This document shows, piece after piece, positions 1 through 59,914 of a stretch of 59,914 bases of DNA. Below the pieces are notes generated by a model. It was not told the origin of the DNA and searched no databases. It saw only the letters and a list, made by a program, of their open reading frames with translations. How positions within the stretch are numbered: position 1 is the stretch's first letter; each line of letters opens with the position of its first letter. The position numbers and the translations under genes are program-made. The stretch is from Sphaerotilus uruguayifluvii. Its GTDB lineage: Bacteria > Pseudomonadota > Gammaproteobacteria > Burkholderiales > Burkholderiaceae_C. The stretch lies in NCBI RefSeq assembly GCF_013294065.1, contig NZ_JABSNM010000003.1, positions 229,459 through 289,372 of the forward strand. Direction: 5' to 3'.

Positions 1-252
1 GCGGACGCCGAGCAGGCCCTGCGCTACTTCCAGCGCAGCCTCCAGGTCCGCGAAGACCTGCTGCGCGCCAACCCCGACTCCGCTCAGGCCGCTCGCGATG
101 TCTCCGTCAGCTTGAACAAGCTCGCCGACTTCCTCCGCGCTCGCGGCCAAGCCGGCGACGCCGAGCAGGCCCTGCGCTACTTCCAGCGCAGCCTCCAGGT
201 CCGCGAAGACCTGCTGCGCGCCAACCCCGACTCCGCTCAGGCCGCTCGCGAT
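1..252 (+). repeat. 153-bp tandem repeat inside the TPR gene
   Basis: Bases 1-99 recur at 154-252 with only two mismatches visible at the start of the unit, giving a period of 153 bp (51 codons). Such DNA-level identity suggests recent duplication or gene conversion of TPR units. The upstream copies, if any, lie outside the window. Confidence 0.85.
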
Positions 253-582
253 CTGGCGATTTCGCTGGAGCGGCTGGCGGGCATGGCGTCACAAAGCGAC
301 AACCCCGCCGATCGAGAGCGTGGGCTGGCGCAGCAATTGCGCGCTGTCGACATCCATCGCGGACTGGTGGCGCGGCAGGGGGAGAGCTATTTCTTCGTGC
401 GGACGCTGGCGGTCGGGCTGTATCTGGGCGGGATGTACGCGCTTCAGCTTGACCGGCAGGAGGAAGTGCAGGCATTGCTCGGAGAGCTGGTGGCGTTGCT
501 GCACGGCTGGCAGCAACGCGGCGGCACGCTCGATCCGCAGATGGCCGGACTGCTGGAGCAGTTGACGGGCGGAGCAGGCTGA
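1..582 (+). CDS. TPR-repeat protein, C-terminal part (5' end outside window)
   Basis: The frame is open from the first base and ends at a TGA at 580-582, so only the last 193 residues are visible. The visible part starts with tetratricopeptide-like helical pairs of the type ALRYFQRSLQVREDLLRANP, in an unusually long 51-residue unit. Two copies of the unit are almost identical at DNA level. A non-repeated C-terminal domain of about 110 residues follows (around GLAQQLRAVDIHRGLVARQG to LLEQLTGG). TPR arrays are protein-interaction scaffolds and often form the C-terminus of STAND, CHAT or kinase proteins, but which N-terminal domain this gene carries cannot be seen. A REP-type palindromic element lies directly downstream. 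Confident as a coding TPR gene; function unknown. Confidence 0.85.
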   Translation, partial: ADAEQALRYFQRSLQVREDLLRANPDSAQAARDVSVSLNKLADFLRARGQAGDAEQALRYFQRSLQVREDLLRANPDSAQAARDLAISLERLAGMASQSDNPADRERGLAQQLRAVDIHRGLVARQGESYFFVRTLAVGLYLGGMYALQLDRQEEVQALLGELVALLHGWQQRGGTLDPQMAGLLEQLTGGAG

Positions 583-642
583 GAGGCAGCCGTGGACGCC
601 GGATCGGGCATGCCGGAGCCGGGACGGGACCGCGCCGCCGCT

Positions 643-733
643 CCCGTCATGCCCGCGAAGGCGGGCAGCCACGGTGTGCGGGGCGGTCGGGTCTGCGGCA
701 GGGGTAGATCCTCGCGTTCGCGAGGATGACGGG
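643..733. repeat. REP/BIME-like palindromic element
   Basis: This 91-bp intergenic element is bounded by CCCGTCAT and ATGACGGG, a perfect 8-bp terminal inverted repeat. It holds an inner hairpin GCCCGCGAAGGCGGGC near its left end and TCCTCGCGTTCGCGAGGA near its right end. Related elements occur in thiO (42151-42231) and at 57538-57620. It fills most of the gap between the TPR gene and the MaoC gene; no gene is seen there. Confidence 0.8.
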
Positions 734-758
734 AGAGCGAAAAGCCGGGAGACGCCGG

Positions 759-1220
759 TCAGGCCGGCGTGGCGGCCGCCCTCGCCTGCCGCTTCGCGCT
801 CGACCCCACCTTGATCAGCGCCTCGCCGTCGATCACCACCGTGCCCTTGACGGTGCAGACCGTCTCGAGCAGCACGCGGCAGCGCTCGGGCTGGACCTCC
901 TTGACCCGCACCGTCGCGTGCACCGTGTCGCCCGGGCGCACCGGCGCCTTGAAGCTCATGCGCTGGTCGAGGTAGATCGAGCCCGGGCCGGGCAGCTTGT
1001 TGGCCACCGCGGCCGAGATGACGCTGGCGGTCAGGAAGCCGTGGGCGATGCGGCCCTTGAACGGCGTGCCCTGCGCGAACTCCTCGTTGGTGTGCACCGC
1101 GTTGCCGTCGCCGGACACGCCGGCGAACAGCACGATGTCCGCCTCGGTGATGGTCTTCGAGAAGGTCGCGGTCATGCCGACGCGCAGGTCCTCGATGTCG
1201 TGGCCTTGAAGATCGTTCAT
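759..1220 (-). CDS. MaoC-family hot-dog hydratase
   Basis: A 153-residue single hot-dog protein of the MaoC / (R)-specific enoyl-CoA hydratase family. The hydratase signature is visible as SGDGNAVHTN, with the expected catalytic Asp38 and His43, followed by GRIAHGFLTASVISAA. The length is normal for single-domain PhaJ-type enzymes, which convert trans-2-enoyl-CoA to (R)-3-hydroxyacyl-CoA. It lies 37 bp downstream of an acyl-CoA ligase gene on the same strand, so the two probably form an operon that activates and then hydrates a short or medium acyl chain. The exact substrate cannot be read from sequence. Confidence 0.9.
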   Translation of the reverse strand: MNDLQGHDIEDLRVGMTATFSKTITEADIVLFAGVSGDGNAVHTNEEFAQGTPFKGRIAHGFLTASVISAAVANKLPGPGSIYLDQRMSFKAPVRPGDTVHATVRVKEVQPERCRVLLETVCTVKGTVVIDGEALIKVGSSAKRQARAAATPA

Positions 1221-1257
1221 CGTCGTTTCCCCCGTCCTGTCTTGCCGCGTGCGGCGC

Positions 1258-2898
1258 TCAGCCGATGGCCGTGGCCGACTTCATCTGCTGGCGCAGCATG
1301 AACTTCTGGATCTTGCCGGTCGAGGTCTTGGGCACCGCGCCGAAGATCACGCGCTTGGGCACCTTGTAGCGCGCCATGTGCAGGCGGCAGTACTCGACGA
1401 TCTCCTCCTCGGTCGCCTCGGCGCCCTCGCGCAGCTCGACGAAGGCGCACGGCACCTCGCCCCACTTCGGGTCCGGCGCGGCGACGATCGCCGCCACCAT
1501 CACCGCCGGGTGGCGGTAGAGCACTTCCTCGACCTCGACGCTGGAGATGTTCTCGCCGCCCGAGATGATGATGTCCTTGCTGCGGTCCTTGATCTTGACA
1601 TAGCCGTCCGGATGCATCACCGCCAGGTCGCCGGTGTGGAACCAGCCGCCGCGGAAGGCCTCGGCGGTCGCCTCGGGGTTCTTCAGGTAGCCCTTCATCA
1701 CCAGGTTGCCGCGGAAGAAGATCTCGCCCATGGTCTGGCCGTCGGCCGGCACCGGCTCGAGCGTCTCGGGGTCGAGCACCGCGATGGCGTCCTGCATCGG
1801 GTAGGCCACGCCCTGGCGGGCGTTGAGCTCGGCGCGCTCGCCGATGGAGAGCTTCTCCCAGCCTTCCTGCTTGACGCAGACCGCCGCCGGACCGTAGACC
1901 TCGGTCAGGCCGTAGACGTGGGTGATGTCGATGCCGATGCGCTCGCAGCCCTCGATGATCGCCGCCGGCGGCGCCGCGCCCGCGATCAGGCCGTGGATCG
2001 AGTGCTCGATGCCGGCGCGCAGCTGCTCGGAGGCGTTGATCAGCAGGCCGTAGACGATCGGCGCGCCGCACATGTGGGTCACGCGGTGCTCGCGGATCAG
2101 CGGGAAGATCAGCGTCGGATCGACCCGGCGCAGGCACACGCTGGTGCCGGCCTGCAGCGCCATCGTCCACGGGAAGCACCAGCCGTTGCAGTGGAACATC
2201 GGCAGCGTCCACAGGTAGACGGCGTGGCGCGGCATCTCCCAGGTGACGACGTTCGAGGTGGCGTTCAGGTAGGCGCCGCGGTGGTGTGTGACCACGCCCT
2301 TCGGGTTGCCGGTGGTGCCGCTGGTGTAGTTCAGCGCGATCGCGTCCCACTCGTCGGCCGGCGGCTGCCAGGCGAAGTCCGGGTCCCCCTCGGCCAGGAA
2401 GGCCTCGTAGTCCTTCTCGCCGAGCAGCACGCCGCCCTCGAACAGCGCGTCGTCGACGTCGATGACCAGCGGGCGCGGGCCCTTCACCATGTCGAGCGCG
2501 CGGCGGATGATCGACGAGAACTCGCGATCGGTCAGCAGCACCTTGGCCTCGCCGTGGTCGAGCTGGAAGGCGATCGCCTCCGGGTCGAGCCGGGTGTTGA
2601 GCGTGTTGAGCACCGCGCCGGCCATCGGCACGCCGAAGTGGCACTCGTACATCGCCGGCGTGTTGGGCAGCATCGCCGCGACGGTGTCGCCGGCACGGAT
2701 GCCGCGTCCGCGCAGCGCGCTGGCCAGGCGGCGGCAGCGCCGGGCCGTCTCGAGCCAGGTCTGGCGCAGCTCGCCGTGGATCAGCGCGATGCGCTCGGGA
2801 TGGATGCGCGCGGTGCGCTCCAGGAAGGTCAGGGGCGTCAGGGCGGCGAAGTTCGCGCGGTTGCGCTCGAGGCCCTGGTCGTAGGCGGAATGACCCAT
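1258..2898 (-). CDS. AMP-binding acyl-CoA synthetase
   Basis: A 546-residue member of the ANL adenylating family. The P-loop-like motif TSGTTGNPKG lies near residues 192-201. The ATPase motif GWFHTGDLA and the C-terminal lysine motif STGKIQKFML are also present, so all catalytic segments look intact. The size and the C-terminal AMP-binding_C domain fit medium-chain or branched acyl-CoA ligases, including the 3-methylmercaptopropionyl-CoA ligase-like group. ATG at 2898 is preferred because GGAG lies 8 nt upstream; an in-frame ATG at 2919 has no ribosome binding site. It is the first gene of a pair with the MaoC hydratase. Substrate specificity is inferred only at the level of carboxylic acids. 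Confidence 0.92.
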   Translation of the reverse strand: MGHSAYDQGLERNRANFAALTPLTFLERTARIHPERIALIHGELRQTWLETARRCRRLASALRGRGIRAGDTVAAMLPNTPAMYECHFGVPMAGAVLNTLNTRLDPEAIAFQLDHGEAKVLLTDREFSSIIRRALDMVKGPRPLVIDVDDALFEGGVLLGEKDYEAFLAEGDPDFAWQPPADEWDAIALNYTSGTTGNPKGVVTHHRGAYLNATSNVVTWEMPRHAVYLWTLPMFHCNGWCFPWTMALQAGTSVCLRRVDPTLIFPLIREHRVTHMCGAPIVYGLLINASEQLRAGIEHSIHGLIAGAAPPAAIIEGCERIGIDITHVYGLTEVYGPAAVCVKQEGWEKLSIGERAELNARQGVAYPMQDAIAVLDPETLEPVPADGQTMGEIFFRGNLVMKGYLKNPEATAEAFRGGWFHTGDLAVMHPDGYVKIKDRSKDIIISGGENISSVEVEEVLYRHPAVMVAAIVAAPDPKWGEVPCAFVELREGAEATEEEIVEYCRLHMARYKVPKRVIFGAVPKTSTGKIQKFMLRQQMKSATAIG

Positions 2899-3103
2899 TC
2901 GGCTGTCTCCGGAGAACATGTGGGGGCGCCCGCACGGCTGTCGCGCCGTCTCGAGGCGTCCTGCGGAGCAGCGATGATCCCGAGCGAACCTTGCATCACC
3001 TCGGATCGAATGTATCGAATGTTTGCGTCAGCGCAGCCCCGGCGCGGCCGGCCGGCCGGCGCGGCACAAGGCCGAGGTCAGCTCGCTGCCTAGAATCGGC
3101 TCG

Positions 3104-4723
3104 ATGGACCCGATCCTTCCGCACACCGAGCCCGATCCCGCGTCCGCGCCACGCGAGGCGCTGCTGGCCGAACTGCGCCTGAGCGAGGCGCGGCTGCGCC
3201 TGATCTTCGACAACGTGCCGGCGCTGATCGGCTACTTCGACCGCAACCACGTCTACCAGTACGCCAACAAGGGCTACACCGACTGGTTCGGGCGCGGGCG
3301 CGACATCGCCGCCGGGCGGCCGATCGTCGACGTGCTGCCGCCCGAGGTCTACGCGGTGGTGATCCCGCATGTGGTGCTGGCGCTCAAGGGCAGCCGCCAG
3401 CGCTACGAGTACGAGATGGCGCGCGACGACGGCAGCATCGTCAACGCCCGCACCGAGCTGGTCCCGGAGTTCGGGCCCGACGGCGAGGTGCTGGGCTGCT
3501 TCGTGCTGTCGGTCGATGTCAGCGAGGTCAAGCAGGCGCAGGTGGCCATCGCGCAGGCGCAGAAGATGGAGGCGGTCGGCCAGCTCACCGGCGGCATCGC
3601 GCACGACCTCAACAACATGCTGGCGGTGATGATCGGCAACCTCGCCGCGCTGCGCGACCGCCATCCGGGCGATCCGGAGCTGGCCGAGTTCCTGACGCCG
3701 GCACTGAAGGCCGCGCACAGCGGCGCCGACCTGATCCGCCGGCTGCTGACCTTCGCGCGCCAGCAGCCGCTGGCGCCGCGCGCGGTCGATGTCGGCGAGG
3801 TGGTGGCCGATGCCGCGCAGCTGCTGGTGCGCTCGCTGCCGGACTCGGTGCGGCTGCTGACCTCGCTGGAGGCGCCGCACCGGCGCCTGATCGCGCGCAC
3901 CGACGCGCATCAGCTCGAGAGCGCGATCCTGAACCTGGCGATCAATGCCCGCGACGCGATGCCCGAGGGCGGCGAGCTGCGCATCGAGACCGACGAGTGC
4001 CTGCTCGACGCGGCCGAGGCGGCCGAGGCCGAGGTGCTGCCCGGGCGCCATGTGCGCATCAGCGTCACCGACACCGGCATCGGCATGGACGAGGCGACGC
4101 GGGCGCGGGTCTTCGAGCCCTTCTTCACCACCAAGCGCTTCGGCCAGGGCAGCGGCCTGGGCCTGCCGATGGTCTACGGCTTCGTGCGCCAGTGCGGCGG
4201 CGGCGTGCTGCTGCACAGCCGCCCCGGTGCCGGCACCCGGGTGACGCTGCTGCTGCAGCCGGCCGAGATGCCGGCCGCGGCCACCGTGCCGGCCGCCGCC
4301 CCGGGTGCGGCCGCGGACCTCGCCCCGGCCGAGGGCGCGCAGGCCGGGGGCATGCCGCCGCGTCCGGGCCGGCCTCTGGTGCTGCTGGTCGACGACCAGG
4401 TCGAGCTGCGCCGCATCGTGCGCCGCGAGCTCGTCGCGCTCGGCCATCCGGTCATCGAGGCCGGCGACGGCGACGAGGCCCGCGAGATCCTCGACGCGGT
4501 GCCCGGCATCGGCCTGCTGATCACCGACATCGTCATGCCCGGGAGCACCGACGGGCGCGCGCTGTGCCGCCACGCCGCGCGCACCCGCCCCGGCCTGCGC
4601 ATGCTGATGATCAGCGGATACTCGGACGAGCAGCCCGGCCAGGCGAGCGACCCCTGGCCGCTGCTGCGCAAGCCGTTCACGCCCGAAGAACTGAGATCCA
4701 CCCTCGAGGAGACACTGAAATGA
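3104..4723 (+). CDS. PAS hybrid sensor histidine kinase with receiver domain
   Basis: A 539-residue cytoplasmic hybrid kinase with no transmembrane segment. A PAS domain spans about residues 28-145. The dimerization/phosphoacceptor H-box GGIAHDLNN follows with His167, then an HATPase domain with N-box (NLAINARDAMPEGG), G1 (DTGIGM), F-box (FEPFFTTK) and G2 (GSGLGLPM). A Pro/Ala linker leads to a C-terminal receiver domain with LLVDD, phosphoacceptor LLITDIVMPG and LRKPF. The ATG at 3104 stands 7 nt after TAGAAT (3091-3096), so the message may have a very short leader. An upstream ATG at 3023 in the same frame would add a low-complexity 27-residue tail and is less likely. The stop overlaps the start of the response regulator. 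Confidence 0.93.
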   Translation: MDPILPHTEPDPASAPREALLAELRLSEARLRLIFDNVPALIGYFDRNHVYQYANKGYTDWFGRGRDIAAGRPIVDVLPPEVYAVVIPHVVLALKGSRQRYEYEMARDDGSIVNARTELVPEFGPDGEVLGCFVLSVDVSEVKQAQVAIAQAQKMEAVGQLTGGIAHDLNNMLAVMIGNLAALRDRHPGDPELAEFLTPALKAAHSGADLIRRLLTFARQQPLAPRAVDVGEVVADAAQLLVRSLPDSVRLLTSLEAPHRRLIARTDAHQLESAILNLAINARDAMPEGGELRIETDECLLDAAEAAEAEVLPGRHVRISVTDTGIGMDEATRARVFEPFFTTKRFGQGSGLGLPMVYGFVRQCGGGVLLHSRPGAGTRVTLLLQPAEMPAAATVPAAAPGAAADLAPAEGAQAGGMPPRPGRPLVLLVDDQVELRRIVRRELVALGHPVIEAGDGDEAREILDAVPGIGLLITDIVMPGSTDGRALCRHAARTRPGLRMLMISGYSDEQPGQASDPWPLLRKPFTPEELRSTLEETLK

Positions 4724-5460
4724 GCCCGAAGAGCTCGCCAAGTCCCAACCGGTCGCCCGGAGACGGCGCCCGCATCCTGATCGTCGAGGACGATGCCGAG
4801 GTGGCCCGCCTGCTGCAGACGGTGCTGCGCGACTTCGGCTTCGAGGCCTGCCCCTGCCGCAGCGCCGCCGAGACCCGCCAGCAGCTCGCGCAGCAGGTGC
4901 CCGACCTGTGCATTCTCGACCTCGGCCTGCCCGACGGCGACGGCATGGAGCTGATGCAGGAGATCCAGCGTCGCCACGACTGCGGCCTGCTGATCCTGAG
5001 CGGCCGCGCCTGGATCGGCGACCGGGTCATGGGCCTGGAGCTGGGCGCCGACGACTACGTGACCAAGCCCTTCGAGCCGCGCGAGCTGGTCGCGCGGGTG
5101 CGCAGCATCCTGCGCCGGCGCGGCCAGGGCGGCGACGAGCGCGGCCCGCAGCTGGCGCGCTTCGGCAACGGCTGGACCTTCCAGCCCGACACCAACCTGC
5201 TGCGCAGCGCCAGCGGCCAGGAATGGACGCTGAGCTCGGGCGAGGCGCGGCTGCTGGCGACCTTCCTGCAGCGGCCCAACCGCATCCTCGCGCGCGAGCA
5301 GATCTGCGGCGACCCCGATCTCTCGCCGCTGGACCGCAGCATCGACGTGCGCATCTCGCGGCTGCGCCGCAAGATCGAGACCGATCCGCACAACCCGAAG
5401 ATGATCCGCACCGTCTACGGCGCGGGCTACCTCTTCGCCAGCGAGGTCAGCTGGAACTGA
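4720..5460 (+). CDS. OmpR/PhoB-family response regulator
   Basis: A 246-residue two-domain regulator. The receiver has the acidic pair in ILIVEDDAEV, phosphoacceptor Asp67 in CILDLGLPDG and the conserved Lys in VTKPFEP. The C-terminal winged helix ends with the usual DVRISRLRRKIE and VYGAGYLFA segments. The ATGA overlap with the hybrid kinase at 4720-4723 implies translational coupling and a cognate pair. The kinase has its own receiver, so phosphate may pass through an internal branch. The 3' end overlaps the convergent fdhD gene by 14 bp. Target genes are unknown; the neighbouring formate dehydrogenase genes are one possibility, inferred from position only. Confidence 0.95.
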   Translation: MSPKSSPSPNRSPGDGARILIVEDDAEVARLLQTVLRDFGFEACPCRSAAETRQQLAQQVPDLCILDLGLPDGDGMELMQEIQRRHDCGLLILSGRAWIGDRVMGLELGADDYVTKPFEPRELVARVRSILRRRGQGGDERGPQLARFGNGWTFQPDTNLLRSASGQEWTLSSGEARLLATFLQRPNRILAREQICGDPDLSPLDRSIDVRISRLRRKIETDPHNPKMIRTVYGAGYLFASEVSWN

Positions 5461-6331
5461 CCGGGGCCGGCGCCGACGCGAGCAGCCGGCGCGTGTGGCT
5501 GTAGGCCACCGCCCGGTCGCCGCGCACGAAGCCGGCCAGCACCAGGCCGGCGGCCTCGGCGGTGCGCACCGCCAGCCCGGTCGGCGCCGACACGGCCGCG
5601 AGCAGGCCGAAGCCGGCATGCGCGGCCTTGTAGACCATCTCGTAGCTGGCACGGCTGGTGACGACGACGAAGCCCGTGGCCGGATCGGTGCCGGCGCGGG
5701 CCAGCGCGCCGATCAGCTTGTCGAGCGCGTTGTGGCGGCCGACATCCTCGCGCAGCGTCAGCACCTCGCCGTCGGGCGCGCACCAGGCGGCGGCGTGGGC
5801 CGCGCCGGTGGCCTTCTGCAGATGCTGGTGGCTCGGCAGCGCCGCCATCGCCCGCTCGAGCGCGCGGGCCTCGATCTCGATGCAGGCCGCCTCGCGGCCC
5901 ACCGGGCGCACCGCCTCGGCCAGGCTCTCGGTGCCGCACAGGCCGCAGCCGGTGCGCCCGGCCAGCGTGCGCCGGCGCTCCTTCAGCCGCATGAAGCAGC
6001 GCAGCGTCACCTTCAGCTCGACCGACAGGCCGCGCTCGGTGGTGCCGGCCAGCGCGACGCTCCCGCCCAGGTCGGCGGGCAGGATCTCGACGTCGAGCAG
6101 GTCGTCGGGCGAATCGATGATGCCCTCCGACAGCGAGAAGCCCAGCGCGAAGTCCTCCAGGTCGGCCGGCGAGGCCAGCATCACCGCATGCGAGATGCCG
6201 TTGTAGACCAGCGCGACCGGCAGCTCCTCGGCCAGCGTCTCGACATGCGGCTCGCGCCGGCCGGCCTGCAGGCGCTCGACCGGCCGGGTTCCGGTCGGAT
6301 CGGGCAGGGATTCGTGATCGTCTTCATGCAT
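5447..6331 (-). CDS. fdhD: Formate dehydrogenase sulfurtransferase FdhD (FdsC-type)
   Basis: A 294-residue FdhD-family protein. The family delivers sulfur from IscS to the bis-MGD cofactor of formate dehydrogenase. The sulfur-carrying pair is visible as GRTGCGLCGTE with Cys129 and Cys132. Other family signatures include FALGFSLSEGII, LREDVGRHNALDKLIG and TSRASYEMVYKAA. In Cupriavidus-type fds operons this gene (fdsC) lies between fdsA and fdsD; here it is 2.5 kb downstream of fdsD, on the same strand, separated by two unrelated genes on the other strand. It must therefore have its own promoter. It is very likely the maturase for the fds enzyme in this window. Confidence 0.95.
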   Translation of the reverse strand: MHEDDHESLPDPTGTRPVERLQAGRREPHVETLAEELPVALVYNGISHAVMLASPADLEDFALGFSLSEGIIDSPDDLLDVEILPADLGGSVALAGTTERGLSVELKVTLRCFMRLKERRRTLAGRTGCGLCGTESLAEAVRPVGREAACIEIEARALERAMAALPSHQHLQKATGAAHAAAWCAPDGEVLTLREDVGRHNALDKLIGALARAGTDPATGFVVVTSRASYEMVYKAAHAGFGLLAAVSAPTGLAVRTAEAAGLVLAGFVRGDRAVAYSHTRRLLASAPAPVSSS

Positions 6332-6462
6332 GGAAGCGATTCTGGCACCGGCATCGTGTCACGGTGCGGACGCGGAGATGTGCGGCCAGATCCGGCAAAA
6401 CCCCGCGAATGGAGGATGATCGCGGGTTCGCAAGATCGATGCTCCGAAGTCCGGCCTGACGC

Positions 6463-7032
6463 ATGAAACCCCGCTGCTCCCTGTTCCTCGCCACCACGCT
6501 CGACGGCTACATCAGCCGCCCCGACGGACGCATCGACTGGCTCGACGAGGCCAACCGGTGCATTCCGCCCGGCGAGGACTGCGGCACCGCCGACTTCCTG
6601 TCCACCGTCGACGCGGTGGTGATGGGCCGAGGCACCTTCGAGCTGCTGCTGGGCGACGGCGTCTGGCCCTACGGCAGCCGGCCGGTGCGGGTGATGAGCC
6701 GCCGGCCGCTGGCCATTCCCGAGGCGCTGCGAGCCACCGTGCAGGCCAGCGCGGCCGCACCGGCAGCGGTGCTCGACGAGCTCGGCCGGCTCGGCGCGCG
6801 CCATGTCTATGTCGACGGCGCGCGGCTGCTGGGCGCCTTCCTCGCCGAGCGCCTGGTCGACGAGATCACGCTGACGGTGGTGCCGGTGCTGATCGGCCAG
6901 GGCCGGCCGCTGGGCGGGCCGCTGCAGGCCGACCTGAAGCTCGCGCTGGTGTCGACCCGCGCCTACGGCTTCGGCTTCGTGCAGCAGCGCTACCGCATCG
7001 AACACCAGGACGCGCCAGCGCGCCGAGCGTGA
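6463..7032 (+). CDS. RibD C-terminal/dihydrofolate reductase-like protein
   Basis: A 189-residue protein of the RibD_C / DHFR fold family, recognised from the N-terminal SLFLATTLDGYISRPDG, the middle VVMGRGTFE and the C-terminal strand VPVLIGQGRPLG. Family members are NADPH-dependent reductases, but many stand-alone copies have no assigned substrate, so a role in riboflavin or folate metabolism should not be assumed. It is divergent from fdhD, with a 131-bp gap that contains a 7-bp inverted repeat (CCCGCGA / TCGCGGG, 6402-6408 and 6420-6426). It interrupts the otherwise formate-related block. Confidence 0.85.
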   Translation: MKPRCSLFLATTLDGYISRPDGRIDWLDEANRCIPPGEDCGTADFLSTVDAVVMGRGTFELLLGDGVWPYGSRPVRVMSRRPLAIPEALRATVQASAAAPAAVLDELGRLGARHVYVDGARLLGAFLAERLVDEITLTVVPVLIGQGRPLGGPLQADLKLALVSTRAYGFGFVQQRYRIEHQDAPARRA

Positions 7033-7117
7033 ACAGGCTCACGCCGGCCTGAACCGCAAGGTCCGGCAGGACCGCATCTGGAAAAGACGGGAATTCACTT
7101 CCTGTTCGATCGATCGA

Positions 7118-7169
7118 AAACGGACAGACCGTCCCGCGGCACGCCCGTGCCGCTCCGTGCTGTCCGTTT
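7118..7169 (+). promoter_or_regulatory. Nested hairpin in the leader of the subtilase gene
   Basis: A perfect 10-bp inverted repeat AAACGGACAG (7118-7127) / CTGTCCGTTT (7160-7169) encloses a second perfect 8-bp hairpin GCGGCACG (7136-7143) / CGTGCCGC (7146-7153). The whole forms a 52-nt stem with an interior loop. It ends 13 nt before the subtilase ATG at 7183, next to the GGAGAG ribosome binding site. It may act as a leader control element or as a terminator of the upstream gene; there is no U-tract. Confidence 0.6.
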
Positions 7170-7182
7170 CCGGAGAGATCCG

Positions 7183-8889
7183 ATGCATTCACTGCCCTGC
7201 CGGCCCCCCGTCCGGGCCGCGGCCCGGCGGCTGCCGGCCCTGCTGGCGCTGCTCGCGCTCACCGCCTGCGGAGGCACGGATGGTGCGGACGGCGTGGACA
7301 GCGCGGGCGACGGCTCCGCGCTGCAGGCCGCCGACGAGAGCGAGCGCCACGCGCTGGCCGCCACCGACGCACCCGGCGGCCGGGCCGACGAACTGCGCTT
7401 CATCGTGCGGCTGCATCCGGCGGCGCTGGCGGCCGGCGCGACCGGCGTCGCCAGCGCGCGTGCGCTGGCAGCCGCGCCGCCCGCCGCCACGATCGAGGCC
7501 GCCGTGCACGGCCAGAGCCGTCGCCTGCTCGCCGACGGCGCGGCGCGACCGCGCCGTCACTATGCCCGCGCGATCCAGGGCTTCTCGTTCAGCGTCGCGC
7601 CGGCGCAGGCCGAGGCGCTGCTGCAGCGGCTGCGCGCCGATCCTGCGGTGCTGTCGGTCGAGCCCGACGGCCTGGTGCGCTCGGCCCAGGTGGTCAAGGC
7701 CCGCTCGGTCGACACCGCGCACTGGGGCGTCGACCGCGTCGACCAGCGCAAGCTGCCGCTGGACCGAAGCTACGCGCCGGTGGGCTCGGGGCGCGGCGTG
7801 TCGGTCTACGTGATCGACTCCGGCATCTCGCCTCACCGCCAGTTCGACACCCGCCTGGCCGCCGGCGTCGACTTCGTCGGCGACGGCCACGGCAGCGCCG
7901 ACTGCCGCGGCCACGGCACCCATGTCGCCGGCTCGATCGCCGGCTCCGTCGCCGGCGTGGCGCCCGGCGCGACGCTGGTGCCGGTGCGGGTGCTGGACTG
8001 CGACGGCATCAGCTCGATCCAGCGCCTGCTGCTGGGCATCGAGTGGGTGATCGAGCATGCCGCTCGGCCAGCCGTCATCAACATGAGCCTGGGCGCCTAC
8101 GCCTCGGAGGTCATCGACGAGGCGGTGCTGACCGCGCTGCAGGCCGGGCTGCATGTGGCGGTCTCGGCCGGCAACGACAATGTCAGCGCCTGCCTGCGCT
8201 CGCCGGCGCGGGTGCCGGGCGCGCTGACGGTCGGCGCGAGCAACGGCCTCGACCAGCGCTCGTCCTTCTCGAACTTCGGCAGCTGCGTCGACCTGTTCGC
8301 GCCGGGCGAGCAGATCATGTCGGCCGACTGGCGCGGCACCGAGGGCGAGCGCCTGCTCAGCGGCACCTCGATGGCCGCGCCGCACGCCGCCGGCGCGATG
8401 GCGCTCCAGCTCGAGAGCCGCCCGGGCCTGAGCCCGGCGCAGCTGGTGCAGCAGCTGCTGTCGCAGTCGACCAGCGGCCGCATCGCCAGCGTGGCCAGCA
8501 GCCCGAACCGGCTGCTGTTCACCGGCGCGGCCCCCCAGCTGCCCTTTCCGGTGGTCCAGGACATCCATGTCGGCCTGGTCAACGGCGAGACCGCGGTCGC
8601 GCGCGCGCAGTGGACCGCACGGGTCAGCGTGCGGGTCGTCAACCGCAGCGGCCAGAACATCGCCGGCATCAAGGTCACCGGCCTGTTCGGCAACGCGCGC
8701 ACCCCGCTGAGCTGCACCACCGCCGCCAGCGGCATGTGCACGCTCGTCTCGAGCGCTCAGCCCGCCGGCACGGCCGCCCTGACGCTGGCCGTGCGCGCGC
8801 TCGAAGGCAGCGCCGCCATCTACCGCAGCGAGCGCAACGTCGCCAGCACGATCACGCTGAAGCGGCCGAAGGCGCTGGATCCGCGCTGA
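7183..8889 (+). CDS. Secreted S8 subtilisin-like serine protease (lipoprotein)
   Basis: A 568-residue preproprotein. The N-terminus has a signal peptide ending in a lipobox-like LTACGG, so membrane anchoring as a lipoprotein is likely. An inhibitor_I9-like propeptide follows (from LRFIVRLHP to VLSVEPDG). The catalytic triad is complete: Asp212 in VYVIDSGIS, His244 in GHGTHVAG and Ser396 in SGTSMAAPHAAG. About 110 residues after the peptidase form an extra C-terminal domain (QDIHVGLVNG onward) with cysteines, reminiscent of Ig-like domains. The ATG at 7183 has GGAGAG just upstream. The last 38 bp overlap the convergent fdsD gene. Proteinase K / thermitase-type subtilases of this form are typically exported. 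Confidence 0.93.
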   Translation: MHSLPCRPPVRAAARRLPALLALLALTACGGTDGADGVDSAGDGSALQAADESERHALAATDAPGGRADELRFIVRLHPAALAAGATGVASARALAAAPPAATIEAAVHGQSRRLLADGAARPRRHYARAIQGFSFSVAPAQAEALLQRLRADPAVLSVEPDGLVRSAQVVKARSVDTAHWGVDRVDQRKLPLDRSYAPVGSGRGVSVYVIDSGISPHRQFDTRLAAGVDFVGDGHGSADCRGHGTHVAGSIAGSVAGVAPGATLVPVRVLDCDGISSIQRLLLGIEWVIEHAARPAVINMSLGAYASEVIDEAVLTALQAGLHVAVSAGNDNVSACLRSPARVPGALTVGASNGLDQRSSFSNFGSCVDLFAPGEQIMSADWRGTEGERLLSGTSMAAPHAAGAMALQLESRPGLSPAQLVQQLLSQSTSGRIASVASSPNRLLFTGAAPQLPFPVVQDIHVGLVNGETAVARAQWTARVSVRVVNRSGQNIAGIKVTGLFGNARTPLSCTTAASGMCTLVSSAQPAGTAALTLAVRALEGSAAIYRSERNVASTITLKRPKALDPR

Positions 8890-9139
8890 GCAGCGCCGGA
8901 TCGAGCCGCCCGCGCCGCGTCAGCACGGCCTCGCGCACCAGCGGCGCCAGCCCCTCGCCCTGCGCAGCGCCGTCGAGGTGGGCATAGAGCGCGCGGCGCA
9001 TGCGCGGCTCCCAGAACTTCGCCAGGTGCTGGGCGATGCCGTCCAGCGCCTCCTCGCGCTCGGGAAAGGCGGCGAAGAACTCGCCGATGCGGTTGGCCAG
9101 CCGCACCAGCGTGGCGGCGGCGTCGACGGTGGGGCTCAT
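8852..9139 (-). CDS. fdsD: NAD-dependent formate dehydrogenase delta subunit
   Basis: A 95-residue protein matching the small FdsD family, with RLANRIGEFFAAFP and KFWEPRMRRAL as its typical core. FdsD is needed for assembly or activity of the soluble fds formate dehydrogenase, although its mechanism is poorly known. The start overlaps the fdsA stop at 9136-9139 (ATGA), so it is the last gene of the fdsGBAD operon. The C-terminal 12 residues are encoded opposite the 3' end of the subtilase gene. Confidence 0.9.
   Translation of the reverse strand: MSPTVDAAATLVRLANRIGEFFAAFPEREEALDGIAQHLAKFWEPRMRRALYAHLDGAAQGEGLAPLVREAVLTRRGRLDPALLSADPAPSAASA
8871..8897. terminator. Possible bidirectional hairpin at convergent gene ends
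   Basis: GGCGCTG (8871-8877) and CAGCGCC (8891-8897) form a perfect 7-bp stem. It lies across the stop codon of the subtilase gene and inside the 3' end of fdsD. There is no U-tract, so termination activity is inferred only from position. Confidence 0.4.
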
Positions 9140-12066
9140 CGGGCGTGCTCCGGCAGCAGACCGTGCTGCAGGCGGTCGAAGTCAGCGAAATCGCGCTGCC
9201 AGCGCGCCGGCTGCGTGACCCGCGCCACCTGCACCGCGGTCACCTTGTATTCGGGGCAGTTGGTCGCCCAGTCGCTCGAATCGGTGGTGATGACGTTGGC
9301 GCCGGACTCGGGGAAGTGGAAGGTGGTGTAGACCACGCCGGGCTGCACCCGCTCGGTGACGGTGGCGCGCAGCACCGTCTCGCCGGCGCGGCTCGTGATG
9401 CCGACCCAGTCGCCGTCCTTCAGGCCGCGCTCCTCGGCGTCATGCGGGTGGATCTCCAGCCGGTCCTCCTCGTGCCAGCGGCTGTTCTCGGTGCGCCGGG
9501 TCTGGGCGCCGACGTTGTACTGGCTGAGCACGCGGCCGGTGGTCAGGATCAGCGGCAGGCGGCGCGTGACCTTCTCGTCGGTGGCCACATACTGCGTCGG
9601 CAGGAAGCGCCCGCGCCCGCGCACGAAGCCGCCGACGTGCATGATCGCCGTGCCGGCCTCGTCCGTCGTCTCGTTGCAAGGCCACTGCACGCTGCCCAGC
9701 CGCTCGATCTTCTCGAAGCTCACGCCGGCGAAGCTGGGCGTCAGCGCCGCGATCTCGTCCATGATCTGCGACGGGTGACTGTAGTGCATCGGATAGCCCA
9801 GCGCGTTGGCGAAGGCCTGCGTCACCTCCCAGTCCGCCTTGCCCGAGAGCGGCGGCATCACCTGGCGCACGCGGCTGATGCGGCGCTCGGCGTTGGTGAA
9901 GGTGCCGTCCTTCTCCAGGAACGAGGCGCCGGGCAGGAAGACATGCGCGTACTTGGCGGTCTCGTTCAGGAAGATGTCCTGCACGACCACGCATTCCATG
10001 CTGGAGAGCGCCGCCGCGACATGCTGCGTGTTCGGGTCGGACTGCGCGGGGTCTTCGCCCTGCACGTACAGCGCCTTGAAGCTGCCTTCGAGCGCCGCAT
10101 CCAGCATGTTCGGGATGCGCAGGCCCGGCTCGGGGTTCAACGTCACGCCCCAGGCGGCGTCGAACTGCGCGCGCACCGTGGAGTCGCTGATGTGGCGGTA
10201 GCCGGGCAGCTCGTGCGGGAAGCTGCCCATGTCGCAGGAGCCCTGCACGTTGTTCTGGCCCCGCAGCGGGTTCACGCCGACGCCCTCGCGTCCGACCATG
10301 CCGCAGGCCATCGCGAGGTTGGCGATGCCGATGACCATCGTGGAGCCCTGCGCGTGTTCGGTGACGCCGAGGCCGTAGAAGATCGCGCTGTTGCCGCCGG
10401 CCCCACCCTTCGCGTAGAGCCGCGCCGCGCCGCGCAGGACGTCGGCCGGCACGCCGCTGACCGCCTCGAACGCCTCGGGCGAGTTCTCCGGCCGCGACAC
10501 GAACTCGCGCCACTGCTGGAAGCTCTTCGGGTCGCAGCGCTCGGCGACGTACGCCTCGTTCACCAGCCCTTCGGTGACGATCACATGCGCCAGCGCGGTG
10601 ATGACGGCGACGTTGGTGCCGGGTTTCAGCTGCAGGTGGAAGTCGGCCTTGACGTGCGGCGCGTCCACGAGGTCGATGCGGCGCGGATCGACGACGATCA
10701 GCCGCGCCCCCTGGCGCAGCCGCTTCTTCAGCCGCGAGGCGAACACCGGGTGGCCTTCGCTCGGATTGGCGCCGATGACCATCACCACGTCGGTGTGCTC
10801 GACCGACCGGAAGGTCTGCGTGCCGGCCGAGGTGCCGTAGGTCTGGCCGAGGCCGTAGCCGGTCGGGCTGTGGCAGACGCGGGCGCAGGTGTCGACGTTG
10901 TTGTTGCCGAACGCGGCGCGGATCAGCTTCTGCACGAGGTAGGTTTCCTCGTTGGTGCAGCGGCTGGACGTGATGCCGCCGACCGCATCCCGGCCGTGCG
11001 TGGCCTGGATGCGCCGGAACTCGCCGGCGGCGTGGTTCAAGGCCTCGTCCCAGCTCACCTCGCGCCAGGGGTCGGTGATGCGGGCGCGGATCATCGGCTT
11101 CGTGATGCGGTCCCTGTGCGTCGCGTAGCCCCAGGCGAAGCGGCCCTTGATGCAGCTGTGGCCCTCGTTGGCCTTGCCGTCCTTCCACGGCACCATGCGC
11201 ACGACCTGCGTGCCCTTCATCTCGGCCTTGAACGAGCAGCCCACGCCGCAGTAGGCGCAGGTGGTGATGACGCTGTGCTCCGGCTGGCCCAGCTCGATGA
11301 CGGTCTTCTCGGTCAGCGTCGCGGTCGGGCAGGCCTGCACGCAGGCGCCGCAGGAGACGCACTCGCTCTGCATGAAGGGCTCGTCCATGCCCGGCGACAC
11401 CCGCGACTCGAAGCCGCGGCCCGAGATCGTCAGCGCAAACGTCCCTTGCACCTCCTCGCAGGCGCGCACGCAGCGGTTGCAGACGATGCACTTGCTCGGG
11501 TCATAGGTGAAGTACGGGTTCGATTCGTCCTTGGCGTGCGCCAGATGGTGGCGGCCGGTGATGCCGGCCACCGCGCGGTCGCCGACGCCATAGCGCACAT
11601 TGCGCACGCCGACCACGCCGGCCTGGGTCTGCAGCTCGCAGTCGCCGTTGGCGGCGCAGGTCAGGCAGTCGAGCGGGTGGTCGCTGAGGTAGAGCTCCAT
11701 CACGCCCTGGCGCAGCTTCTGCAGCCGCGGGCTCTGGGTGCGCACCGTCATGCCGGCCTCGGCCGGCGTGGTGCAGGACGCCGGCGTGCCGCGCCGGCCC
11801 TCGATCTCGACCAGGCAGAGCCGGCACGAGCCGAACGGTTCGAGCATGTCGGTGGCGCAGAGCTTGGGCACCTGGATGCCGGCGTCGATGGCCGCGCGCA
11901 TCAGCGAGGTGCCCTGCGGCACGGTGACCTGGAAGCCGTCGATGGTGAGCGTGACCGTCTCGGTCGCGAGGCTCGCCGGCGTGCCGCGGTCGATCTCGGG
12001 CTGGCGGCAGGCGTCCAGCGTCCTGATCGTAGAGATCGCCTGGATCGGGATGACGGGGTGATTCAT
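9136..12066 (-). CDS. fdsA: NAD-dependent formate dehydrogenase alpha (catalytic) subunit
   Basis: A 976-residue molybdenum enzyme subunit that oxidises formate to CO2. An N-terminal NuoG-like region carries a [2Fe-2S] ferredoxin domain (Cys70, Cys81, Cys84, Cys98), then a His/Cys cluster (HPLDCLTCAANGDCELQ) and two [4Fe-4S] motifs (CIVCNRCVRACEE and CVSCGACVQACPT). The catalytic FdhF-like part begins with its own cluster (CAYCGVGCSFKAEM). Cys398 in ARVCHSPTGYG is the expected Mo ligand, a cysteine rather than selenocysteine, next to the conserved His. Start at ATG 12066, overlapping the fdsB stop by 4 nt; longer in-frame starts would run into fdsB. The fused diaphorase-type organisation matches soluble NAD-linked fds enzymes. 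Confidence 0.97.
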   Translation of the reverse strand: MNHPVIPIQAISTIRTLDACRQPEIDRGTPASLATETVTLTIDGFQVTVPQGTSLMRAAIDAGIQVPKLCATDMLEPFGSCRLCLVEIEGRRGTPASCTTPAEAGMTVRTQSPRLQKLRQGVMELYLSDHPLDCLTCAANGDCELQTQAGVVGVRNVRYGVGDRAVAGITGRHHLAHAKDESNPYFTYDPSKCIVCNRCVRACEEVQGTFALTISGRGFESRVSPGMDEPFMQSECVSCGACVQACPTATLTEKTVIELGQPEHSVITTCAYCGVGCSFKAEMKGTQVVRMVPWKDGKANEGHSCIKGRFAWGYATHRDRITKPMIRARITDPWREVSWDEALNHAAGEFRRIQATHGRDAVGGITSSRCTNEETYLVQKLIRAAFGNNNVDTCARVCHSPTGYGLGQTYGTSAGTQTFRSVEHTDVVMVIGANPSEGHPVFASRLKKRLRQGARLIVVDPRRIDLVDAPHVKADFHLQLKPGTNVAVITALAHVIVTEGLVNEAYVAERCDPKSFQQWREFVSRPENSPEAFEAVSGVPADVLRGAARLYAKGGAGGNSAIFYGLGVTEHAQGSTMVIGIANLAMACGMVGREGVGVNPLRGQNNVQGSCDMGSFPHELPGYRHISDSTVRAQFDAAWGVTLNPEPGLRIPNMLDAALEGSFKALYVQGEDPAQSDPNTQHVAAALSSMECVVVQDIFLNETAKYAHVFLPGASFLEKDGTFTNAERRISRVRQVMPPLSGKADWEVTQAFANALGYPMHYSHPSQIMDEIAALTPSFAGVSFEKIERLGSVQWPCNETTDEAGTAIMHVGGFVRGRGRFLPTQYVATDEKVTRRLPLILTTGRVLSQYNVGAQTRRTENSRWHEEDRLEIHPHDAEERGLKDGDWVGITSRAGETVLRATVTERVQPGVVYTTFHFPESGANVITTDSSDWATNCPEYKVTAVQVARVTQPARWQRDFADFDRLQHGLLPEHAR

Positions 12067-13685
12067 CGCGTCGCCTCCTCGGCGGGAGCGGCAAGCGGCG
12101 CCGCATCGAGGCCGAAGTCGGCCGGATAGTGGTCCAGCGCCGACAGCACCGGATAGGGCGTCATGCCGCCCATCGCGCACAGGCTGCCCGCCAGCATGGT
12201 GTCGCAGAGATCGCGCAGCAGCTCGAGCTGCTGATGTCGCACGACGGGATTCGTCCTGTGCAGCACGATGCGGTCGATCACCTCGACGCCGCGGGTCGAG
12301 CCGATGCGGCAGGGCGTGCACTTGCCGCAGGACTCCAGCGCGCAGAACGCAAATGCGTAGCGCGCCAGCTGCGCCATGTCCGCGGTGTCGTCATGCACCA
12401 CCACGCCGCCGTGGCCGACCACCGCGCCGATGGCCGCATAGGCCTCGTAGTCCAGCGGCACGTCCCACTGCGACTCGGGCACATAGGCGCCGAGCGGCCC
12501 GCCGACCTGGATCGCCTTGACCGGCCGGCCGCTGGCGGTGCCGCCGCCGAAGCCGAAGACCAGCTCGCGCAAGGTCAGGCCGAAGGCCTTCTCGACCAGC
12601 CCGCCGTGGCGGATGTTGCCGCCGAGCTGGAAGGGCAGCGTGCCGTGCGAGCGCCCGACGCCGTAGCCACGGTAGAAGTCGGCGCCGCGCGCCAGGATGG
12701 TCGGCACCGCGGCGAAGGTCAGGACATTGTTGATGACGGTCGGGCAGCCGAACAGGCCGTGGACCGCCGGCAGCGGCGGCTTGGCGCGCACGATGCCGCG
12801 CCGGCCCTCCAGGCTCTCGAGCATCGCCGTCTCCTCGCCGCAGACGTAGGAGCCGGCGCCCATGCGCACCTGGAGCCGGAACGCGCGCCCCGAGCCCGCC
12901 ACGTCCGCGCCCAGCCAGCCGGCGGCCTCGGCCCGCGCCACCGCCTCGCGCAGCGTCGCCACCGCGTGGGGGTACTCGGAGCGCACGTAGACGTAGCCCT
13001 CGGTCGCGCCGACCGCCAGCGCGGCGATCGCCATGCCCTCGATCAGCAGGCAGGGGTCGCCCTCCATCAGCATGCGGTCGGCGAAGGTGCCCGAGTCGCC
13101 CTCGTCGGCGTTGCAGACGATGTATTTGGTCTCTCCGGCGGCGTGCGCGACGGTGCGCCACTTGATGCCGGCCGGAAAGGCCGCGCCGCCGCGCCCGCGC
13201 AGCCCCGAATGCGTGACCTGATGCAGGATGTCGGCCGGCGCCATCGCGGCCGCGGCCTTCAGCCCGGCCCAGCCGCCGTGCGCGGCGTAGTCGTCGAGCG
13301 AGAGCGGATCGGTCAGGCCGACCCGCGCGAAGGTGAGCCGCTCCTGCAGCGCCAGAGAGGGCATCTGCGCAGCGATGCCGTGGCGCAGCGGATGCGCGCT
13401 CGTCTCGCCGCGCGCCTCGGCGCACAGCGCCGGCCACAGCGCCGCCACGTCCTCGGGCATCACCGGCCCGAAGGCGACGCGCCCGCGCGGCGTGTCGACC
13501 TCGACCAGCGTCTCCAGCCACAGCAGCCCGCGCGAGCCGTTGCGCACCAGCGCCAGCGGCACGCCCTGCAGGGCCGCCAGCGACTGCAGCGCATCGGCCA
13601 CCGCGTCGGCGCCGACCGCCAGCGCGGCGCTGTCGCGCGGCACCCACAGGCGCAGCATCGGGGTCGCGTTGTCGTTCGCGCTCAT
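12063..13685 (-). CDS. fdsB: NAD-dependent formate dehydrogenase beta subunit (NuoF-like)
   Basis: A 540-residue diaphorase subunit that binds FMN and NAD and passes electrons from the alpha subunit to NAD+. FMN/NAD-binding segments are SGLRGRGGAAFPAGIKW, CNADEGDSGTFADR and GAGSYVCGEETAMLESLEG. The [4Fe-4S] ligands are in ESCGKCTPCRIGS, plus a later Cys. The first 150 residues form a thioredoxin-like extension typical of FdsB/HoxF. It overlaps fdsG by 4 nt and fdsA by 4 nt, consistent with a tightly coupled operon. ATG at 13685 was chosen because of this coupling. Confidence 0.96.
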   Translation of the reverse strand: MSANDNATPMLRLWVPRDSAALAVGADAVADALQSLAALQGVPLALVRNGSRGLLWLETLVEVDTPRGRVAFGPVMPEDVAALWPALCAEARGETSAHPLRHGIAAQMPSLALQERLTFARVGLTDPLSLDDYAAHGGWAGLKAAAAMAPADILHQVTHSGLRGRGGAAFPAGIKWRTVAHAAGETKYIVCNADEGDSGTFADRMLMEGDPCLLIEGMAIAALAVGATEGYVYVRSEYPHAVATLREAVARAEAAGWLGADVAGSGRAFRLQVRMGAGSYVCGEETAMLESLEGRRGIVRAKPPLPAVHGLFGCPTVINNVLTFAAVPTILARGADFYRGYGVGRSHGTLPFQLGGNIRHGGLVEKAFGLTLRELVFGFGGGTASGRPVKAIQVGGPLGAYVPESQWDVPLDYEAYAAIGAVVGHGGVVVHDDTADMAQLARYAFAFCALESCGKCTPCRIGSTRGVEVIDRIVLHRTNPVVRHQQLELLRDLCDTMLAGSLCAMGGMTPYPVLSALDHYPADFGLDAAPLAAPAEEATR

Positions 13686-14143
13686 GGCTGCTCCTGGGCC
13701 AGCAGTGCATCGAGCCGCGCCGGCGTCAGCCGTGCATGGAGCCGCTCGCCGAGCATGCCGGCCGGCGACTGCGCACACAGGCCCAGGCAGTAGGCCGGCT
13801 CGAGCGTGTCGCAGCCCTGCGCCTCGACGGCCGCCTGCGCATGCGCCCACAGCGCCTCGGCGCCCATCGCGCGGCAGGCCTCGGCGCGGCAGATCTGCAG
13901 CACCCGGCCACGCGGCGGCGCGGTGCGGAAGTGGTGATAGAAGCTGACGACGCCGTGCACCTCGGCGCGCGAGAGGTTCAGCGCGCGCGCGATGGGCGGC
14001 AGCGCCGCCGGCGGCACGAAGCCGAGCCGGTCCTGCAGCGCATGCAGGATCGGCAGCAGGGCGCCAGCCTGGCCGGCATGTGCGGCCAGCACCTGGTCCA
14101 GCGCCGTCTGCTGCAGCGCGTCGAGGGGGGGTCTTGTCTCCAT
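13682..14143 (-). CDS. fdsG: NAD-dependent formate dehydrogenase gamma subunit (NuoE-like)
   Basis: A 153-residue thioredoxin-fold [2Fe-2S] subunit homologous to NuoE. The cluster Cys pairs are visible as ICRAEACRAMG and TLEPAYCLGLCAQSPAG, and the helical N-terminus (LPILHALQDRLGFVPP) is typical. It transfers electrons within the diaphorase module with FdsB. The start at 14143 gives the standard family length. An upstream in-frame start would extend into the 37-bp spacer and the LysR gene end. It is the first structural gene of fdsGBAD, 37 bp downstream of the regulator on the same strand. Confidence 0.95.
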   Translation of the reverse strand: METRPPLDALQQTALDQVLAAHAGQAGALLPILHALQDRLGFVPPAALPPIARALNLSRAEVHGVVSFYHHFRTAPPRGRVLQICRAEACRAMGAEALWAHAQAAVEAQGCDTLEPAYCLGLCAQSPAGMLGERLHARLTPARLDALLAQEQP

Positions 14144-14180
14144 GCGCCGATCATCGGGCGGGCGCCCCGGCGCTGTCCAA

Positions 14181-15185
14181 TCACGTCGGTGAACCGTCCG
14201 ATAGCAGCGATGAATGATGCACCGCAGCATCGACCGCATCCGCCGTCTCGGCGCTGCCGAGGTCGACCGTCTCGCGCCACCAGCCGGCGTCGGCCACGCA
14301 GCCCAGCGCCGCCTGCTGCGCCAGCGACAGCCGGCCGTCCTGCGGCACCAGCAGGCCCATCGTCACCGTGACCTCCGGTTCGACCAGCGGCACGATCTCC
14401 AGCTGCGCATCGCGCCGGGCCTGGCCGGCCAGCACGCCGGGCATGATGCTGGCGGCCACCGCGCCCTCGGTCACCGCCAGCAGCAGCGCCAGCACCGAGT
14501 TGGTCTCGAAGACCGGCCGCACCGCCACGCCGGCCTGCGCGAAGGCCGCATCGACGATGTGGCGGTTGTGCATCTCCGGCGTCAGCAGGCCCAGCGGCAG
14601 CGCGGCGGCCTCGCTCCAGCGCAGCGGCGCCACCCGCCGGGCGCGGCCGCGGCCCGGCAGATCACGCCGGCGCAGCAGCACATGGCGCTCGCGGTAGGAC
14701 GCCGCCACCCGCGCACGCACGCCGCGCGCCTCGATGCGATCGGCATAGCCCAGCGCCAGATCGATCGACAGCTCCTCCAGTCCGGTCTCGATCTCGGGCG
14801 AGCTGAGCGAGCGCAGCGTCGGGCGCAGCGCCGGATGCGCCGCACGCAGCCGCGCCACCAGCCGCGCGGCCACCGGCAGCGCGGTCGGCACGCAGGCCAG
14901 CAGCAGCGGCCCGCCGGGCGCGGCGCGCGCCTGGCCGAGCTCCTGGCGCAGCGCCTCGCGCTCGTGCAGCATGCGGTGCGCGCTGGCCAGCACCCGCTCG
15001 CCCTCGGGCGTCAGGCCCTCGTACTGGCGGCCGCGGCGCACGATGGTCACGCCGAACTCCTGCTCGAGCGCACGGATCGCGTTCGACAGGGCCGGCTGGG
15101 TGATGTGGCAGGCCTCGGCGGCGCGGCCGAAGTGGCGCGCCTGCGCCAGCGCGCTGAGGTAGCGCATCGCGTCGAGCAGGTTCAT
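14181..15185 (-). CDS. LysR-family regulator, probable FdsR
   Basis: A 334-residue LysR-type regulator. The N-terminal winged helix is visible as ARHFGRAAEACHITQPALSN, followed by the effector-binding domain (residues about 90-300). The start at ATG 15185 places the HTH at the usual distance from the N-terminus. It is transcribed toward fdsG with a 37-bp spacer, so it may be co-transcribed with fdsGBAD or control a promoter just upstream of fdsG. By position it is the likely formate dehydrogenase regulator, which is an inference; binding sites were not identified. Confidence 0.9.
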   Translation of the reverse strand: MNLLDAMRYLSALAQARHFGRAAEACHITQPALSNAIRALEQEFGVTIVRRGRQYEGLTPEGERVLASAHRMLHEREALRQELGQARAAPGGPLLLACVPTALPVAARLVARLRAAHPALRPTLRSLSSPEIETGLEELSIDLALGYADRIEARGVRARVAASYRERHVLLRRRDLPGRGRARRVAPLRWSEAAALPLGLLTPEMHNRHIVDAAFAQAGVAVRPVFETNSVLALLLAVTEGAVAASIMPGVLAGQARRDAQLEIVPLVEPEVTVTMGLLVPQDGRLSLAQQAALGCVADAGWWRETVDLGSAETADAVDAAVHHSSLLSDGSPT

Positions 15186-15362
15186 CCGGCAGGTCTCGGG
15201 CTGGCATGGACGGGGAACGGGCGACGGTCGCGGGCCCGCCACGGATTCTGAGCCCTGGCTTGCGCCCGGTCATCCGCCGTCGCCCCGTCGGCGGTACGCG
15301 CCGTTATAGTCGGCGGCACAAGAAACGTGACGAATATTTCAGGACAGGAACATCGGGAGACC

Positions 15363-15902
15363 ATGAAGCATGACGAGATCCGCCTCGTGCGGAAGACCGC
15401 CGGCCGCCGGCGGGGTCGCCTGCTCGGCGGCCTGATGCTGCTGGCGGCCGGTCTGGCCGCCCAAGGTGCCCAGGCCGCCGAACCGGCCGCGGCCTCGCGT
15501 GCGGGCAGCGGCTCGACGCTGCTGCGGGTGCTGGCCACCCGCAGCCACATGCATTGCCCGGTGCCCGGGCGGGCGGCCCGGGTCGCCAGCATCGACTCGC
15601 CCGGCGAGTGGGACGACGTGATCGAGCAGCAGGGCGAGGTGGCGGCGCTGGGCCGCAAGGTGCGCTGGAACCACGAGCGCGTGCTGCTCTACGCCGTCGA
15701 CATGCAGGGCCGGCAGGCGGTGCCGGTGCGGCTGGAGTCGCCCTCGCCGATGATCCGGCTGACCGGCGGCGTGCTGTACTGGCCGGTGCGCCAGCGCCCG
15801 ATCGAGGGCATCGACGTGCGCAGCGCCCGGCCCTGCGTGATGGCCATCATCGACCGCGCCTTCTGGCAGCGCATCCGCATCGTGCCGACGCGGCCGCTGT
15901 GA
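15363..15902 (+). CDS. Exported hypothetical protein
   Basis: A 179-residue protein that I do not recognise. A basic N-terminus (VRKTAGRRRGR) leads into a hydrophobic stretch GGLMLLAAGLAAQGAQA with a likely AQA cleavage site, so export is expected. The mature part has a Cys in HMHCPVPG and another near the C-terminus (ARPCVMAII), which could pair. The ATG at 15363 has GGGAGA just upstream; a GTG at 15327 in the same frame is an alternative. It is divergent from the LysR regulator and convergent with mrp, from which it is separated by 21 bp. Confidence 0.75.
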   Translation: MKHDEIRLVRKTAGRRRGRLLGGLMLLAAGLAAQGAQAAEPAAASRAGSGSTLLRVLATRSHMHCPVPGRAARVASIDSPGEWDDVIEQQGEVAALGRKVRWNHERVLLYAVDMQGRQAVPVRLESPSPMIRLTGGVLYWPVRQRPIEGIDVRSARPCVMAIIDRAFWQRIRIVPTRPL

Positions 15903-15923
15903 GCACGCTCCGGCCGCGGCCGC

Positions 15924-17018
15924 TCAGGTCGACTTCGACACGGTGATCGTCGGGAACTTCGACGAGTAGTCCTTGGCCTTGTCGGCGATCTTGATCGCCA
16001 CGCGGCGGGCGACGCTGCGGTAGAGCGCGGCGATCTCGCTGTCGGGCTCGGCCGCCACCGTCGGGCAGCCGGCGTCGGCCTGCTGGCGGATCGACAGGTT
16101 CAGCGGCAGGCTGCCGAGGTGGTCGATGCCGTATTCGGCCGCCATGCGCTTGCCGCCGTCGGCGCCGAAGATGTGCTCGACGTGGCCGCAGTTCGGGCAG
16201 CAGTAGACCGCCATGTTCTCGACCACGCCCAGGATCGGCACGCTGACCTTCTCGAACATCTTCAGGCCCTTCTTCGCATCGAGCAGCGCGATGTCCTGCG
16301 GCGTGGTGACGATGACCGCGCCGGTGACCGGCACCTTCTGCGCCAGCGTCAGCTGGATGTCGCCGGTGCCCGGGGGCATGTCGACGATCAGGTAGTCGAG
16401 GTCCTTCCAGTTCGTCTGGCGCAGCAGCTGCTCCAGGGCCTGGGTGGCCATCGGGCCGCGCCAGATCATGGCCTGGTCGTTGTCGACCAGGAAGCCGATC
16501 GACATCACCTGGATGCCGTGGCCGACCAGCGGCTCCATCGTCTTGCCGTCGTAGCTCTCGGGGCGAGCGCCGGTGATGCCCAGCAGCATCGGCTGGCTCG
16601 GGCCGTAGATGTCGGCGTCGACGATGCCGACGGTGGCGCCCTCGGCGGCCAGCGCCAGCGCGAGGTTGACGGCGGTCGTGCTCTTGCCGACGCCGCCCTT
16701 GCCGGAGGCGACGGCGACGATGTTCTTCACGCCGGGCAGCAGCTGCACGCCGCGCTGCACCGCATGCGCGGTGACCTTCCAGCTCACGTTGGCGCTGACA
16801 TTGCCGGCACCGGGCAGCGCACGCACCGCGTCGATCAGCGCACGGCGCAGGCCGTCGACCTGGGTGCGCGCCGGGTAGCCCAGCTCGACGTCGAAGGAGA
16901 CATCGCTGCCGTCGACCTTCAGGTTGCGCAGCTGCTTGCCGGAGACGAAGTCCTTGCCGGTGTTCGGATCCACCACGGTCTGGATCGCGGCGCGGACGGT
17001 GTTCTCGTTCAGGGACAT
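15924..17018 (-). CDS. apbC: Iron-sulfur cluster carrier protein ApbC/Mrp
   Basis: A 364-residue MIP18/DUF59-plus-ParA-like protein that carries and delivers [4Fe-4S] clusters. An N-terminal DUF59 domain covers about residues 1-90. The deviant Walker A motif ASGKGGVGKSTTAVNLALAL follows, then DADIYGPS, MPPGTGD and the cluster-binding CxxC in VYCCPNCGH. The length is typical. It stands alone and is convergent with the exported hypothetical gene. It lies upstream of metG across other genes; mrp and metG are often linked in proteobacteria. Confidence 0.96.
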   Translation of the reverse strand: MSLNENTVRAAIQTVVDPNTGKDFVSGKQLRNLKVDGSDVSFDVELGYPARTQVDGLRRALIDAVRALPGAGNVSANVSWKVTAHAVQRGVQLLPGVKNIVAVASGKGGVGKSTTAVNLALALAAEGATVGIVDADIYGPSQPMLLGITGARPESYDGKTMEPLVGHGIQVMSIGFLVDNDQAMIWRGPMATQALEQLLRQTNWKDLDYLIVDMPPGTGDIQLTLAQKVPVTGAVIVTTPQDIALLDAKKGLKMFEKVSVPILGVVENMAVYCCPNCGHVEHIFGADGGKRMAAEYGIDHLGSLPLNLSIRQQADAGCPTVAAEPDSEIAALYRSVARRVAIKIADKAKDYSSKFPTITVSKST

Positions 17019-17076
17019 GACGGGGAGGGCTTCGGAAAAACGTCGGGGAAACGTCGTTGGGGAAGCAAGCGCGACT

Positions 17077-18933
<1,857 letters not shown>

Positions 18934-19057
18934 CGACACCTTCCCGCGACCGGCGGCAACCACCATGCCGGCCTGTCGCGGTGAATCGGCCGCCGGGCGC
19001 CCGGATCAACCGTCCGGCGCGGCGTCGGCGGACGCGACGCGGCACGGCGTGACGGAT

Positions 19058-19369
19058 TCAGCGCGGATCGGCCTGCGCGTCGATCGCCACGTCGCCGTCG
19101 GCCAGCGCGACGCAGGGCAGCGTCCAGCCGCCCTCGGCGCGCTCCTCCGGACTCAGGCCGGGCCAGTCGACGCGGTAGCGCAGGTGATCCTGGCCGGCCG
19201 TGACCCGGCACAGGCAGGCGCGGCAGGTGCCGTTGCGGCAGGAGCTGCGCAGCCGCAGGCCGGCGGCGCGCGCGGCCTCCAGCAGCGACTGCCCCGGCGC
19301 CACCGGCACGCACCGGCCCAGCGCGGTCAGCGTCAGCATCGGTGCGGGAGAGGTCGTCGGAGGCGTCAT
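19058..19369 (-). CDS. [2Fe-2S] plant-type ferredoxin
   Basis: A 103-residue single-domain ferredoxin. Cluster ligands fit Cys44, Cys49, Cys52 (SSCRNGTCRACLC) and Cys86 (WTLPCVALA), the C-x4-C-x2-C...C pattern of plant-type ferredoxins. An additional Cys54 lies beside the third ligand. It would serve as an electron carrier for an unidentified oxygenase or reductase; no partner gene is adjacent. It is divergent from metG with a 75-bp gap. The first 10 residues before the in-frame Met11 are Pro/Thr-rich, so translation may start there instead. Confidence 0.9.
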   Translation of the reverse strand: MTPPTTSPAPMLTLTALGRCVPVAPGQSLLEAARAAGLRLRSSCRNGTCRACLCRVTAGQDHLRYRVDWPGLSPEERAEGGWTLPCVALADGDVAIDAQADPR

Positions 19370-19444
19370 GCGGCGACGATATCAGGGACGGCGCCCTAGA
19401 ATCGACGGCTTTCCTCCGCCACGAGCGCCCCCCGGACAGCCACC

Positions 19445-21514
19445 ATGACCCGCCAGCTCTTCGTCACCACCGCCCTGCCCTACGCCAACGGCAAGTTCCA
19501 CATCGGCCACATCATGGAGTACATCCAGGCCGACATCTGGGTGCGGTTCCAGCGCATGCGGGGCCACCAGGTCCACTTCGTCGGCGCCGACGACGCGCAC
19601 GGCGCGCCGATCATGATCGCCGCCGAGAAGGCCGGGAAGACGCCGCAGCAGTTCGTGGCCGACATCGCCGCCGGCCGCAAGGAATACCTCGACGGCTTCC
19701 ACATCAGCTTCGACAACTGGCACTCGACCGACGGCGTCGAGAACCACGAACTCGCGCAGGACATCTACCGCGGCCTGCGCGACAACGGCCTGATCGAGGT
19801 CCGCGCGATCGAGCAGTTCTTCGATCCCGACAAGGGCATGTTCCTGCCCGACCGCTTCATCAAGGGCGAATGCCCCAAGTGCGGCGCCAAGGACCAGTAC
19901 GGCGACTCCTGCGAGTCCTGCGGCGCCGTCTACGCGCCCACCGAGCTGAAGAACCCGTACTCGGCGCTGTCGGGCGCCACGCCGGTGCTCAAGACCAGCG
20001 ACCACTACTTCTTCAGGCTGTCGGACCCGCGCTGCGTCGAATTCCTGCAGAACTGGACCACCGAGCCGGGCAAGCTCCAGCCCGAGGTGCTCAACAAGAT
20101 CAAGGAATGGTTCACCAAGGATGAAGAGGGTCAGGGCGGCCTGGGCGACTGGGACATCAGCCGCGACGCACCCTACTTCGGCATCGAGATCCCGGACGCG
20201 CCGGGCAAGTTCTTCTATGTCTGGCTGGACGCGCCGATCGGCTACCTGGCCTCGCTGAAGAACTGGTTCGACAAGGGCGGCCCGGCCGCGAAGTACGGCG
20301 ACACCCGCAGCTTCGCCGAGTTCATGGCCTCGCCCGACATCGAGCAGTACCACTTCATCGGCAAGGACATCACCTACTTCCACACGCTGTTCTGGCCCGC
20401 GACGCTGCACTTCAGCGGCCGCAGAACGCCGACCAACGTCTTCGTGCACGGCTTCATGACCGTCAACAACGGCGAGAAGATGAGCAAGAGCCGCGGCACC
20501 GGCCTGGACCCGCTCAAGTACCTGTCGCTGGGCATGAACCCGGAGTGGCTGCGCTACTACATCGCCGCCAAGCTCAACTCGCATGTCGAGGACGTCGACT
20601 TCAACCGCGACGACTTCACCGCCCGCGTCAATGCCGACCTGATCGGCAAGTACGTCAACATCGCCTCGCGCGCGGCCGGCTTCATCGCCAAGCGCTTCGG
20701 CGGCCGGCTCAGCGCCGATGTCGGCGTCGAGGGCCGCGTGCTGCTCGACACGCTGCGCGCGCACCGCGACACGGTCACGGGCCTCTACGAGGCGCGCGAG
20801 TTCGGCAAGGTGCTGCGCGAGATCATGGCGCTGGCCGATCGCGTCAACGAGTACGTCGACCAGAACAAGCCCTGGGAGATCGCCAAGCAGGCCGGCCAGG
20901 ACGCGGTGCTGCAGGACGTCTGCACCGTCTGCATCGAGGCCTTCCGCCTGCTGACCATCTACCTCAAGCCGGTGCTGCCGGCGCTGGCTGCACAGGTCGA
21001 GGCCTTCCTGCAGGTCGAGCCGCTGGACTTCCACGCCACCGAGCGCGCGCTGGGCGCGCACGTCATCGGCAGCTATCAGCACCTGATGCAGCGCGTCGAT
21101 CCGAAGCTGCTCGAAGAACTCTTCGCCGCGCCCGAGCCCGAGAAGCTCATCCCCGGCGGCGAGGAACTGGCCCCCGAGATCAAGATCGACGACTTCACCA
21201 AGGTCGACCTGCGCATCGCCAAGATCGTCAAGGCCGAGACGGTGGACGGCTCGACCAAGCTGCTGCGCCTGACGCTCGACGTCGGCGAAGGCCGCACGCG
21301 CAACGTCTTCAGCGGCATCGCCGGCGCCTACAAGCCCGAAGACCTGACCGGCAAGCTGACCGTGATGGTGGCCAATCTCGCCCCGCGCAAGATGAAGTTC
21401 GGCGTCAGCGAAGGCATGGTGCTGGCCGCCAGCCATGCGGACGAGAAGGCCAACCCCGGCGTCTTCGTGCTGGAGCCCTTCCCCGGCGCGCAGCCGGGCA
21501 TGCGCGTGCGCTGA
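19445..21514 (+). CDS. metG: Methionyl-tRNA synthetase
   Basis: A 689-residue class I synthetase that charges tRNA-Met. The ATP-binding motif HIGH is at residues 19-22 and KMSKS at 345-349. A zinc knuckle CPKC...CESC uses Cys143, 146, 156 and 159. The C-terminal part carries the dimerising tRNA-binding domain ([16 protein letters not shown] to SEGMVLAAS), as in E. coli. A TAGAAT -10-like element lies about 45 bp upstream. The gene is complete, and the length matches long MetG1-type enzymes. It ends at a strong hairpin shared with the convergent isochorismatase-like gene. Confidence 0.98.
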
Positions 21515-21524
21515 AGCACGCCCG

Positions 21525-21565
21525 CGCTGCTGCCGCTGCCGCTCAGCGCACCAGCGGCAGCAGCG
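21525..21565. terminator. Perfect 14-bp hairpin between metG and the isochorismatase-like gene
   Basis: CGCTGCTGCCGCTG (21525-21538) and CAGCGGCAGCAGCG (21552-21565) are a perfect 14-bp inverted repeat with a 13-nt loop. It begins 10 bp after the metG stop, and its right arm encodes the last codons of the convergent gene. It is a good candidate for a bidirectional terminator even though no U-tract follows. Confidence 0.65.
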
Positions 21566-22097
21566 CGCGGAAGTCCGCGGTGCCGGCGCGCTCCAGCCAC
21601 TCGTAGATCACCATCTCGGTGGTGACGATCTCGGCGCCGTGGCGGGCCAGCCGCGCCAGGCCCGCCTCCCGGTTCGCCCGGGTGCGCGAGGAGCTGGCGT
21701 CGGCCACCACCGCCAGCGCGAAGCCCGCCTCGAGCAGGCCCAGGCCGGTCTGCAGCACGCAGATGTGCGCCTCCATGCCGGTCAGGACGATCTGGCTGCG
21801 CCCGAAGCCGCGCAGCCGCTCGAGAAAGCCCGGCTCGCGGGTCGCGCCGAAGTGGATCTTCTCGATCACCGTCGCGCCCGCCGCGGCCATCGGCGCCTGC
21901 AGCGGCCCGACCGTCGCGCCCAGGCCCTGCGGATAGTGCTCGGTCACGAGCACCGGCACCTGCAGAGGCTGCGCCGCCTGCAGCAGCCGGCGGTTGTTCT
22001 CCACCGCCGCCGCGCCCTCGTCGATCGCCGGCGCCAGCCGCGCCTGCACGTCGACCACCAGCAGCAGCGAGCGCCGCACGTCCATCGTCGTCTGCAT
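21543..22097 (-). CDS. Isochorismatase-like cysteine hydrolase
   Basis: A 184-residue protein of the isochorismatase-like hydrolase fold. The catalytic triad is visible: Asp16 in LLLVVDVQARL, Lys80 in VIEKIHFG and Cys113 in GMEAHICVLQT. The length suits YcaC/nicotinamidase-type single-domain members that hydrolyse amides or related C-N bonds. Its substrate is unknown. It is convergent with metG and divergent from the PH-domain gene. The intact triad makes an active enzyme likely. Confidence 0.9.
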   Translation of the reverse strand: MQTTMDVRRSLLLVVDVQARLAPAIDEGAAAVENNRRLLQAAQPLQVPVLVTEHYPQGLGATVGPLQAPMAAAGATVIEKIHFGATREPGFLERLRGFGRSQIVLTGMEAHICVLQTGLGLLEAGFALAVVADASSSRTRANREAGLARLARHGAEIVTTEMVIYEWLERAGTADFRALLPLVR

Positions 22098-22209
22098 CGT
22101 TCCCGTCCTTTGCGCTGTCCTGCCCTGATCGGACTATGCTGCGCTGCCGCGCCCCTTGCGGCCCATCCGTGATTCCTCCAATGATTTCTCCAGTTCCGGG
22201 AGACTGAGC

Positions 22210-22818
22210 ATGTTCAAGAAGCTGGCCTCCGAGGCCCTCGGCCTGAGCGACATCGGCACCATCGTCCAGCCCAGGGACTACGGCAGCGTCGACGCCGACG
22301 ACTACCTCTTCCACGAGGACGGCGAGAAGATCTTCTTCCTGATCAAGTCGCGCAAGGACGAGTACTGCTTCACCAACCTGGCGCTGATCCATGTCGACGG
22401 CGACTCGGCCGTCTCGTCCAAGCGCACCATCAAGCGCCACGACTACGCCGACTCGGTCATCGAGCGCGTCACCATCGAGACCGCCGGCACCGTCGACATG
22501 GACGTGGAGCTGAAGTTCTCGATCGGCGGCACCGCCTTCAGCATCGACGTGCGCAAGCAGTTCCTCGAGCAGCTCAAGGACGTCTACAAGGCGCTGATCG
22601 CCATCGGCCGGCTGCAGGCGCGCGACGAGGAGAGCCGCAGCAACGCCTTCAAGGTGCTCGGCGCGATGTCGTCGATGTACCGCATCGGCCAGGTCGGCCT
22701 GCCGCGCGACCTGCCCGACCAGTTCAACGCGCTGCTCGACAACCTCAACGAGGCGGTCCATGTGCGCCACACCCGGCGCGACTTCGGCGAGGTGTTCGGG
22801 CGCTACATCCACGCCTGA
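22210..22818 (+). CDS. Bacterial PH-domain protein
   Basis: A 202-residue protein that resembles the bacterial pleckstrin-homology (bPH_1 / DUF1696) family, judged from the ATNL-like segments GEKIFFLIKSRKDEYCFTNLALIHVDG and SIGGTAFSIDVRKQF shown here only in part. It has no signal peptide or membrane segment. Family members are thought to be cytoplasmic, often oligomeric, with unclear function. ATG at 22210 follows GGGAG at a normal distance; an upstream in-frame start at 22156 lacks one. It is convergent with cti, with a gap of 12 bp. Confidence 0.75.
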   Translation: MFKKLASEALGLSDIGTIVQPRDYGSVDADDYLFHEDGEKIFFLIKSRKDEYCFTNLALIHVDGDSAVSSKRTIKRHDYADSVIERVTIETAGTVDMDVELKFSIGGTAFSIDVRKQFLEQLKDVYKALIAIGRLQARDEESRSNAFKVLGAMSSMYRIGQVGLPRDLPDQFNALLDNLNEAVHVRHTRRDFGEVFGRYIHA

Positions 22819-22830
22819 CACGCCCCTGGC

Positions 22831-25257
22831 TCAGCGATTCTCCAGCCGGCTCCAGTCCAGCAGACCGGCCTCGTCCGGATCGGTGCGCGCGTAGGCGTCC
22901 ATCAGCGCGTCGCTCTCGGCCCAGAAGCGCGCGCTGGTGCGGCGCACCGCCCAGCGGTCGGCCAGCGCACGGTAGTCGGCCTCGGAACGCAGTCCGGCCA
23001 GCGTGGCGGCCAGCGCCGGCAGCTCGTCGACGCGCAGACGCAGCAGCGCGTTCGGATAGGCACCGAGCACGCCGGGCACGACCGTCAGCGTGTTCTCCTC
23101 GGGCACCAGCATCGCCTTCTCGCGCAGCAGCGTGCTGACGTTGCGGTGCGCGGTGTTGCGCAGCACGCTGTAGTAGCGCGGCGCGGCGCCCGGCGGCTGC
23201 GCGGGCGCGTCGATCCTCAGCACCACGGCCTCCGGCCACCACTGCAGGCTCGCTCCGCGCACCGCCGCGAGCCGCTGCAGGCCCTGGCGCTCGGCCGCGT
23301 CGGGCACCTGCGCGGCGCCGAGGTCCATGCGGTGCTCGAGCGCACCGGCGCCCTCCAGGCGGCGCTGCAGCAGCCCGAACAGGTGCAGCTTCGGATCGAC
23401 GCCGGGCGGGAAGGCAATGCCGGTCTCGGCGTCGAAGCGGTACGGGCCGCCGAGGATGCGCTGGCGCACCTCGTCGCCCACGCCGCGGTACCAGTCGTCG
23501 CGCAGCGGCTGGCGCGCCGCGCGCGGCATCAGCATCAGGAAGTTGGCCTCGCCCTCCATGCGCAGGAAGTCCATCGCCAGGCGCGTCTGCAGCTGGTGCG
23601 CGGTGTTGCCGTAGACGTCGTAGCCGGCCACCAGCAGGTAGAAGATGCGCTCGAGCAGCGGATAGCCGATCACCCAGGCGGTGCGCGGCGGCTCGCCGAC
23701 CAGGCCCTGCACGACGGTGGCGCTGTCGAAGTGGCGCATCACCGTCAGCGCGGCGTTGCGGTTGCCGCCCTCGCCGCGCCAGACGAAGTCGGCGGTGATG
23801 CGGTGCGGCCCGCCGAAGCGCTCGGACAGCGCCTGCGTCTTGGTCGCCAGCAGCCGGTCCTCGGCCCGGGCGACGTCGCGCCAGGCCAGCAGGCTGGCGT
23901 CGGGCCCCTCGGCCGCCGGCAGCCGCATCACCTCGCCCTCGCGCGCCACCGCCTGCGCCGCGTCGTCGTCGGCGCCGAGCGCCGGATCGACGAAGAAGAC
24001 CCAGAAGCGGTCGCGGATCACGTCCAGCGCCACCGGGCCGCGGCAGACCGGACCCTTGATGAAGTTCATGACGAAGAAGCCCGCGTCGTCGAGCAGGAAG
24101 CGGTAGCGCGAGGCCATCGGCAGCGCGACGAAGGTGCGGAACGGGTTGGACGCGGTCTCCGGCCGGTAGTCCGGCAGCGCATCGACCGCGAAGGGCTCGT
24201 CGACGAACCAGCGTGTCCAGCGCGCCAGCCGCGCCGGCGACAGCACATAGGGCATGTGCGTCTTGGCCAGCACCGTCTCGCGGTCGGGCACCAGCCGATA
24301 CCAGGGCCGCGCGACGCCGGGATCGTCGTAGGGCCGCCGCGTCGGCAGGATGCGCACCGGCTCGCCCGGCGGCGTGCCCGAGCGCACCAGGCGGAAGTTC
24401 TGGCGCTGCGCGTCGCCCTCGAACACCAGATGGCCGAGGAAGAGGTGCTCGTACAGATAGCGGCCGACGAGCAGGCGGCGGCGCGCCTGCGGGCTGTCGG
24501 GCCGGATCGCGGCGCCGTTGAGGAAGTCCTCCCAGGTGCGCACCTGGCGCGCCAGCGCCTCGGGCAGCGCAGGCTCGGGCTCGGCCGGCGCGCCCGCCTG
24601 CAGCCAGCGCGCGATCGTCTGGCGCTCGGGCGCGCTCAGGGCCGGCAGCCCGTAGGGCATGCCGGCGCGCGGATGGCGACGCGCATGCTCGTCGAACTCG
24701 TCGCGGCGCGGGCAGACGTTGTCGCGGTCCAGCGAGAAGTCGAACTCGTCGCCGTCGAGCACCGGCCCCTCGGGCAGCGGACCGGACTCCTTCAGCGCCA
24801 GCACCTGCCACAGCAGGCTGTCGGACAGCGCACGCCCCGCCGCCGGATCGTGCTCGTCGAGCACCGGGCTGAAGCCGCGCTCGCGCCACTGCGAGGCCCG
24901 CTGCGCGTCGATGCCCAGCCGGGTCGTCGGCGCGTCCTTCAGCCGCAGGTGATCGTAGACGGCGGCCTTGCTCAGACCGCGCGCCAGGCCCTCCCAGCTG
25001 CCGAGCTTGAGCTGGCACGGCGCGTCGTAGCAGCCATGGCAGACGACGCAGCGGCGCTCGAGCAGCGGGCGGATGTCGCGGTCGTAGACGGGAGCGCCGG
25101 GGCGCGGCGCCGGCGCCTGGTCGAGCCGGGTCGGGATGACCGGATCGGCGCGCCCCTCGAGCAGCAGCATCGACAGCAGCGCGCCCGCCAGCAGCAGCAT
25201 CGCGCCCAGGACAAGCCGGCGGCGCAGCGCGCGGGCGGAAGGATCGGCAGGCACCAT
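22831..25257 (-). CDS. cti: Fatty acid cis/trans isomerase
   Basis: An 808-residue periplasmic haem protein of the Cti family. This enzyme turns cis unsaturated fatty acids of membrane phospholipids into trans isomers as a rapid response to solvent or heat stress. An N-terminal membrane/signal segment (RRRLVLGAMLLLAGALLSML) precedes the haem-binding motif CVVCHGC, the Cti CxxCH site. Family blocks such as NFIKGPVCRGPVALDVI and YGNTAHQLQTRLAMDFLRMEGE follow. The start at 25257 is preferred because TAGAAT on this strand (25268-25273) overlaps the alternative ATG at 25269; if that -10 is real the message is nearly leaderless. Full length, no break seen. Confidence 0.95.
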   Translation of the reverse strand: MVPADPSARALRRRLVLGAMLLLAGALLSMLLLEGRADPVIPTRLDQAPAPRPGAPVYDRDIRPLLERRCVVCHGCYDAPCQLKLGSWEGLARGLSKAAVYDHLRLKDAPTTRLGIDAQRASQWRERGFSPVLDEHDPAAGRALSDSLLWQVLALKESGPLPEGPVLDGDEFDFSLDRDNVCPRRDEFDEHARRHPRAGMPYGLPALSAPERQTIARWLQAGAPAEPEPALPEALARQVRTWEDFLNGAAIRPDSPQARRRLLVGRYLYEHLFLGHLVFEGDAQRQNFRLVRSGTPPGEPVRILPTRRPYDDPGVARPWYRLVPDRETVLAKTHMPYVLSPARLARWTRWFVDEPFAVDALPDYRPETASNPFRTFVALPMASRYRFLLDDAGFFVMNFIKGPVCRGPVALDVIRDRFWVFFVDPALGADDDAAQAVAREGEVMRLPAAEGPDASLLAWRDVARAEDRLLATKTQALSERFGGPHRITADFVWRGEGGNRNAALTVMRHFDSATVVQGLVGEPPRTAWVIGYPLLERIFYLLVAGYDVYGNTAHQLQTRLAMDFLRMEGEANFLMLMPRAARQPLRDDWYRGVGDEVRQRILGGPYRFDAETGIAFPPGVDPKLHLFGLLQRRLEGAGALEHRMDLGAAQVPDAAERQGLQRLAAVRGASLQWWPEAVVLRIDAPAQPPGAAPRYYSVLRNTAHRNVSTLLREKAMLVPEENTLTVVPGVLGAYPNALLRLRVDELPALAATLAGLRSEADYRALADRWAVRRTSARFWAESDALMDAYARTDPDEAGLLDWSRLENR

Positions 25258-25298
25258 GGTGGGACCCATTCTAGGCGGGCGCCTGCGACAATCGCCCG

Positions 25299-26111
25299 AT
25301 GCCCCGCTTCGCCGCCAACCTGACGATGCTCTATGGCGAGCATCCCTTTCTCGACCGCTTCGCCGCCGCCGCCGCGGACGGCTTCGAGGGCGTCGAGTTC
25401 CTGTTTCCCTATGCGTTCGCGCCGGCGGACCTGGCCGCGCGGCTGCGCGGGCACGGCCTCGCGCAGGTGCTGTTCAACGCGCCGCCCGGCGACTGGGACG
25501 CCGGCGAGCGCGGCCTGGCCGCCCTGCCCGGGCGCGAGGACGAGTTCCGCAGCGGCTTCCTGCAGGCGCTGGACTATGCCGAGGCGCTCGACTGCACGCG
25601 CCTGCACGTCATGGCGGGCCTGGCGCCGGCCGGCGTCGAGCGGGCACGGCTGCAGGCCACCTACGAGGCCAACCTCGCCTGGGCCGCCGCCCAGGCCGCC
25701 GCCGCGGGCCGCGACGTGCTGATCGAGCCGATCAACCCGCGCGACATGCCCGGCTACGTCCTCACCCGCCAGGACGAGGCACACCGGATCGTGCAGGCCC
25801 TGGGCGCACCGAACCTGAAGGTGCAGATGGACCTCTACCACTGCCAGATCGTCGAGGGCGACCTGGCCACGCGCATCCGCGAGCACCTGCCCGGCGGGCG
25901 CATCGGCCACTTCCAGATCGCCGGCGTGCCGATGCGCCACGAGCCCGACCTGGGCGAGCTGAACTTCCCCTACCTGTTCGACCTCATCGACGAGGTCGCG
26001 GCCACCTGCGGCTGGCAGGGCTGGATCGGCTGCGAGTACCGGCCGGCGCGGGGCGCCGTTGCCGGCGGCACCTCGGCCGGCCTGGGCTGGCTGCGCGCGC
26101 GCCGCGGCTGA
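25299..26111 (+). CDS. Hydroxypyruvate isomerase-like TIM-barrel protein
   Basis: A 270-residue AP-endonuclease-2 type TIM barrel of the Hyi/OtnI family, starting [21 protein letters not shown]. Conserved metal and active-site segments include [28 protein letters not shown] and GHFQIAGVP, and the C-terminal GWIGCEYRP. Such enzymes isomerise hydroxypyruvate to tartronate semialdehyde or 2-oxotetronate to 3-oxotetronate; the substrate here cannot be decided. No glyoxylate or tetronate genes are adjacent. GACAAT lies 6 nt before the ATG, so a short leader is likely. It is divergent from cti across 41 bp. Confidence 0.9.
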
Positions 26112-26136
26112 GTCCGGCGCGCCTCAGCGCCGCGGC
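26101..26136. terminator. GC hairpin between Hyi-like and DUF2256 genes
   Basis: GCCGCGGCTGAG (26101-26112) pairs with CTCAGCGCCGCGGC (26123-26136), leaving a 2-nt bulge and a 10-nt loop. It spans the stop codon of the Hyi-like gene and reaches into the end of the convergent DUF2256 gene. Likely a bidirectional terminator; there is no U-tract. Confidence 0.55.
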
Positions 26137-26333
26137 CCGCCGCGCCGGCAGGCCTCGGAGCAGAACTTCACCTCGTCCCAGCAGCGCGCCCAGGCGCGGC
26201 GCCAGCTCATCGTGCGTCCGCAGGCGGCACAGGGCTTGCTCGGCAGGAAGGACTTGTTGCCGCGGAAGCGGTCCGGCGAGACCGGCCGGGCCGACGATCG
26301 GGAAGACGAGGTGCGCGAGGACATGGCGCGCAT
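26124..26333 (-). CDS. DUF2256 small zinc-ribbon-like protein
   Basis: A 69-residue protein whose core matches DUF2256: KSFLPSKPCAACGRTMSW, then WARCWDEVKFCSEACRR. The four cysteines (CAAC and CSEAC types) look like a metal-binding knuckle. Family members are short and uncharacterised. The N-terminal 22 residues are Ser/Arg-rich and unlike the family, so the true start could lie further downstream; an in-frame ATG is at 26324. It is convergent with the hydroxypyruvate isomerase-like gene. Confidence 0.85.
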   Translation of the reverse strand: MRAMSSRTSSSRSSARPVSPDRFRGNKSFLPSKPCAACGRTMSWRRAWARCWDEVKFCSEACRRGGPRR

Positions 26334-26586
26334 CGTCGGCGATCACCGCCGCCCGCGGCGACAGGCGCGCGAATTCACCAAGCCTGCGCCCTGCCATCGC
26401 GATGCACAATCAGGACACCATGTCCACCGCGACACCTGCGCGCACCCGGATCCGCCCGATCAGCCGACGGCGGCGCTTCATCGCGCTGAGGCACCACTGC
26501 GGTCCGCCCGCGCCGCACTCCCGCTGAAGCCCCGCCCGGCGTCCCGCCTGCGGACGCCGCATTCCCTCTGGCCTTCCGGAGTGACC

Positions 26587-28377
26587 GTGTCGCTGTCCTC
26601 TCTGTCCGATCTCCGTGCCGTGCTGCCCGCCTGGGCCGCGCGGCTCCATCCCTTTCATCCGCGGCTGCTCGACAGCCTGCGCGGCTACGAGCGCAGCCGC
26701 TTCCTGGCCGACCTCGGCGCCGGCGCCACGGTGGGCATCGTGGCGCTGCCGCTGGCGATGGCCTTCGCGATCGCCAGCGGCGTCAAGCCCGAGCAGGGTC
26801 TCTACACCGCCATCGTCGCCGGCTTCCTGATCTCGCTGCTGGGCGGATCGAGCGTGCAGATCGGCGGGCCGGCCGGCGCCTTCATCGTCATCGTCTACGG
26901 CATCATCGAGCGCCACGGCCTGGCCAACCTGCTGATCGCCACGATGCTCGCCGGCGTGCTGCTCTTCCTGATGGGACTGCTCAGGCTGGGCGGGCTGGTG
27001 CGCTACATCCCGGTGTCGATCGTCATCGGCTTCACCAACGGCATCGCGGTGCTGATCGCGCTGTCGCAGCTGCGCGACCTGTTCGGGCTGGACATCGCGA
27101 AGATGCCGGCCGACTTCTTCGCGCAGATCCGCACGCTGTGGCTGCACCGCGAGAGCTTCAATCCCTGGGCCTTCGCGCTGGGCGCGGGCTGCCTGGGCGG
27201 GCTCTTCGTCTGGGCGCGCCTGTTCAAGCCGGGCACGCCGCTGCCGCGCGAGCTGGTCGAGGGCCGCAGCGGGCGCGTCATCTCACGCGTGCCGGGACCC
27301 ATCGTCGCGCTGGTGACGCTGACGCTGCTGAGCCGGCTGCTGGAGCTGCCGGTGGCGACGATCGGCTCGCGCTTCGGCGGCATTCCGCAGTCGCTGCCGG
27401 CCTTCGATCCGCCCGACTTCGACTGGGCCACCGCCAAGCAGCTGCTGATGCCCACGCTGACCATCGCGCTGCTGGGCGCGATCGAGTCGCTGCTGTGCGC
27501 GCGCGTAGCCGACAACATGATCGACGCCCCCCGCCACGACCCCAACCAGGAGCTGATGGCGCAGGGCGTGGCCAACTTCGTCGCGCCCTTCCTCGGCGGC
27601 ATCCCGGCCACCGGCACGATCGCGCGCACCGTGACCAACGTGCGCGCCGGCGCCACCTCGCCGGTGGCGGGCATGCTGCACGCGCTCATCCTGCTGCTGA
27701 TCATGCTGGCGGCCGCGCCGCTGGCGCTGCATGTGCCGCTGGCGGTGCTGGCCGGCATCCTGCTGTTCGTCGCCTGGAACATGGGCGAGTGGCACGAGTT
27801 CGTGCGGCTGCGCCATTTCCGCCTGCCCTACCGCTCGGTGCTGCTGGGCACCTTCTTCCTGACGGTGGTCTTCGACCTGACGGTGGCGGTGGAGGTCGGG
27901 CTGCTGCTGGCCTGCGGCTTCTTCATCTGGCGCATGAGCCAGCTCTTCGCGATCGAGCGCCTGGCGCCGGCGCCGGAGATCGACACCACCACCTTCCAGG
28001 ACACGCTGCCCGGGGCGCCCGACGGCGTCGAGGTGCACAGCCTCTACGGCACGCTCTTCTTCGGCGCGATCGGCAAGGTCGAGGCGCTGCCCGAGCGGCT
28101 GCGCCCCGACACCCGGGTGCTGGTGCTGGAGATGCACCGGCTGATCTCGATCGACACCTCCGGCGTCGACGCGCTGGTGCAGCTGCACCGCCAGCTGCAG
28201 CGCCGCGGCGTGCGCCTGATCGTCGCGGCGCTCAACGCGCAGCCGCGCTCGCTGCTGGAGCGCTCGGGCTTCGTCGCGCTGCTGGGCCCGCACGGCCTGG
28301 CGCCGACGCTGGCCGCGGCGATGGCCGCCGCCGCGGTCATGCCGCCGGTGGCGCCTCCTCCTCGTCCGGCAGCGTGA
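26587..28377 (+). CDS. SulP-family anion permease with STAS domain
   Basis: A 596-residue membrane transporter of the SulP/SLC26 family. About 10-12 hydrophobic segments cover residues 40-450, beginning GATVGIVALPLAMAFAIASG, with conserved GLYTAIVAGF, GGPAGAFIVIVYGII and GGIPATGTIARTVTN. A C-terminal cytoplasmic STAS domain contains LISIDTSGVDALVQL. Substrates in the family include sulfate, bicarbonate and dicarboxylates; specificity cannot be deduced here. The start is taken as GTG 26587, 5 nt after GGAG; GTG 26581 is possible. Open sequence further upstream in frame is probably not translated. The 3' end overlaps the convergent CYTH gene by 41 bp. Confidence 0.92.
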   Translation: MSLSSLSDLRAVLPAWAARLHPFHPRLLDSLRGYERSRFLADLGAGATVGIVALPLAMAFAIASGVKPEQGLYTAIVAGFLISLLGGSSVQIGGPAGAFIVIVYGIIERHGLANLLIATMLAGVLLFLMGLLRLGGLVRYIPVSIVIGFTNGIAVLIALSQLRDLFGLDIAKMPADFFAQIRTLWLHRESFNPWAFALGAGCLGGLFVWARLFKPGTPLPRELVEGRSGRVISRVPGPIVALVTLTLLSRLLELPVATIGSRFGGIPQSLPAFDPPDFDWATAKQLLMPTLTIALLGAIESLLCARVADNMIDAPRHDPNQELMAQGVANFVAPFLGGIPATGTIARTVTNVRAGATSPVAGMLHALILLLIMLAAAPLALHVPLAVLAGILLFVAWNMGEWHEFVRLRHFRLPYRSVLLGTFFLTVVFDLTVAVEVGLLLACGFFIWRMSQLFAIERLAPAPEIDTTTFQDTLPGAPDGVEVHSLYGTLFFGAIGKVEALPERLRPDTRVLVLEMHRLISIDTSGVDALVQLHRQLQRRGVRLIVAALNAQPRSLLERSGFVALLGPHGLAPTLAAAMAAAAVMPPVAPPPRPAA

Positions 28378-29305
28378 AGCCGATCAGCGCCAGCCACAGG
28401 CGCTGCGTGTCGGCCAGGCGCCAGGCGCCGGGCTCGAAGGCCAGGCCGGCCAGCAGCGTGGCGGTGTCGGTCAGCCAGGCCTCGGCGCCGGCCTCGCGCA
28501 GCAGGCCGGCCAGCGCGCTCATGCCCTGCGCCAGCGCGACCTGGTGCGCCGGCGTGGCCTGCTCGTCGGCCACCTCGGCCGCCAGCGCCAGCACCGGGCG
28601 CAGCAGCGCCGCCACCCGCGCACCGAAGGGCGCGTCCTCGGCCGGCGCCACGAACTCCGGCATCGGCGCGACCATCAGGCCGCGCGCCAGCCGGTCGCCG
28701 CGCTCGGCCTTGCTGCGCACGTCCAGCCACAGCCCGAAGGCCTCGACCCACAGGTAGGACTGCGCCAGCAGCCCGTGCGCCGAGCCCTCCAGCAGCTCGA
28801 ACTCGATCTCGTGCACCGGCAGCGTCGCGCTGCCCGCCTCGATCGTGCCGATGTCCAGCGCCAGCTCGACGCGGGCGCCCTCGGCCTCGATCTCGCGGCT
28901 CAGGCGCTCGATGTCGGTGGAGAACTGCAGCGCCAGATCGGCCTCGCCCAGGCCGCGGCCGGCCAGCAGCGCCGCCAGCGCGATGCCGGCGGGCGTGCCG
29001 GCGTGGCGCCCGAGCGACAGGGCCGGCACCGCATCGGCGCCGGCGCGCGGCGGCAGGTCGACCGGCGCGTTGTGCTCGAGCCGGCGCATCATGCCGTCGC
29101 CGCGGCCCTTGAGCGTCTGCACCCAGCCCTCGTCCTCGCGGCGCAGCCGCAGCGCGAAGGCCGCGCCGGCCAGGTCGCGCGCCGCGGTGTCGAAGTAGCG
29201 CGCCTGCAGCCGCACCGCCCTCACCGCGCCGTCCTCGCCGACGGTGCTCGCCAGCGCGTCGCGCCCGCGCGGCGGAATCTGGAACTTCAGCTCGATCTCT
29301 TGCAT
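28337..29305 (-). CDS. CYTH-domain protein with reduced CHAD-like C-terminus
   Basis: A 322-residue protein. The CYTH triphosphate tunnel signature EIELKF starts the protein (MQEIELKFQI), and matching acidic and basic strand residues follow (LRLRREDEGWVQTLKG, ARVELALDIGTI, HEIEFELLEG). CYTH enzymes bind or hydrolyse triphosphates such as inorganic triphosphate or polyphosphate. The C-terminal 110 residues are helical and resemble a shortened CHAD domain, which would bind polyphosphate, but the typical histidines are mostly absent, so CHAD is tentative. Several starts are possible (29305, 29314 and TTG 29323); 29305 puts the CYTH motif at the N-terminus. Confidence 0.88.
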   Translation of the reverse strand: MQEIELKFQIPPRGRDALASTVGEDGAVRAVRLQARYFDTAARDLAGAAFALRLRREDEGWVQTLKGRGDGMMRRLEHNAPVDLPPRAGADAVPALSLGRHAGTPAGIALAALLAGRGLGEADLALQFSTDIERLSREIEAEGARVELALDIGTIEAGSATLPVHEIEFELLEGSAHGLLAQSYLWVEAFGLWLDVRSKAERGDRLARGLMVAPMPEFVAPAEDAPFGARVAALLRPVLALAAEVADEQATPAHQVALAQGMSALAGLLREAGAEAWLTDTATLLAGLAFEPGAWRLADTQRLWLALIGFTLPDEEEAPPAA

Positions 29306-29386
29306 GGATGGCATGAGTGACAAGGATGGTTTGTAGAATCGGGGGCTACTCTAACCCTTCGTCCACCCCTTCACTTCACCGCCGCC

Positions 29387-29587
29387 ATGCCGCTCTTCTG
29401 GAAGCCCTATCAGTCCGACGCCACCCAGTTCATCGAGAGCCTGAAGAAGAAGGATCCGCAGCTCGAGCAGCGCCAGCGCGAAGGCCGCGCGCTGCTGTGG
29501 GACCGCGAGCAGGACCGCGACGCCCAGGCCGGCTTCAACGACGCCCGCGTGGCCCAGCAGGCCTACGTCTACCAGACCAAGGCCTGA
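29387..29587 (+). CDS. DUF3460 family protein
   Basis: A 66-residue protein beginning MPLFWKPYQSDATQFIESLK, matching DUF3460, a small family of Burkholderiales usually found next to scpA. It is charged and probably helical, with no signal peptide. Its stop TGA shares a base with the scpA ATG (TGATG), indicating coupled translation. Function is unknown; the conserved neighbourhood suggests a link with chromosome segregation. A TAGAAT -10-like element is at 29334-29339. Confidence 0.9.
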   Translation: MPLFWKPYQSDATQFIESLKKKDPQLEQRQREGRALLWDREQDRDAQAGFNDARVAQQAYVYQTKA

Positions 29588-30441
29588 TGAGCGCTCCAGC
29601 CGTTGCCGGCGAGGCCGCCGGTGACGGCCACGGCAGCGCCGCCCCCGACAGCGCCGGCGCGCCCGCGGCGCGCGCACTGCTCTACGGCGAGCCGCTGCTC
29701 GACCTGCCGCAGGACCTCTACATCCCGCCGGAGGCGCTGGAGGTCTTCCTCGAGGCCTTCCAGGGCCCGCTGGACCTGCTGCTCTACCTGATCCGGCGCC
29801 AGAACTTCAACATCCTCGACATCCCGCTGGCCGAGGTCACCCGGCAGTACCTGGGCTATGTCGAGCAGATCCGCCGCAGCAACCTCGAACTCGCCGCCGA
29901 CTATCTGGTGATGGCGGCGATGCTCATCGAGATCAAGTCGCGGCTGCTGCTGCCCGTGCGCGTCAGCGAGGACGGCGGCGAGCCCGAGGATCCGCGCGCC
30001 GAGCTGGTGCGCCGGCTGCTGGAGTACGAGCGCATCAAGCTCGGCGCGATGCAGATCGACGAGCTGCCGCTGCGCGGGCGCGACTTCCTGGTCGCGCAGG
30101 TCCACATCGAGCAGAGCACGCCGGTGCGCTTTCCCGATGTCCATGCCGACGACCTGCGCGCGGCCTGGGCCGACATCGTGCGCCGCGCCAGGCTGACCCA
30201 GCACCACCGCATCAGCCGCGAGCAGCTCTCGGTGCGCGAGCACATGACGCTGGTGCTGCGCCGGCTGCAGGGCCGGCGCTTCGTCGAGTTCCACGAGCTG
30301 TTCGAGATCGAGCGCGGCCTGCCGGTGCTGGTGGTCACCTTTGTCGCGATGCTGGAGCTCGCGCGCGAGCGCCTGCTCGAGATCACCCAGGCCGAGGCCT
30401 TCGCGCCGATCTACGTGCGGCTGAGCTGGCAGCCGGCCTGA
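29587..30441 (+). CDS. scpA: Segregation and condensation protein A
   Basis: A 284-residue kleisin subunit of the SMC-ScpAB condensin, which helps compact and segregate the chromosome. The ScpA core is clear: FEAFQGPLDLLLYLIRRQNF, ILDIPLAEVTRQYL and YLVMAAMLIEIKSRLLLP, and a C-terminal winged helix (LVVTFVAMLELARERLLEI). The first 50 residues are Ala/Gly-rich and variable. It overlaps the DUF3460 gene by one base. No panC or scpB gene follows in this window, unlike many relatives where panC is next. Confidence 0.95.
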   Translation: MSAPAVAGEAAGDGHGSAAPDSAGAPAARALLYGEPLLDLPQDLYIPPEALEVFLEAFQGPLDLLLYLIRRQNFNILDIPLAEVTRQYLGYVEQIRRSNLELAADYLVMAAMLIEIKSRLLLPVRVSEDGGEPEDPRAELVRRLLEYERIKLGAMQIDELPLRGRDFLVAQVHIEQSTPVRFPDVHADDLRAAWADIVRRARLTQHHRISREQLSVREHMTLVLRRLQGRRFVEFHELFEIERGLPVLVVTFVAMLELARERLLEITQAEAFAPIYVRLSWQPA

Positions 30442-30448
30442 CGCCCTG

Positions 30449-31342
30449 ATGCGCCCTGCCCGCCCCCCCATGTCGTGCCTGGCGGCCCTGCTGCTGGCCG
30501 GCCTGCTGGCGGCGGGACCGGCACGACCGGCCGTCGCGGAGCATGCGCCCGCGGCCGCGCCCGGCGCGCGCGAGTCCGTTCGCCGTCAGGCGCACCGGCC
30601 GCCGGGCCGGCGCCCGCCCGCCAGGCGGCTGCAGCGCGCGCCGTCGGCACCGCGGCCCGCCGCCGAGCCGCTCGTTCCGCTGATCCGGCCGATGCCGATG
30701 CCTTTGGCGACCGGGACCGGGGCCGACGCTCCGGCGGCGATCGAGGCCCCGCGCCCGCTGCTGCCGCCTGACGAAGGCTGGATGCCCTCGGGGCGACCGC
30801 TGCTGCAGTGGAGCGCCCCCGAAGGCGCCGACCGCTTCCGGCTGCAGCTCGCGCGGGCGCCGGATCTGTCCGGCCTGCCGGCCTTCTCGGCGCAGACGCT
30901 GATCGAGCAGGTCGATGTCGAGCGGCCGCAGTGGCAGTCGCCGCCGCTGCCGCCCGGCCGCTACCAGTGGCGCATCGCCGCGCTGGCCTGCACGGCCGAC
31001 CTCTGCCGGGAGACCGGCGACTTCGGCCCGAGCCGCACGCTCAACGTTCCCTGGCCGCTGCCCGAGCTGCTCGAGCCGAGCCTGGCCGCGAACGGACGGC
31101 TGCGGCTGCAGTGGACCGGCGTCGAGCCCGAGGCGCTGGTGCAGCTGCAGATCGCCGCCGACGAGGATTTCCTCGAGGTGCTGCTCGACGAGCCGCGCGC
31201 CGGCGACCGGGTCGAGCTGCCGCCCCCGCCGCCGACGCTGCGAGGGCCGCTGCACCTGCGCATCCGGCCGCTGCCGCCCGGCGGAGGCCACGGCCCCTGG
31301 TCGAGCCCGAGGTCGCTGGCGCCGACGGCCAGGGCGCGCTGA
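30449..31342 (+). CDS. Exported FecR-like/fibronectin III-like protein
   Basis: A 297-residue protein of unknown function. A signal peptide (MSCLAALLLAGLLAAGPARPAVA) is followed by an Arg/Pro-rich linker of about 60 residues. Two similar beta-type units then appear, with RPLLQWSAPEGADRFRLQLA and GRLRLQWTGVEPEALVQLQI, plus PGRYQWRIAAL. The pattern resembles the C-terminal fibronectin-like repeats of FecR/LysM-type surface proteins, but the N-terminal FecR domain is missing. It starts 7 bp after the scpA stop, so it may be co-transcribed. The low-complexity linker makes the exact start (30449 or 30470) uncertain. Confidence 0.7.
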   Translation: MRPARPPMSCLAALLLAGLLAAGPARPAVAEHAPAAAPGARESVRRQAHRPPGRRPPARRLQRAPSAPRPAAEPLVPLIRPMPMPLATGTGADAPAAIEAPRPLLPPDEGWMPSGRPLLQWSAPEGADRFRLQLARAPDLSGLPAFSAQTLIEQVDVERPQWQSPPLPPGRYQWRIAALACTADLCRETGDFGPSRTLNVPWPLPELLEPSLAANGRLRLQWTGVEPEALVQLQIAADEDFLEVLLDEPRAGDRVELPPPPPTLRGPLHLRIRPLPPGGGHGPWSSPRSLAPTARAR

Positions 31343-31346
31343 GCGG

Positions 31347-31382
31347 AGCCGGACGGCGCGGCCCGGCCCGGCCGCGCCGGCT
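31347..31382. terminator. GC hairpin between the FecR-like gene and guaC
   Basis: GGCGCGGC (31355-31362) and GCCGCGCC (31371-31378) form a perfect 8-bp stem, extended on the outside by AGCC (31347-31350) pairing with GGCT (31379-31382). It fills the 39-bp gap between two convergent genes, so it is a good bidirectional terminator candidate. Confidence 0.6.
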
Positions 31383-32359
31383 CACATCAGCAGATGCTCG
31401 CCGGCGTTGTCGCCGCCCAGGATCACGTAGTTGACGCGGCGGATGTCGGCCAGCCGGGTGCCGCCGGCGTACGAGATCGAGCTCTGCAGGTCCTCCTGCA
31501 TCTCGCGCAGCGTGTCGGCGACACGGCCCTTGACCGGCTCCAGGATGCGCTTGCCCTCGACATGGCGGTACTCGCCCTTGTTGAAGTCGCTGGCCGAGCC
31601 GTAGTACTCCTTGAAGAGCCGGCCGTCGACCTCGACCGTCTTGCCCGGCGACTCCTCGTGGCCGGCGAAGAGCGAGCCGATCATCACCATGGCCGCACCG
31701 AAGCGCACGCTCTTTGCGATGTCGCCGTGGTGGCGGATGCCGCCGTCGGCGATGATCGGCTTGGTCGCCACGCGCGCGCACCACTTCAGCGCCGAGAGCT
31801 GCCAGCCGCCGGTGCCGAAGCCGGTCTTCAGCCGGGTGATGCAGACCTTGCCCGGGCCGATGCCGACCTTGGTGGCGTCGGCGCCCCAGTTCTCCAGGTC
31901 GATCACCGCCTCGGGCGTGCCGACGTTGCCGGCGATGACGAAGGTCTGCGGCAGCCGCGCCTTGATGTGCTCGATGGTGCGGCGCACCGACTCGGCGTGG
32001 CCGTGCGCGATGTCGATGGTGATGTAGTCGGCGCCCAGGCCCTCGGCGGCGAGGCGGTCGATCACCGCGAAGTCGTGCGGCTTCACGCCCGAGCTGATCG
32101 ACACGAACAGGCCCTGCTCGCGCATGCGCCGCGCGAAGGCGACCGCATCGAGGTCGAAGCGGTGCATGACGTAGAAGTAGCCGTTCGCCGCCAGCCAGGC
32201 GGCCAGCGGCTCGTCGAGCACGGTCTTCATGTTGGCCGGCACGACCGGCAGGTGGAAGCGGCGGCCGCCGAAGACGACGGAGGTGTCGCACTCGCTGCGG
32301 CTGTCCACGCGGCACTGGCGCGGCAGCAGCAGCACGTTGTCGTAGTCGAAGATGTCCAT
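31382..32359 (-). CDS. guaC: GMP reductase
   Basis: A 325-residue IMPDH/GMPR-family TIM barrel with no CBS domains. It is shorter than IMP dehydrogenase and matches GuaC, which converts GMP to IMP with NADPH. Signature segments are [19 protein letters not shown], the active-site Cys in [17 protein letters not shown], and [16 protein letters not shown] and [19 protein letters not shown] 32359 gives the usual N-terminus [14 protein letters not shown] longer open frame upstream to 32794 is not supported. TAGAAT on this strand (32508-32513) lies about 150 bp upstream, so a long leader is possible. Confidence 0.93.
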
Positions 32360-32666
32360 GACGGGAAAGGCTCTCGGAGTCGGTGGGGTGCGGCGACGTG
32401 AACGCAGTGCCGCCGCAGGACTGCGAGCGCTTGACCTGGGGACCGGTCGGAGGCGGCTGGGGAAGCCGCCGGCACCGGGCCGCAGAATTTGGGCCCGATG
32501 AACGATTCTACGCGGGGTCGTGACATCCTCGGCACCACGAAGGGGCATTCCCGCCACGCCCCGATGGACAGAAAAGCGCCGGAATTTTCCACTTCCTCTT
32601 CGCTTCAAGCGCGCGATTTTCCGGATTTTCCGGATCGATCCCCAGACTCCAGGAAGGAAGTGACCG
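32360..32666. other. 307-bp divergent intergenic region between guaC and the caspase gene
   Basis: No gene is seen. The half toward guaC has a TAGAAT-type -10 on the minus strand (32508-32513). The half toward the caspase gene is AT-richer than its surroundings and has a direct repeat GATTTTCCG/GATTTTCCG at 32615-32632, about 35 bp before the caspase start. A strong Shine-Dalgarno (AGGAAGGAAGTGA) precedes ATG 32667. Confidence 0.6.
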
Positions 32667-33644
32667 ATGAGTGCCCCTGCTCCCACCCCGGCCCCGAAGA
32701 AGACCTCCAGCGCCGGCGCCAGCCCCCGCGCCACCCCCGCGGCGGCGCCGGCCGCGGCCCGGCGCACCGCGCTGTCGCTGCACATCGGCCTCAATGCCGT
32801 CAGCCCGGCCAGCTATGCGGGCTGGAGCGGCGAGCTCGCCGCCTGCGAGGCCGACGCGAACGACATGAAGGCGATCGCGGTGTCGAAGGGCCTGCGGCCG
32901 ACCGTGCTGCTGACGGCGCAGGCCACCCGCGCGGCGGTGCTGGCAGCGCTGCGCTCGGCGGCCAAGGCGCTGAAGTCGGGCGACTTCTTCCTGCTGACCT
33001 ACTCCGGCCACGGCGGCCAGGTGCCCGACACCAGCGGCGACGAGCCCGACCGCCAGGACGAGACCTGGTGCCTGTGGGACGGCCAGCTGATCGACGACGA
33101 GCTCTACCTCGAGCTGAGCCGCTTCGCCGCCGGCGTGCGCGTGCTGGTGCTGTCCGACAGCTGCCACAGCGGCAGCGTCACCCGCGAGATGCCGCCGCCG
33201 GCGCCGCCGGCAGGCCTGCCGCGCCCGCGCCTGATGCCGCCGCAGATCGCGCAGAAGACCTACCGCGACCACCGCGACTTCTACGACCGGCTGCAGAAGG
33301 AGGTCGCCGCCGAGGCGGCCCGGGCCGGCGGCGTCGTCGAGCCGGACGCCGCGCTGGCGCAGGTGCGCGTCGACAGCCCGCGCCTGACCGGCGTCGTGAC
33401 CGGCTTCGCGCCGTCGGTCATCCTGATCTCTGGCTGCCAGGACAACCAGACCTCGATGGACGGCGAGTTCAACGGCGCCTTCACCGGCCGGCTGCTGCAG
33501 GTCTGGAACCGCGGCAGCTTCGGCGGCAACTACACCCAGTTCCGCAACGTCATCGTCGCCGGCATGGCGCCGACGCAGACGCCCAACCTGTTCGTGCTCG
33601 GCCCCTGCACGAGCTTCCTGGCGCAGAAGCCCTTCACGGTGTGA
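32667..33644 (+). CDS. Caspase-family (metacaspase-like, C14) peptidase
   Basis: A 325-residue cytoplasmic protein. A 33-residue Ala/Pro-rich tail precedes a p20-like caspase domain ([12 protein letters not shown]). The catalytic dyad is intact: His115 in [10 protein letters not shown] and Cys166 in [10 protein letters not shown]. The acidic segment [15 protein letters not shown] between them is typical of type I metacaspases, which cut after Arg or Lys. There is no signal peptide. ATG 32667 has a strong ribosome binding site. Its last codon overlaps the GTG start of the CHAT gene, so both are coupled. Such pairs have been proposed in cell-death or defence settings; substrate and trigger here are unknown. 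Confidence 0.9.
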
Positions 33645-36415
33645 GCCCGCGGCTGCAGGTGCGGGTCTGCGCCGGCGACCTGCGCGATGCCGGCGTGCCG
33701 CTGCTGGTCGGGCACTACGAGCATGACCCGATCGCCGGGCCGCAGGCGCTGATCGACCGCGAGCTGCTCGGCGGCGCGCTGGGCGAGCGCCACCGGCTCG
33801 GGCTGTACGCCGGCGCGCTGGGCAGCGCCACCGTCGTGCTGCCGCCGCCGCGTCCGGGGGCCGGGCTGCAGGGCGCGGTCGTCACCGGCCTGGGCCCGTA
33901 TGACGGCACGCTGGGCGCGCGCGAGCTGACCGAGGCGGTGCGCACCGGCGCGCTGCGCCTGCTGCTGCAGGTGCGCGACCAGTTCGGACCGGGCGAGCGC
34001 GCGCTGGCGCTGGGCTCGCTGCTGATCGGCTACAACTCCTCGGCGACGCTGAGCCTGGAGACAGTGGTCGAGGCGCTGGTTCGCGGCGTGATCGAGGCCG
34101 GCCGGCGCTTCGCCGAGGTGGCCGGCCCGGCGATCCGCATCGAGCGGCTCGACCTGATCGAGCTGCACACCGACATCGCGCTGTCGGCCGCGCGGGTGCT
34201 GCAGCGGCTCGAGACGGCGCTGCGGACCGCCGCCTGGCGCGAGGGCCTGCGGCTGGACTGCGCCGCCACGCTGGTCGAGGGCGAGGGCCGCCGCCCGCGC
34301 CTGGGCGAGGCGCGCGGCGCGAGCTACTGGCCGCGCCTGCTCGTCGGCCTCGAGGGCGGCCAGCTGCACTTCCTGCACCTGGGCGCCCGCGCCCGCGCCG
34401 AGGCGCGGGGCCAACCGCTGCAGCCCGGCCTGCTCGGCGCGCTGCTGCAGCCCGGCGGCGGCCGGGACGACGATCTCGGCCGGATGCTCTTCCACCTGCT
34501 GGTGCCGCCGGAAATGCGCGACGTGGCGCGCCAGCTCGGCCAGATGGTGCTGGTGGTCGATGCGCGCAGCGCGGCCATTCCCTGGGAAATGCTGCTCGCC
34601 GACGAGGACGGCGGCTGCCGCGGCGCGCCGGCGGACCGGCCGGCCCGGCCGCCCGCGCTCGCGCTGGAGGCGCCGCTGGTGCGCCAGCTCGCCGGCGAGG
34701 TCTGGCGCCGCCAGGTGCGGCGCAGCGCCGGGCGCGCCGCGCTGGTCGTCGGCAACCCGCGGCATGACCGCGCCGACCTGCCGGACCTGCCCGGGGCCGA
34801 GCAGGAGGCCGTCGAGATCGAGCAGGTGCTGCAGCGCTGCGACCACGAGCCGGTGCGGCTGAGCGGCGCCGACGCCAGCGCCGACCGGGTGCTGCGCCAG
34901 CTCTACCGCCAGCCGCTGCGCCTCGTGCACCTGAGCGCGCACGGCGTCGTCGATGAGCCGCAGCCCGACGGCTCGCGGCGCACCGGCGTCGTGCTCTCCG
35001 GCGGGCTGGTGCTGACGGCCGTCGAGCTGGCGGCGATGGACCCGGTGCCGGAGCTGGTCTTCCTGAACTGCTGCCACCTGGGCCGCATCGACGCGCCGGC
35101 GCCGCCGGGCGTGACGCCGCCCGGCCTGGCCGCCAGCCTGGCACAGGCGCTGATCGGCATCGGCGTGCGCTGCGTCATCGCCGCCGGCTGGGCGGTCGAC
35201 GACGAGGGCGCACGCTGCTTCGGCCGCACCTTCTACGAGGCGCTGCTGGGCGAAGGCCGGGCCTTCGGCGAGGCGGTCTTCGCCGCGCGCCGGGCCACCT
35301 GGGAGGCCGGCCAGGGCCGGGACGCGACCTGGGGCGCCTTCCAGGCCTATGGCGATCCGGCCTGGCGGGCCGGCCGGACGGCCGCCGAGCCACGCAGCGC
35401 CTGTGCCGGCGCCACGGAGCCGCAGCTGCTGGGCACCGACGAGCTGATCGAGGCGCTGCGCGACCTGCGCCGCGGCGCCGGCCGGGACCCGGGCGATCCG
35501 GACGGCGAGCGGCCGCGCGCCGCGCTGCAGGCGCTGGTCGATCAGGTGCCGCCGGACTGGCTGGAGCGGGCGACGGTGCAGGCCGAGCTCGGCCGCACCT
35601 GGGCCGAGCTCGGTCAGGCCGCGCCGGCGGTGGCGCTGCTGCGCCGTGCGCTGGCCTGTCGCGGCGCGACGCTGCCGCTGCAGGGCGTCGAGCAGCTGGC
35701 CGGCGCCGAGCTGATGCTGGCACGCCGCGACGACGACCTCGCGCTGGCCCGCACCGCGCTGCGCCGGCTGCAGCGGCTGGCGCTGCTGCGGCGCGAGCGC
35801 GGCGAGCCGGCCGGCGCCGAGCAGGCGCTGGCCGCGGCACGGCTGGGCGTGGCGGCGCTGCAGGCGCGTGCGCTGCTCGCGTCGCCCCCTGGCGCCGCGC
35901 AGGCTGCGGCGCTGCGCCGGCTGCAGGCTTCACTCGACCAGGGCGCCGCGCTGCTGGCCGGCGACGAGGCGCTGACCGAGCGCATCACGCTGGCCGCGCT
36001 GCGCGCGCCGCAGACGCCGCCGCAGGCCGCCACCTGGCGCCGGCAGCTGCAGGCAGCGCGGCGGGCCGGCCGCCCGGCAGGCGCACCGGTCGATCCGCTG
36101 CGGGAGCCGCGGGCCCGGCTGGCCGAGTGGCTGCTGCAGCCGCATCCGGCGCCGACCGGCCGCGGCGCGCCGGCCCGGCCGATCGAGACGCTGCAGGCGC
36201 TCTGGCATCAGGCGCTGACGCAGCGCGCGCTGTCGCTGGCGCAGCACGCCGACGCGCTGGCCCGGCTCGAGGACCTGGTCTGGATCGCCCGCGCGCTGGC
36301 GCTGCCGGCAGACGCCGGCGACCGCCCCCGCGCACTGGCGCGCGAGCTCGGGCAGCTGCAGGGGATGCTGAAGGCGACGACGCAGGCTTCGGAGGCGCCG
36401 GGCGCGCCCGCCTGA
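33641..36415 (+). CDS. CHAT-domain protease-like protein
   Basis: A 924-residue protein that starts with GTG inside the caspase stop (GTGTGA, 33639-33644). The first 350 residues form an unassigned domain ([20 protein letters not shown] onward). The CHAT caspase-like domain spans about residues 300-590, with [11 protein letters not shown], catalytic His434 in LVHLSAHG and Cys478 in [10 protein letters not shown]; Cys477 is adjacent. The last 300 residues are helical and Ala/Arg/Leu-rich, possibly degenerate TPR-like. CHAT proteases often act with TPR or caspase-like partners, as in gasdermin-cleaving and Craspase systems. The gene ends directly against the convergent HhH gene, with no spacer. 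Confidence 0.9.
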
Positions 36416-37423
36416 TCAGGCCCGCACCCGGCGCCAGGCGCCCGCCGGCGCCACCCGCCGGTCGATCGCGCCGGGCGGCAGCGGCACCACCCGCACCCGA
36501 CGCTCCTGCGGCGGCCGCGCCAGCCCGGCGAGCACCCGCGCCTGGCCGATCCAGTCCTGGCGGCCGGCACGGTGGCCGACATGCGGCAGGTGGCGCGCCA
36601 GCCAGCGCAGCTCGCCGGCCTGCCATTCGGCGATCTGGCGGAAATACCAGACGCCGCGCCGGTTCAGCCAGGTCTGCGTCGCCGGACCGATGCCGTGAAT
36701 GCGCTCCAGATCGTCCGGCGGCGGGCTGTCGCTGCCGCGCTGCAGCGCCGCGGGCGCGCGCATCGCCGCCTCGCCGACGATGACCGCCTCCTCGGGCCGG
36801 TCGAGCTCCGAGGCCGCGCCGGTGCCGGTCACGCCGGTGCCGCGCAGCAGCGGGCGGGCGGCCACGCCGGCACGCGCGCCCTCGACGTCGCGCCGCAGCG
36901 CGCGGGGCTGGGCCTGGGCATGCGCCTGCGCGAGCTGCTTCTGCAGCAGCGCGCGCGCGCCGTCGCCCTCCTCGATCAGGCCGAGCAGCTGGGTGATCTC
37001 GGCCCGCATCAGGCCGGTCTGGTCGCGCAGCGCCCCGATCTCGCGGCGATGGGCCTCGCGCTCGGCGGCGACCTGGCGGTCGAGCCCGAGCAGCTGCTGG
37101 CACAGCGCCTGCTCGGCCTGGCGGTGGCTGGCACGGGACGCATCGATCTCGCGCCGCAGCGCCTCCTCGCGGCTCTCGGCCTCCTGGACAAGCGCCTTCA
37201 GCCGGTCCGCCTCGGCGCCGAGCCCGTGCAGGCGCGCCTCATGCTCGGCCAGCCAGTCGTCCTGCGCCTGCCAGCAGCGCCGGTGCACCGCATCGAGCGC
37301 CCGCTCCACCTGCCGGCGCATCACCAGCCGCCCCAGGCCGGCGCCGGCCAGCAGCGCACACGCGCCCACCAGCAGCAGGTCCAGCCACCACATCACCCCG
37401 AACAGTCCGAACAGCTCCGTCAC
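36416..37423 (-). CDS. Membrane-anchored coiled-coil protein with C-terminal HhH domain
   Basis: A 335-residue protein. An N-terminal membrane segment (MWWLDLLLVGACALLAGAG, residues about 11-30) is followed by a long coiled coil (about 40-170, with repeated Glu/Arg/Leu heptads) and an Ala-rich linker. The C-terminal domain DLERIHGIGPATQTWLNRRG, with FRQIAEWQAGELRWLARHL, matches the helix-hairpin-helix domain found at the end of some NuoE proteins and in L21-like or DUF4332 proteins. GTG 37423 is chosen because AAGGAG lies 6 nt upstream. An ATG at 37504 in frame lacks one. It is convergent with the CHAT gene and divergent from the GGDEF-EAL gene. Function unknown. Confidence 0.75.
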   Translation of the reverse strand: MTELFGLFGVMWWLDLLLVGACALLAGAGLGRLVMRRQVERALDAVHRRCWQAQDDWLAEHEARLHGLGAEADRLKALVQEAESREEALRREIDASRASHRQAEQALCQQLLGLDRQVAAEREAHRREIGALRDQTGLMRAEITQLLGLIEEGDGARALLQKQLAQAHAQAQPRALRRDVEGARAGVAARPLLRGTGVTGTGAASELDRPEEAVIVGEAAMRAPAALQRGSDSPPPDDLERIHGIGPATQTWLNRRGVWYFRQIAEWQAGELRWLARHLPHVGHRAGRQDWIGQARVLAGLARPPQERRVRVVPLPPGAIDRRVAPAGAWRRVRA

Positions 37424-37677
37424 CTCGATCTCCTTGACTTCGCCGCCCGGCCCGGCCGCCTCGGTGAGGACCCGGGTTGCGCAGGCCTGTCGACAAAGTA
37501 ACAATGTGAAACAGATTCGATCTTGCGAAAGAAATCACGCCACAAGGTGAACGGGACCTGATCACGTCCGTCGCGGGACCGGTGAGGGAAAGCGCTGCTC
37601 AAGGTTTTTTCCTTTTCCGGGTGCTACCGTTGCAACATCGTTCTGCTTCTCGAACCCTCCCCGGTTCACAGACACCC
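37424..37677. other. 254-bp divergent intergenic region
   Basis: No gene is supported. It is clearly AT-richer than its neighbours, with a T-run (GGTTTTTTCC) near 37605, and should hold the promoters of the HhH gene and of the GGDEF-EAL gene. No clear -35/-10 pair was found. Confidence 0.5.
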
Positions 37678-39093
37678 ATGAACCAGCTGCGCATCGTGGT
37701 GATGGAAGAAGGCCCCCTGCAGGAGCAGGACCACGACGCGACGCTGCGTCAGCTCGGCCTGATCGATCCGCGCACCGGCCTGCCGCATCGCGACCTGCTG
37801 CTCGACCGCCTCGGACAGGCGGCGGCCGCGGTCAGCCGCGGCGGTGCGGCCTTCGCGCTGATGTGCATCGGCGTCGCGGTGCCGCCGGGCCCGCCCGGGC
37901 CGGGCCGCGGCGAGCCGGCCGAGGCGCTGCGCGACGAGTTCGCGCACCAGCTGCTGGCGATGAGCCGCCACACCGACAGCTTCGCGGTCAGCGGGCCGGA
38001 CGAATTCCTGGCGCTGATTCCCGGCAACCCGTCGGTCGCCGGCCTGATGGCCATGGGCCAGAAGATCGCCGCGGGCTTTGCCGGGCGGCTGCAGGTGCAC
38101 ATCGGCGTGGCGCTGTGCCCGCGCCATGCGGCCGACGCGGGCGTGCTGCTGCAGCAGGCCTGCGCCGCGCTGGAGCAGGCGCGCAGCGCGCAGGTCATCA
38201 CCGCGCTGTACGAGCCGCGCGGCCTGGGCACCGCGACCCGCTGCGAGCCGCCCTCCACCGGCGAGGACGACCTGTCCGCGCCCGGCTTCGTGCCGGTGAT
38301 CGACCTGAAGGAAGGCGGCCTGCTGCGGCTGCAGATCGTCACCGGCCTGAGCGGCGGCGGCACCGACTTCGCGCCGACCGCCATCGGCGCGGGCCCGCGC
38401 GGCGACCGCTGCGCGCAGCTGCGCCGGCTGCTGCGCATGCTGGACCGCGCGCTCGAGGCCGCCAGCGGCTGGCGCCGCCAGGGGCTGCCGGTGCGGCTGT
38501 CGCTGCCGCTGCCCGGGCGGCTGCTCGACGAGCCGACGCTCGCGCCGGCGCTGCTGGCGCTGCTCGACCGCCACCGCTGGCCGGCGCCCGACCTGACGGT
38601 CGAGGCCCGCAGCGCCGCGATCATGCAGCGCGGCGCCGAGGTGATCGAGGCGCTGAGCGCCGCCGGCGTGCCGCTGTCGATCGACGACGAGGGCGACGGC
38701 CTGGCGCTGCATCTGGCGATGGCCGCGCCGGCGGCGGTGGCCGAGCTGAAGTTCGATGCCGGCGCGCTGGGCCTGCTGCGCAGCGAGGCGCAGCGCGCCG
38801 CGGTGGTGCGAGCGCTGGTCGCGCTGGCGCAGGGCTGGCAGGCCCGGGTGGTCGCCACCGGCGTCGACGATCTGGTCACCCGCGCCTGGCTGGCCGAGCT
38901 GGGCTGCGATGCCGCGCACGGGCAGGCCTGCGGACGCGAGCTGCCGGCCGATCAGGTGCCGGCCTGGTGCGCCGGACGCCGCGGCGAGGCCGGCCCGGCC
39001 GCTCAGGCCGGTGCGCGCGCGCCGGCCGGATCGAGGCTGGGCCGCGGCCAGAGCGGCGCGGCCGCGCTGCCCGAGCGCTCGCGCCCGCACTGA
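37678..39093 (+). CDS. Degenerate GGDEF-EAL protein
   Basis: A 471-residue cytoplasmic protein with the outline of a GGDEF-EAL tandem but broken active sites. The GGDEF loop reads SGPDEFLALIPG (GPDEF) after IDPRTGLPHRDLLLDRL. The EAL half keeps the scaffold (FVPVIDLKEGG, then LSIDDEGDGLALHL and LKFDAGAL) but has no EAL triad after the substrate strand, and DDFGTG is changed to DDEGDG. It is therefore unlikely to make or cut cyclic di-GMP and may be a receptor or interaction protein. ATG 37678 gives the expected N-terminus. The last 91 bp overlap the convergent thiDE gene, an unusually long overlap. Confidence 0.8.
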   Translation: MNQLRIVVMEEGPLQEQDHDATLRQLGLIDPRTGLPHRDLLLDRLGQAAAAVSRGGAAFALMCIGVAVPPGPPGPGRGEPAEALRDEFAHQLLAMSRHTDSFAVSGPDEFLALIPGNPSVAGLMAMGQKIAAGFAGRLQVHIGVALCPRHAADAGVLLQQACAALEQARSAQVITALYEPRGLGTATRCEPPSTGEDDLSAPGFVPVIDLKEGGLLRLQIVTGLSGGGTDFAPTAIGAGPRGDRCAQLRRLLRMLDRALEAASGWRRQGLPVRLSLPLPGRLLDEPTLAPALLALLDRHRWPAPDLTVEARSAAIMQRGAEVIEALSAAGVPLSIDDEGDGLALHLAMAAPAAVAELKFDAGALGLLRSEAQRAAVVRALVALAQGWQARVVATGVDDLVTRAWLAELGCDAAHGQACGRELPADQVPAWCAGRRGEAGPAAQAGARAPAGSRLGRGQSGAAALPERSRPH

Positions 39094-40697
39094 CAGGCCG
39101 CGGCCATCCGCGCCAGCCGCTCGCGCTGCGCGGCGGCCGGATCGGCATCCCCCGGCTGCGCCGCCAGCGCCCGCACCAGGCAGACATCGGCGGCACCGGC
39201 GGCCATGACCGCCTCGACCTGCGCCTCATCCAGCACGCCGCCGATGCCGACCACCGGCACCGGCGCCATGCGTGCCCACCAGCCGAGGTTGTGCAGGCCC
39301 TGCGGCGTCCACGGCATGTCCTTGGTCGTCGTCGCCCAGACCGGGCCGCAGGCGACATAGGCCGGCTGCAGCGCAGTCGCCCGCGCCAGCTCCCACAGGC
39401 TGTGCGAGCTCAGGCCCAGCCGCAGCCCGCGCGCCTGGGCCGCGGCCAGCCGCGCGCGCCCGGCCGCGCCCAGCGCCAGCATGTCCTCCTGGCCCAGGTG
39501 CAGCGCGATCGACGCCGCGTCCAGCCGGCCGGCCTCGATGGCGTCGAGCACCAGCGCGTGGTGGTCGTTGATCACCAGCACCGGGCGGCGCGCGGCCGGC
39601 AGCGCCGCGATCGCCGCCTGCGCCTGGCCGATCTGCGCCTGCAGCGCCTCGGCGAAGGCCGCATCGTCCAGGCCGCGGTGCGCGGCGCGCTTGATGCGCA
39701 GCTGCAGCGCGCACAGGCCCGGCACCTCGGCGGCCGCCGCCAGCAGCGGCGCGGCCTGCGCGAACGCGTCGCTGATCGCGTAGAGCCCGCTCGGCCAGGG
39801 CTCGGCCGGCACGCGCACCGGCCCCGGCGGCGTCTCGTCGCAGCCCAGGCGCGGCAGCCGGCGTGCGTCGCCCGCAAAGCCCGCATCGAAGCCGACCGGC
39901 CCGGCGCCCTGGCCCGCCGCATGGCCGGCGGCGATCGCCGCGGTGGTCGCCATCTTGGCCAGCACCAGCGCGTCGGCGGTGACGAAGCCGCGCGCCATCG
40001 CCGCGGCGGCGCTGGTCGCGAAGGTGCAGCCGGTGCCGTGCGTGTGGCGCGCGTCCAGGCGCGGCAGCGCGAGCCAGCCGCGGGCCAGCGGCGTGTCGAT
40101 CCAGTCGAGCGCATCGGTGCGGTCGGCGGCACCGTCCGCGCTGTCGCCGCCGGTGATCGCCACCGCGCCGACCCCGAGCGCGCGCAGCGCAGCGGCCTGC
40201 GCCGGCACCTCGGCCAGGGTCATGGCCTCGGGCAGGCCCAGCAGCCGCGCGGCCTCGCGCCGGTTCGGCGTGATCAGGTCGGCGCGCGGCAGCAGCCGTT
40301 CGCGGTAGGCCGCCAGCAGCGCGTCATCGCAGAAAGCCGCGCCACCCGCGCTGGCGCCCAGCACCGGATCGACCACCAGGCGCACGCGCAGTCCGCCCTC
40401 GGCGTCGAAGCGATCCAGCCAGCGCATCAGCACCGCCACGCCCTCGGCGCTGCCGATCAGGCCGGTCTTGATGACGCTCGGGCGCAGGTCGGCCGCCAGC
40501 GCGGCGAGCTGCGCGTCGAGCACATCCGCCGCCACCGGCACGACGCGAGCGACGCCCAGCGAGTTCTGCGCCGTGATCGACGCGACCACCGGGCAGAGGT
40601 GGACCGCGCAGCCCTCGGCGGCGCGCGCGTCGGCGCTCAGGCCGGCGCCGCCGCCGCTGTCGTTGCCGGCGACGCTCCAGACGACCGGTCGATCCAT
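39003..40697 (-). CDS. thiDE: Bifunctional HMP-P kinase / thiamine-phosphate synthase (ThiD-ThiE fusion)
   Basis: A 564-residue fusion. The N-terminal half is ThiD (hydroxymethylpyrimidine and HMP-P kinase), with SVAGNDSGGGAGLSADARA, VVDPVLGASAGGAAF and RHTHGTGCTFATSAAAA. The C-terminal half from about residue 300 is ThiE, which joins HMP-PP with thiazole phosphate: ALHLGQEDMLALG, GLSSHSLWE and GPVWATTTKDMPWTPQG. The C-terminal 50 residues run past the usual ThiE end and are Arg/Ala/Pro-rich. ATG 40697 is given; GTG 40709 would overlap the thiG stop by 4 nt. It ends the thi operon. Confidence 0.93.
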   Translation of the reverse strand: MDRPVVWSVAGNDSGGGAGLSADARAAEGCAVHLCPVVASITAQNSLGVARVVPVAADVLDAQLAALAADLRPSVIKTGLIGSAEGVAVLMRWLDRFDAEGGLRVRLVVDPVLGASAGGAAFCDDALLAAYRERLLPRADLITPNRREAARLLGLPEAMTLAEVPAQAAALRALGVGAVAITGGDSADGAADRTDALDWIDTPLARGWLALPRLDARHTHGTGCTFATSAAAAMARGFVTADALVLAKMATTAAIAAGHAAGQGAGPVGFDAGFAGDARRLPRLGCDETPPGPVRVPAEPWPSGLYAISDAFAQAAPLLAAAAEVPGLCALQLRIKRAAHRGLDDAAFAEALQAQIGQAQAAIAALPAARRPVLVINDHHALVLDAIEAGRLDAASIALHLGQEDMLALGAAGRARLAAAQARGLRLGLSSHSLWELARATALQPAYVACGPVWATTTKDMPWTPQGLHNLGWWARMAPVPVVGIGGVLDEAQVEAVMAAGAADVCLVRALAAQPGDADPAAAQRERLARMAAACQCGRERSGSAAAPLWPRPSLDPAGARAPA

Positions 40698-40705
40698 GCC
40701 GGCGC

Positions 40706-41533
40706 TCACAGCAGGAAGGGCCGGCCGCTGACCGGCGTGGTCGCCACCGCCATCGCCTGCGGCGCCATCACGCCGGCCTCGAAGCCGAGCCGCCCGGCCT
40801 GCACCGCGCGCCCGAAGGCGGCGGCCATGCGCACCGGGTCGCGCGCCTGCGACACCGCCGAGTTCAGCAGCACCGCGTCATAGCCCAGCTCCATCGCCTG
40901 CACCGCGTGCGCCGGCGCGCCGATGCCGGCGTCGACGATCAGGGGCACATGCGGCAGCCGCTCGCGCAGCGTGCGCAGCGCCCACGGGTTGATCAGCCCC
41001 TGGCCGGAGCCGATCGGCGCGCCCCAGGGCATCAGCACCTCGCAGCCGACGTCGAGCAGGCGCTGGCAGGTGACGAGGTCGTCGGTGCAGTACGGGAAGA
41101 CCTGGAAGCCCTCGCGCACCAGCTCCTCGGCGGCCAGCACCAGCTCCCACGGGTCGGGCTGCAGCGTCTGCTCGTCGCCGACGACCTCCAGCTTGATCCA
41201 GGCGGTGTCGTAGAGCTCGCGTGCCATGTGCGAGAGCTCGATGGCCTCGCGGGCGGTGCGGCAGCCGGCGGTGTTGGGCAGCAGCCGGGCGCCCTGCTCG
41301 CGCAGCGCCGAGCGGATCGCGGCGATGTGGCCGTTGTCGCCGCCGCCGGCGCCCGCATGGACGCGGCGCAGGCCGACGGTCACCACCTCGGTGCCGGAGG
41401 CGACGATGGCCTCGTGCAGCGCCTGCGGCGAGGGGTAGCCGGCGGTGCCGAGCAGCAGGCGGCTGTTCAGCGTCACGCCGTAGGCGTGCCAGGCGGACGG
41501 GTTCGGCGTGGGGTTCAGCAGGGCGGCGTCCAT
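40706..41533 (-). CDS. thiG: Thiazole synthase
   Basis: A 275-residue TIM-barrel enzyme that makes the thiazole phosphate carboxylate from DXP, dehydroglycine and ThiS thiocarboxylate. The Schiff-base Lys is in [18 protein letters not shown], and the family pattern [42 protein letters not shown] and [18 protein letters not shown] is intact. The start at 41533 gives the standard length. It follows thiS with a 4-bp gap, and its stop overlaps a possible start of thiDE. Confidence 0.96.
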
Positions 41534-41537
41534 GGCT

Positions 41538-41738
41538 TCAGCCTCCGACGATGGGTTGGAACAGCGTGACCGACTCGCCGTCGGCCAGCACCCGCGCGAC
41601 GCGGGCGGCGCGCGGCACATGGCGGCCATCGACCGCGCTGCCGACCGCCTCGGGCGTGTGGCCCAGGCGCTGCAGCAGCTCGGCCAGCGTCGTGCCCTCG
41701 GGCAGCTCGACGGGGTCGCCGTTGACGTGGATCTTCAT
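41538..41738 (-). CDS. thiS: Sulfur carrier protein ThiS
   Basis: A 66-residue beta-grasp protein ending in the required Gly-Gly (LFQPIVGG), which is adenylated and thiocarboxylated to donate sulfur to ThiG. The N-terminus [20 protein letters not shown] is typical. Its start overlaps the thiO stop by 4 nt, and thiG begins 4 bp after its stop. No thiF gene is in this window, so a MoeB-like enzyme elsewhere presumably activates it. Confidence 0.95.
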
Positions 41739-42895
41739 GATGACAAGGCGGGGTGTTGCAGCGCCTGCTCGATCAGGGCCGGCGCGAGCAGCCAGCCGTG
41801 GCGGAACAGGCCGTTGATCGCGACGCGGCCGGGTTCGATGTCGAGTTGCGGTGCGTTGTCCGGCAGCGCCGGACGCAGATTGGTTTCCATGTGCAGGATG
41901 CGCGCCTCAGCCAGCGCCGGCAGCACGCTGTGCGCGGCGGCCATCAGCTCGACCGCGCTGCGCAGGCTCACCGGCGAGCGGTCCTCGCTCTCGATCTCGC
42001 TGGCGCCGATGACGATGCGGTCGTCCGGCCGCGGCACGATGTAGACGCGGTGGCGCGCATGCAGCAGCCGCAAGGGGCGCGACAGCGGCACGCCGGGCGC
42101 ATGCAGCCAGATCACCTCGCCGCGCACGCCGCGCAGGGCCGCCGCCCCCCCCGTCATTCCCGCGGAAGCGGGAACCCACGCAGGCGACGCGGGTGCTTCA
42201 TCGTGGGATCCCGCCTTCGCGGGAATGACGGCGGGGGGGCGGGATCGGGCGCCCAGGCCGCGCACGTCGAACACCAGGTCGAAGCCGTGCACCGAGCCGT
42301 CGTCCAGCGTGATCGCGCCGGGCGCGGTCGACGCCACCGTGCGGCCCCAGTGCCAGCGCACGTCACGCGCGTGGGCGACCAGCGCCGGCAGCATCGCCTG
42401 CGGCATGACCTGGCCCTCGCCGTCGAGGAACCAGGCGTGCAGGCCGGGCAGCAGCGCGGGCTCCAGCTCGAGCAGCGCCGGGCGGGTCAGCCGGCGCGGC
42501 TCGACCAGGCCGGCCGGTGCGGTCGACAGGCGCGCGAGCACCCGCTGCGCCGCGCCCAGGTCCGGCCCGTGGGCCAGCATCAGGCTGCCGCGCTGGCGGA
42601 AGTAGCGCGCCGCATCGCCCGCACCATCCAGCACGGCCAGCAGCTGCGCGACCTCGGACCACAGCGGCACCGAGCGCAGGCCCAGCAGCGCCACCTCCGG
42701 CCCGGCCGCGTCCAGCTCGGCCAGCGGGCTGAGCATGCCCGCGGCCGTGAAGCCCGCCGGCCCCAGGCCGTCGCCGCGCGGCTCCGGGCCCGCGGCCGGA
42801 TCGAAGACCTCGACCGCGTGTCCGGCGTGCGAGAGCTGCCAGGCCAGCAGGCGGCCCAGCACGCCCGCGCCGGCGATGCCGATGCGCAGCAGCAT
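41735..42895 (-). CDS. thiO: Glycine oxidase ThiO, carrying an in-frame REP insertion
   Basis: A 386-residue FAD enzyme that oxidises glycine to dehydroglycine for ThiG. The dinucleotide-binding motif GIAGAGVLGRLLAW is near the N-terminus, and PRPDDRIVIGASEIESEDRS and the C-terminal FRHGWLLAPALIEQAL match the family. Between FDVRGLGAR and LRGVRGEVIW sits about 30 extra residues (PPAVIPAKAGSHDE, WVPASAGMTGG) encoded by a palindromic element at 42151-42231. The reading frame stays open. Whether the enzyme is still active is uncertain, because this is close to the FAD domain. Overlaps thiS by 4 nt and starts 3 bp after the thiC stop. Confidence 0.92.
   Translation of the reverse strand: MLLRIGIAGAGVLGRLLAWQLSHAGHAVEVFDPAAGPEPRGDGLGPAGFTAAGMLSPLAELDAAGPEVALLGLRSVPLWSEVAQLLAVLDGAGDAARYFRQRGSLMLAHGPDLGAAQRVLARLSTAPAGLVEPRRLTRPALLELEPALLPGLHAWFLDGEGQVMPQAMLPALVAHARDVRWHWGRTVASTAPGAITLDDGSVHGFDLVFDVRGLGARSRPPAVIPAKAGSHDEAPASPAWVPASAGMTGGAAALRGVRGEVIWLHAPGVPLSRPLRLLHARHRVYIVPRPDDRIVIGASEIESEDRSPVSLRSAVELMAAAHSVLPALAEARILHMETNLRPALPDNAPQLDIEPGRVAINGLFRHGWLLAPALIEQALQHPALSS
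42151..42231. repeat. REP-type palindromic element inside thiO
   Basis: An 81-bp element (27 codons) with perfect 13-bp outer arms CCGTCATTCCCGC (42151-42163) and GCGGGAATGACGG (42219-42231). Inner palindromes CCCGCGGAAGCGGG and CCCGCCTTCGCGGG form two hairpins. It has the same architecture as the elements at 643-733 and 57538-57620, but here it is within a coding sequence and read in frame. Confidence 0.9.
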
Positions 42896-42898
42896 GGC

Positions 42899-44985
<2,087 letters not shown>

Positions 44986-44996
44986 GCGTGGGGCGC

Positions 44997-45025
44997 ATTG
45001 TGGTGACACGTCTTCCAGGCGTCAA
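44997..45025 (-). promoter_or_regulatory. Sigma70-type promoter of the thi operon
   Basis: On the minus strand TTGACG (45020-45025) is followed after exactly 17 nt by CACAAT (44997-45002). The predicted start, around 44990, falls just before the TPP aptamer. This is the clearest promoter in the window. Confidence 0.7.
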
Positions 45026-45133
45026 GCCGGGGTCATGCAGCAACAGGACCGTGTCACGATCACGGTCCGCGCGCGACCGCACTCGCGCGTTGCATCGAAC
45101 AGAACCGCCCGAAGAACGATCCCGCCGCCGCCG

Positions 45134-48100
45134 ATGACTTCCGACGCCCCCGAAGACACCCGCCCTGCCCCGACCCCGCCCGCCCGCGCCCGGCGGCTGC
45201 TGCGTGCGGCCGCGATCGCGCTGGGCGGCCTGCTGCTGCTGTGGCTGCTGTCCTGGCTGGCGCTGCCGCCGCTGCTGAAGTCGCTGGTCGAGACGCAGGC
45301 CAGCCAGGCGCTGGGGCGGCCGGTCACGCTCGAGCGGGTCCGCTTCCGGCCCTGGGCGATGGACCTGGCCATCGAGCGGCTGCGCATCGGCGCCGCAGCC
45401 GGCACGACCCCGGCCGAGCCGCTGCTGGAGGTCGCGAGGCTGCATGCCGATCTCGACGCGGCCTCGCTGTGGCAGCTGGCGCCGGTGGTGGCCGCGCTGG
45501 AGATCGAGGCGCCGGCGCTGCGCCTGACCCGCACCGCCGAGGGCCGCTACGACATCGACGACCTGATCGCCCGGCTGGCGGCGCCCTCGCCCGCGCCGCA
45601 GCCCGACCGCGGCCCGGCGCGCTTCGCGCTGCACAACCTGCGCCTGAGCGGCGGTTCGGTGCGCTTCGACGACCGGCCGACCGGTCAGGTCCACCAGCTC
45701 GGCGAGCTGACGCTGACGCTGCCCTTCCTGTCGACGCTGCCCTCGCAGGTCGAGATCGAGGTGGCGCCGCGGCTGGCCTTCGTGCTGGACGGCGCGCGCT
45801 TCGACAGCCAGGCGCAGGGCCGGCCGTTCGCGCCCCACCGCACCACGCAGGCCAGCTTCTCGCTGCCGCAGCTCGACCTGGCGCCGTGGCTGGGGCACTG
45901 GCCGGCGGCGCTGCCGGTGCGGCTGCTGCGCGGGCGCATCGGCACCGAGCTGAAGCTCGACTTCGACGCGCCCGCCGGCGCCACGCCGGTGGTGCGCCTG
46001 AGCGGCCGGGTGCAGGCGCAGGAGCTGGCCTTCGCCGACCGCGACGGCCACGCGCTGCTGGGCTGGAACGACCTCGACATCGCGCTGCGCGACGTGCAGC
46101 CGCTGGCGCGGCGCCTGGCCTTCGGCGCGATCACGCTCGACGGGCTGACGCTGGACCTGGCACGCGACGCGCAGGGGCGGCTGAATCTCGCCCGGCTGGC
46201 CGCGCCGGACAGCCCGACCCCGGCCGCCGCGCCGGCACCGCAGGCATCCGCGGCCGCCTCCGCCGCCATCGCCCCTGAGGCGCCGGCCTGGCAGGTCAGC
46301 GTCGAGGCGCTGGCGCTGCACGACACCCGCATCGGCTGGCAGGACGCGACGACGCAGCCCGCCGCCCGCCTCGCGCTCGAGCGCCTGTCGCTCGAGACCG
46401 GCGCGCTGGCCTGGCCGATGCAGCAGCCCGCGCGGCTGAAGCTCGAGGCCGCGCTGGCCGCACCGGCGCGCGGCACGCTGGCCGTCGAGGGCCAGGCCGA
46501 TCCGGGTGCGGCCGATCTGGCCCTGAAGATCGACGCGCTCGGGCTGGAGGCCTTCGCGCCCTATCTGCGCCCGGTGCTGAAGCCGCGGCTCGACGGCCGG
46601 CTGGCGGCGCAGGCGCGGCTGCGCTGGCAGGCGGGCGACGCGCCGGCGCTGAACATTGCGCTCGAACGCGGCGAGCTGACCGCGCTGAAGCTGAGCACGC
46701 CCGACGCCCCGGCCGCCACGCCGCCGCTGGCGGCGCTGGAACGCCTGGAGATCGAGGCGGGCCAGATCGACCTGAACGCCCGCCAGGTCGAGATCGGCCG
46801 GCTGCGGCTGCTGCAGCCGAGCACCCGGCTGGAGCGCGACGCGCAAGGTCGCCTGAATCTGGCCGACTGGCTGGCCGCGCCTCCTGCGACGCCCGCGTCG
46901 GCGCCGGCCGCCGTCGAGCCGCCGACGCCAGGCTGGTCGCTGCGGCTCGGCACGCTGCAGCTCGAGGACGGCCGCCTGGGCTGGCGCGACCTGCAGCCCG
47001 AGGACGATGTCGCGCTCGAGATCGAGCGGCTGCAGCTCGGCGTGCAGGACCTGCAGTGGCGCGGCGACCGGCTGGGCGCGCCGCTGCGCTGGCAGCTTGC
47101 CGCCGACCTGCGCGGCGAAGGCGGCACCCGCCGCGCCGGCCCGACCGCGCCGGTGATCGACGCCCGCGGCCAGCTCGCGCTCGAGCCGCTGGCGGTGTCG
47201 GCACGGCTGAAGCTGCAGGCGCTGCCGCTGCACCTGCTCGCGCCCTACGCGCCGCCGATGCCCGGCGTCGAGCTGGTGCGCGCGCGGCTGGGCTGGGACG
47301 GCGAGCTGACGCTGCGCCAGCCCGCCGCCGGCCTGCAGCTCGCGCTGCGCGGCGACGGCCGGCTCGCCGACCTGCAGCTGCACACCCGGCAGCGCGGCGG
47401 CAGCGCCAGCAGCGGCAGCACCGAAGGCGACGACGGCGCCGAGCTGCTGAGCTGGCAGACGCTCTCGCTGCAGGGCCTGGACGTGGCGCTGCAGCCGGGC
47501 GCGCGCCCGAAGGTGCGCCTGCGCGAGACCGCGCTCGACGGCCTGTTCGCGCGGCTGATGATCACGCCGGAGGGCCGCTTCAACCTGCGCGATGCCGGCG
47601 AGCGGCCGGTCGCCGTCACGTCCGCGCCGGCGGCGGCATCCGCGGCGGCCTCGGCGGCGTCCGCACCCGCCTCGCGCCCGGCGGCGGGCACGCCGGCCGA
47701 GCTGCCAGTCGACCTCGACATCGGCCCGACCCGGCTGAGCCGCGCGCGCATCGACTTCGAGGACCGCTTCATCCGCCCGAACTACAGCGCCGACCTCGAC
47801 GACCTGCACGGCCAGCTCGGGGCCTGGCGCAGCGGCTCGCGCGAGATGGCCACGCTGACGCTGGCCGGCAAGGTCGCGCGCACCGGCGACCTGTCGGTGT
47901 CGGGTCGGCTGCAGCCGCTGGCCAGCCCGCCGGCGCTCGACATCCAGGCACGCGCCAGCGACATCGAGCTGGCGCCGCTGTCGCCCTACTCCGGCAAGTA
48001 CGCGGGCTACGGCATCGAGCGCGGCAAGCTGTCGATGGACGTGGCCTACCGCATCGACGAGAGCGGCCGTCTCGACGCGACGAACCGGCTGGTGCTCAAC

Positions 48101-48871
48101 CAGCTCACCTTCGGCGAGGCGGTCGACAGCCCCGACGCGACGAAGCTGCCGGTGCGGCTGGCGGTGGCGCTGCTGAGCGACCGCCACGGCGTCATCGACC
48201 TGGATCTGCCGATCGGCGGCTCGCTGAACGACCCGCAGTTCAGCGTCTTCGGCCTGGTGCTCAAGGTCCTCGGCAACGTGCTGACCAAGGCGCTGACCGC
48301 GCCGTTCTCGCTGCTGTCGGGCGGCAGCGGCGAGGACCTGAGCCGGGTGGCCTTCCTGCCCGGACTGGCGCAGCTTCAGCCCGACGCGCCGGCGCTGCTC
48401 GACCGCGTCGCGCGCTCGCTGGCGGACCGGCCGGCCCTGACGGTGACGCTGGCCGGCGAGGCCGACCGCGAGGCCGAGCGCGCCGCCTGGCAGGCCGCGG
48501 CGCTGGAGCGCCGGCTGCAGGCGCTGCACCGGCGCGAGCTGGCCCGCGCCGGCGCGCGCGCCGATCTCGCCGACGAGACCGCCCGAGCGATGACCGATGC
48601 CGAGCGCCAGCGCCTGCTCGCGCTGCTGGTGACGCAGCGGCTCAAGGGCGGCGTGCCCGCCGGCAGCACCGCCACCGCCGCGCTGGCCGCGGCCGAGCCG
48701 GTCGACGACGAGGACTGGCGCGAGCTGGCCACCGCGCGCGCCGAGGCGGTGCGCGACGCGCTGCGCGAGCGCGGCCTGGCCAACGAGCGGGTCTTCGTCG
48801 CCGCGCCGAAGCTGCTGGCGGGACAGGCCGGCGGGTCGCCGCAGGTCGGCATGACGCTGTCGGCGCGCTGA
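45134..48871 (+). CDS. DUF748 / AsmA-like large envelope protein
   Basis: A 1245-residue protein with one N-terminal membrane helix (about residues 24-44, IALGGLLLLWLLSWLALPPL) and a very long periplasmic part. The start PPLLKSLVETQASQALGRPV is a typical AsmA/DUF748 opening. Repeated beta-strand modules carry segments such as LDLARDAQGRLNLARL and LERDAQGRLNLADWL. Ala/Pro-rich linkers separate them. The last 180 residues (from VAFLPGLAQLQPDAPALLDR) look like an OmpA-ish peptidoglycan-binding-type domain. Such proteins are thought to form phospholipid-transfer bridges between membranes; this role is inferred from family. It is divergent from thiC. Confidence 0.9.
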   Translation: MTSDAPEDTRPAPTPPARARRLLRAAAIALGGLLLLWLLSWLALPPLLKSLVETQASQALGRPVTLERVRFRPWAMDLAIERLRIGAAAGTTPAEPLLEVARLHADLDAASLWQLAPVVAALEIEAPALRLTRTAEGRYDIDDLIARLAAPSPAPQPDRGPARFALHNLRLSGGSVRFDDRPTGQVHQLGELTLTLPFLSTLPSQVEIEVAPRLAFVLDGARFDSQAQGRPFAPHRTTQASFSLPQLDLAPWLGHWPAALPVRLLRGRIGTELKLDFDAPAGATPVVRLSGRVQAQELAFADRDGHALLGWNDLDIALRDVQPLARRLAFGAITLDGLTLDLARDAQGRLNLARLAAPDSPTPAAAPAPQASAAASAAIAPEAPAWQVSVEALALHDTRIGWQDATTQPAARLALERLSLETGALAWPMQQPARLKLEAALAAPARGTLAVEGQADPGAADLALKIDALGLEAFAPYLRPVLKPRLDGRLAAQARLRWQAGDAPALNIALERGELTALKLSTPDAPAATPPLAALERLEIEAGQIDLNARQVEIGRLRLLQPSTRLERDAQGRLNLADWLAAPPATPASAPAAVEPPTPGWSLRLGTLQLEDGRLGWRDLQPEDDVALEIERLQLGVQDLQWRGDRLGAPLRWQLAADLRGEGGTRRAGPTAPVIDARGQLALEPLAVSARLKLQALPLHLLAPYAPPMPGVELVRARLGWDGELTLRQPAAGLQLALRGDGRLADLQLHTRQRGGSASSGSTEGDDGAELLSWQTLSLQGLDVALQPGARPKVRLRETALDGLFARLMITPEGRFNLRDAGERPVAVTSAPAAASAAASAASAPASRPAAGTPAELPVDLDIGPTRLSRARIDFEDRFIRPNYSADLDDLHGQLGAWRSGSREMATLTLAGKVARTGDLSVSGRLQPLASPPALDIQARASDIELAPLSPYSGKYAGYGIERGKLSMDVAYRIDESGRLDATNRLVLNQLTFGEAVDSPDATKLPVRLAVALLSDRHGVIDLDLPIGGSLNDPQFSVFGLVLKVLGNVLTKALTAPFSLLSGGSGEDLSRVAFLPGLAQLQPDAPALLDRVARSLADRPALTVTLAGEADREAERAAWQAAALERRLQALHRRELARAGARADLADETARAMTDAERQRLLALLVTQRLKGGVPAGSTATAALAAAEPVDDEDWRELATARAEAVRDALRERGLANERVFVAAPKLLAGQAGGSPQVGMTLSAR

Positions 48872-48899
48872 AGGCGCCACGCCCCCCCCGGAGACGACG

Positions 48900-49388
48900 A
48901 TGCTGGCAAGAGGCTTGCGCGCGCTGCTGCACTGGACGGTCGGCCTGGTGCTGCTGTTCGAGGAATGGGGCTGGGAGCCGCTGGCGCGGTGGGCGGCCCG
49001 GCTCGCGCGGCTGCCGCTGCTGGGCCGGCTGGAGGCCCGGATCGCGGGGCTGTCGCCGCACGCGGCGCTGGCGGTGTTCGCGCTGCCGGGGCTGATGCTG
49101 CTGCCGGTCAAGCTCGGCGCGGTCGCGCTGGTCGCGCAGGGCCATGTGGTGGCCGGCATCGCGCTGATCGTCGCGGCCAAGCTGGTCGGCACCGCGCTGG
49201 TGGCGCGGCTGTACCAGCTGGTGCAGCCGGCGCTGCTGCAGCTGGCCTGGTTCGCGCGGCTGCACGCGCGCTGGATCGCCTGGAAGGCGATGGTGCTGGC
49301 ACGGCTGCGCGCCTCGGTGCCGTGGCGCGTCGCGCGGGCGATGCGCCGGCAGCTCCGGCGCCGCACCCGGCGCTGGCTGCGCGACTGA
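48900..49388 (+). CDS. Hypothetical membrane protein
   Basis: A 162-residue protein with two or three hydrophobic stretches (LHWTVGLVLLFEEWG, AALAVFALPGLMLLPVKLG and VAGIALIVAAKLVGTALVA) and a highly basic C-terminus (MRRQLRRRTRRWLRD). No family was recognised. It starts 28 bp after the DUF748 stop, with GGAGA upstream, so the two are probably co-transcribed and both are envelope proteins. Confidence 0.75.
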   Translation: MLARGLRALLHWTVGLVLLFEEWGWEPLARWAARLARLPLLGRLEARIAGLSPHAALAVFALPGLMLLPVKLGAVALVAQGHVVAGIALIVAAKLVGTALVARLYQLVQPALLQLAWFARLHARWIAWKAMVLARLRASVPWRVARAMRRQLRRRTRRWLRD

Positions 49389-49407
49389 CCGCCCCGCACG
49401 AGGCCGA

Positions 49408-50547
49408 TCAGCCGCGCAGCCGCCGCCCCAGCCCCTTCAGGAAGGCCACCGGCGCCAGCTTCGAGTGCAGGTTCCAGACCGACAGGCGCTGCGTCTGGAT
49501 GCAGTCGTCGTACCAGGACATCACCGAGGCGGCGGCCGGCTGCGGCTCGCGCAGGTTGACCAGCCGGCTCTCGGTCGCGGTGGTGCCGAAGCCGTGCTGC
49601 AGCGCCTCGAGCAGCAGCAGCAGGCTGGGCGTCTGCGCCGCGCGCGCCGGGTCGAAGCAGGCATGGCGCTCGATCCAGACATGCCCGCTGCGCAGGCGCA
49701 GCAGGCCGGCGGCCTCGCCCTGCTCGACGCTGCCGAGCAGCCAGACCGCCGCATCGCCGTCGGCCGCCAGGCGCGGCAGCCAGTCGCGGTAGAAGGCGAC
49801 GCGGCGCTCGTCGCCGCCGATCGTCACGCCGTTGTCCTGCTCGCGCAGGCCGGCCTCGAGCGCGAGGTAGCGATCGAAGGCGGCCAGGATGTCCTGCGGC
49901 GTGTCGGCCACCGCCACGCACAGCCGCGGCATCGCCGCGGCAAGCTGCTGGCGGGCCTGCAGGCGCTGCTCGCGCAGGGTTTCGGGCCGGCGCGTCAGGT
50001 GCGCGTTCCAGCTGCCGTCCAGGCGCTGGAAGGTCGACAGCACGTCGTCGTGCACCTCCGCATGGAAGCCCGCCCCCGGCTCGGCCAGCTCGCGCAGCGG
50101 CCAGCAGTCCGGCTCGAGCTCGCGCAGGTCCAGCACCTGCCAGTCGGCCCGGTTCGCCTTCAGATGACGCCACAGCGCCGCCCAGACCGCGTCGGCGTCG
50201 TCGAGCGCGAGCACGCCGGGGCGGTCGCCCTCCAGGATGCCGATCTGGCGCAGCACCTTCAGCGTCATGCCGTAGTGGCGCTCGCTGGTGCGCAGCAGCG
50301 GCAGCACGCCGACCAGGCGCTCGTCGTCGGCACGCACCGTCATGACATGCAGCTCGTCGCCGGCGCCGAGCAGGTGGCGCGCGGCCAGCTGCACATGGCG
50401 CCAGCGCACGAAGGGGCTGCCATGCACCGCGCGGCGCTCGAGCATTTCCCAGTCGGTGCGCAGCGCGGTCAGCCCGTCGGTGTCGCGCACGACGCTGACG
50501 GCCAGTTCGGTGGCGGAGGCCAGGGGGGCAGGAGCGGAGACGTTCAT
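49408..50547 (-). CDS. GNAT-fold acetyltransferase (BcsL/Acetyltransf_6-like)
   Basis: A 379-residue protein resembling the double-GNAT Acetyltransf_6 family, in which related proteins act in exopolysaccharide or lipid modification. Relevant segments are GSPFVRWRHVQLAARHLLG, LVGVLPLLRTSER and the C-terminal WLLGSVEQGEAAGLLRL and LLLLLEALQHGFG. It has no signal peptide. Its start overlaps the stop of the upstream MFS-PlsC gene (ATGA), which suggests a shared role in modifying a lipid or an envelope molecule. The substrate is unknown. Confidence 0.8.
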   Translation of the reverse strand: MNVSAPAPLASATELAVSVVRDTDGLTALRTDWEMLERRAVHGSPFVRWRHVQLAARHLLGAGDELHVMTVRADDERLVGVLPLLRTSERHYGMTLKVLRQIGILEGDRPGVLALDDADAVWAALWRHLKANRADWQVLDLRELEPDCWPLRELAEPGAGFHAEVHDDVLSTFQRLDGSWNAHLTRRPETLREQRLQARQQLAAAMPRLCVAVADTPQDILAAFDRYLALEAGLREQDNGVTIGGDERRVAFYRDWLPRLAADGDAAVWLLGSVEQGEAAGLLRLRSGHVWIERHACFDPARAAQTPSLLLLLEALQHGFGTTATESRLVNLREPQPAAASVMSWYDDCIQTQRLSVWNLHSKLAPVAFLKGLGRRLRG

Positions 50548-52496
50548 GGAGTCGATGGTCTGGAAAGGGAATGGGTGTCGAGCAGCCGCTGCACCTGCTG
50601 CTGCAGCCGCTCCGGCGTGACCTCGGCGGGCGGCACCGGCGCGGCCGCGGCCACGCCGATGCGGCTGGACAGGCCGCGGCGCAGCGGCCGCGCCAGCGCG
50701 CGGCCCCCCTCGATGCGCGAGAAGCTCGAGCCCCACAGGTCGAGCAGCGCCACCGGCACGACCGGCACCGGATCGCGCTCGAGGATCTTGGCGATGCCGC
50801 CGCGGAAGGGCTGCAGCCGGCCGTCGCGGGTGATGCCGCCCTCGGGGAAGATGCCCAGCAGGTCGCCCTCCTTCAGCACCTTCGAGGCCGCGTCGAAGGC
50901 GTGCTGGTAGACGGCCGGATCCTCCTTCTGCGGCGCCACCGGGATCGCGCCGGCCAGCCGGAACAGCGCGCCCAGCACCGGGGTGGCGAAGATGCGGTGG
51001 TCCATCAGGAAGCGGATCGGTCGCGGGCTGGCCGCGGCCAGCACCAGCGCATCGACGAAGCTCACATGGTTGGCGGCGATGACCGCCGGCCCCTCGGCCG
51101 GAATGTGCTCGGCGCCGATCACCCGCAGCCGGTAGACGACATGGGTCAGCACGAAGGCGGCGAAGCGCAGCAGGTATTCCGGCACCAGCAGGAAGATGTA
51201 GCCCGCCACCAGCGCGTTGGCCAGGCCGGTGGCCAGGAAGACCTGCGGCACGCTGGCGCCGGCCGACAGCATCGCGCCGGCCAGCAGGGAGCTGGCGATC
51301 ATGAACAGCGCGTTGAGGATGTTGTTGGCGGCGATGATGCGCGCGCGGTGGCTCTTCGGGGCGCGCAGCTGGATCAGCGCGTACATCGGCACGCTGTAGA
51401 GGCCGGCCGACAGCGCCATCAGCGCCAGGTCGAGCATCACCCGCCAGTGCGCCGGCTGCGCCAGGAAGCCCGCCACGCCCCAGGGCGCGGCCGGCGCGGC
51501 CAGGCCGCTCGACGCGAAGTACAGGTCGACCGCGAACACCGTCATGCCGATCGCGCCCAGCGGCACCAGGCCGATCTCGACATGGCGGCGCGACAGCACC
51601 TCGCACAGCAGCGAGCCCGTGCCGATGCCCAGCGAGAACACCACCAGCAGCAGCGAGGCCACCCGCTCGTCGCCGTGCAGCACCTCCTTGGCGAAGGACG
51701 GGAACTGGCTCAGGAAGACCGCGCCGAAGAACCACATCCACGAGATGCCCAGCAGCGAGCGGAACACGACGATGTTGCCGTGCGCGAGCTTCAGGTTGCG
51801 CCAGGTCTCGGTCAGCGGGTTCAGGTTGATGCGCAGGCCCGGATCGGTCGCCGGCGTCGGCGGCACCTGCTGCGCGACCAGCCGGCCCAGCAGCGCCAGC
51901 GCCACGCAGGCCGCCGCCACCGCCGCCGGCCCCGTGCCGGACAGGCCGATCAGCAGGCCGCCGGCGACATTGCCGAGCAGGATGGCCACGAAGGTGCCCA
52001 TCTCGACCATGCCGTTGCCGCCGGTGAGCTCGCGCTCGGACAGGTGCTGCGGCAGGTAGGCGAACTTGACCGGGCCGAACAGCGTCGAGTGCAGCCCCAT
52101 GCCGAAGACGCAGGCCAGCAGCGTGGCCACCCGCACCGTGTCGTCGCCCTGCACGAAGGCCCAGCCGGCCAGCGCCATGATGCCGATCTCGAGCGACTTG
52201 ACGAAGCGCATCAGCAGCGCCTTGTCGAGCTTGTCGGCCAGCTGCCCGGCGGTGGCCGAGAACAGCACGAAGGGCAGGATGAACAGCGCCCCGATCGCCA
52301 GCCCGGCCAGCGCCGGCGGCAGCCAGGCCAGCTGCACCTGGTAGGTCACCAGCACCGTGAAGGCGAACTTGAACAGGTTGTCGTTGGCCGCCCCCAGGAA
52401 CTGGGTCCAGAAGAAGGGCGCGAAGCGGCGCTGGCCGAGCAGGGCGAACTGGCTCGGCTCGGCGGCAGGCGTTGACGGGGTGTCGGAGGACATCAT
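50544..52496 (-). CDS. MFS transporter - acyltransferase (PlsC) fusion
   Basis: A 650-residue fusion. The N-terminal 420 residues form a 12-helix MFS permease of the LplT lysophospholipid-flippase type (FWTQFLGAANDNLFKFAFTV is a recognisable start). A PlsC acyltransferase follows, with catalytic NHVSFVD and FPEGGITRDG. The third domain of the common LplT-PlsC-Aas proteins, the acyl-ACP synthetase, is missing. The likely role is import and re-acylation of lysophospholipids at the inner membrane. It overlaps the GNAT gene at 50544-50547. Confidence 0.9.
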   Translation of the reverse strand: MMSSDTPSTPAAEPSQFALLGQRRFAPFFWTQFLGAANDNLFKFAFTVLVTYQVQLAWLPPALAGLAIGALFILPFVLFSATAGQLADKLDKALLMRFVKSLEIGIMALAGWAFVQGDDTVRVATLLACVFGMGLHSTLFGPVKFAYLPQHLSERELTGGNGMVEMGTFVAILLGNVAGGLLIGLSGTGPAAVAAACVALALLGRLVAQQVPPTPATDPGLRINLNPLTETWRNLKLAHGNIVVFRSLLGISWMWFFGAVFLSQFPSFAKEVLHGDERVASLLLVVFSLGIGTGSLLCEVLSRRHVEIGLVPLGAIGMTVFAVDLYFASSGLAAPAAPWGVAGFLAQPAHWRVMLDLALMALSAGLYSVPMYALIQLRAPKSHRARIIAANNILNALFMIASSLLAGAMLSAGASVPQVFLATGLANALVAGYIFLLVPEYLLRFAAFVLTHVVYRLRVIGAEHIPAEGPAVIAANHVSFVDALVLAAASPRPIRFLMDHRIFATPVLGALFRLAGAIPVAPQKEDPAVYQHAFDAASKVLKEGDLLGIFPEGGITRDGRLQPFRGGIAKILERDPVPVVPVALLDLWGSSFSRIEGGRALARPLRRGLSSRIGVAAAAPVPPAEVTPERLQQQVQRLLDTHSLSRPSTP

Positions 52497-52609
52497 CGCG
52501 ATCGGGCTTCAGGCGCACGGCGGGTGCCGTGCCGATGATCGCGGCAATCCGGAAAAAGCCGCGCGCGGAAAGAACGGTTTTGCCGGTTCAGTTCTGTTCC
52601 GGCGGCCGC

Positions 52610-53428
52610 TCAGGGCACCGAGGGCAGCGTCTGCGCCGGACTGGCCAGACCCGCACTCTGCACGAAGCGGAAGACGGAGTCGACGGTCACGGTGTCGATG
52701 CGGTCGGCGAAGCGCTGCGCGTTCGGGTGATCGTCGAAGGCGATGTGCGCGCTGCCGACGCGCGCGCCCAGGCGCTTCATCGCGTCGATGCGCAGCGTCG
52801 TCGGCACATAGCCCTTGAACTGCAGCCAGGCCTGCGCGCGGGCGCGGTCGGTCGCGGAGGGCTCCATCGCCAGCGCCAGCGTCTCCAGCGCCCACTGGTT
52901 GCTCTGCTGGTAGCGGGTCGCCCACGGAAAGGCGACCATGCTGTAGGCCGGCTCGTGCAGCGTGGCCGCGCGGGCGTTGTCCTCCAGCAGCGGGCGCAGC
53001 GCCTTCTGCGCGGCCGGCGCCAGCACCTGCACGCCGGCCTCGAAGCGGTAGAGATCGTCCGAGAAGAACTCCGCCAGCCCCTGGCGGTACAGCGCCGACT
53101 CGGCGGTGCCGCAGTGGTTGAGCTTGTGCACCACCCGCCAGGCCCTGGCGCGCTCGTCGCGGTAGGCGTAGCCCAGGTGCGACCACTGCACGCCGTAGGC
53201 ATCGAGGTTCTGGCCGCGCCGCGCCAGCAGCACCACCCCGGCGCCGCTGGTGTCGAGCCAGCGCGCGGTGCGCTCGGCCAGTTCCAGCGAGCGCACCAGC
53301 GTCTCGGTGCTGACCGGCTTCGTCTCGCAGCCGCGACCGGCCTGCGCCGGCGGGCTCGTCGTCGCCAGCAGCGCACCGGCCACCACCAGGACGGCCAGGG
53401 CCGGATTCAGGGCAGGCGCGGCGTTCAT
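52610..53428 (-). CDS. DUF2145 family exported protein
   Basis: A 272-residue protein with a cleavable signal peptide (ALAVLVVAGALLATTSPPAQA). The core matches DUF2145: VVLLARRGQNLDAYGVQWSH, then NHCGTAESALYRQGLAEFF. Cys34 and Cys107, approximately, may form a disulfide. Function of the family is unknown. It overlaps the stop of the upstream gene at 53425-53428 (ATGA), so it belongs to a short operon with the next two genes. Confidence 0.85.
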   Translation of the reverse strand: MNAAPALNPALAVLVVAGALLATTSPPAQAGRGCETKPVSTETLVRSLELAERTARWLDTSGAGVVLLARRGQNLDAYGVQWSHLGYAYRDERARAWRVVHKLNHCGTAESALYRQGLAEFFSDDLYRFEAGVQVLAPAAQKALRPLLEDNARAATLHEPAYSMVAFPWATRYQQSNQWALETLALAMEPSATDRARAQAWLQFKGYVPTTLRIDAMKRLGARVGSAHIAFDDHPNAQRFADRIDTVTVDSVFRFVQSAGLASPAQTLPSVP

Positions 53429-53868
53429 CGCGAGATCCTTTCATGGTGCAGCAGCGCGGCGCCGCGCTCGCTGGGCAGGAAGCACAGCGCCCGGCCAGCG
53501 CTCGACAGGATCCAGCCGGCGCTGATCGCGGTCACGAGGACCGCGGTGCCGGCGACCATCGAGGCCGCCTCGACGCCGGCGGCGCTGAAGTTCAGCACCA
53601 CCCGCGCGCCGTCCGAGGCCCGCTCGAGCACCCAGACCGTGCCGGAGGCCACCACCTGCACGCTGACCACCGTCAGCACCGCTCCGGCGGCCAGCACCGC
53701 CGAGGGCGCCGTCACCGACACCGCCACCGGCACGCCGATCGACAGCCCGGACGAGGCCGCGCTCGCCTCCGATTCGCCGCGCGCCGCGGCCGGCCCGGTC
53801 ACGCCCAGCAGCAGCGCCAGGCTCAGGGTCAGGGCCTGCGCGGCCCGATGCGTTCTGCTCGTCTTCAT
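53425..53868 (-). CDS. Exported small hypothetical protein
   Basis: A 147-residue protein with a signal peptide (TLSLALLLGVTGPAAARG). The mature part has long uncharged stretches (VLAAGAVLTVVSVQVVASG and VAGTAVLVTAISAGWILSSAG) and a C-terminus SERGAALLHHERISR. No family was recognised. AGGAGAAGCAGG precedes ATG 53868. It is translationally coupled to DUF2145 and so probably works with it. Confidence 0.75.
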   Translation of the reverse strand: MKTSRTHRAAQALTLSLALLLGVTGPAAARGESEASAASSGLSIGVPVAVSVTAPSAVLAAGAVLTVVSVQVVASGTVWVLERASDGARVVLNFSAAGVEAASMVAGTAVLVTAISAGWILSSAGRALCFLPSERGAALLHHERISR

Positions 53869-53894
53869 CCTGCTTCTCCTTGCTGGATCACGGT

Positions 53895-54386
53895 TCAACG
53901 TTCGGCTTCCCAGGCGTCGCGCAGCGTCTTGGCCAGCGTGAACACCGACGAGATCAGGTAGAGCCAGCTCACGCCGAGGTAGGCCTTCCAGACGTCGTCG
54001 ACCTGCATGCGCCACAGGCCCCAGGCGGTCAGGCCCATCGCCATCGCGAAGCCGCCGCGCACCACCCAGGCCCACATCGGCGTGTCGGCATCCGGGCGGC
54101 TCTCGCGGTCGCGGACGAACTTCGACAGCACGAAGGCCGAGCACAGGCAGAACAGGTAGCCCATCACCATGAAGGCGCGGTCCAGGCTCTGGCCCGGCAG
54201 GCCGGCCAGGCCGCCGGCACACAGCGCCACCGCCAGGCCGAAGGAGATCCAGACCTGGGCGCGCCAGGCGCGGCTGTCGCGCTGCGGACGGCCGGACGAC
54301 AGGCGGCGAGAGCGGACCGCGGGCAGTTCGGTCGGCAGGTCGGCGGCGGTCGGGGCGGACGGGGCGGACGCGGTGGCGGAGGACAT
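53895..54386 (-). CDS. YiaA/YiaB-like inner membrane protein
   Basis: A 163-residue protein with a 45-residue polar N-terminus, then two pairs of membrane helices (WISFGLAVALCAGGLAGLPG, FMVMGYLFCLCSAFVLSKF, VRGGFAMAMGLTAWGLW and LGVSWLYLISSVFTLAKTL). The pattern fits the YiaA/B family of unknown function. It is separated from the next gene in the operon by 26 bp and is divergent from the XRE regulator, sharing the inverted repeat at 54488-54508. Confidence 0.85.
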   Translation of the reverse strand: MSSATASAPSAPTAADLPTELPAVRSRRLSSGRPQRDSRAWRAQVWISFGLAVALCAGGLAGLPGQSLDRAFMVMGYLFCLCSAFVLSKFVRDRESRPDADTPMWAWVVRGGFAMAMGLTAWGLWRMQVDDVWKAYLGVSWLYLISSVFTLAKTLRDAWEAER

Positions 54387-54487
54387 GGCGTGGACCTTTC
54401 GGTGCGTGCGTTGAAGATGGGCTCATGGTGCGCCGACGGCCCGCCGGGTTCAACGACATGCCCCGATCGGCTGCCCCAATCCACCTT

Positions 54488-54508
54488 GGGTATCATCAGA
54501 CGATACCC
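54488..54508. promoter_or_regulatory. Inverted repeat operator candidate
   Basis: GGGTATC (54488-54494) and GATACCC (54502-54508) are perfect 7-bp arms around a 7-nt spacer. It lies 20 bp before the XRE start in the 142-bp divergent gap, which makes it a likely binding site for this or another dimeric regulator. Confidence 0.6.
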
Positions 54509-54528
54509 GACCACCCTCCACCCCGACG

Positions 54529-55263
54529 ATGAGCAGCACCGCCGACCTGATCCGCCTCCTGAAGACCGAGCTCCGCGGCGCCGGCATCACCTACGCGCAG
54601 CTCGGGCAGGAGCTCGGGCTGGCCGAATCCAGCGTCAAGCGCATGTTCGCGCAGGGCGACATGCCGCTGTCGCGCATCGACGCGATCTGCCGGGTGCTGC
54701 GCACCGACTTCGCCGAGCTCTCGCGCCGGCTCGCCGACGAGCAGCCCGCGCGCATGGAGCTGACGCAGGAGCAGGAGCGCGCCGTCGTGGCCGACCGGCG
54801 CCTGCTGCTGGCGGCGATCTGCTGCCTGAGCCAGTGGACCTTCGAGCAGATGCTCGCCAGCTACCGCTACGAGCCGGCCGAGCTGGTGGGGCTGCTGCTG
54901 CAGCTCGACCGGCTGGGCATCATCGAGCTGCGCGAGCACAACCGCTACCGGCTCAAGGTCAGCAAGACCTTCCGCTGGCGTCCGCACGGGCCGGTGATGC
55001 AGTTCTTCCGCGCCGAGGTGGTTCCGGACTATTTCCGCGGCGGCTTCGACGGCGAGGGCGAGCAGCTGATGCTGGTGCACGGCGAGATCAACCGCGCGCT
55101 GGCGCCGGTCTTCAACGAGCGCCTGGCGCGCATCGGCGCCGACTTCGCGCGCCAGCACCTGGCCGACCAGCGCCTGCCCGAGGACCAGAAGCAGCCCTTC
55201 ACGATGGTGCTGGGCATGCGCTCGTGGCTGTTCGGGCCGTTCCGCGATCTGCGTCGGCCGTAA
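54529..55263 (+). CDS. XRE-family transcriptional regulator
   Basis: A 244-residue regulator. An N-terminal HTH (ITYAQLGQELGLAESSVKRM) covers residues about 19-60. A larger C-terminal domain (about 90-244) follows, with RYEPAELVGLLLQLDRLGIIEL that may itself be a winged helix. No known ligand-binding motif is visible. It is divergent from the yiaAB-like operon and preceded by an inverted repeat, so autoregulation and control of the operon are plausible. Confidence 0.85.
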   Translation: MSSTADLIRLLKTELRGAGITYAQLGQELGLAESSVKRMFAQGDMPLSRIDAICRVLRTDFAELSRRLADEQPARMELTQEQERAVVADRRLLLAAICCLSQWTFEQMLASYRYEPAELVGLLLQLDRLGIIELREHNRYRLKVSKTFRWRPHGPVMQFFRAEVVPDYFRGGFDGEGEQLMLVHGEINRALAPVFNERLARIGADFARQHLADQRLPEDQKQPFTMVLGMRSWLFGPFRDLRRP

Positions 55264-55350
55264 GGCCAGCGCGCCCCTGGGCAGGCCAGAATCGGCCCTT
55301 TTCCTCTTGCATTGCCCTCCACTCCTGCAGCGACGAGCACGACAAGCACA

Positions 55351-56379
55351 ATGGCCAGCACGATCAAGGATGTCGCCCGCCTGGCGGGCGTGGGTGTCGG
55401 AACTGCCTCGCGGGTGATCTCGGGCAAGGGCCCGGTCGCGCCGGAGACGGCCGCACGGGTGCAGCAGGCCATCGAGACGCTGGGCTTCCGGCCCTCGAGC
55501 ATCGCGCGCGCGCTGTCGCGCAAGAGCCTGGACATGCTGGGCGTGTACGTGCCGCAGTACCAGGGCCTGTTCCACGGCGCGGTGCTCGAGACGATCGGGC
55601 GCGAGCTGCGCGAGGTCGACCGCCACATGGTCACCGCCAGCGGCGGCGCCTGCGGCGACGCGCGGCTGCAGGCGCTCGACGGCATCGACTTCCTGCGCCA
55701 GCGCGAATGCGACGGCCTGCTGCTGATGAGCCACGAGCTGCACGACGACGACCTCCGCCAGCTGCATGCGCAGATGCCGCAGATCGCGGTGCTCAACCGC
55801 ATCGTGCCCGGGCTGGAATCGGTGTGCTTCTCGAGCGACCACGAGCTCGGCGGCCGGCTGGCCGCGCAGTGCCTGCTCGAGGCCGGGCACCGCGAGGTCG
55901 CCATCATCAGCGGCCCGCACCATGCGCCCGACAACGAGGCGCGGCTGCACGGCTTTCTCGACACGCTCGGCGCGGCCGGCGTGCGGGTGCCCTCCGAGCG
56001 CATCATCACCGGCGACTTCACGCCGGCCTCCGGGCGGGCGGCCGCCGAGGCGCTGCTGGCGCGCTGCGGCCCGGCGCCCCTGCCTTTCTCGGCGCTGTTC
56101 TGCGCCAACGACCCGATGGCCATCGCGGCGATCAGCGTGCTCGCGGCCGCCGGACTGCGCGTGCCCGAGGACCTGTCGGTGGTCGGCTACGACGACTGCG
56201 AGTTCGCCGCGCATGTCTGGCCGGCGCTCACCACGGTGCGCATCGACATCGGCGCGGTCGCCACGCAGGCCACGCGCGACCTGATCAACCGCTGCTACGG
56301 CCGCGACCGCCCGGTGATCCGCGACGTCGCGCCCGAGCTGGTGCGGCGGCAGTCGGTGCGTCGGGTCGACGCGGCCTGA
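55351..56379 (+). CDS. LacI-family transcriptional regulator
   Basis: A 342-residue LacI/GalR regulator. The HTH TIKDVARLAGVGVGTASRVI is at residues 4-23, the hinge helix follows near 50-60, and the periplasmic-binding-like domain includes GRLAAQCLLEAGHREVAIISG and VPEDLSVVGYDDCEFA. The effector is probably a sugar or related compound, which is not deducible from sequence. Start at ATG 55351; the upstream ATG at 55312 would give an atypical extension. The neighbouring genes offer no sugar pathway. Confidence 0.93.
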   Translation: MASTIKDVARLAGVGVGTASRVISGKGPVAPETAARVQQAIETLGFRPSSIARALSRKSLDMLGVYVPQYQGLFHGAVLETIGRELREVDRHMVTASGGACGDARLQALDGIDFLRQRECDGLLLMSHELHDDDLRQLHAQMPQIAVLNRIVPGLESVCFSSDHELGGRLAAQCLLEAGHREVAIISGPHHAPDNEARLHGFLDTLGAAGVRVPSERIITGDFTPASGRAAAEALLARCGPAPLPFSALFCANDPMAIAAISVLAAAGLRVPEDLSVVGYDDCEFAAHVWPALTTVRIDIGAVATQATRDLINRCYGRDRPVIRDVAPELVRRQSVRRVDAA

Positions 56380-56445
56380 GGGGAAATGGGCCGGGGCGTA
56401 CAGTCCGGAAACTCCGTCACCCGGGCCCGCCGGCCCGCCCCGACC

Positions 56446-57489
56446 ATGTCCACGCCCGACGCCGATCTGCCCGCACCGACCTTCCTGCCCCTCGGCTTCC
56501 CCTGGCCGACGCAGGACCCCTTTCTCTTCTGCGTCCACCACGACGACCGCTACCCCGCCGGCAACGGCCGCTTCGGCCCGGCGGCGTCGCTGGCCGGCCG
56601 GCAGATCGGCAGCGACTTCTCCTACCGCGACGGCTGGAGCCTGTACCACGGCGAGCAGGTGCCGGGCTTTCCCGCCCACCCGCACCGCGGCTTCGAGACG
56701 GTGACGCTGGTGCGCACCGGCCGCATCGACCATGCCGACTCGGCCGGCGCGGCGGCGCGCTACGGCGACGGCGACGTGCAGTGGCTGACCGCCGGGCGCG
56801 GCATCCAGCACAGCGAGATGTTCCCGCTGCTGCGCACCGACGCGCCCAACCCGCTCGACCTGTTCCAGATCTGGCTGAACCTGCCGGCGCGCAGCAAGTT
56901 CGCCGCGCCGCACTTCACGATGTTCTGGGCCGACACGATGCCCCGCCGCGTCGAGACCGATGCCCAGGGCCGGCGCGCCGAGCTGCTGTGCGTGGCCGGC
57001 GCCCTGCCCGATCTGGCCACGCCGCCCAGCCCGCCGCCCGACTCCTGGGCCAGCCAGGCGGAGGCCGACGTGGCGATCTGGACCCTGAAGCTCGACGCCG
57101 GCGCGCGGCTGACGCTGCCCGCCGCACGCGGCGGCGCGGCGACGAAGCGCCGGCTCTATTTCTTCCTCGGCGACGGCCTGCGGGTGGCGGACCAGCCGGT
57201 GCCGGGCCACTGCGCGATCGACGTGCCCGCCGACCGGCCGGCCGAGATCGTCAACACCGGCACCACGCCGGCCGAGCTGCTGATGCTGCAGGGCCGCCCG
57301 ATCGGCGAGCCGGTAGCGCAGTACGGCCCCTTCGTGATGAACACCCAGGCCGAGATCCGCCAGGCCTTCGCCGACTACCAGCGCACCGGCTTCGGCGGCT
57401 GGTCCTGGGACGACGCCGCGCCGGTGCACGGACCCGACGCCGCCCGCTTCGCCCGGCACCCGGACGGCCGCGTCGAGCGGCCGGAGTGA
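56446..57489 (+). CDS. Pirin-family bicupin protein
   Basis: A 347-residue pirin-like protein. The N-terminal cupin contains the metal-ligand pattern FPAHPHRGFETVTLVRTGRI (His, His, Glu later) and LTAGRGIQHSEM, and a C-terminal pirin domain follows. Members can be quercetinases or regulators; activity is not predictable. The metal-binding residues are intact. ATG 56446 is preferred over the upstream ATG at 56386. It may be co-transcribed with the LacI gene, 66 bp upstream. Confidence 0.9.
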   Translation: MSTPDADLPAPTFLPLGFPWPTQDPFLFCVHHDDRYPAGNGRFGPAASLAGRQIGSDFSYRDGWSLYHGEQVPGFPAHPHRGFETVTLVRTGRIDHADSAGAAARYGDGDVQWLTAGRGIQHSEMFPLLRTDAPNPLDLFQIWLNLPARSKFAAPHFTMFWADTMPRRVETDAQGRRAELLCVAGALPDLATPPSPPPDSWASQAEADVAIWTLKLDAGARLTLPAARGGAATKRRLYFFLGDGLRVADQPVPGHCAIDVPADRPAEIVNTGTTPAELLMLQGRPIGEPVAQYGPFVMNTQAEIRQAFADYQRTGFGGWSWDDAAPVHGPDAARFARHPDGRVERPE

Positions 57490-57537
57490 CGCAGCGCCGC
57501 GCCCGTCACCGCAACCTGCCGTCATCCCGCCAACCGC

Positions 57538-57620
57538 CGTCACCCCCGCGCAGGCGGGGGCCCACGCAACAAGATGACAGGATCAGGCAGACGTAGATCC
57601 TCGCCTTCGCGAGGATGACG
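57538..57620. repeat. REP/BIME-like palindromic element upstream of the STAND gene
   Basis: A CGTCACCCCCGCGCAGGC-type half-palindrome at 57538 is followed by GTAGATCCTCGC...GCGAGGATGACG at 57593-57620, nearly identical to the right half of the element at 643-733. The 268-bp gap 57490-57757 contains this, a GCGCCC/GGGCGC hairpin at 57698-57713 and no gene. Confidence 0.75.
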
Positions 57621-57757
57621 AAGGTCGGGGCCGTTGATGCTGCCCATGGATCTCGGTTGTGCGCGACCCGCAGCGGGTTATGCGGTTTTTGCTGGTATTG
57701 CGCCCTGATGGGCGCGGCTGCTAGATTGATCCGCAAATTGCAACACCAGGGGGCGAG

Positions 57758-59914
57758 ATGGCGGAGCAGCGGACTGATTTGGGGGCCGACAGCCACGACA
57801 ACATCGTCGTGCAGATCGAGGGCGATCAGAACACGGTCCAGATCGGACCGCGCCCCAAGCTGCTGCTGACACGCTTTGTGGCGCAACGCCGGATTCCTGC
57901 GGGCAAGGCAGTGAGCGAACTGCTGCAGCTCTCGCCCTACACCCTGTCGACCACACTGGTCGGCCGTGACGCTGAACTGGCTGATCTCGACCGTTTTCTG
58001 CACAGCACCGAGTCCATCAGCGTGCGGGTGCTGACCGGCGACGGTGGCAGTGGCAAAACGCGATTGGCATTGCACCTGTGCGAGCAGATGGCCGACCAAG
58101 GCTGGTTGACCGGCTTCGCCACGTCGGACGCCTTGCGCAAGTTCAACACTCAGCCGGACCGCGCCGAATGGGGCTGGAGCCGGCCGACGCTGGTGGTGAT
58201 CGACTATGCCGCCAGCCACACGGAATTGTTGAAGGACTGGCTGGATGCCCTGGCCGATCGACTTGGTCAGGAGCCCGCGCTCGAACATCCACTGCGCATC
58301 CTGCTGCTGGAGCGCCATGCCACCCACGAGTCGGGCTGGATGGCCGAGTTGTGCGCCAACGGTGGCTGGGCGGCGATCGGCGGACGTCACACGTTGTTTG
58401 ATCCGCCGGAACCCGTGGCGGTGCGGCCGCTGACCGCTCCCGCGGACCGGGCCCGCCTGCTGAACCAGATGCTTCAGCGCAACGGCTTCATCGGCCCGCA
58501 GGTCAGCCCCGAATTCGTCGAGCGGCACCTGAGCACGGCCAGTTGGGGGCAAGATCCCTTGTTCCTGATGATGGCCGCGCTGCACGCCGTCCAGCAGGGC
58601 CGGATCGAGGCGCTGGCGCTGCGTCGCACCGACCTGGCGCAGGAACTGGCGAGGCGCGAAGGCGTGCGCCTTGACCGACTGGCCGCCGTCCACCAGCCGG
58701 CGCCGCTGAACAAGCAACTGCTGCGTCACCTGAACGCCTGCATCACCCTGGCGCAAGGGATGGACCGCGACGCCTTTCTGCCTCTGGTCAGCCAGGAAAG
58801 CCAGGCCACGGGCCGGCCGAACGGCGGTGACCCCGCCGAATTCCACGATCTGCTCGCCGACGCGTTGCCCGCCACCGACGACGGGTGCCTGCCCCCGCTG
58901 CTTCCTGATCTGATCGGCGAAGCCTTCGTTCTGGACACCCTGGCCGCCCAGAAAATCAACTCCACTGGGCTCCAGCGCCTGTACGCCACACTGGGTCTAC
59001 CGATGGTCCAGACCCTCGTCCGCTGCGCCCAGGACTTCGCCAAGCAGGACACCAATCATCCCCTGCCGTGGTTGCGAGCGCTGGTGCAGGTCGCCTCCGG
59101 CGACTGGCAAAGGCTGGTGCAGATCAGTCAGGCGATTCCGCATGAATCGGTCGTGTTGCGCGGACTGAATCTGGAGATCGTCGAACTGCGCGACAAGGCG
59201 TTGGCCGAATGGCCCGAGGCTTCCCCAGAGCTGAAGGCTTGGCATTTGTCTCAGGCCAGCATTGCCCGCGCCGAGATGGGCCAGAGAGAAGAGGCGCTGG
59301 AGTCGGCGCGCGAGGCTGTGGAGATACGAAGAGAACTGGCCCGGCAACGCCCGGACGCCTTCCGCCCGGATTTGGCGAGTTCGCTGAACAACTTGGCCAA
59401 CCGGTTGAGCGACCTGGGCCAGAGAGAAGAGGCGCTGGAGGCGGCGTGCGAGGCGGTGGAGATCTACCGAGAACTGGCCCGGCAACGCCCGGACGCCTTC
59501 CGCCCGGATTTGGCCATGTCGCTGAACAACGTGGCCAACCGGTTGAGCGACCTGGGCCAGAGAGAAGAGGCTCTGGCGGCGGCGCGCGAGGCGGTGGAGA
59601 TCCGAAGAGAACTGGCCCGGCAACGCCCGGACGCCTTCCGCCCGGATTTGGCCATGTCGCTGAACAACGTGGCCAGCTTTTTGAGCGCCCTGGGCCAGAG
59701 AGAAGAGGCGCTGGCGGCGGCGCGCGAGGCGGTGGAGATCTACCGAGAACTGGCCCGGCAACGCCCGGACGCCTTCCGCCCAAATTTGGCCATGTCGCTG
59801 AACAACGTGGCCAATGTCTTGAGCGCCCTGGGCCAGAGAGAAGAGGCGCTGGCGGCGGCGCGCGAGGCGGTGGAGATCTACCGAGAACTGGCCCGGCAAC
59901 GCCCGGACGCCTTC
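57758..59914 (+). CDS. STAND-type NTPase with TPR repeats (3' end outside window)
   Basis: The frame is open from ATG 57758 to the window end (719 codons seen). Residues 14-30 carry a beta-rich motif (NIVVQIEGDQNTVQIG). A NACHT/NB-ARC-like ATPase follows, with Walker A GDGGSGKT at 94-101 and Walker B-like TLVVIDYA, Asp149. A helical segment to about residue 505 leads to TPR-like repeats of 46 residues (GQREEALAAAREAVEIYREL), almost identical at DNA level. Codon use is richer in TTG, AAT and CAT than in neighbouring genes. STAND NTPases act as switches in defence, signalling or transcription control. No separate effector domain is seen before the ATPase. Confidence 0.9.
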   Translation, partial: MAEQRTDLGADSHDNIVVQIEGDQNTVQIGPRPKLLLTRFVAQRRIPAGKAVSELLQLSPYTLSTTLVGRDAELADLDRFLHSTESISVRVLTGDGGSGKTRLALHLCEQMADQGWLTGFATSDALRKFNTQPDRAEWGWSRPTLVVIDYAASHTELLKDWLDALADRLGQEPALEHPLRILLLERHATHESGWMAELCANGGWAAIGGRHTLFDPPEPVAVRPLTAPADRARLLNQMLQRNGFIGPQVSPEFVERHLSTASWGQDPLFLMMAALHAVQQGRIEALALRRTDLAQELARREGVRLDRLAAVHQPAPLNKQLLRHLNACITLAQGMDRDAFLPLVSQESQATGRPNGGDPAEFHDLLADALPATDDGCLPPLLPDLIGEAFVLDTLAAQKINSTGLQRLYATLGLPMVQTLVRCAQDFAKQDTNHPLPWLRALVQVASGDWQRLVQISQAIPHESVVLRGLNLEIVELRDKALAEWPEASPELKAWHLSQASIARAEMGQREEALESAREAVEIRRELARQRPDAFRPDLASSLNNLANRLSDLGQREEALEAACEAVEIYRELARQRPDAFRPDLAMSLNNVANRLSDLGQREEALAAAREAVEIRRELARQRPDAFRPDLAMSLNNVASFLSALGQREEALAAAREAVEIYRELARQRPDAFRPNLAMSLNNVANVLSALGQREEALAAAREAVEIYRELARQRPDAF
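59281..59914 (+). repeat. 138-bp tandem TPR repeat array
   Basis: Units begin near 59281, 59419, 59557, 59695 and 59833, a period of exactly 138 bp (46 codons), and the array runs off the window. Copies differ at only a few bases, so unit number may vary between strains. The translated unit resembles TPR_10/12 type helices, not a CRISPR. Confidence 0.9.

Follow-up and report, generated by a model that had tools for sequence, protein, structure and literature searches.

The DNA analysed here, a stretch of 59,914 nucleotides from Sphaerotilus uruguayifluvii that is referred to below as the window, encodes a metacaspase and a CHAT protease in two overlapping genes. The coupling of caspase and CHAT is well supported by their joint occurrence and frequent adjacency in other genomes, and we suggest from relatives that these two genes form the persistent core of a widespread and unstudied system from which other enzyme parts have decayed and been lost. 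In the literature searched, in which subscription papers were thinly covered, we have found no description of a caspase-CHAT operon and no activity, cleavage or phage test of any member.

The metacaspase and CHAT protease genes

Both open reading frames that the initial annotation had placed in this region are real, and their features are summarized in Table 1. The first (ORF 1) is a metacaspase of clan CD, as indicated by its Peptidase_C14 fold (66.9 bits against a Pfam cut-off of 21.4), its His/Cys dyad and its kinship to solved metacaspases, where the family profile matches GSU0716 (3bij; E 5.5e-77) and yeast metacaspase-1 (4f6o; E 3.9e-49); its predicted model has a pLDDT of 76.7. The second (ORF 2) is a CHAT protease by domain, His/Cys dyad and fold. 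Its predicted model (pLDDT 86.9) matches as a whole Csx29 (8eex_B; E 1.3e-6), gingipain R (1cvr; E 5.5e-6) and SAVED-CHAT (8tl0; E 7.5e-6) in Foldseek searches. PADLOC assigns only a generic caspase model to the metacaspase and gives no match for the CHAT protein of the window or for its long relative at locus L040.

Table 1. Positions of the caspase-CHAT pair and its features within the window
Feature	Position	Strand	Basis or remark
33-nt non-coding element GATGGACAGAAAAGCGCCGGAATTTTCCACTTC with GGAATTTTCC palindrome	32563..32595	+	ends 71 nt before metacaspase start
Metacaspase (Peptidase_C14), 325 aa	32667..33644	+	Pfam C14 E 2.8e-18
Catalytic His115 codon, metacaspase	33009..33011	+	His in 50/50 caspase rows
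Catalytic Cys166 codon, metacaspase	33162..33164	+	Cys in 50/50 caspase rows
RPRLMP motif (aa 186-191) in linker after p20 part; candidate activation-cleavage site	33222..33239	+	caspase alignment
CHAT protease, 924 aa, GTG start, 4-nt overlap with metacaspase stop	33641..36415	+	Pfam CHAT E 1.8e-34
N-domain, aa 1-210, provisionally macro / leucyl-aminopeptidase-N (M17_N)-like fold	33641..34270	+	Foldseek; Pfam PF02789 in relatives
CHAT protease domain, aa 278-572	34472..35356	+	Pfam CHAT E 1.8e-34, 119.9 bits vs cut-off 24
Catalytic His434 codon, CHAT	34940..34942	+	His in 100/100 rows
Catalytic Cys478 codon, CHAT	35072..35074	+	Cys in 100/100 rows
C-terminal all-helical TPR-like region, aa 600-916	35438..36388	+	helices in predicted model

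The dyads proposed at the outset (His115/Cys166 and His434/Cys478) were correct, as His and Cys occupy these positions in every row of a 26-row alignment of each family and again in all of the 50 caspase and 100 CHAT rows. The likely nucleophile is Cys478 and not Cys477, because the preceding residue, likewise a Cys in 99 of these 100 rows, is an Ala in one relative (L054). The pair represents more than a chance arrangement, given that every row retains the dyads and that all dN/dS comparisons gave values below 1 (0.36–0.83, Nei-Gojobori); the value of 0.83 between the CHAT proteins of the window and L104 indicates that the CHAT protein evolves fast. The reported 4-nt overlap also exists as GTGA (33641–33644), whereas the GTGTGA (33639–33644) originally given for it consists of the last codon and the stop codon of ORF 1. 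An overlap of 4 nt is also possible in L104, L105, L106 (TTG) and L054; counted by genome, it occurs in the 4 with the short form and in L054.

Of 37 caspase rows, 29 have the motif R-x-R-[FLMH]-[ML]-P in the metacaspase linker and the remaining 8 have [RK]-[FL]-[ML]-P at the same place; a basic linker site is found in all 37 caspases. Studied metacaspase relatives cleave after Arg/Lys, and a basic site conserved in every aligned row would be compatible with such cleavage and with activation by linker processing; the motif could instead have a structural role. The N-terminal domain of the CHAT protein, which the initial annotation described as of unknown type, can provisionally be named as an M17_N/macro-like fold. 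The CHAT protein model matches leucyl aminopeptidase (7y1s; E 2.3e-4) and the macro domain of macroH2A (1zr3_A; E 3.8e-4, target TM 0.64), and PF02789 is weakly matched in relatives (best E 5.7e-5) with no match in the window protein itself. What supports the macro-like assignment is one predicted model together with these weak matches, present in 4 of the 25 rows scanned. For the C-terminal region, the CHAT family profile matches solved TPR proteins and the window protein gives a TPR match only below the Pfam threshold. The Pfam TPR-S domain is above the cut-off in L048, just below it in L053, and gives no match in L040, L042 or the window protein, while most of the C-terminal part is missing from the CHAT protein of S. 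natans.

Conservation of the pair and of the hydrolase domains

Within an order-level sample of 399 genomes, the CHAT family is present in 25 and the small caspase in 26, and both are found in 16 genomes compared with 1.6 expected (Fisher p 6e-16, a value that ignores kinship); caspase is missing from 9 of the 25 CHAT genomes, and CHAT from 10 of the 26 caspase genomes. Among the 15 co-occurring order-level genomes other than that of the window, 11 have the two genes on the same contig and the same strand; of 15 near genomes that possess both, 7 have them at separate places. The caspase is located directly upstream of CHAT in 43 of 70 evaluable loci (L104 counted as adjacent), and 27 are without an adjacent caspase; these 70 are what remains of 80 loci after removal of 10 with too little upstream sequence, and the 80, which are not independent, lean to near kin because they are the best-scoring of 569. 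The codon-usage script used for gene calls in relatives gave none that were usable at L038, L045, L047 and other loci, and hence the neighbour counts rest on stop-to-stop frames.

Conservation outside close strains, on which the initial annotation had staked the pair beforehand, is found: loci with an adjacent caspase occur in records named as Burkholderiales, Accumulibacter, Zoogloea, Aromatoleum, Pseudomonas, Nitrospira, Synechococcus and Cyanobium, and the caspases adjoining CHAT in distant groups belong to different subfamilies. The CHAT loci of Thiothrix and Leucothrix are without an adjacent caspase.

The usual CHAT protein of this family has about 2000 residues and consists of two alpha/beta-hydrolases, the N-domain, CHAT and TPR. 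Of the 83 long rows that could be evaluated, 74 retain the nucleophile Ser of both hydrolases, a count that leaves out L110, L120, L121, L134, L135, L137 and L146 (N-terminus cut or frame broken). In the window's genus, both hydrolases are catalytically dead in L040, and they are absent from the CHAT proteins of the window, L034, L035 and L036, which occupy the same chromosomal site as L040. At the same syntenic site L089 and L090 have the metacaspase alone, and homology with this CHAT-free site stops at the metacaspase stop codon. Phylogenetically, the window clade is sister to L040, in which both hydrolases are dead, and is placed within the hydrolase-bearing proteins (SH-aLRT 100, 99, 100). 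Both trees are from quick searches with SH-aLRT only and a midpoint root, and 6 of the 80 loci, duplicates of other loci, were left out of the tree.

Across the family the hydrolase-less forms require at least six state changes, counts that alone cannot separate loss from gain, and a single origin of the short CHAT forms was rejected (p-AU 1.45e-62) in a test that includes long branches and a group named after the tree was seen. Relocation of the hydrolases to a separate gene was also ruled out, as hydrolase profiles matched no ORF of at least 60 aa in the available stretches of 10 short-form loci; the two genes before the CHAT gene of L053 encode a metallophosphatase and a GMC oxidoreductase. 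While the short forms need these repeated changes, the dyads remain intact in every CHAT and caspase row. We infer that the direction of change was from long to short CHAT. The hydrolase-bearing protein is the widespread form and probably the ancestral one, and in the window lineage the hydrolases most likely lost their activity first and were deleted later.

Genomic surroundings and upstream region

The pair is flanked by guaC and by a gene for a 335–362 aa protein without a Pfam match, both on the opposite strand, and also by a GGDEF/EAL gene. Such genes as were recognised in the surroundings are of housekeeping or signalling type (guaC, thi genes, scpA, metG, and GGDEF/EAL) and form no defence island. 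In agreement with the initial annotation, nothing recognised as a gasdermin or Cas gene adjoins the pair: the genes on its two sides are guaC and that for the Pfam-less protein, and no Cas, MoxR, vWA or VMAP genes were recognised among the window proteins scanned, which cover part of the window's genes. Elsewhere in the same genome, on other contigs, Cas10 is matched strongly and Cas1 is matched as well, and among the short-pair genomes a strong Cas10 match is found in G000 and G006 and not in G005 and G010. Dependence on type III CRISPR as a requirement is ruled out by G005, G008, G010 and G149, which carry the pair with no Cas10 above the cut-off, in a search where many weak matches are probably GGDEF cyclases and the control also gave a match in E. 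coli.

A phage or mobile origin was similarly rejected. Viral contigs contained no relative (40 stretches matched the pattern, none being one), nor did 50,697 phage records, and the 9 relatives on plasmids are distant (28.7–34.5% identity). Eight of these 9 plasmid records annotate the relative as 'CHAT domain-containing protein' only; in the two plasmid loci inspected, the stretch shown lists no caspase-labelled gene, in a gene table that is incomplete. In other members of the genus, the neighbour of the same metacaspase is a TPR-S gene at L091, a TIR-TPR gene at L092 and kin of the latter at L095–L097, and these changing neighbours (TPR-S, TIR-TPR, CHAT) fit a constant executioner with changing sensors.

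The AT-rich upstream region with a direct repeat, to which the initial annotation drew attention, is present (GC of 53–55% vs 73% for the genome; two overlapping copies of GATTTTCCGGAT at 32615 and 32624), but it was set aside as a special feature, as the GC content is equally low elsewhere in the window and none of the five relatives compared shows the repeat in its upstream sequence. Three of these five have in common, instead of the repeat, the 33-nt element of Table 1. Each of the 4 short-CHAT genomes carries a single copy of it, whereas a search of 9 other genus members found none (backward-pattern control 0/13). This element is a possible operator or promoter.

A candidate two-protease switch and its relation to known systems

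The explanation that we favour, at roughly even odds, is that the sensor-CHAT protease controls a metacaspase executioner, forming a two-protease switch of the conflict or programmed-death type with a suicide or dormancy response. The CHAT protein would be a sensor-protease switched on by a ligand at its macro-like N-domain or, alternatively, by a partner on the TPR part where this is kept; active CHAT would then cut the co-translated metacaspase in the p20–p10 linker, near the R-x-R-[FLMH]-[ML]-P motif, and the metacaspase would degrade cell proteins, leading to growth stop or cell death. In the long forms the two lipase-like alpha/beta-hydrolases are perhaps a second effector, and in the window lineage the two proteases would be the whole machine. 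That CHAT acts on the metacaspase, where it cuts, what triggers it and that death or dormancy results are what we infer, and with them the cascade itself. The likeness to Csx29 and SAVED-CHAT counts for this explanation because both are proteases activated by immune signals.

The reverse order appears unlikely to us. Here the metacaspase would be the trigger and would cleave its CHAT partner, separating the hydrolases from the rest in long forms, and CHAT or the hydrolases, released or activated by the cut, would be the executioners. It would accord with the canu caspase, which in the accessible portion of its description activates a partner pro-enzyme (PMC12799240), with the alpha/beta-hydrolase that always neighbours the caspase domain of VMAP systems according to the part of that account available (PMC7159879), and with the retention of both hydrolase Ser residues in most long CHAT proteins. 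However, the short forms keep both proteases with no hydrolase to release, and it is the CHAT protein that has two candidate sensor domains, whereas none is recognised in the metacaspase. We give still less credence to independent proteases that share only a promoter, a reading in which the metacaspase would serve a separate function at the guaC-thiD site and CHAT would have settled behind the end of an expressed gene. The solitary metacaspase of L089 and L090, the separated genes in near genomes and the end of homology at the stop codon speak for this, but adjacency recurs in distant groups with different caspase subfamilies, and genomes with unlinked genes still hold both above expectation (kinship ignored).

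Sphaerotilus, Thiothrix, Leucothrix, Zoogloea and Accumulibacter are filamentous or floc-forming bacteria, and the presence of the CHAT family in several such organisms, although with no adjacent caspase in Thiothrix and Leucothrix, together with the housekeeping surroundings and the regulated expression suggested by the common 33-nt element, could point to a developmental or stress-linked pair (e.g. in filament or floc physiology) rather than to antiviral defence. This too is improbable in our view: conflict systems typically show the patchy distribution (25 of 399 order-level genomes), the recurrent domain change and, as in some relatives here, the TIR or TPR-S neighbours. A more specific form of the favoured two-protease switch is offered as a rather unlikely conjecture: a CRISPR-independent death switch in which a macro-like sensor-CHAT, responding to an ADP-ribose/NAD-derived ligand, would directly activate the metacaspase, lipase-type effectors would have been repeatedly discarded with the protease pair alone sufficing, and one constant metacaspase would serve interchangeable sensors (macro-CHAT, TIR-TPR, TPR-S) within one genus.

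Activation of one caspase-fold protease by another is commonly regarded as an animal invention, and to our knowledge SAVED-CHAT, which is bound to CRISPR, is the one bacterial precedent of such a cascade. The present pair provides a compact two-gene candidate cascade in cultured bacteria such as Sphaerotilus natans, and its relatives form a natural series in which the hydrolases are active, dead or absent, and in which a matching site has only the metacaspase; hence, the domain that carries the effect and protease-protease activation outside CRISPR become testable, and a function would be given to a family that 8 of the 9 plasmid records label only by its CHAT domain.

Csx29, the TPR-CHAT protein of the type III-E Craspase, has TPR before CHAT. 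It resembles the window protein in combining TPR and CHAT and is its best structural match; unlike Csx29, the window protein has its TPR-like part after CHAT and a caspase partner, with no Cas7-11 gene recognised beside it. Type IV Thoeris is reportedly a TIR-activated caspase-like immunity, attributed to Rousset and colleagues in 2025; the same metacaspase adjoins a TIR-TPR gene in a sister species (L092), whereas its partner in the window is CHAT and not TIR. In the SAVED-CHAT/PCaspase cascade of type III-B CRISPR, said to have been reported by Steens and colleagues in 2024, a CHAT protease acts with a separate caspase. The window shares this combination, and its CHAT model matches the 8tl0 structure, but its N-domain is macro/M17_N-like with no SAVED match (Pfam, E 0.1), no Cas10/Cmr or other Cas gene was recognised among the window proteins scanned, and its family has a C-terminal TPR part and hydrolase domains; the SAVED-CHAT proteolytic cascade is described, in the portions of the sources available, in PMC11229360 and PMC11417357. 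The VMAP / MoxR-vWA ternary conflict systems have, in the part of the account consulted, a caspase and an alpha/beta-hydrolase as a pair (Kaur et al., 2020; PMC7159879), whereas in relatives of the present pair the hydrolases are part of the CHAT protein itself, and the window has none. Finally, the canu caspase-nuclease systems, as portrayed in the accessible portion of their description (Tuck et al., 2025; PMC12799240), have a paracaspase-like caspase with an Ig fold and resemble the present pair in placing a caspase beside a partner enzyme with TPR proteins around, but that partner is an MBL-fold nuclease in canu and a CHAT protease in the window.

The metacaspase and CHAT protease of the window

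Our analyses have identified a metacaspase and a CHAT protease encoded in succession in the window (see table), the two genes sharing the 4 nt GTGA at the metacaspase stop. No other C14 or CHAT match in the whole genome exceeds the cut-off; a second CHAT match lies below it. Among solved structures, the metacaspase family profile matches yeast metacaspase-1 (E 3.9e-49) and, more strongly, GSU0716 of Geobacter (3bij; E 5.5e-77). The catalytic His/Cys dyads are kept in all aligned rows of both families (caspase, 50/50; CHAT, 100/100). The linker C-terminal to the metacaspase p20 part carries a basic motif: of 37 relatives aligned, 29 have R-x-R-[FLMH]-[ML]-P and 8 have [RK]-[FL]-[ML]-P.

Features of the window and of related loci
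Feature	Sequence	Positions	Strand	Characteristics
33-nt non-coding element	window	32563-32595		contains GGAATTTTCC palindrome; 71 nt between its end and the metacaspase start
Metacaspase gene	window	32667-33644	+	Pfam Peptidase_C14, E 2.8e-18, aa 49-289
CHAT protease gene	window	33641-36415	+	Pfam CHAT, E 1.8e-34, aa 278-572
Protein without Pfam match	window	36416-37504	-	C-terminal part resembles tails of NuoE, L21 and phasin NCBIfam models, all below cut-off
Proteins encoded behind solo metacaspase, sister species	L092; L095; L096; L097	6932-8503; 10499-11908; 8100-9923; 7376-9202		common C-terminal region ending YELWL..DLC; L092 member with TIR and TPR matches
Caspase, TIR + response-regulator and long CHAT genes in succession	L175 (Thiotrichaceae MAG)	4419-12919		
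Cas1 and strong Cas10 palm match (L241, L242)	window's genome, contig C22	54310-63994		Cas10 palm E 2.9e-35

The predicted model of the window CHAT protein (pLDDT 86.9) consists of three parts. In Foldseek searches Csx29 (TPR-CHAT), gingipain R and SAVED-CHAT are the closest structures to the whole model. Leucyl aminopeptidase (E 2.3e-4) is matched over about 200 columns, as is the macro domain of macroH2A (E 3.8e-4; target TM 0.64); by our interpretation, these further matches would fit the N-terminal ~210 residues. Independently of Foldseek, Peptidase_M17_N is the commonest family matched by the N-domain of CHAT relatives (4/25; best E 5.7e-5), with no match in the window protein itself. The model shows helices throughout the C-terminal part, and the family profile there resembles TPR proteins; the S. 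natans protein is cut down to 613 residues comprising the N-domain and CHAT.

The genus-level group of the window's genome includes Sphaerotilus natans and S. sulfidivorans. All four short-pair genomes have a single copy of the 33-nt upstream element, and a search of nine other genus members found none; shared descent could explain this, and the element is possibly an operator.

Association of the two genes and their chromosomal site

CHAT relatives are present in 26 of 149 near genomes and in 25 of 399 genomes sampled across the order. In this order sample, with presence called at E <= 1e-20 for both families, the small caspase occurs in 26 genomes and both families in 16, versus 1.6 expected (Fisher p 6e-16, uncorrected for kinship). 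Apart from the window's genome, 15 genomes have both: 11 carry them on a single contig and strand, and 4 on different contigs. In 10 of these 11 a distance of 2.9-3.9 kb, approximately the length of the hydrolase part, separates the CHAT core from the caspase upstream of it; in the other the caspase is downstream of CHAT. The species-representative collection holds at least 569 stretches with CHAT relatives, and among the best 80 of these (10 named loci with too little upstream sequence being left out) the caspase is directly upstream of CHAT in 43 of 70 evaluable loci (42 by script, plus L104) and not in 27, which counts against a strict operon. The near genomes also count against it: 18, the window's included, carry a metacaspase of the window subfamily (>= 59% identity), 15 of them also have the CHAT family, and of these 8 have the two genes side by side and 7 have them separated. 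The caspases that accompany CHAT belong to more than one subfamily, which means that partners have been exchanged. Two Nitrospira loci (L178, L182), where a hydrolase-less CHAT protein is encoded immediately behind a caspase of another subfamily, constitute a second, independent natural two-protease pair.

One chromosomal site, with the common order scpA ... guaC - metacaspase - [CHAT] - thiD/E - thiG, is found in three states: metacaspase alone (L089, L090, whose CHAT genes, L043/L044, are elsewhere), metacaspase with a long CHAT protein containing dead hydrolases (L040), and metacaspase with a short CHAT protein (window, L035, L036). L034 has its metacaspase and short CHAT genes in the interval from scpA to thiD/E, with no guaC match seen at this site. 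Homology with the CHAT-free sites ends at the metacaspase stop codon, an endpoint compatible with insertion or excision of CHAT. Elsewhere in the genus, the gene behind the metacaspase encodes a TPR-S protein (L091), a TIR-TPR protein (L092) or kin of the latter (L095-L097).

Hydrolase domains and the short form

The CHAT relatives read, among the best 80 of at least 569, are mostly open frames of ~1800-2100 residues. A Pfam scan of four long or short relatives placed a DUF7379 alpha/beta-hydrolase N-terminal to the N-domain in the three long ones, two of which also have an LCAT-like hydrolase match; the second hydrolase of L040 is recognisable through alignment. Both nucleophile-elbow Ser residues are kept in 74 of the 83 long proteins with an evaluable N-terminus. 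In four cyanobacterial long proteins (L131, L133, L135, L146, including Cyanobium and Synechococcus) the second-hydrolase nucleophile is changed from Ser to Gly, which is a separate decay.

In a midpoint-rooted tree of 100 CHAT rows, obtained by quick search, the window protein and its hydrolase-less relatives L034, L035 (S. natans) and L036 (S. sulfidivorans) form one clade (SH-aLRT 100), whose sister (SH-aLRT 99) is L040, with nucleophile Ser replaced by Gly in both hydrolases (HGRGG, HGLGG). Together they nest within a 33-row clade (SH-aLRT 100) of otherwise mainly intact long forms. L053, L054, L143, L171 and L178/L182 are also short, and in L043 and L044 the first hydrolase is dead and the second missing. 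A single clade of all 10 short forms was rejected (p-AU 1.45e-62), and the minimum number of state changes, a count that carries no direction, is 6, or 7 counting L043/L044. Since hydrolases are kept in 81 of 93 evaluable rows and dead intermediates adjoin the short clade, we read the short forms as having arisen, on this sequence evidence, through hydrolase loss. No ORF in the sequence stretches covered around the 10 short-form loci has a hydrolase profile match, and therefore the domains were not simply relocated to a neighbouring gene.

Possible protease cascade and known systems

CHAT proteases with known roles (Csx29; SAVED-CHAT) respond to an immune signal by cutting one partner, whereas metacaspases cleave after Arg/Lys in many proteins. 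In the short forms the two proteases are the sole recognised effector domains, with both dyads kept. It is possible that the metacaspase acts on the CHAT protease, or that the two are independent of each other; because only two proteases are left with their dyads kept, and one-partner cutting by CHAT is set against broad cutting by metacaspases, we favour a cascade from CHAT to metacaspase. Directly observed are the two genes and their overlap, the dyads, the domain architecture, the association of the pair and the dead or absent hydrolases. The trigger, direction, cut site and outcome that we infer are as follows: a signal would be received at the macro-like or TPR part of the CHAT protein, the CHAT protease thus activated would cut the metacaspase linker, and the cut metacaspase would degrade proteins, stopping growth.

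The Cas1 matches and the strong Cas10 match of the window's genome lie on contigs other than that of the pair, and those on contig C22 probably represent a type III CRISPR locus. No Cas10 above the cut-off was found in S. sulfidivorans, S. natans or the genome of L040, all of which have the pair, and therefore CRISPR signalling is not required. No description of this caspase-CHAT operon was found in the literature searched, much subscription literature being outside its scope; a survey of metacaspase operons is available, and the word CHAT is absent from its main text (Asplund-Samuelsson et al., 2012, PMC3501461). Identity with SAVED-CHAT was rejected: no SAVED was found, and none of the scanned window proteins was recognised as a Cas product. 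In VMAP systems, according to Kaur et al. (2020, PMC7159879), the caspase domain always neighbours an alpha/beta-hydrolase; no MoxR, vWA or VMAP genes were seen among the genes scanned. Nucleases activated by caspases are described by Tuck et al. (2025, PMC12799240). The pair differs from canu in that the partner of its caspase is no nuclease, and from Craspase in that Cas7-11 was not recognised and the TPR-like part lies C-terminal to CHAT.
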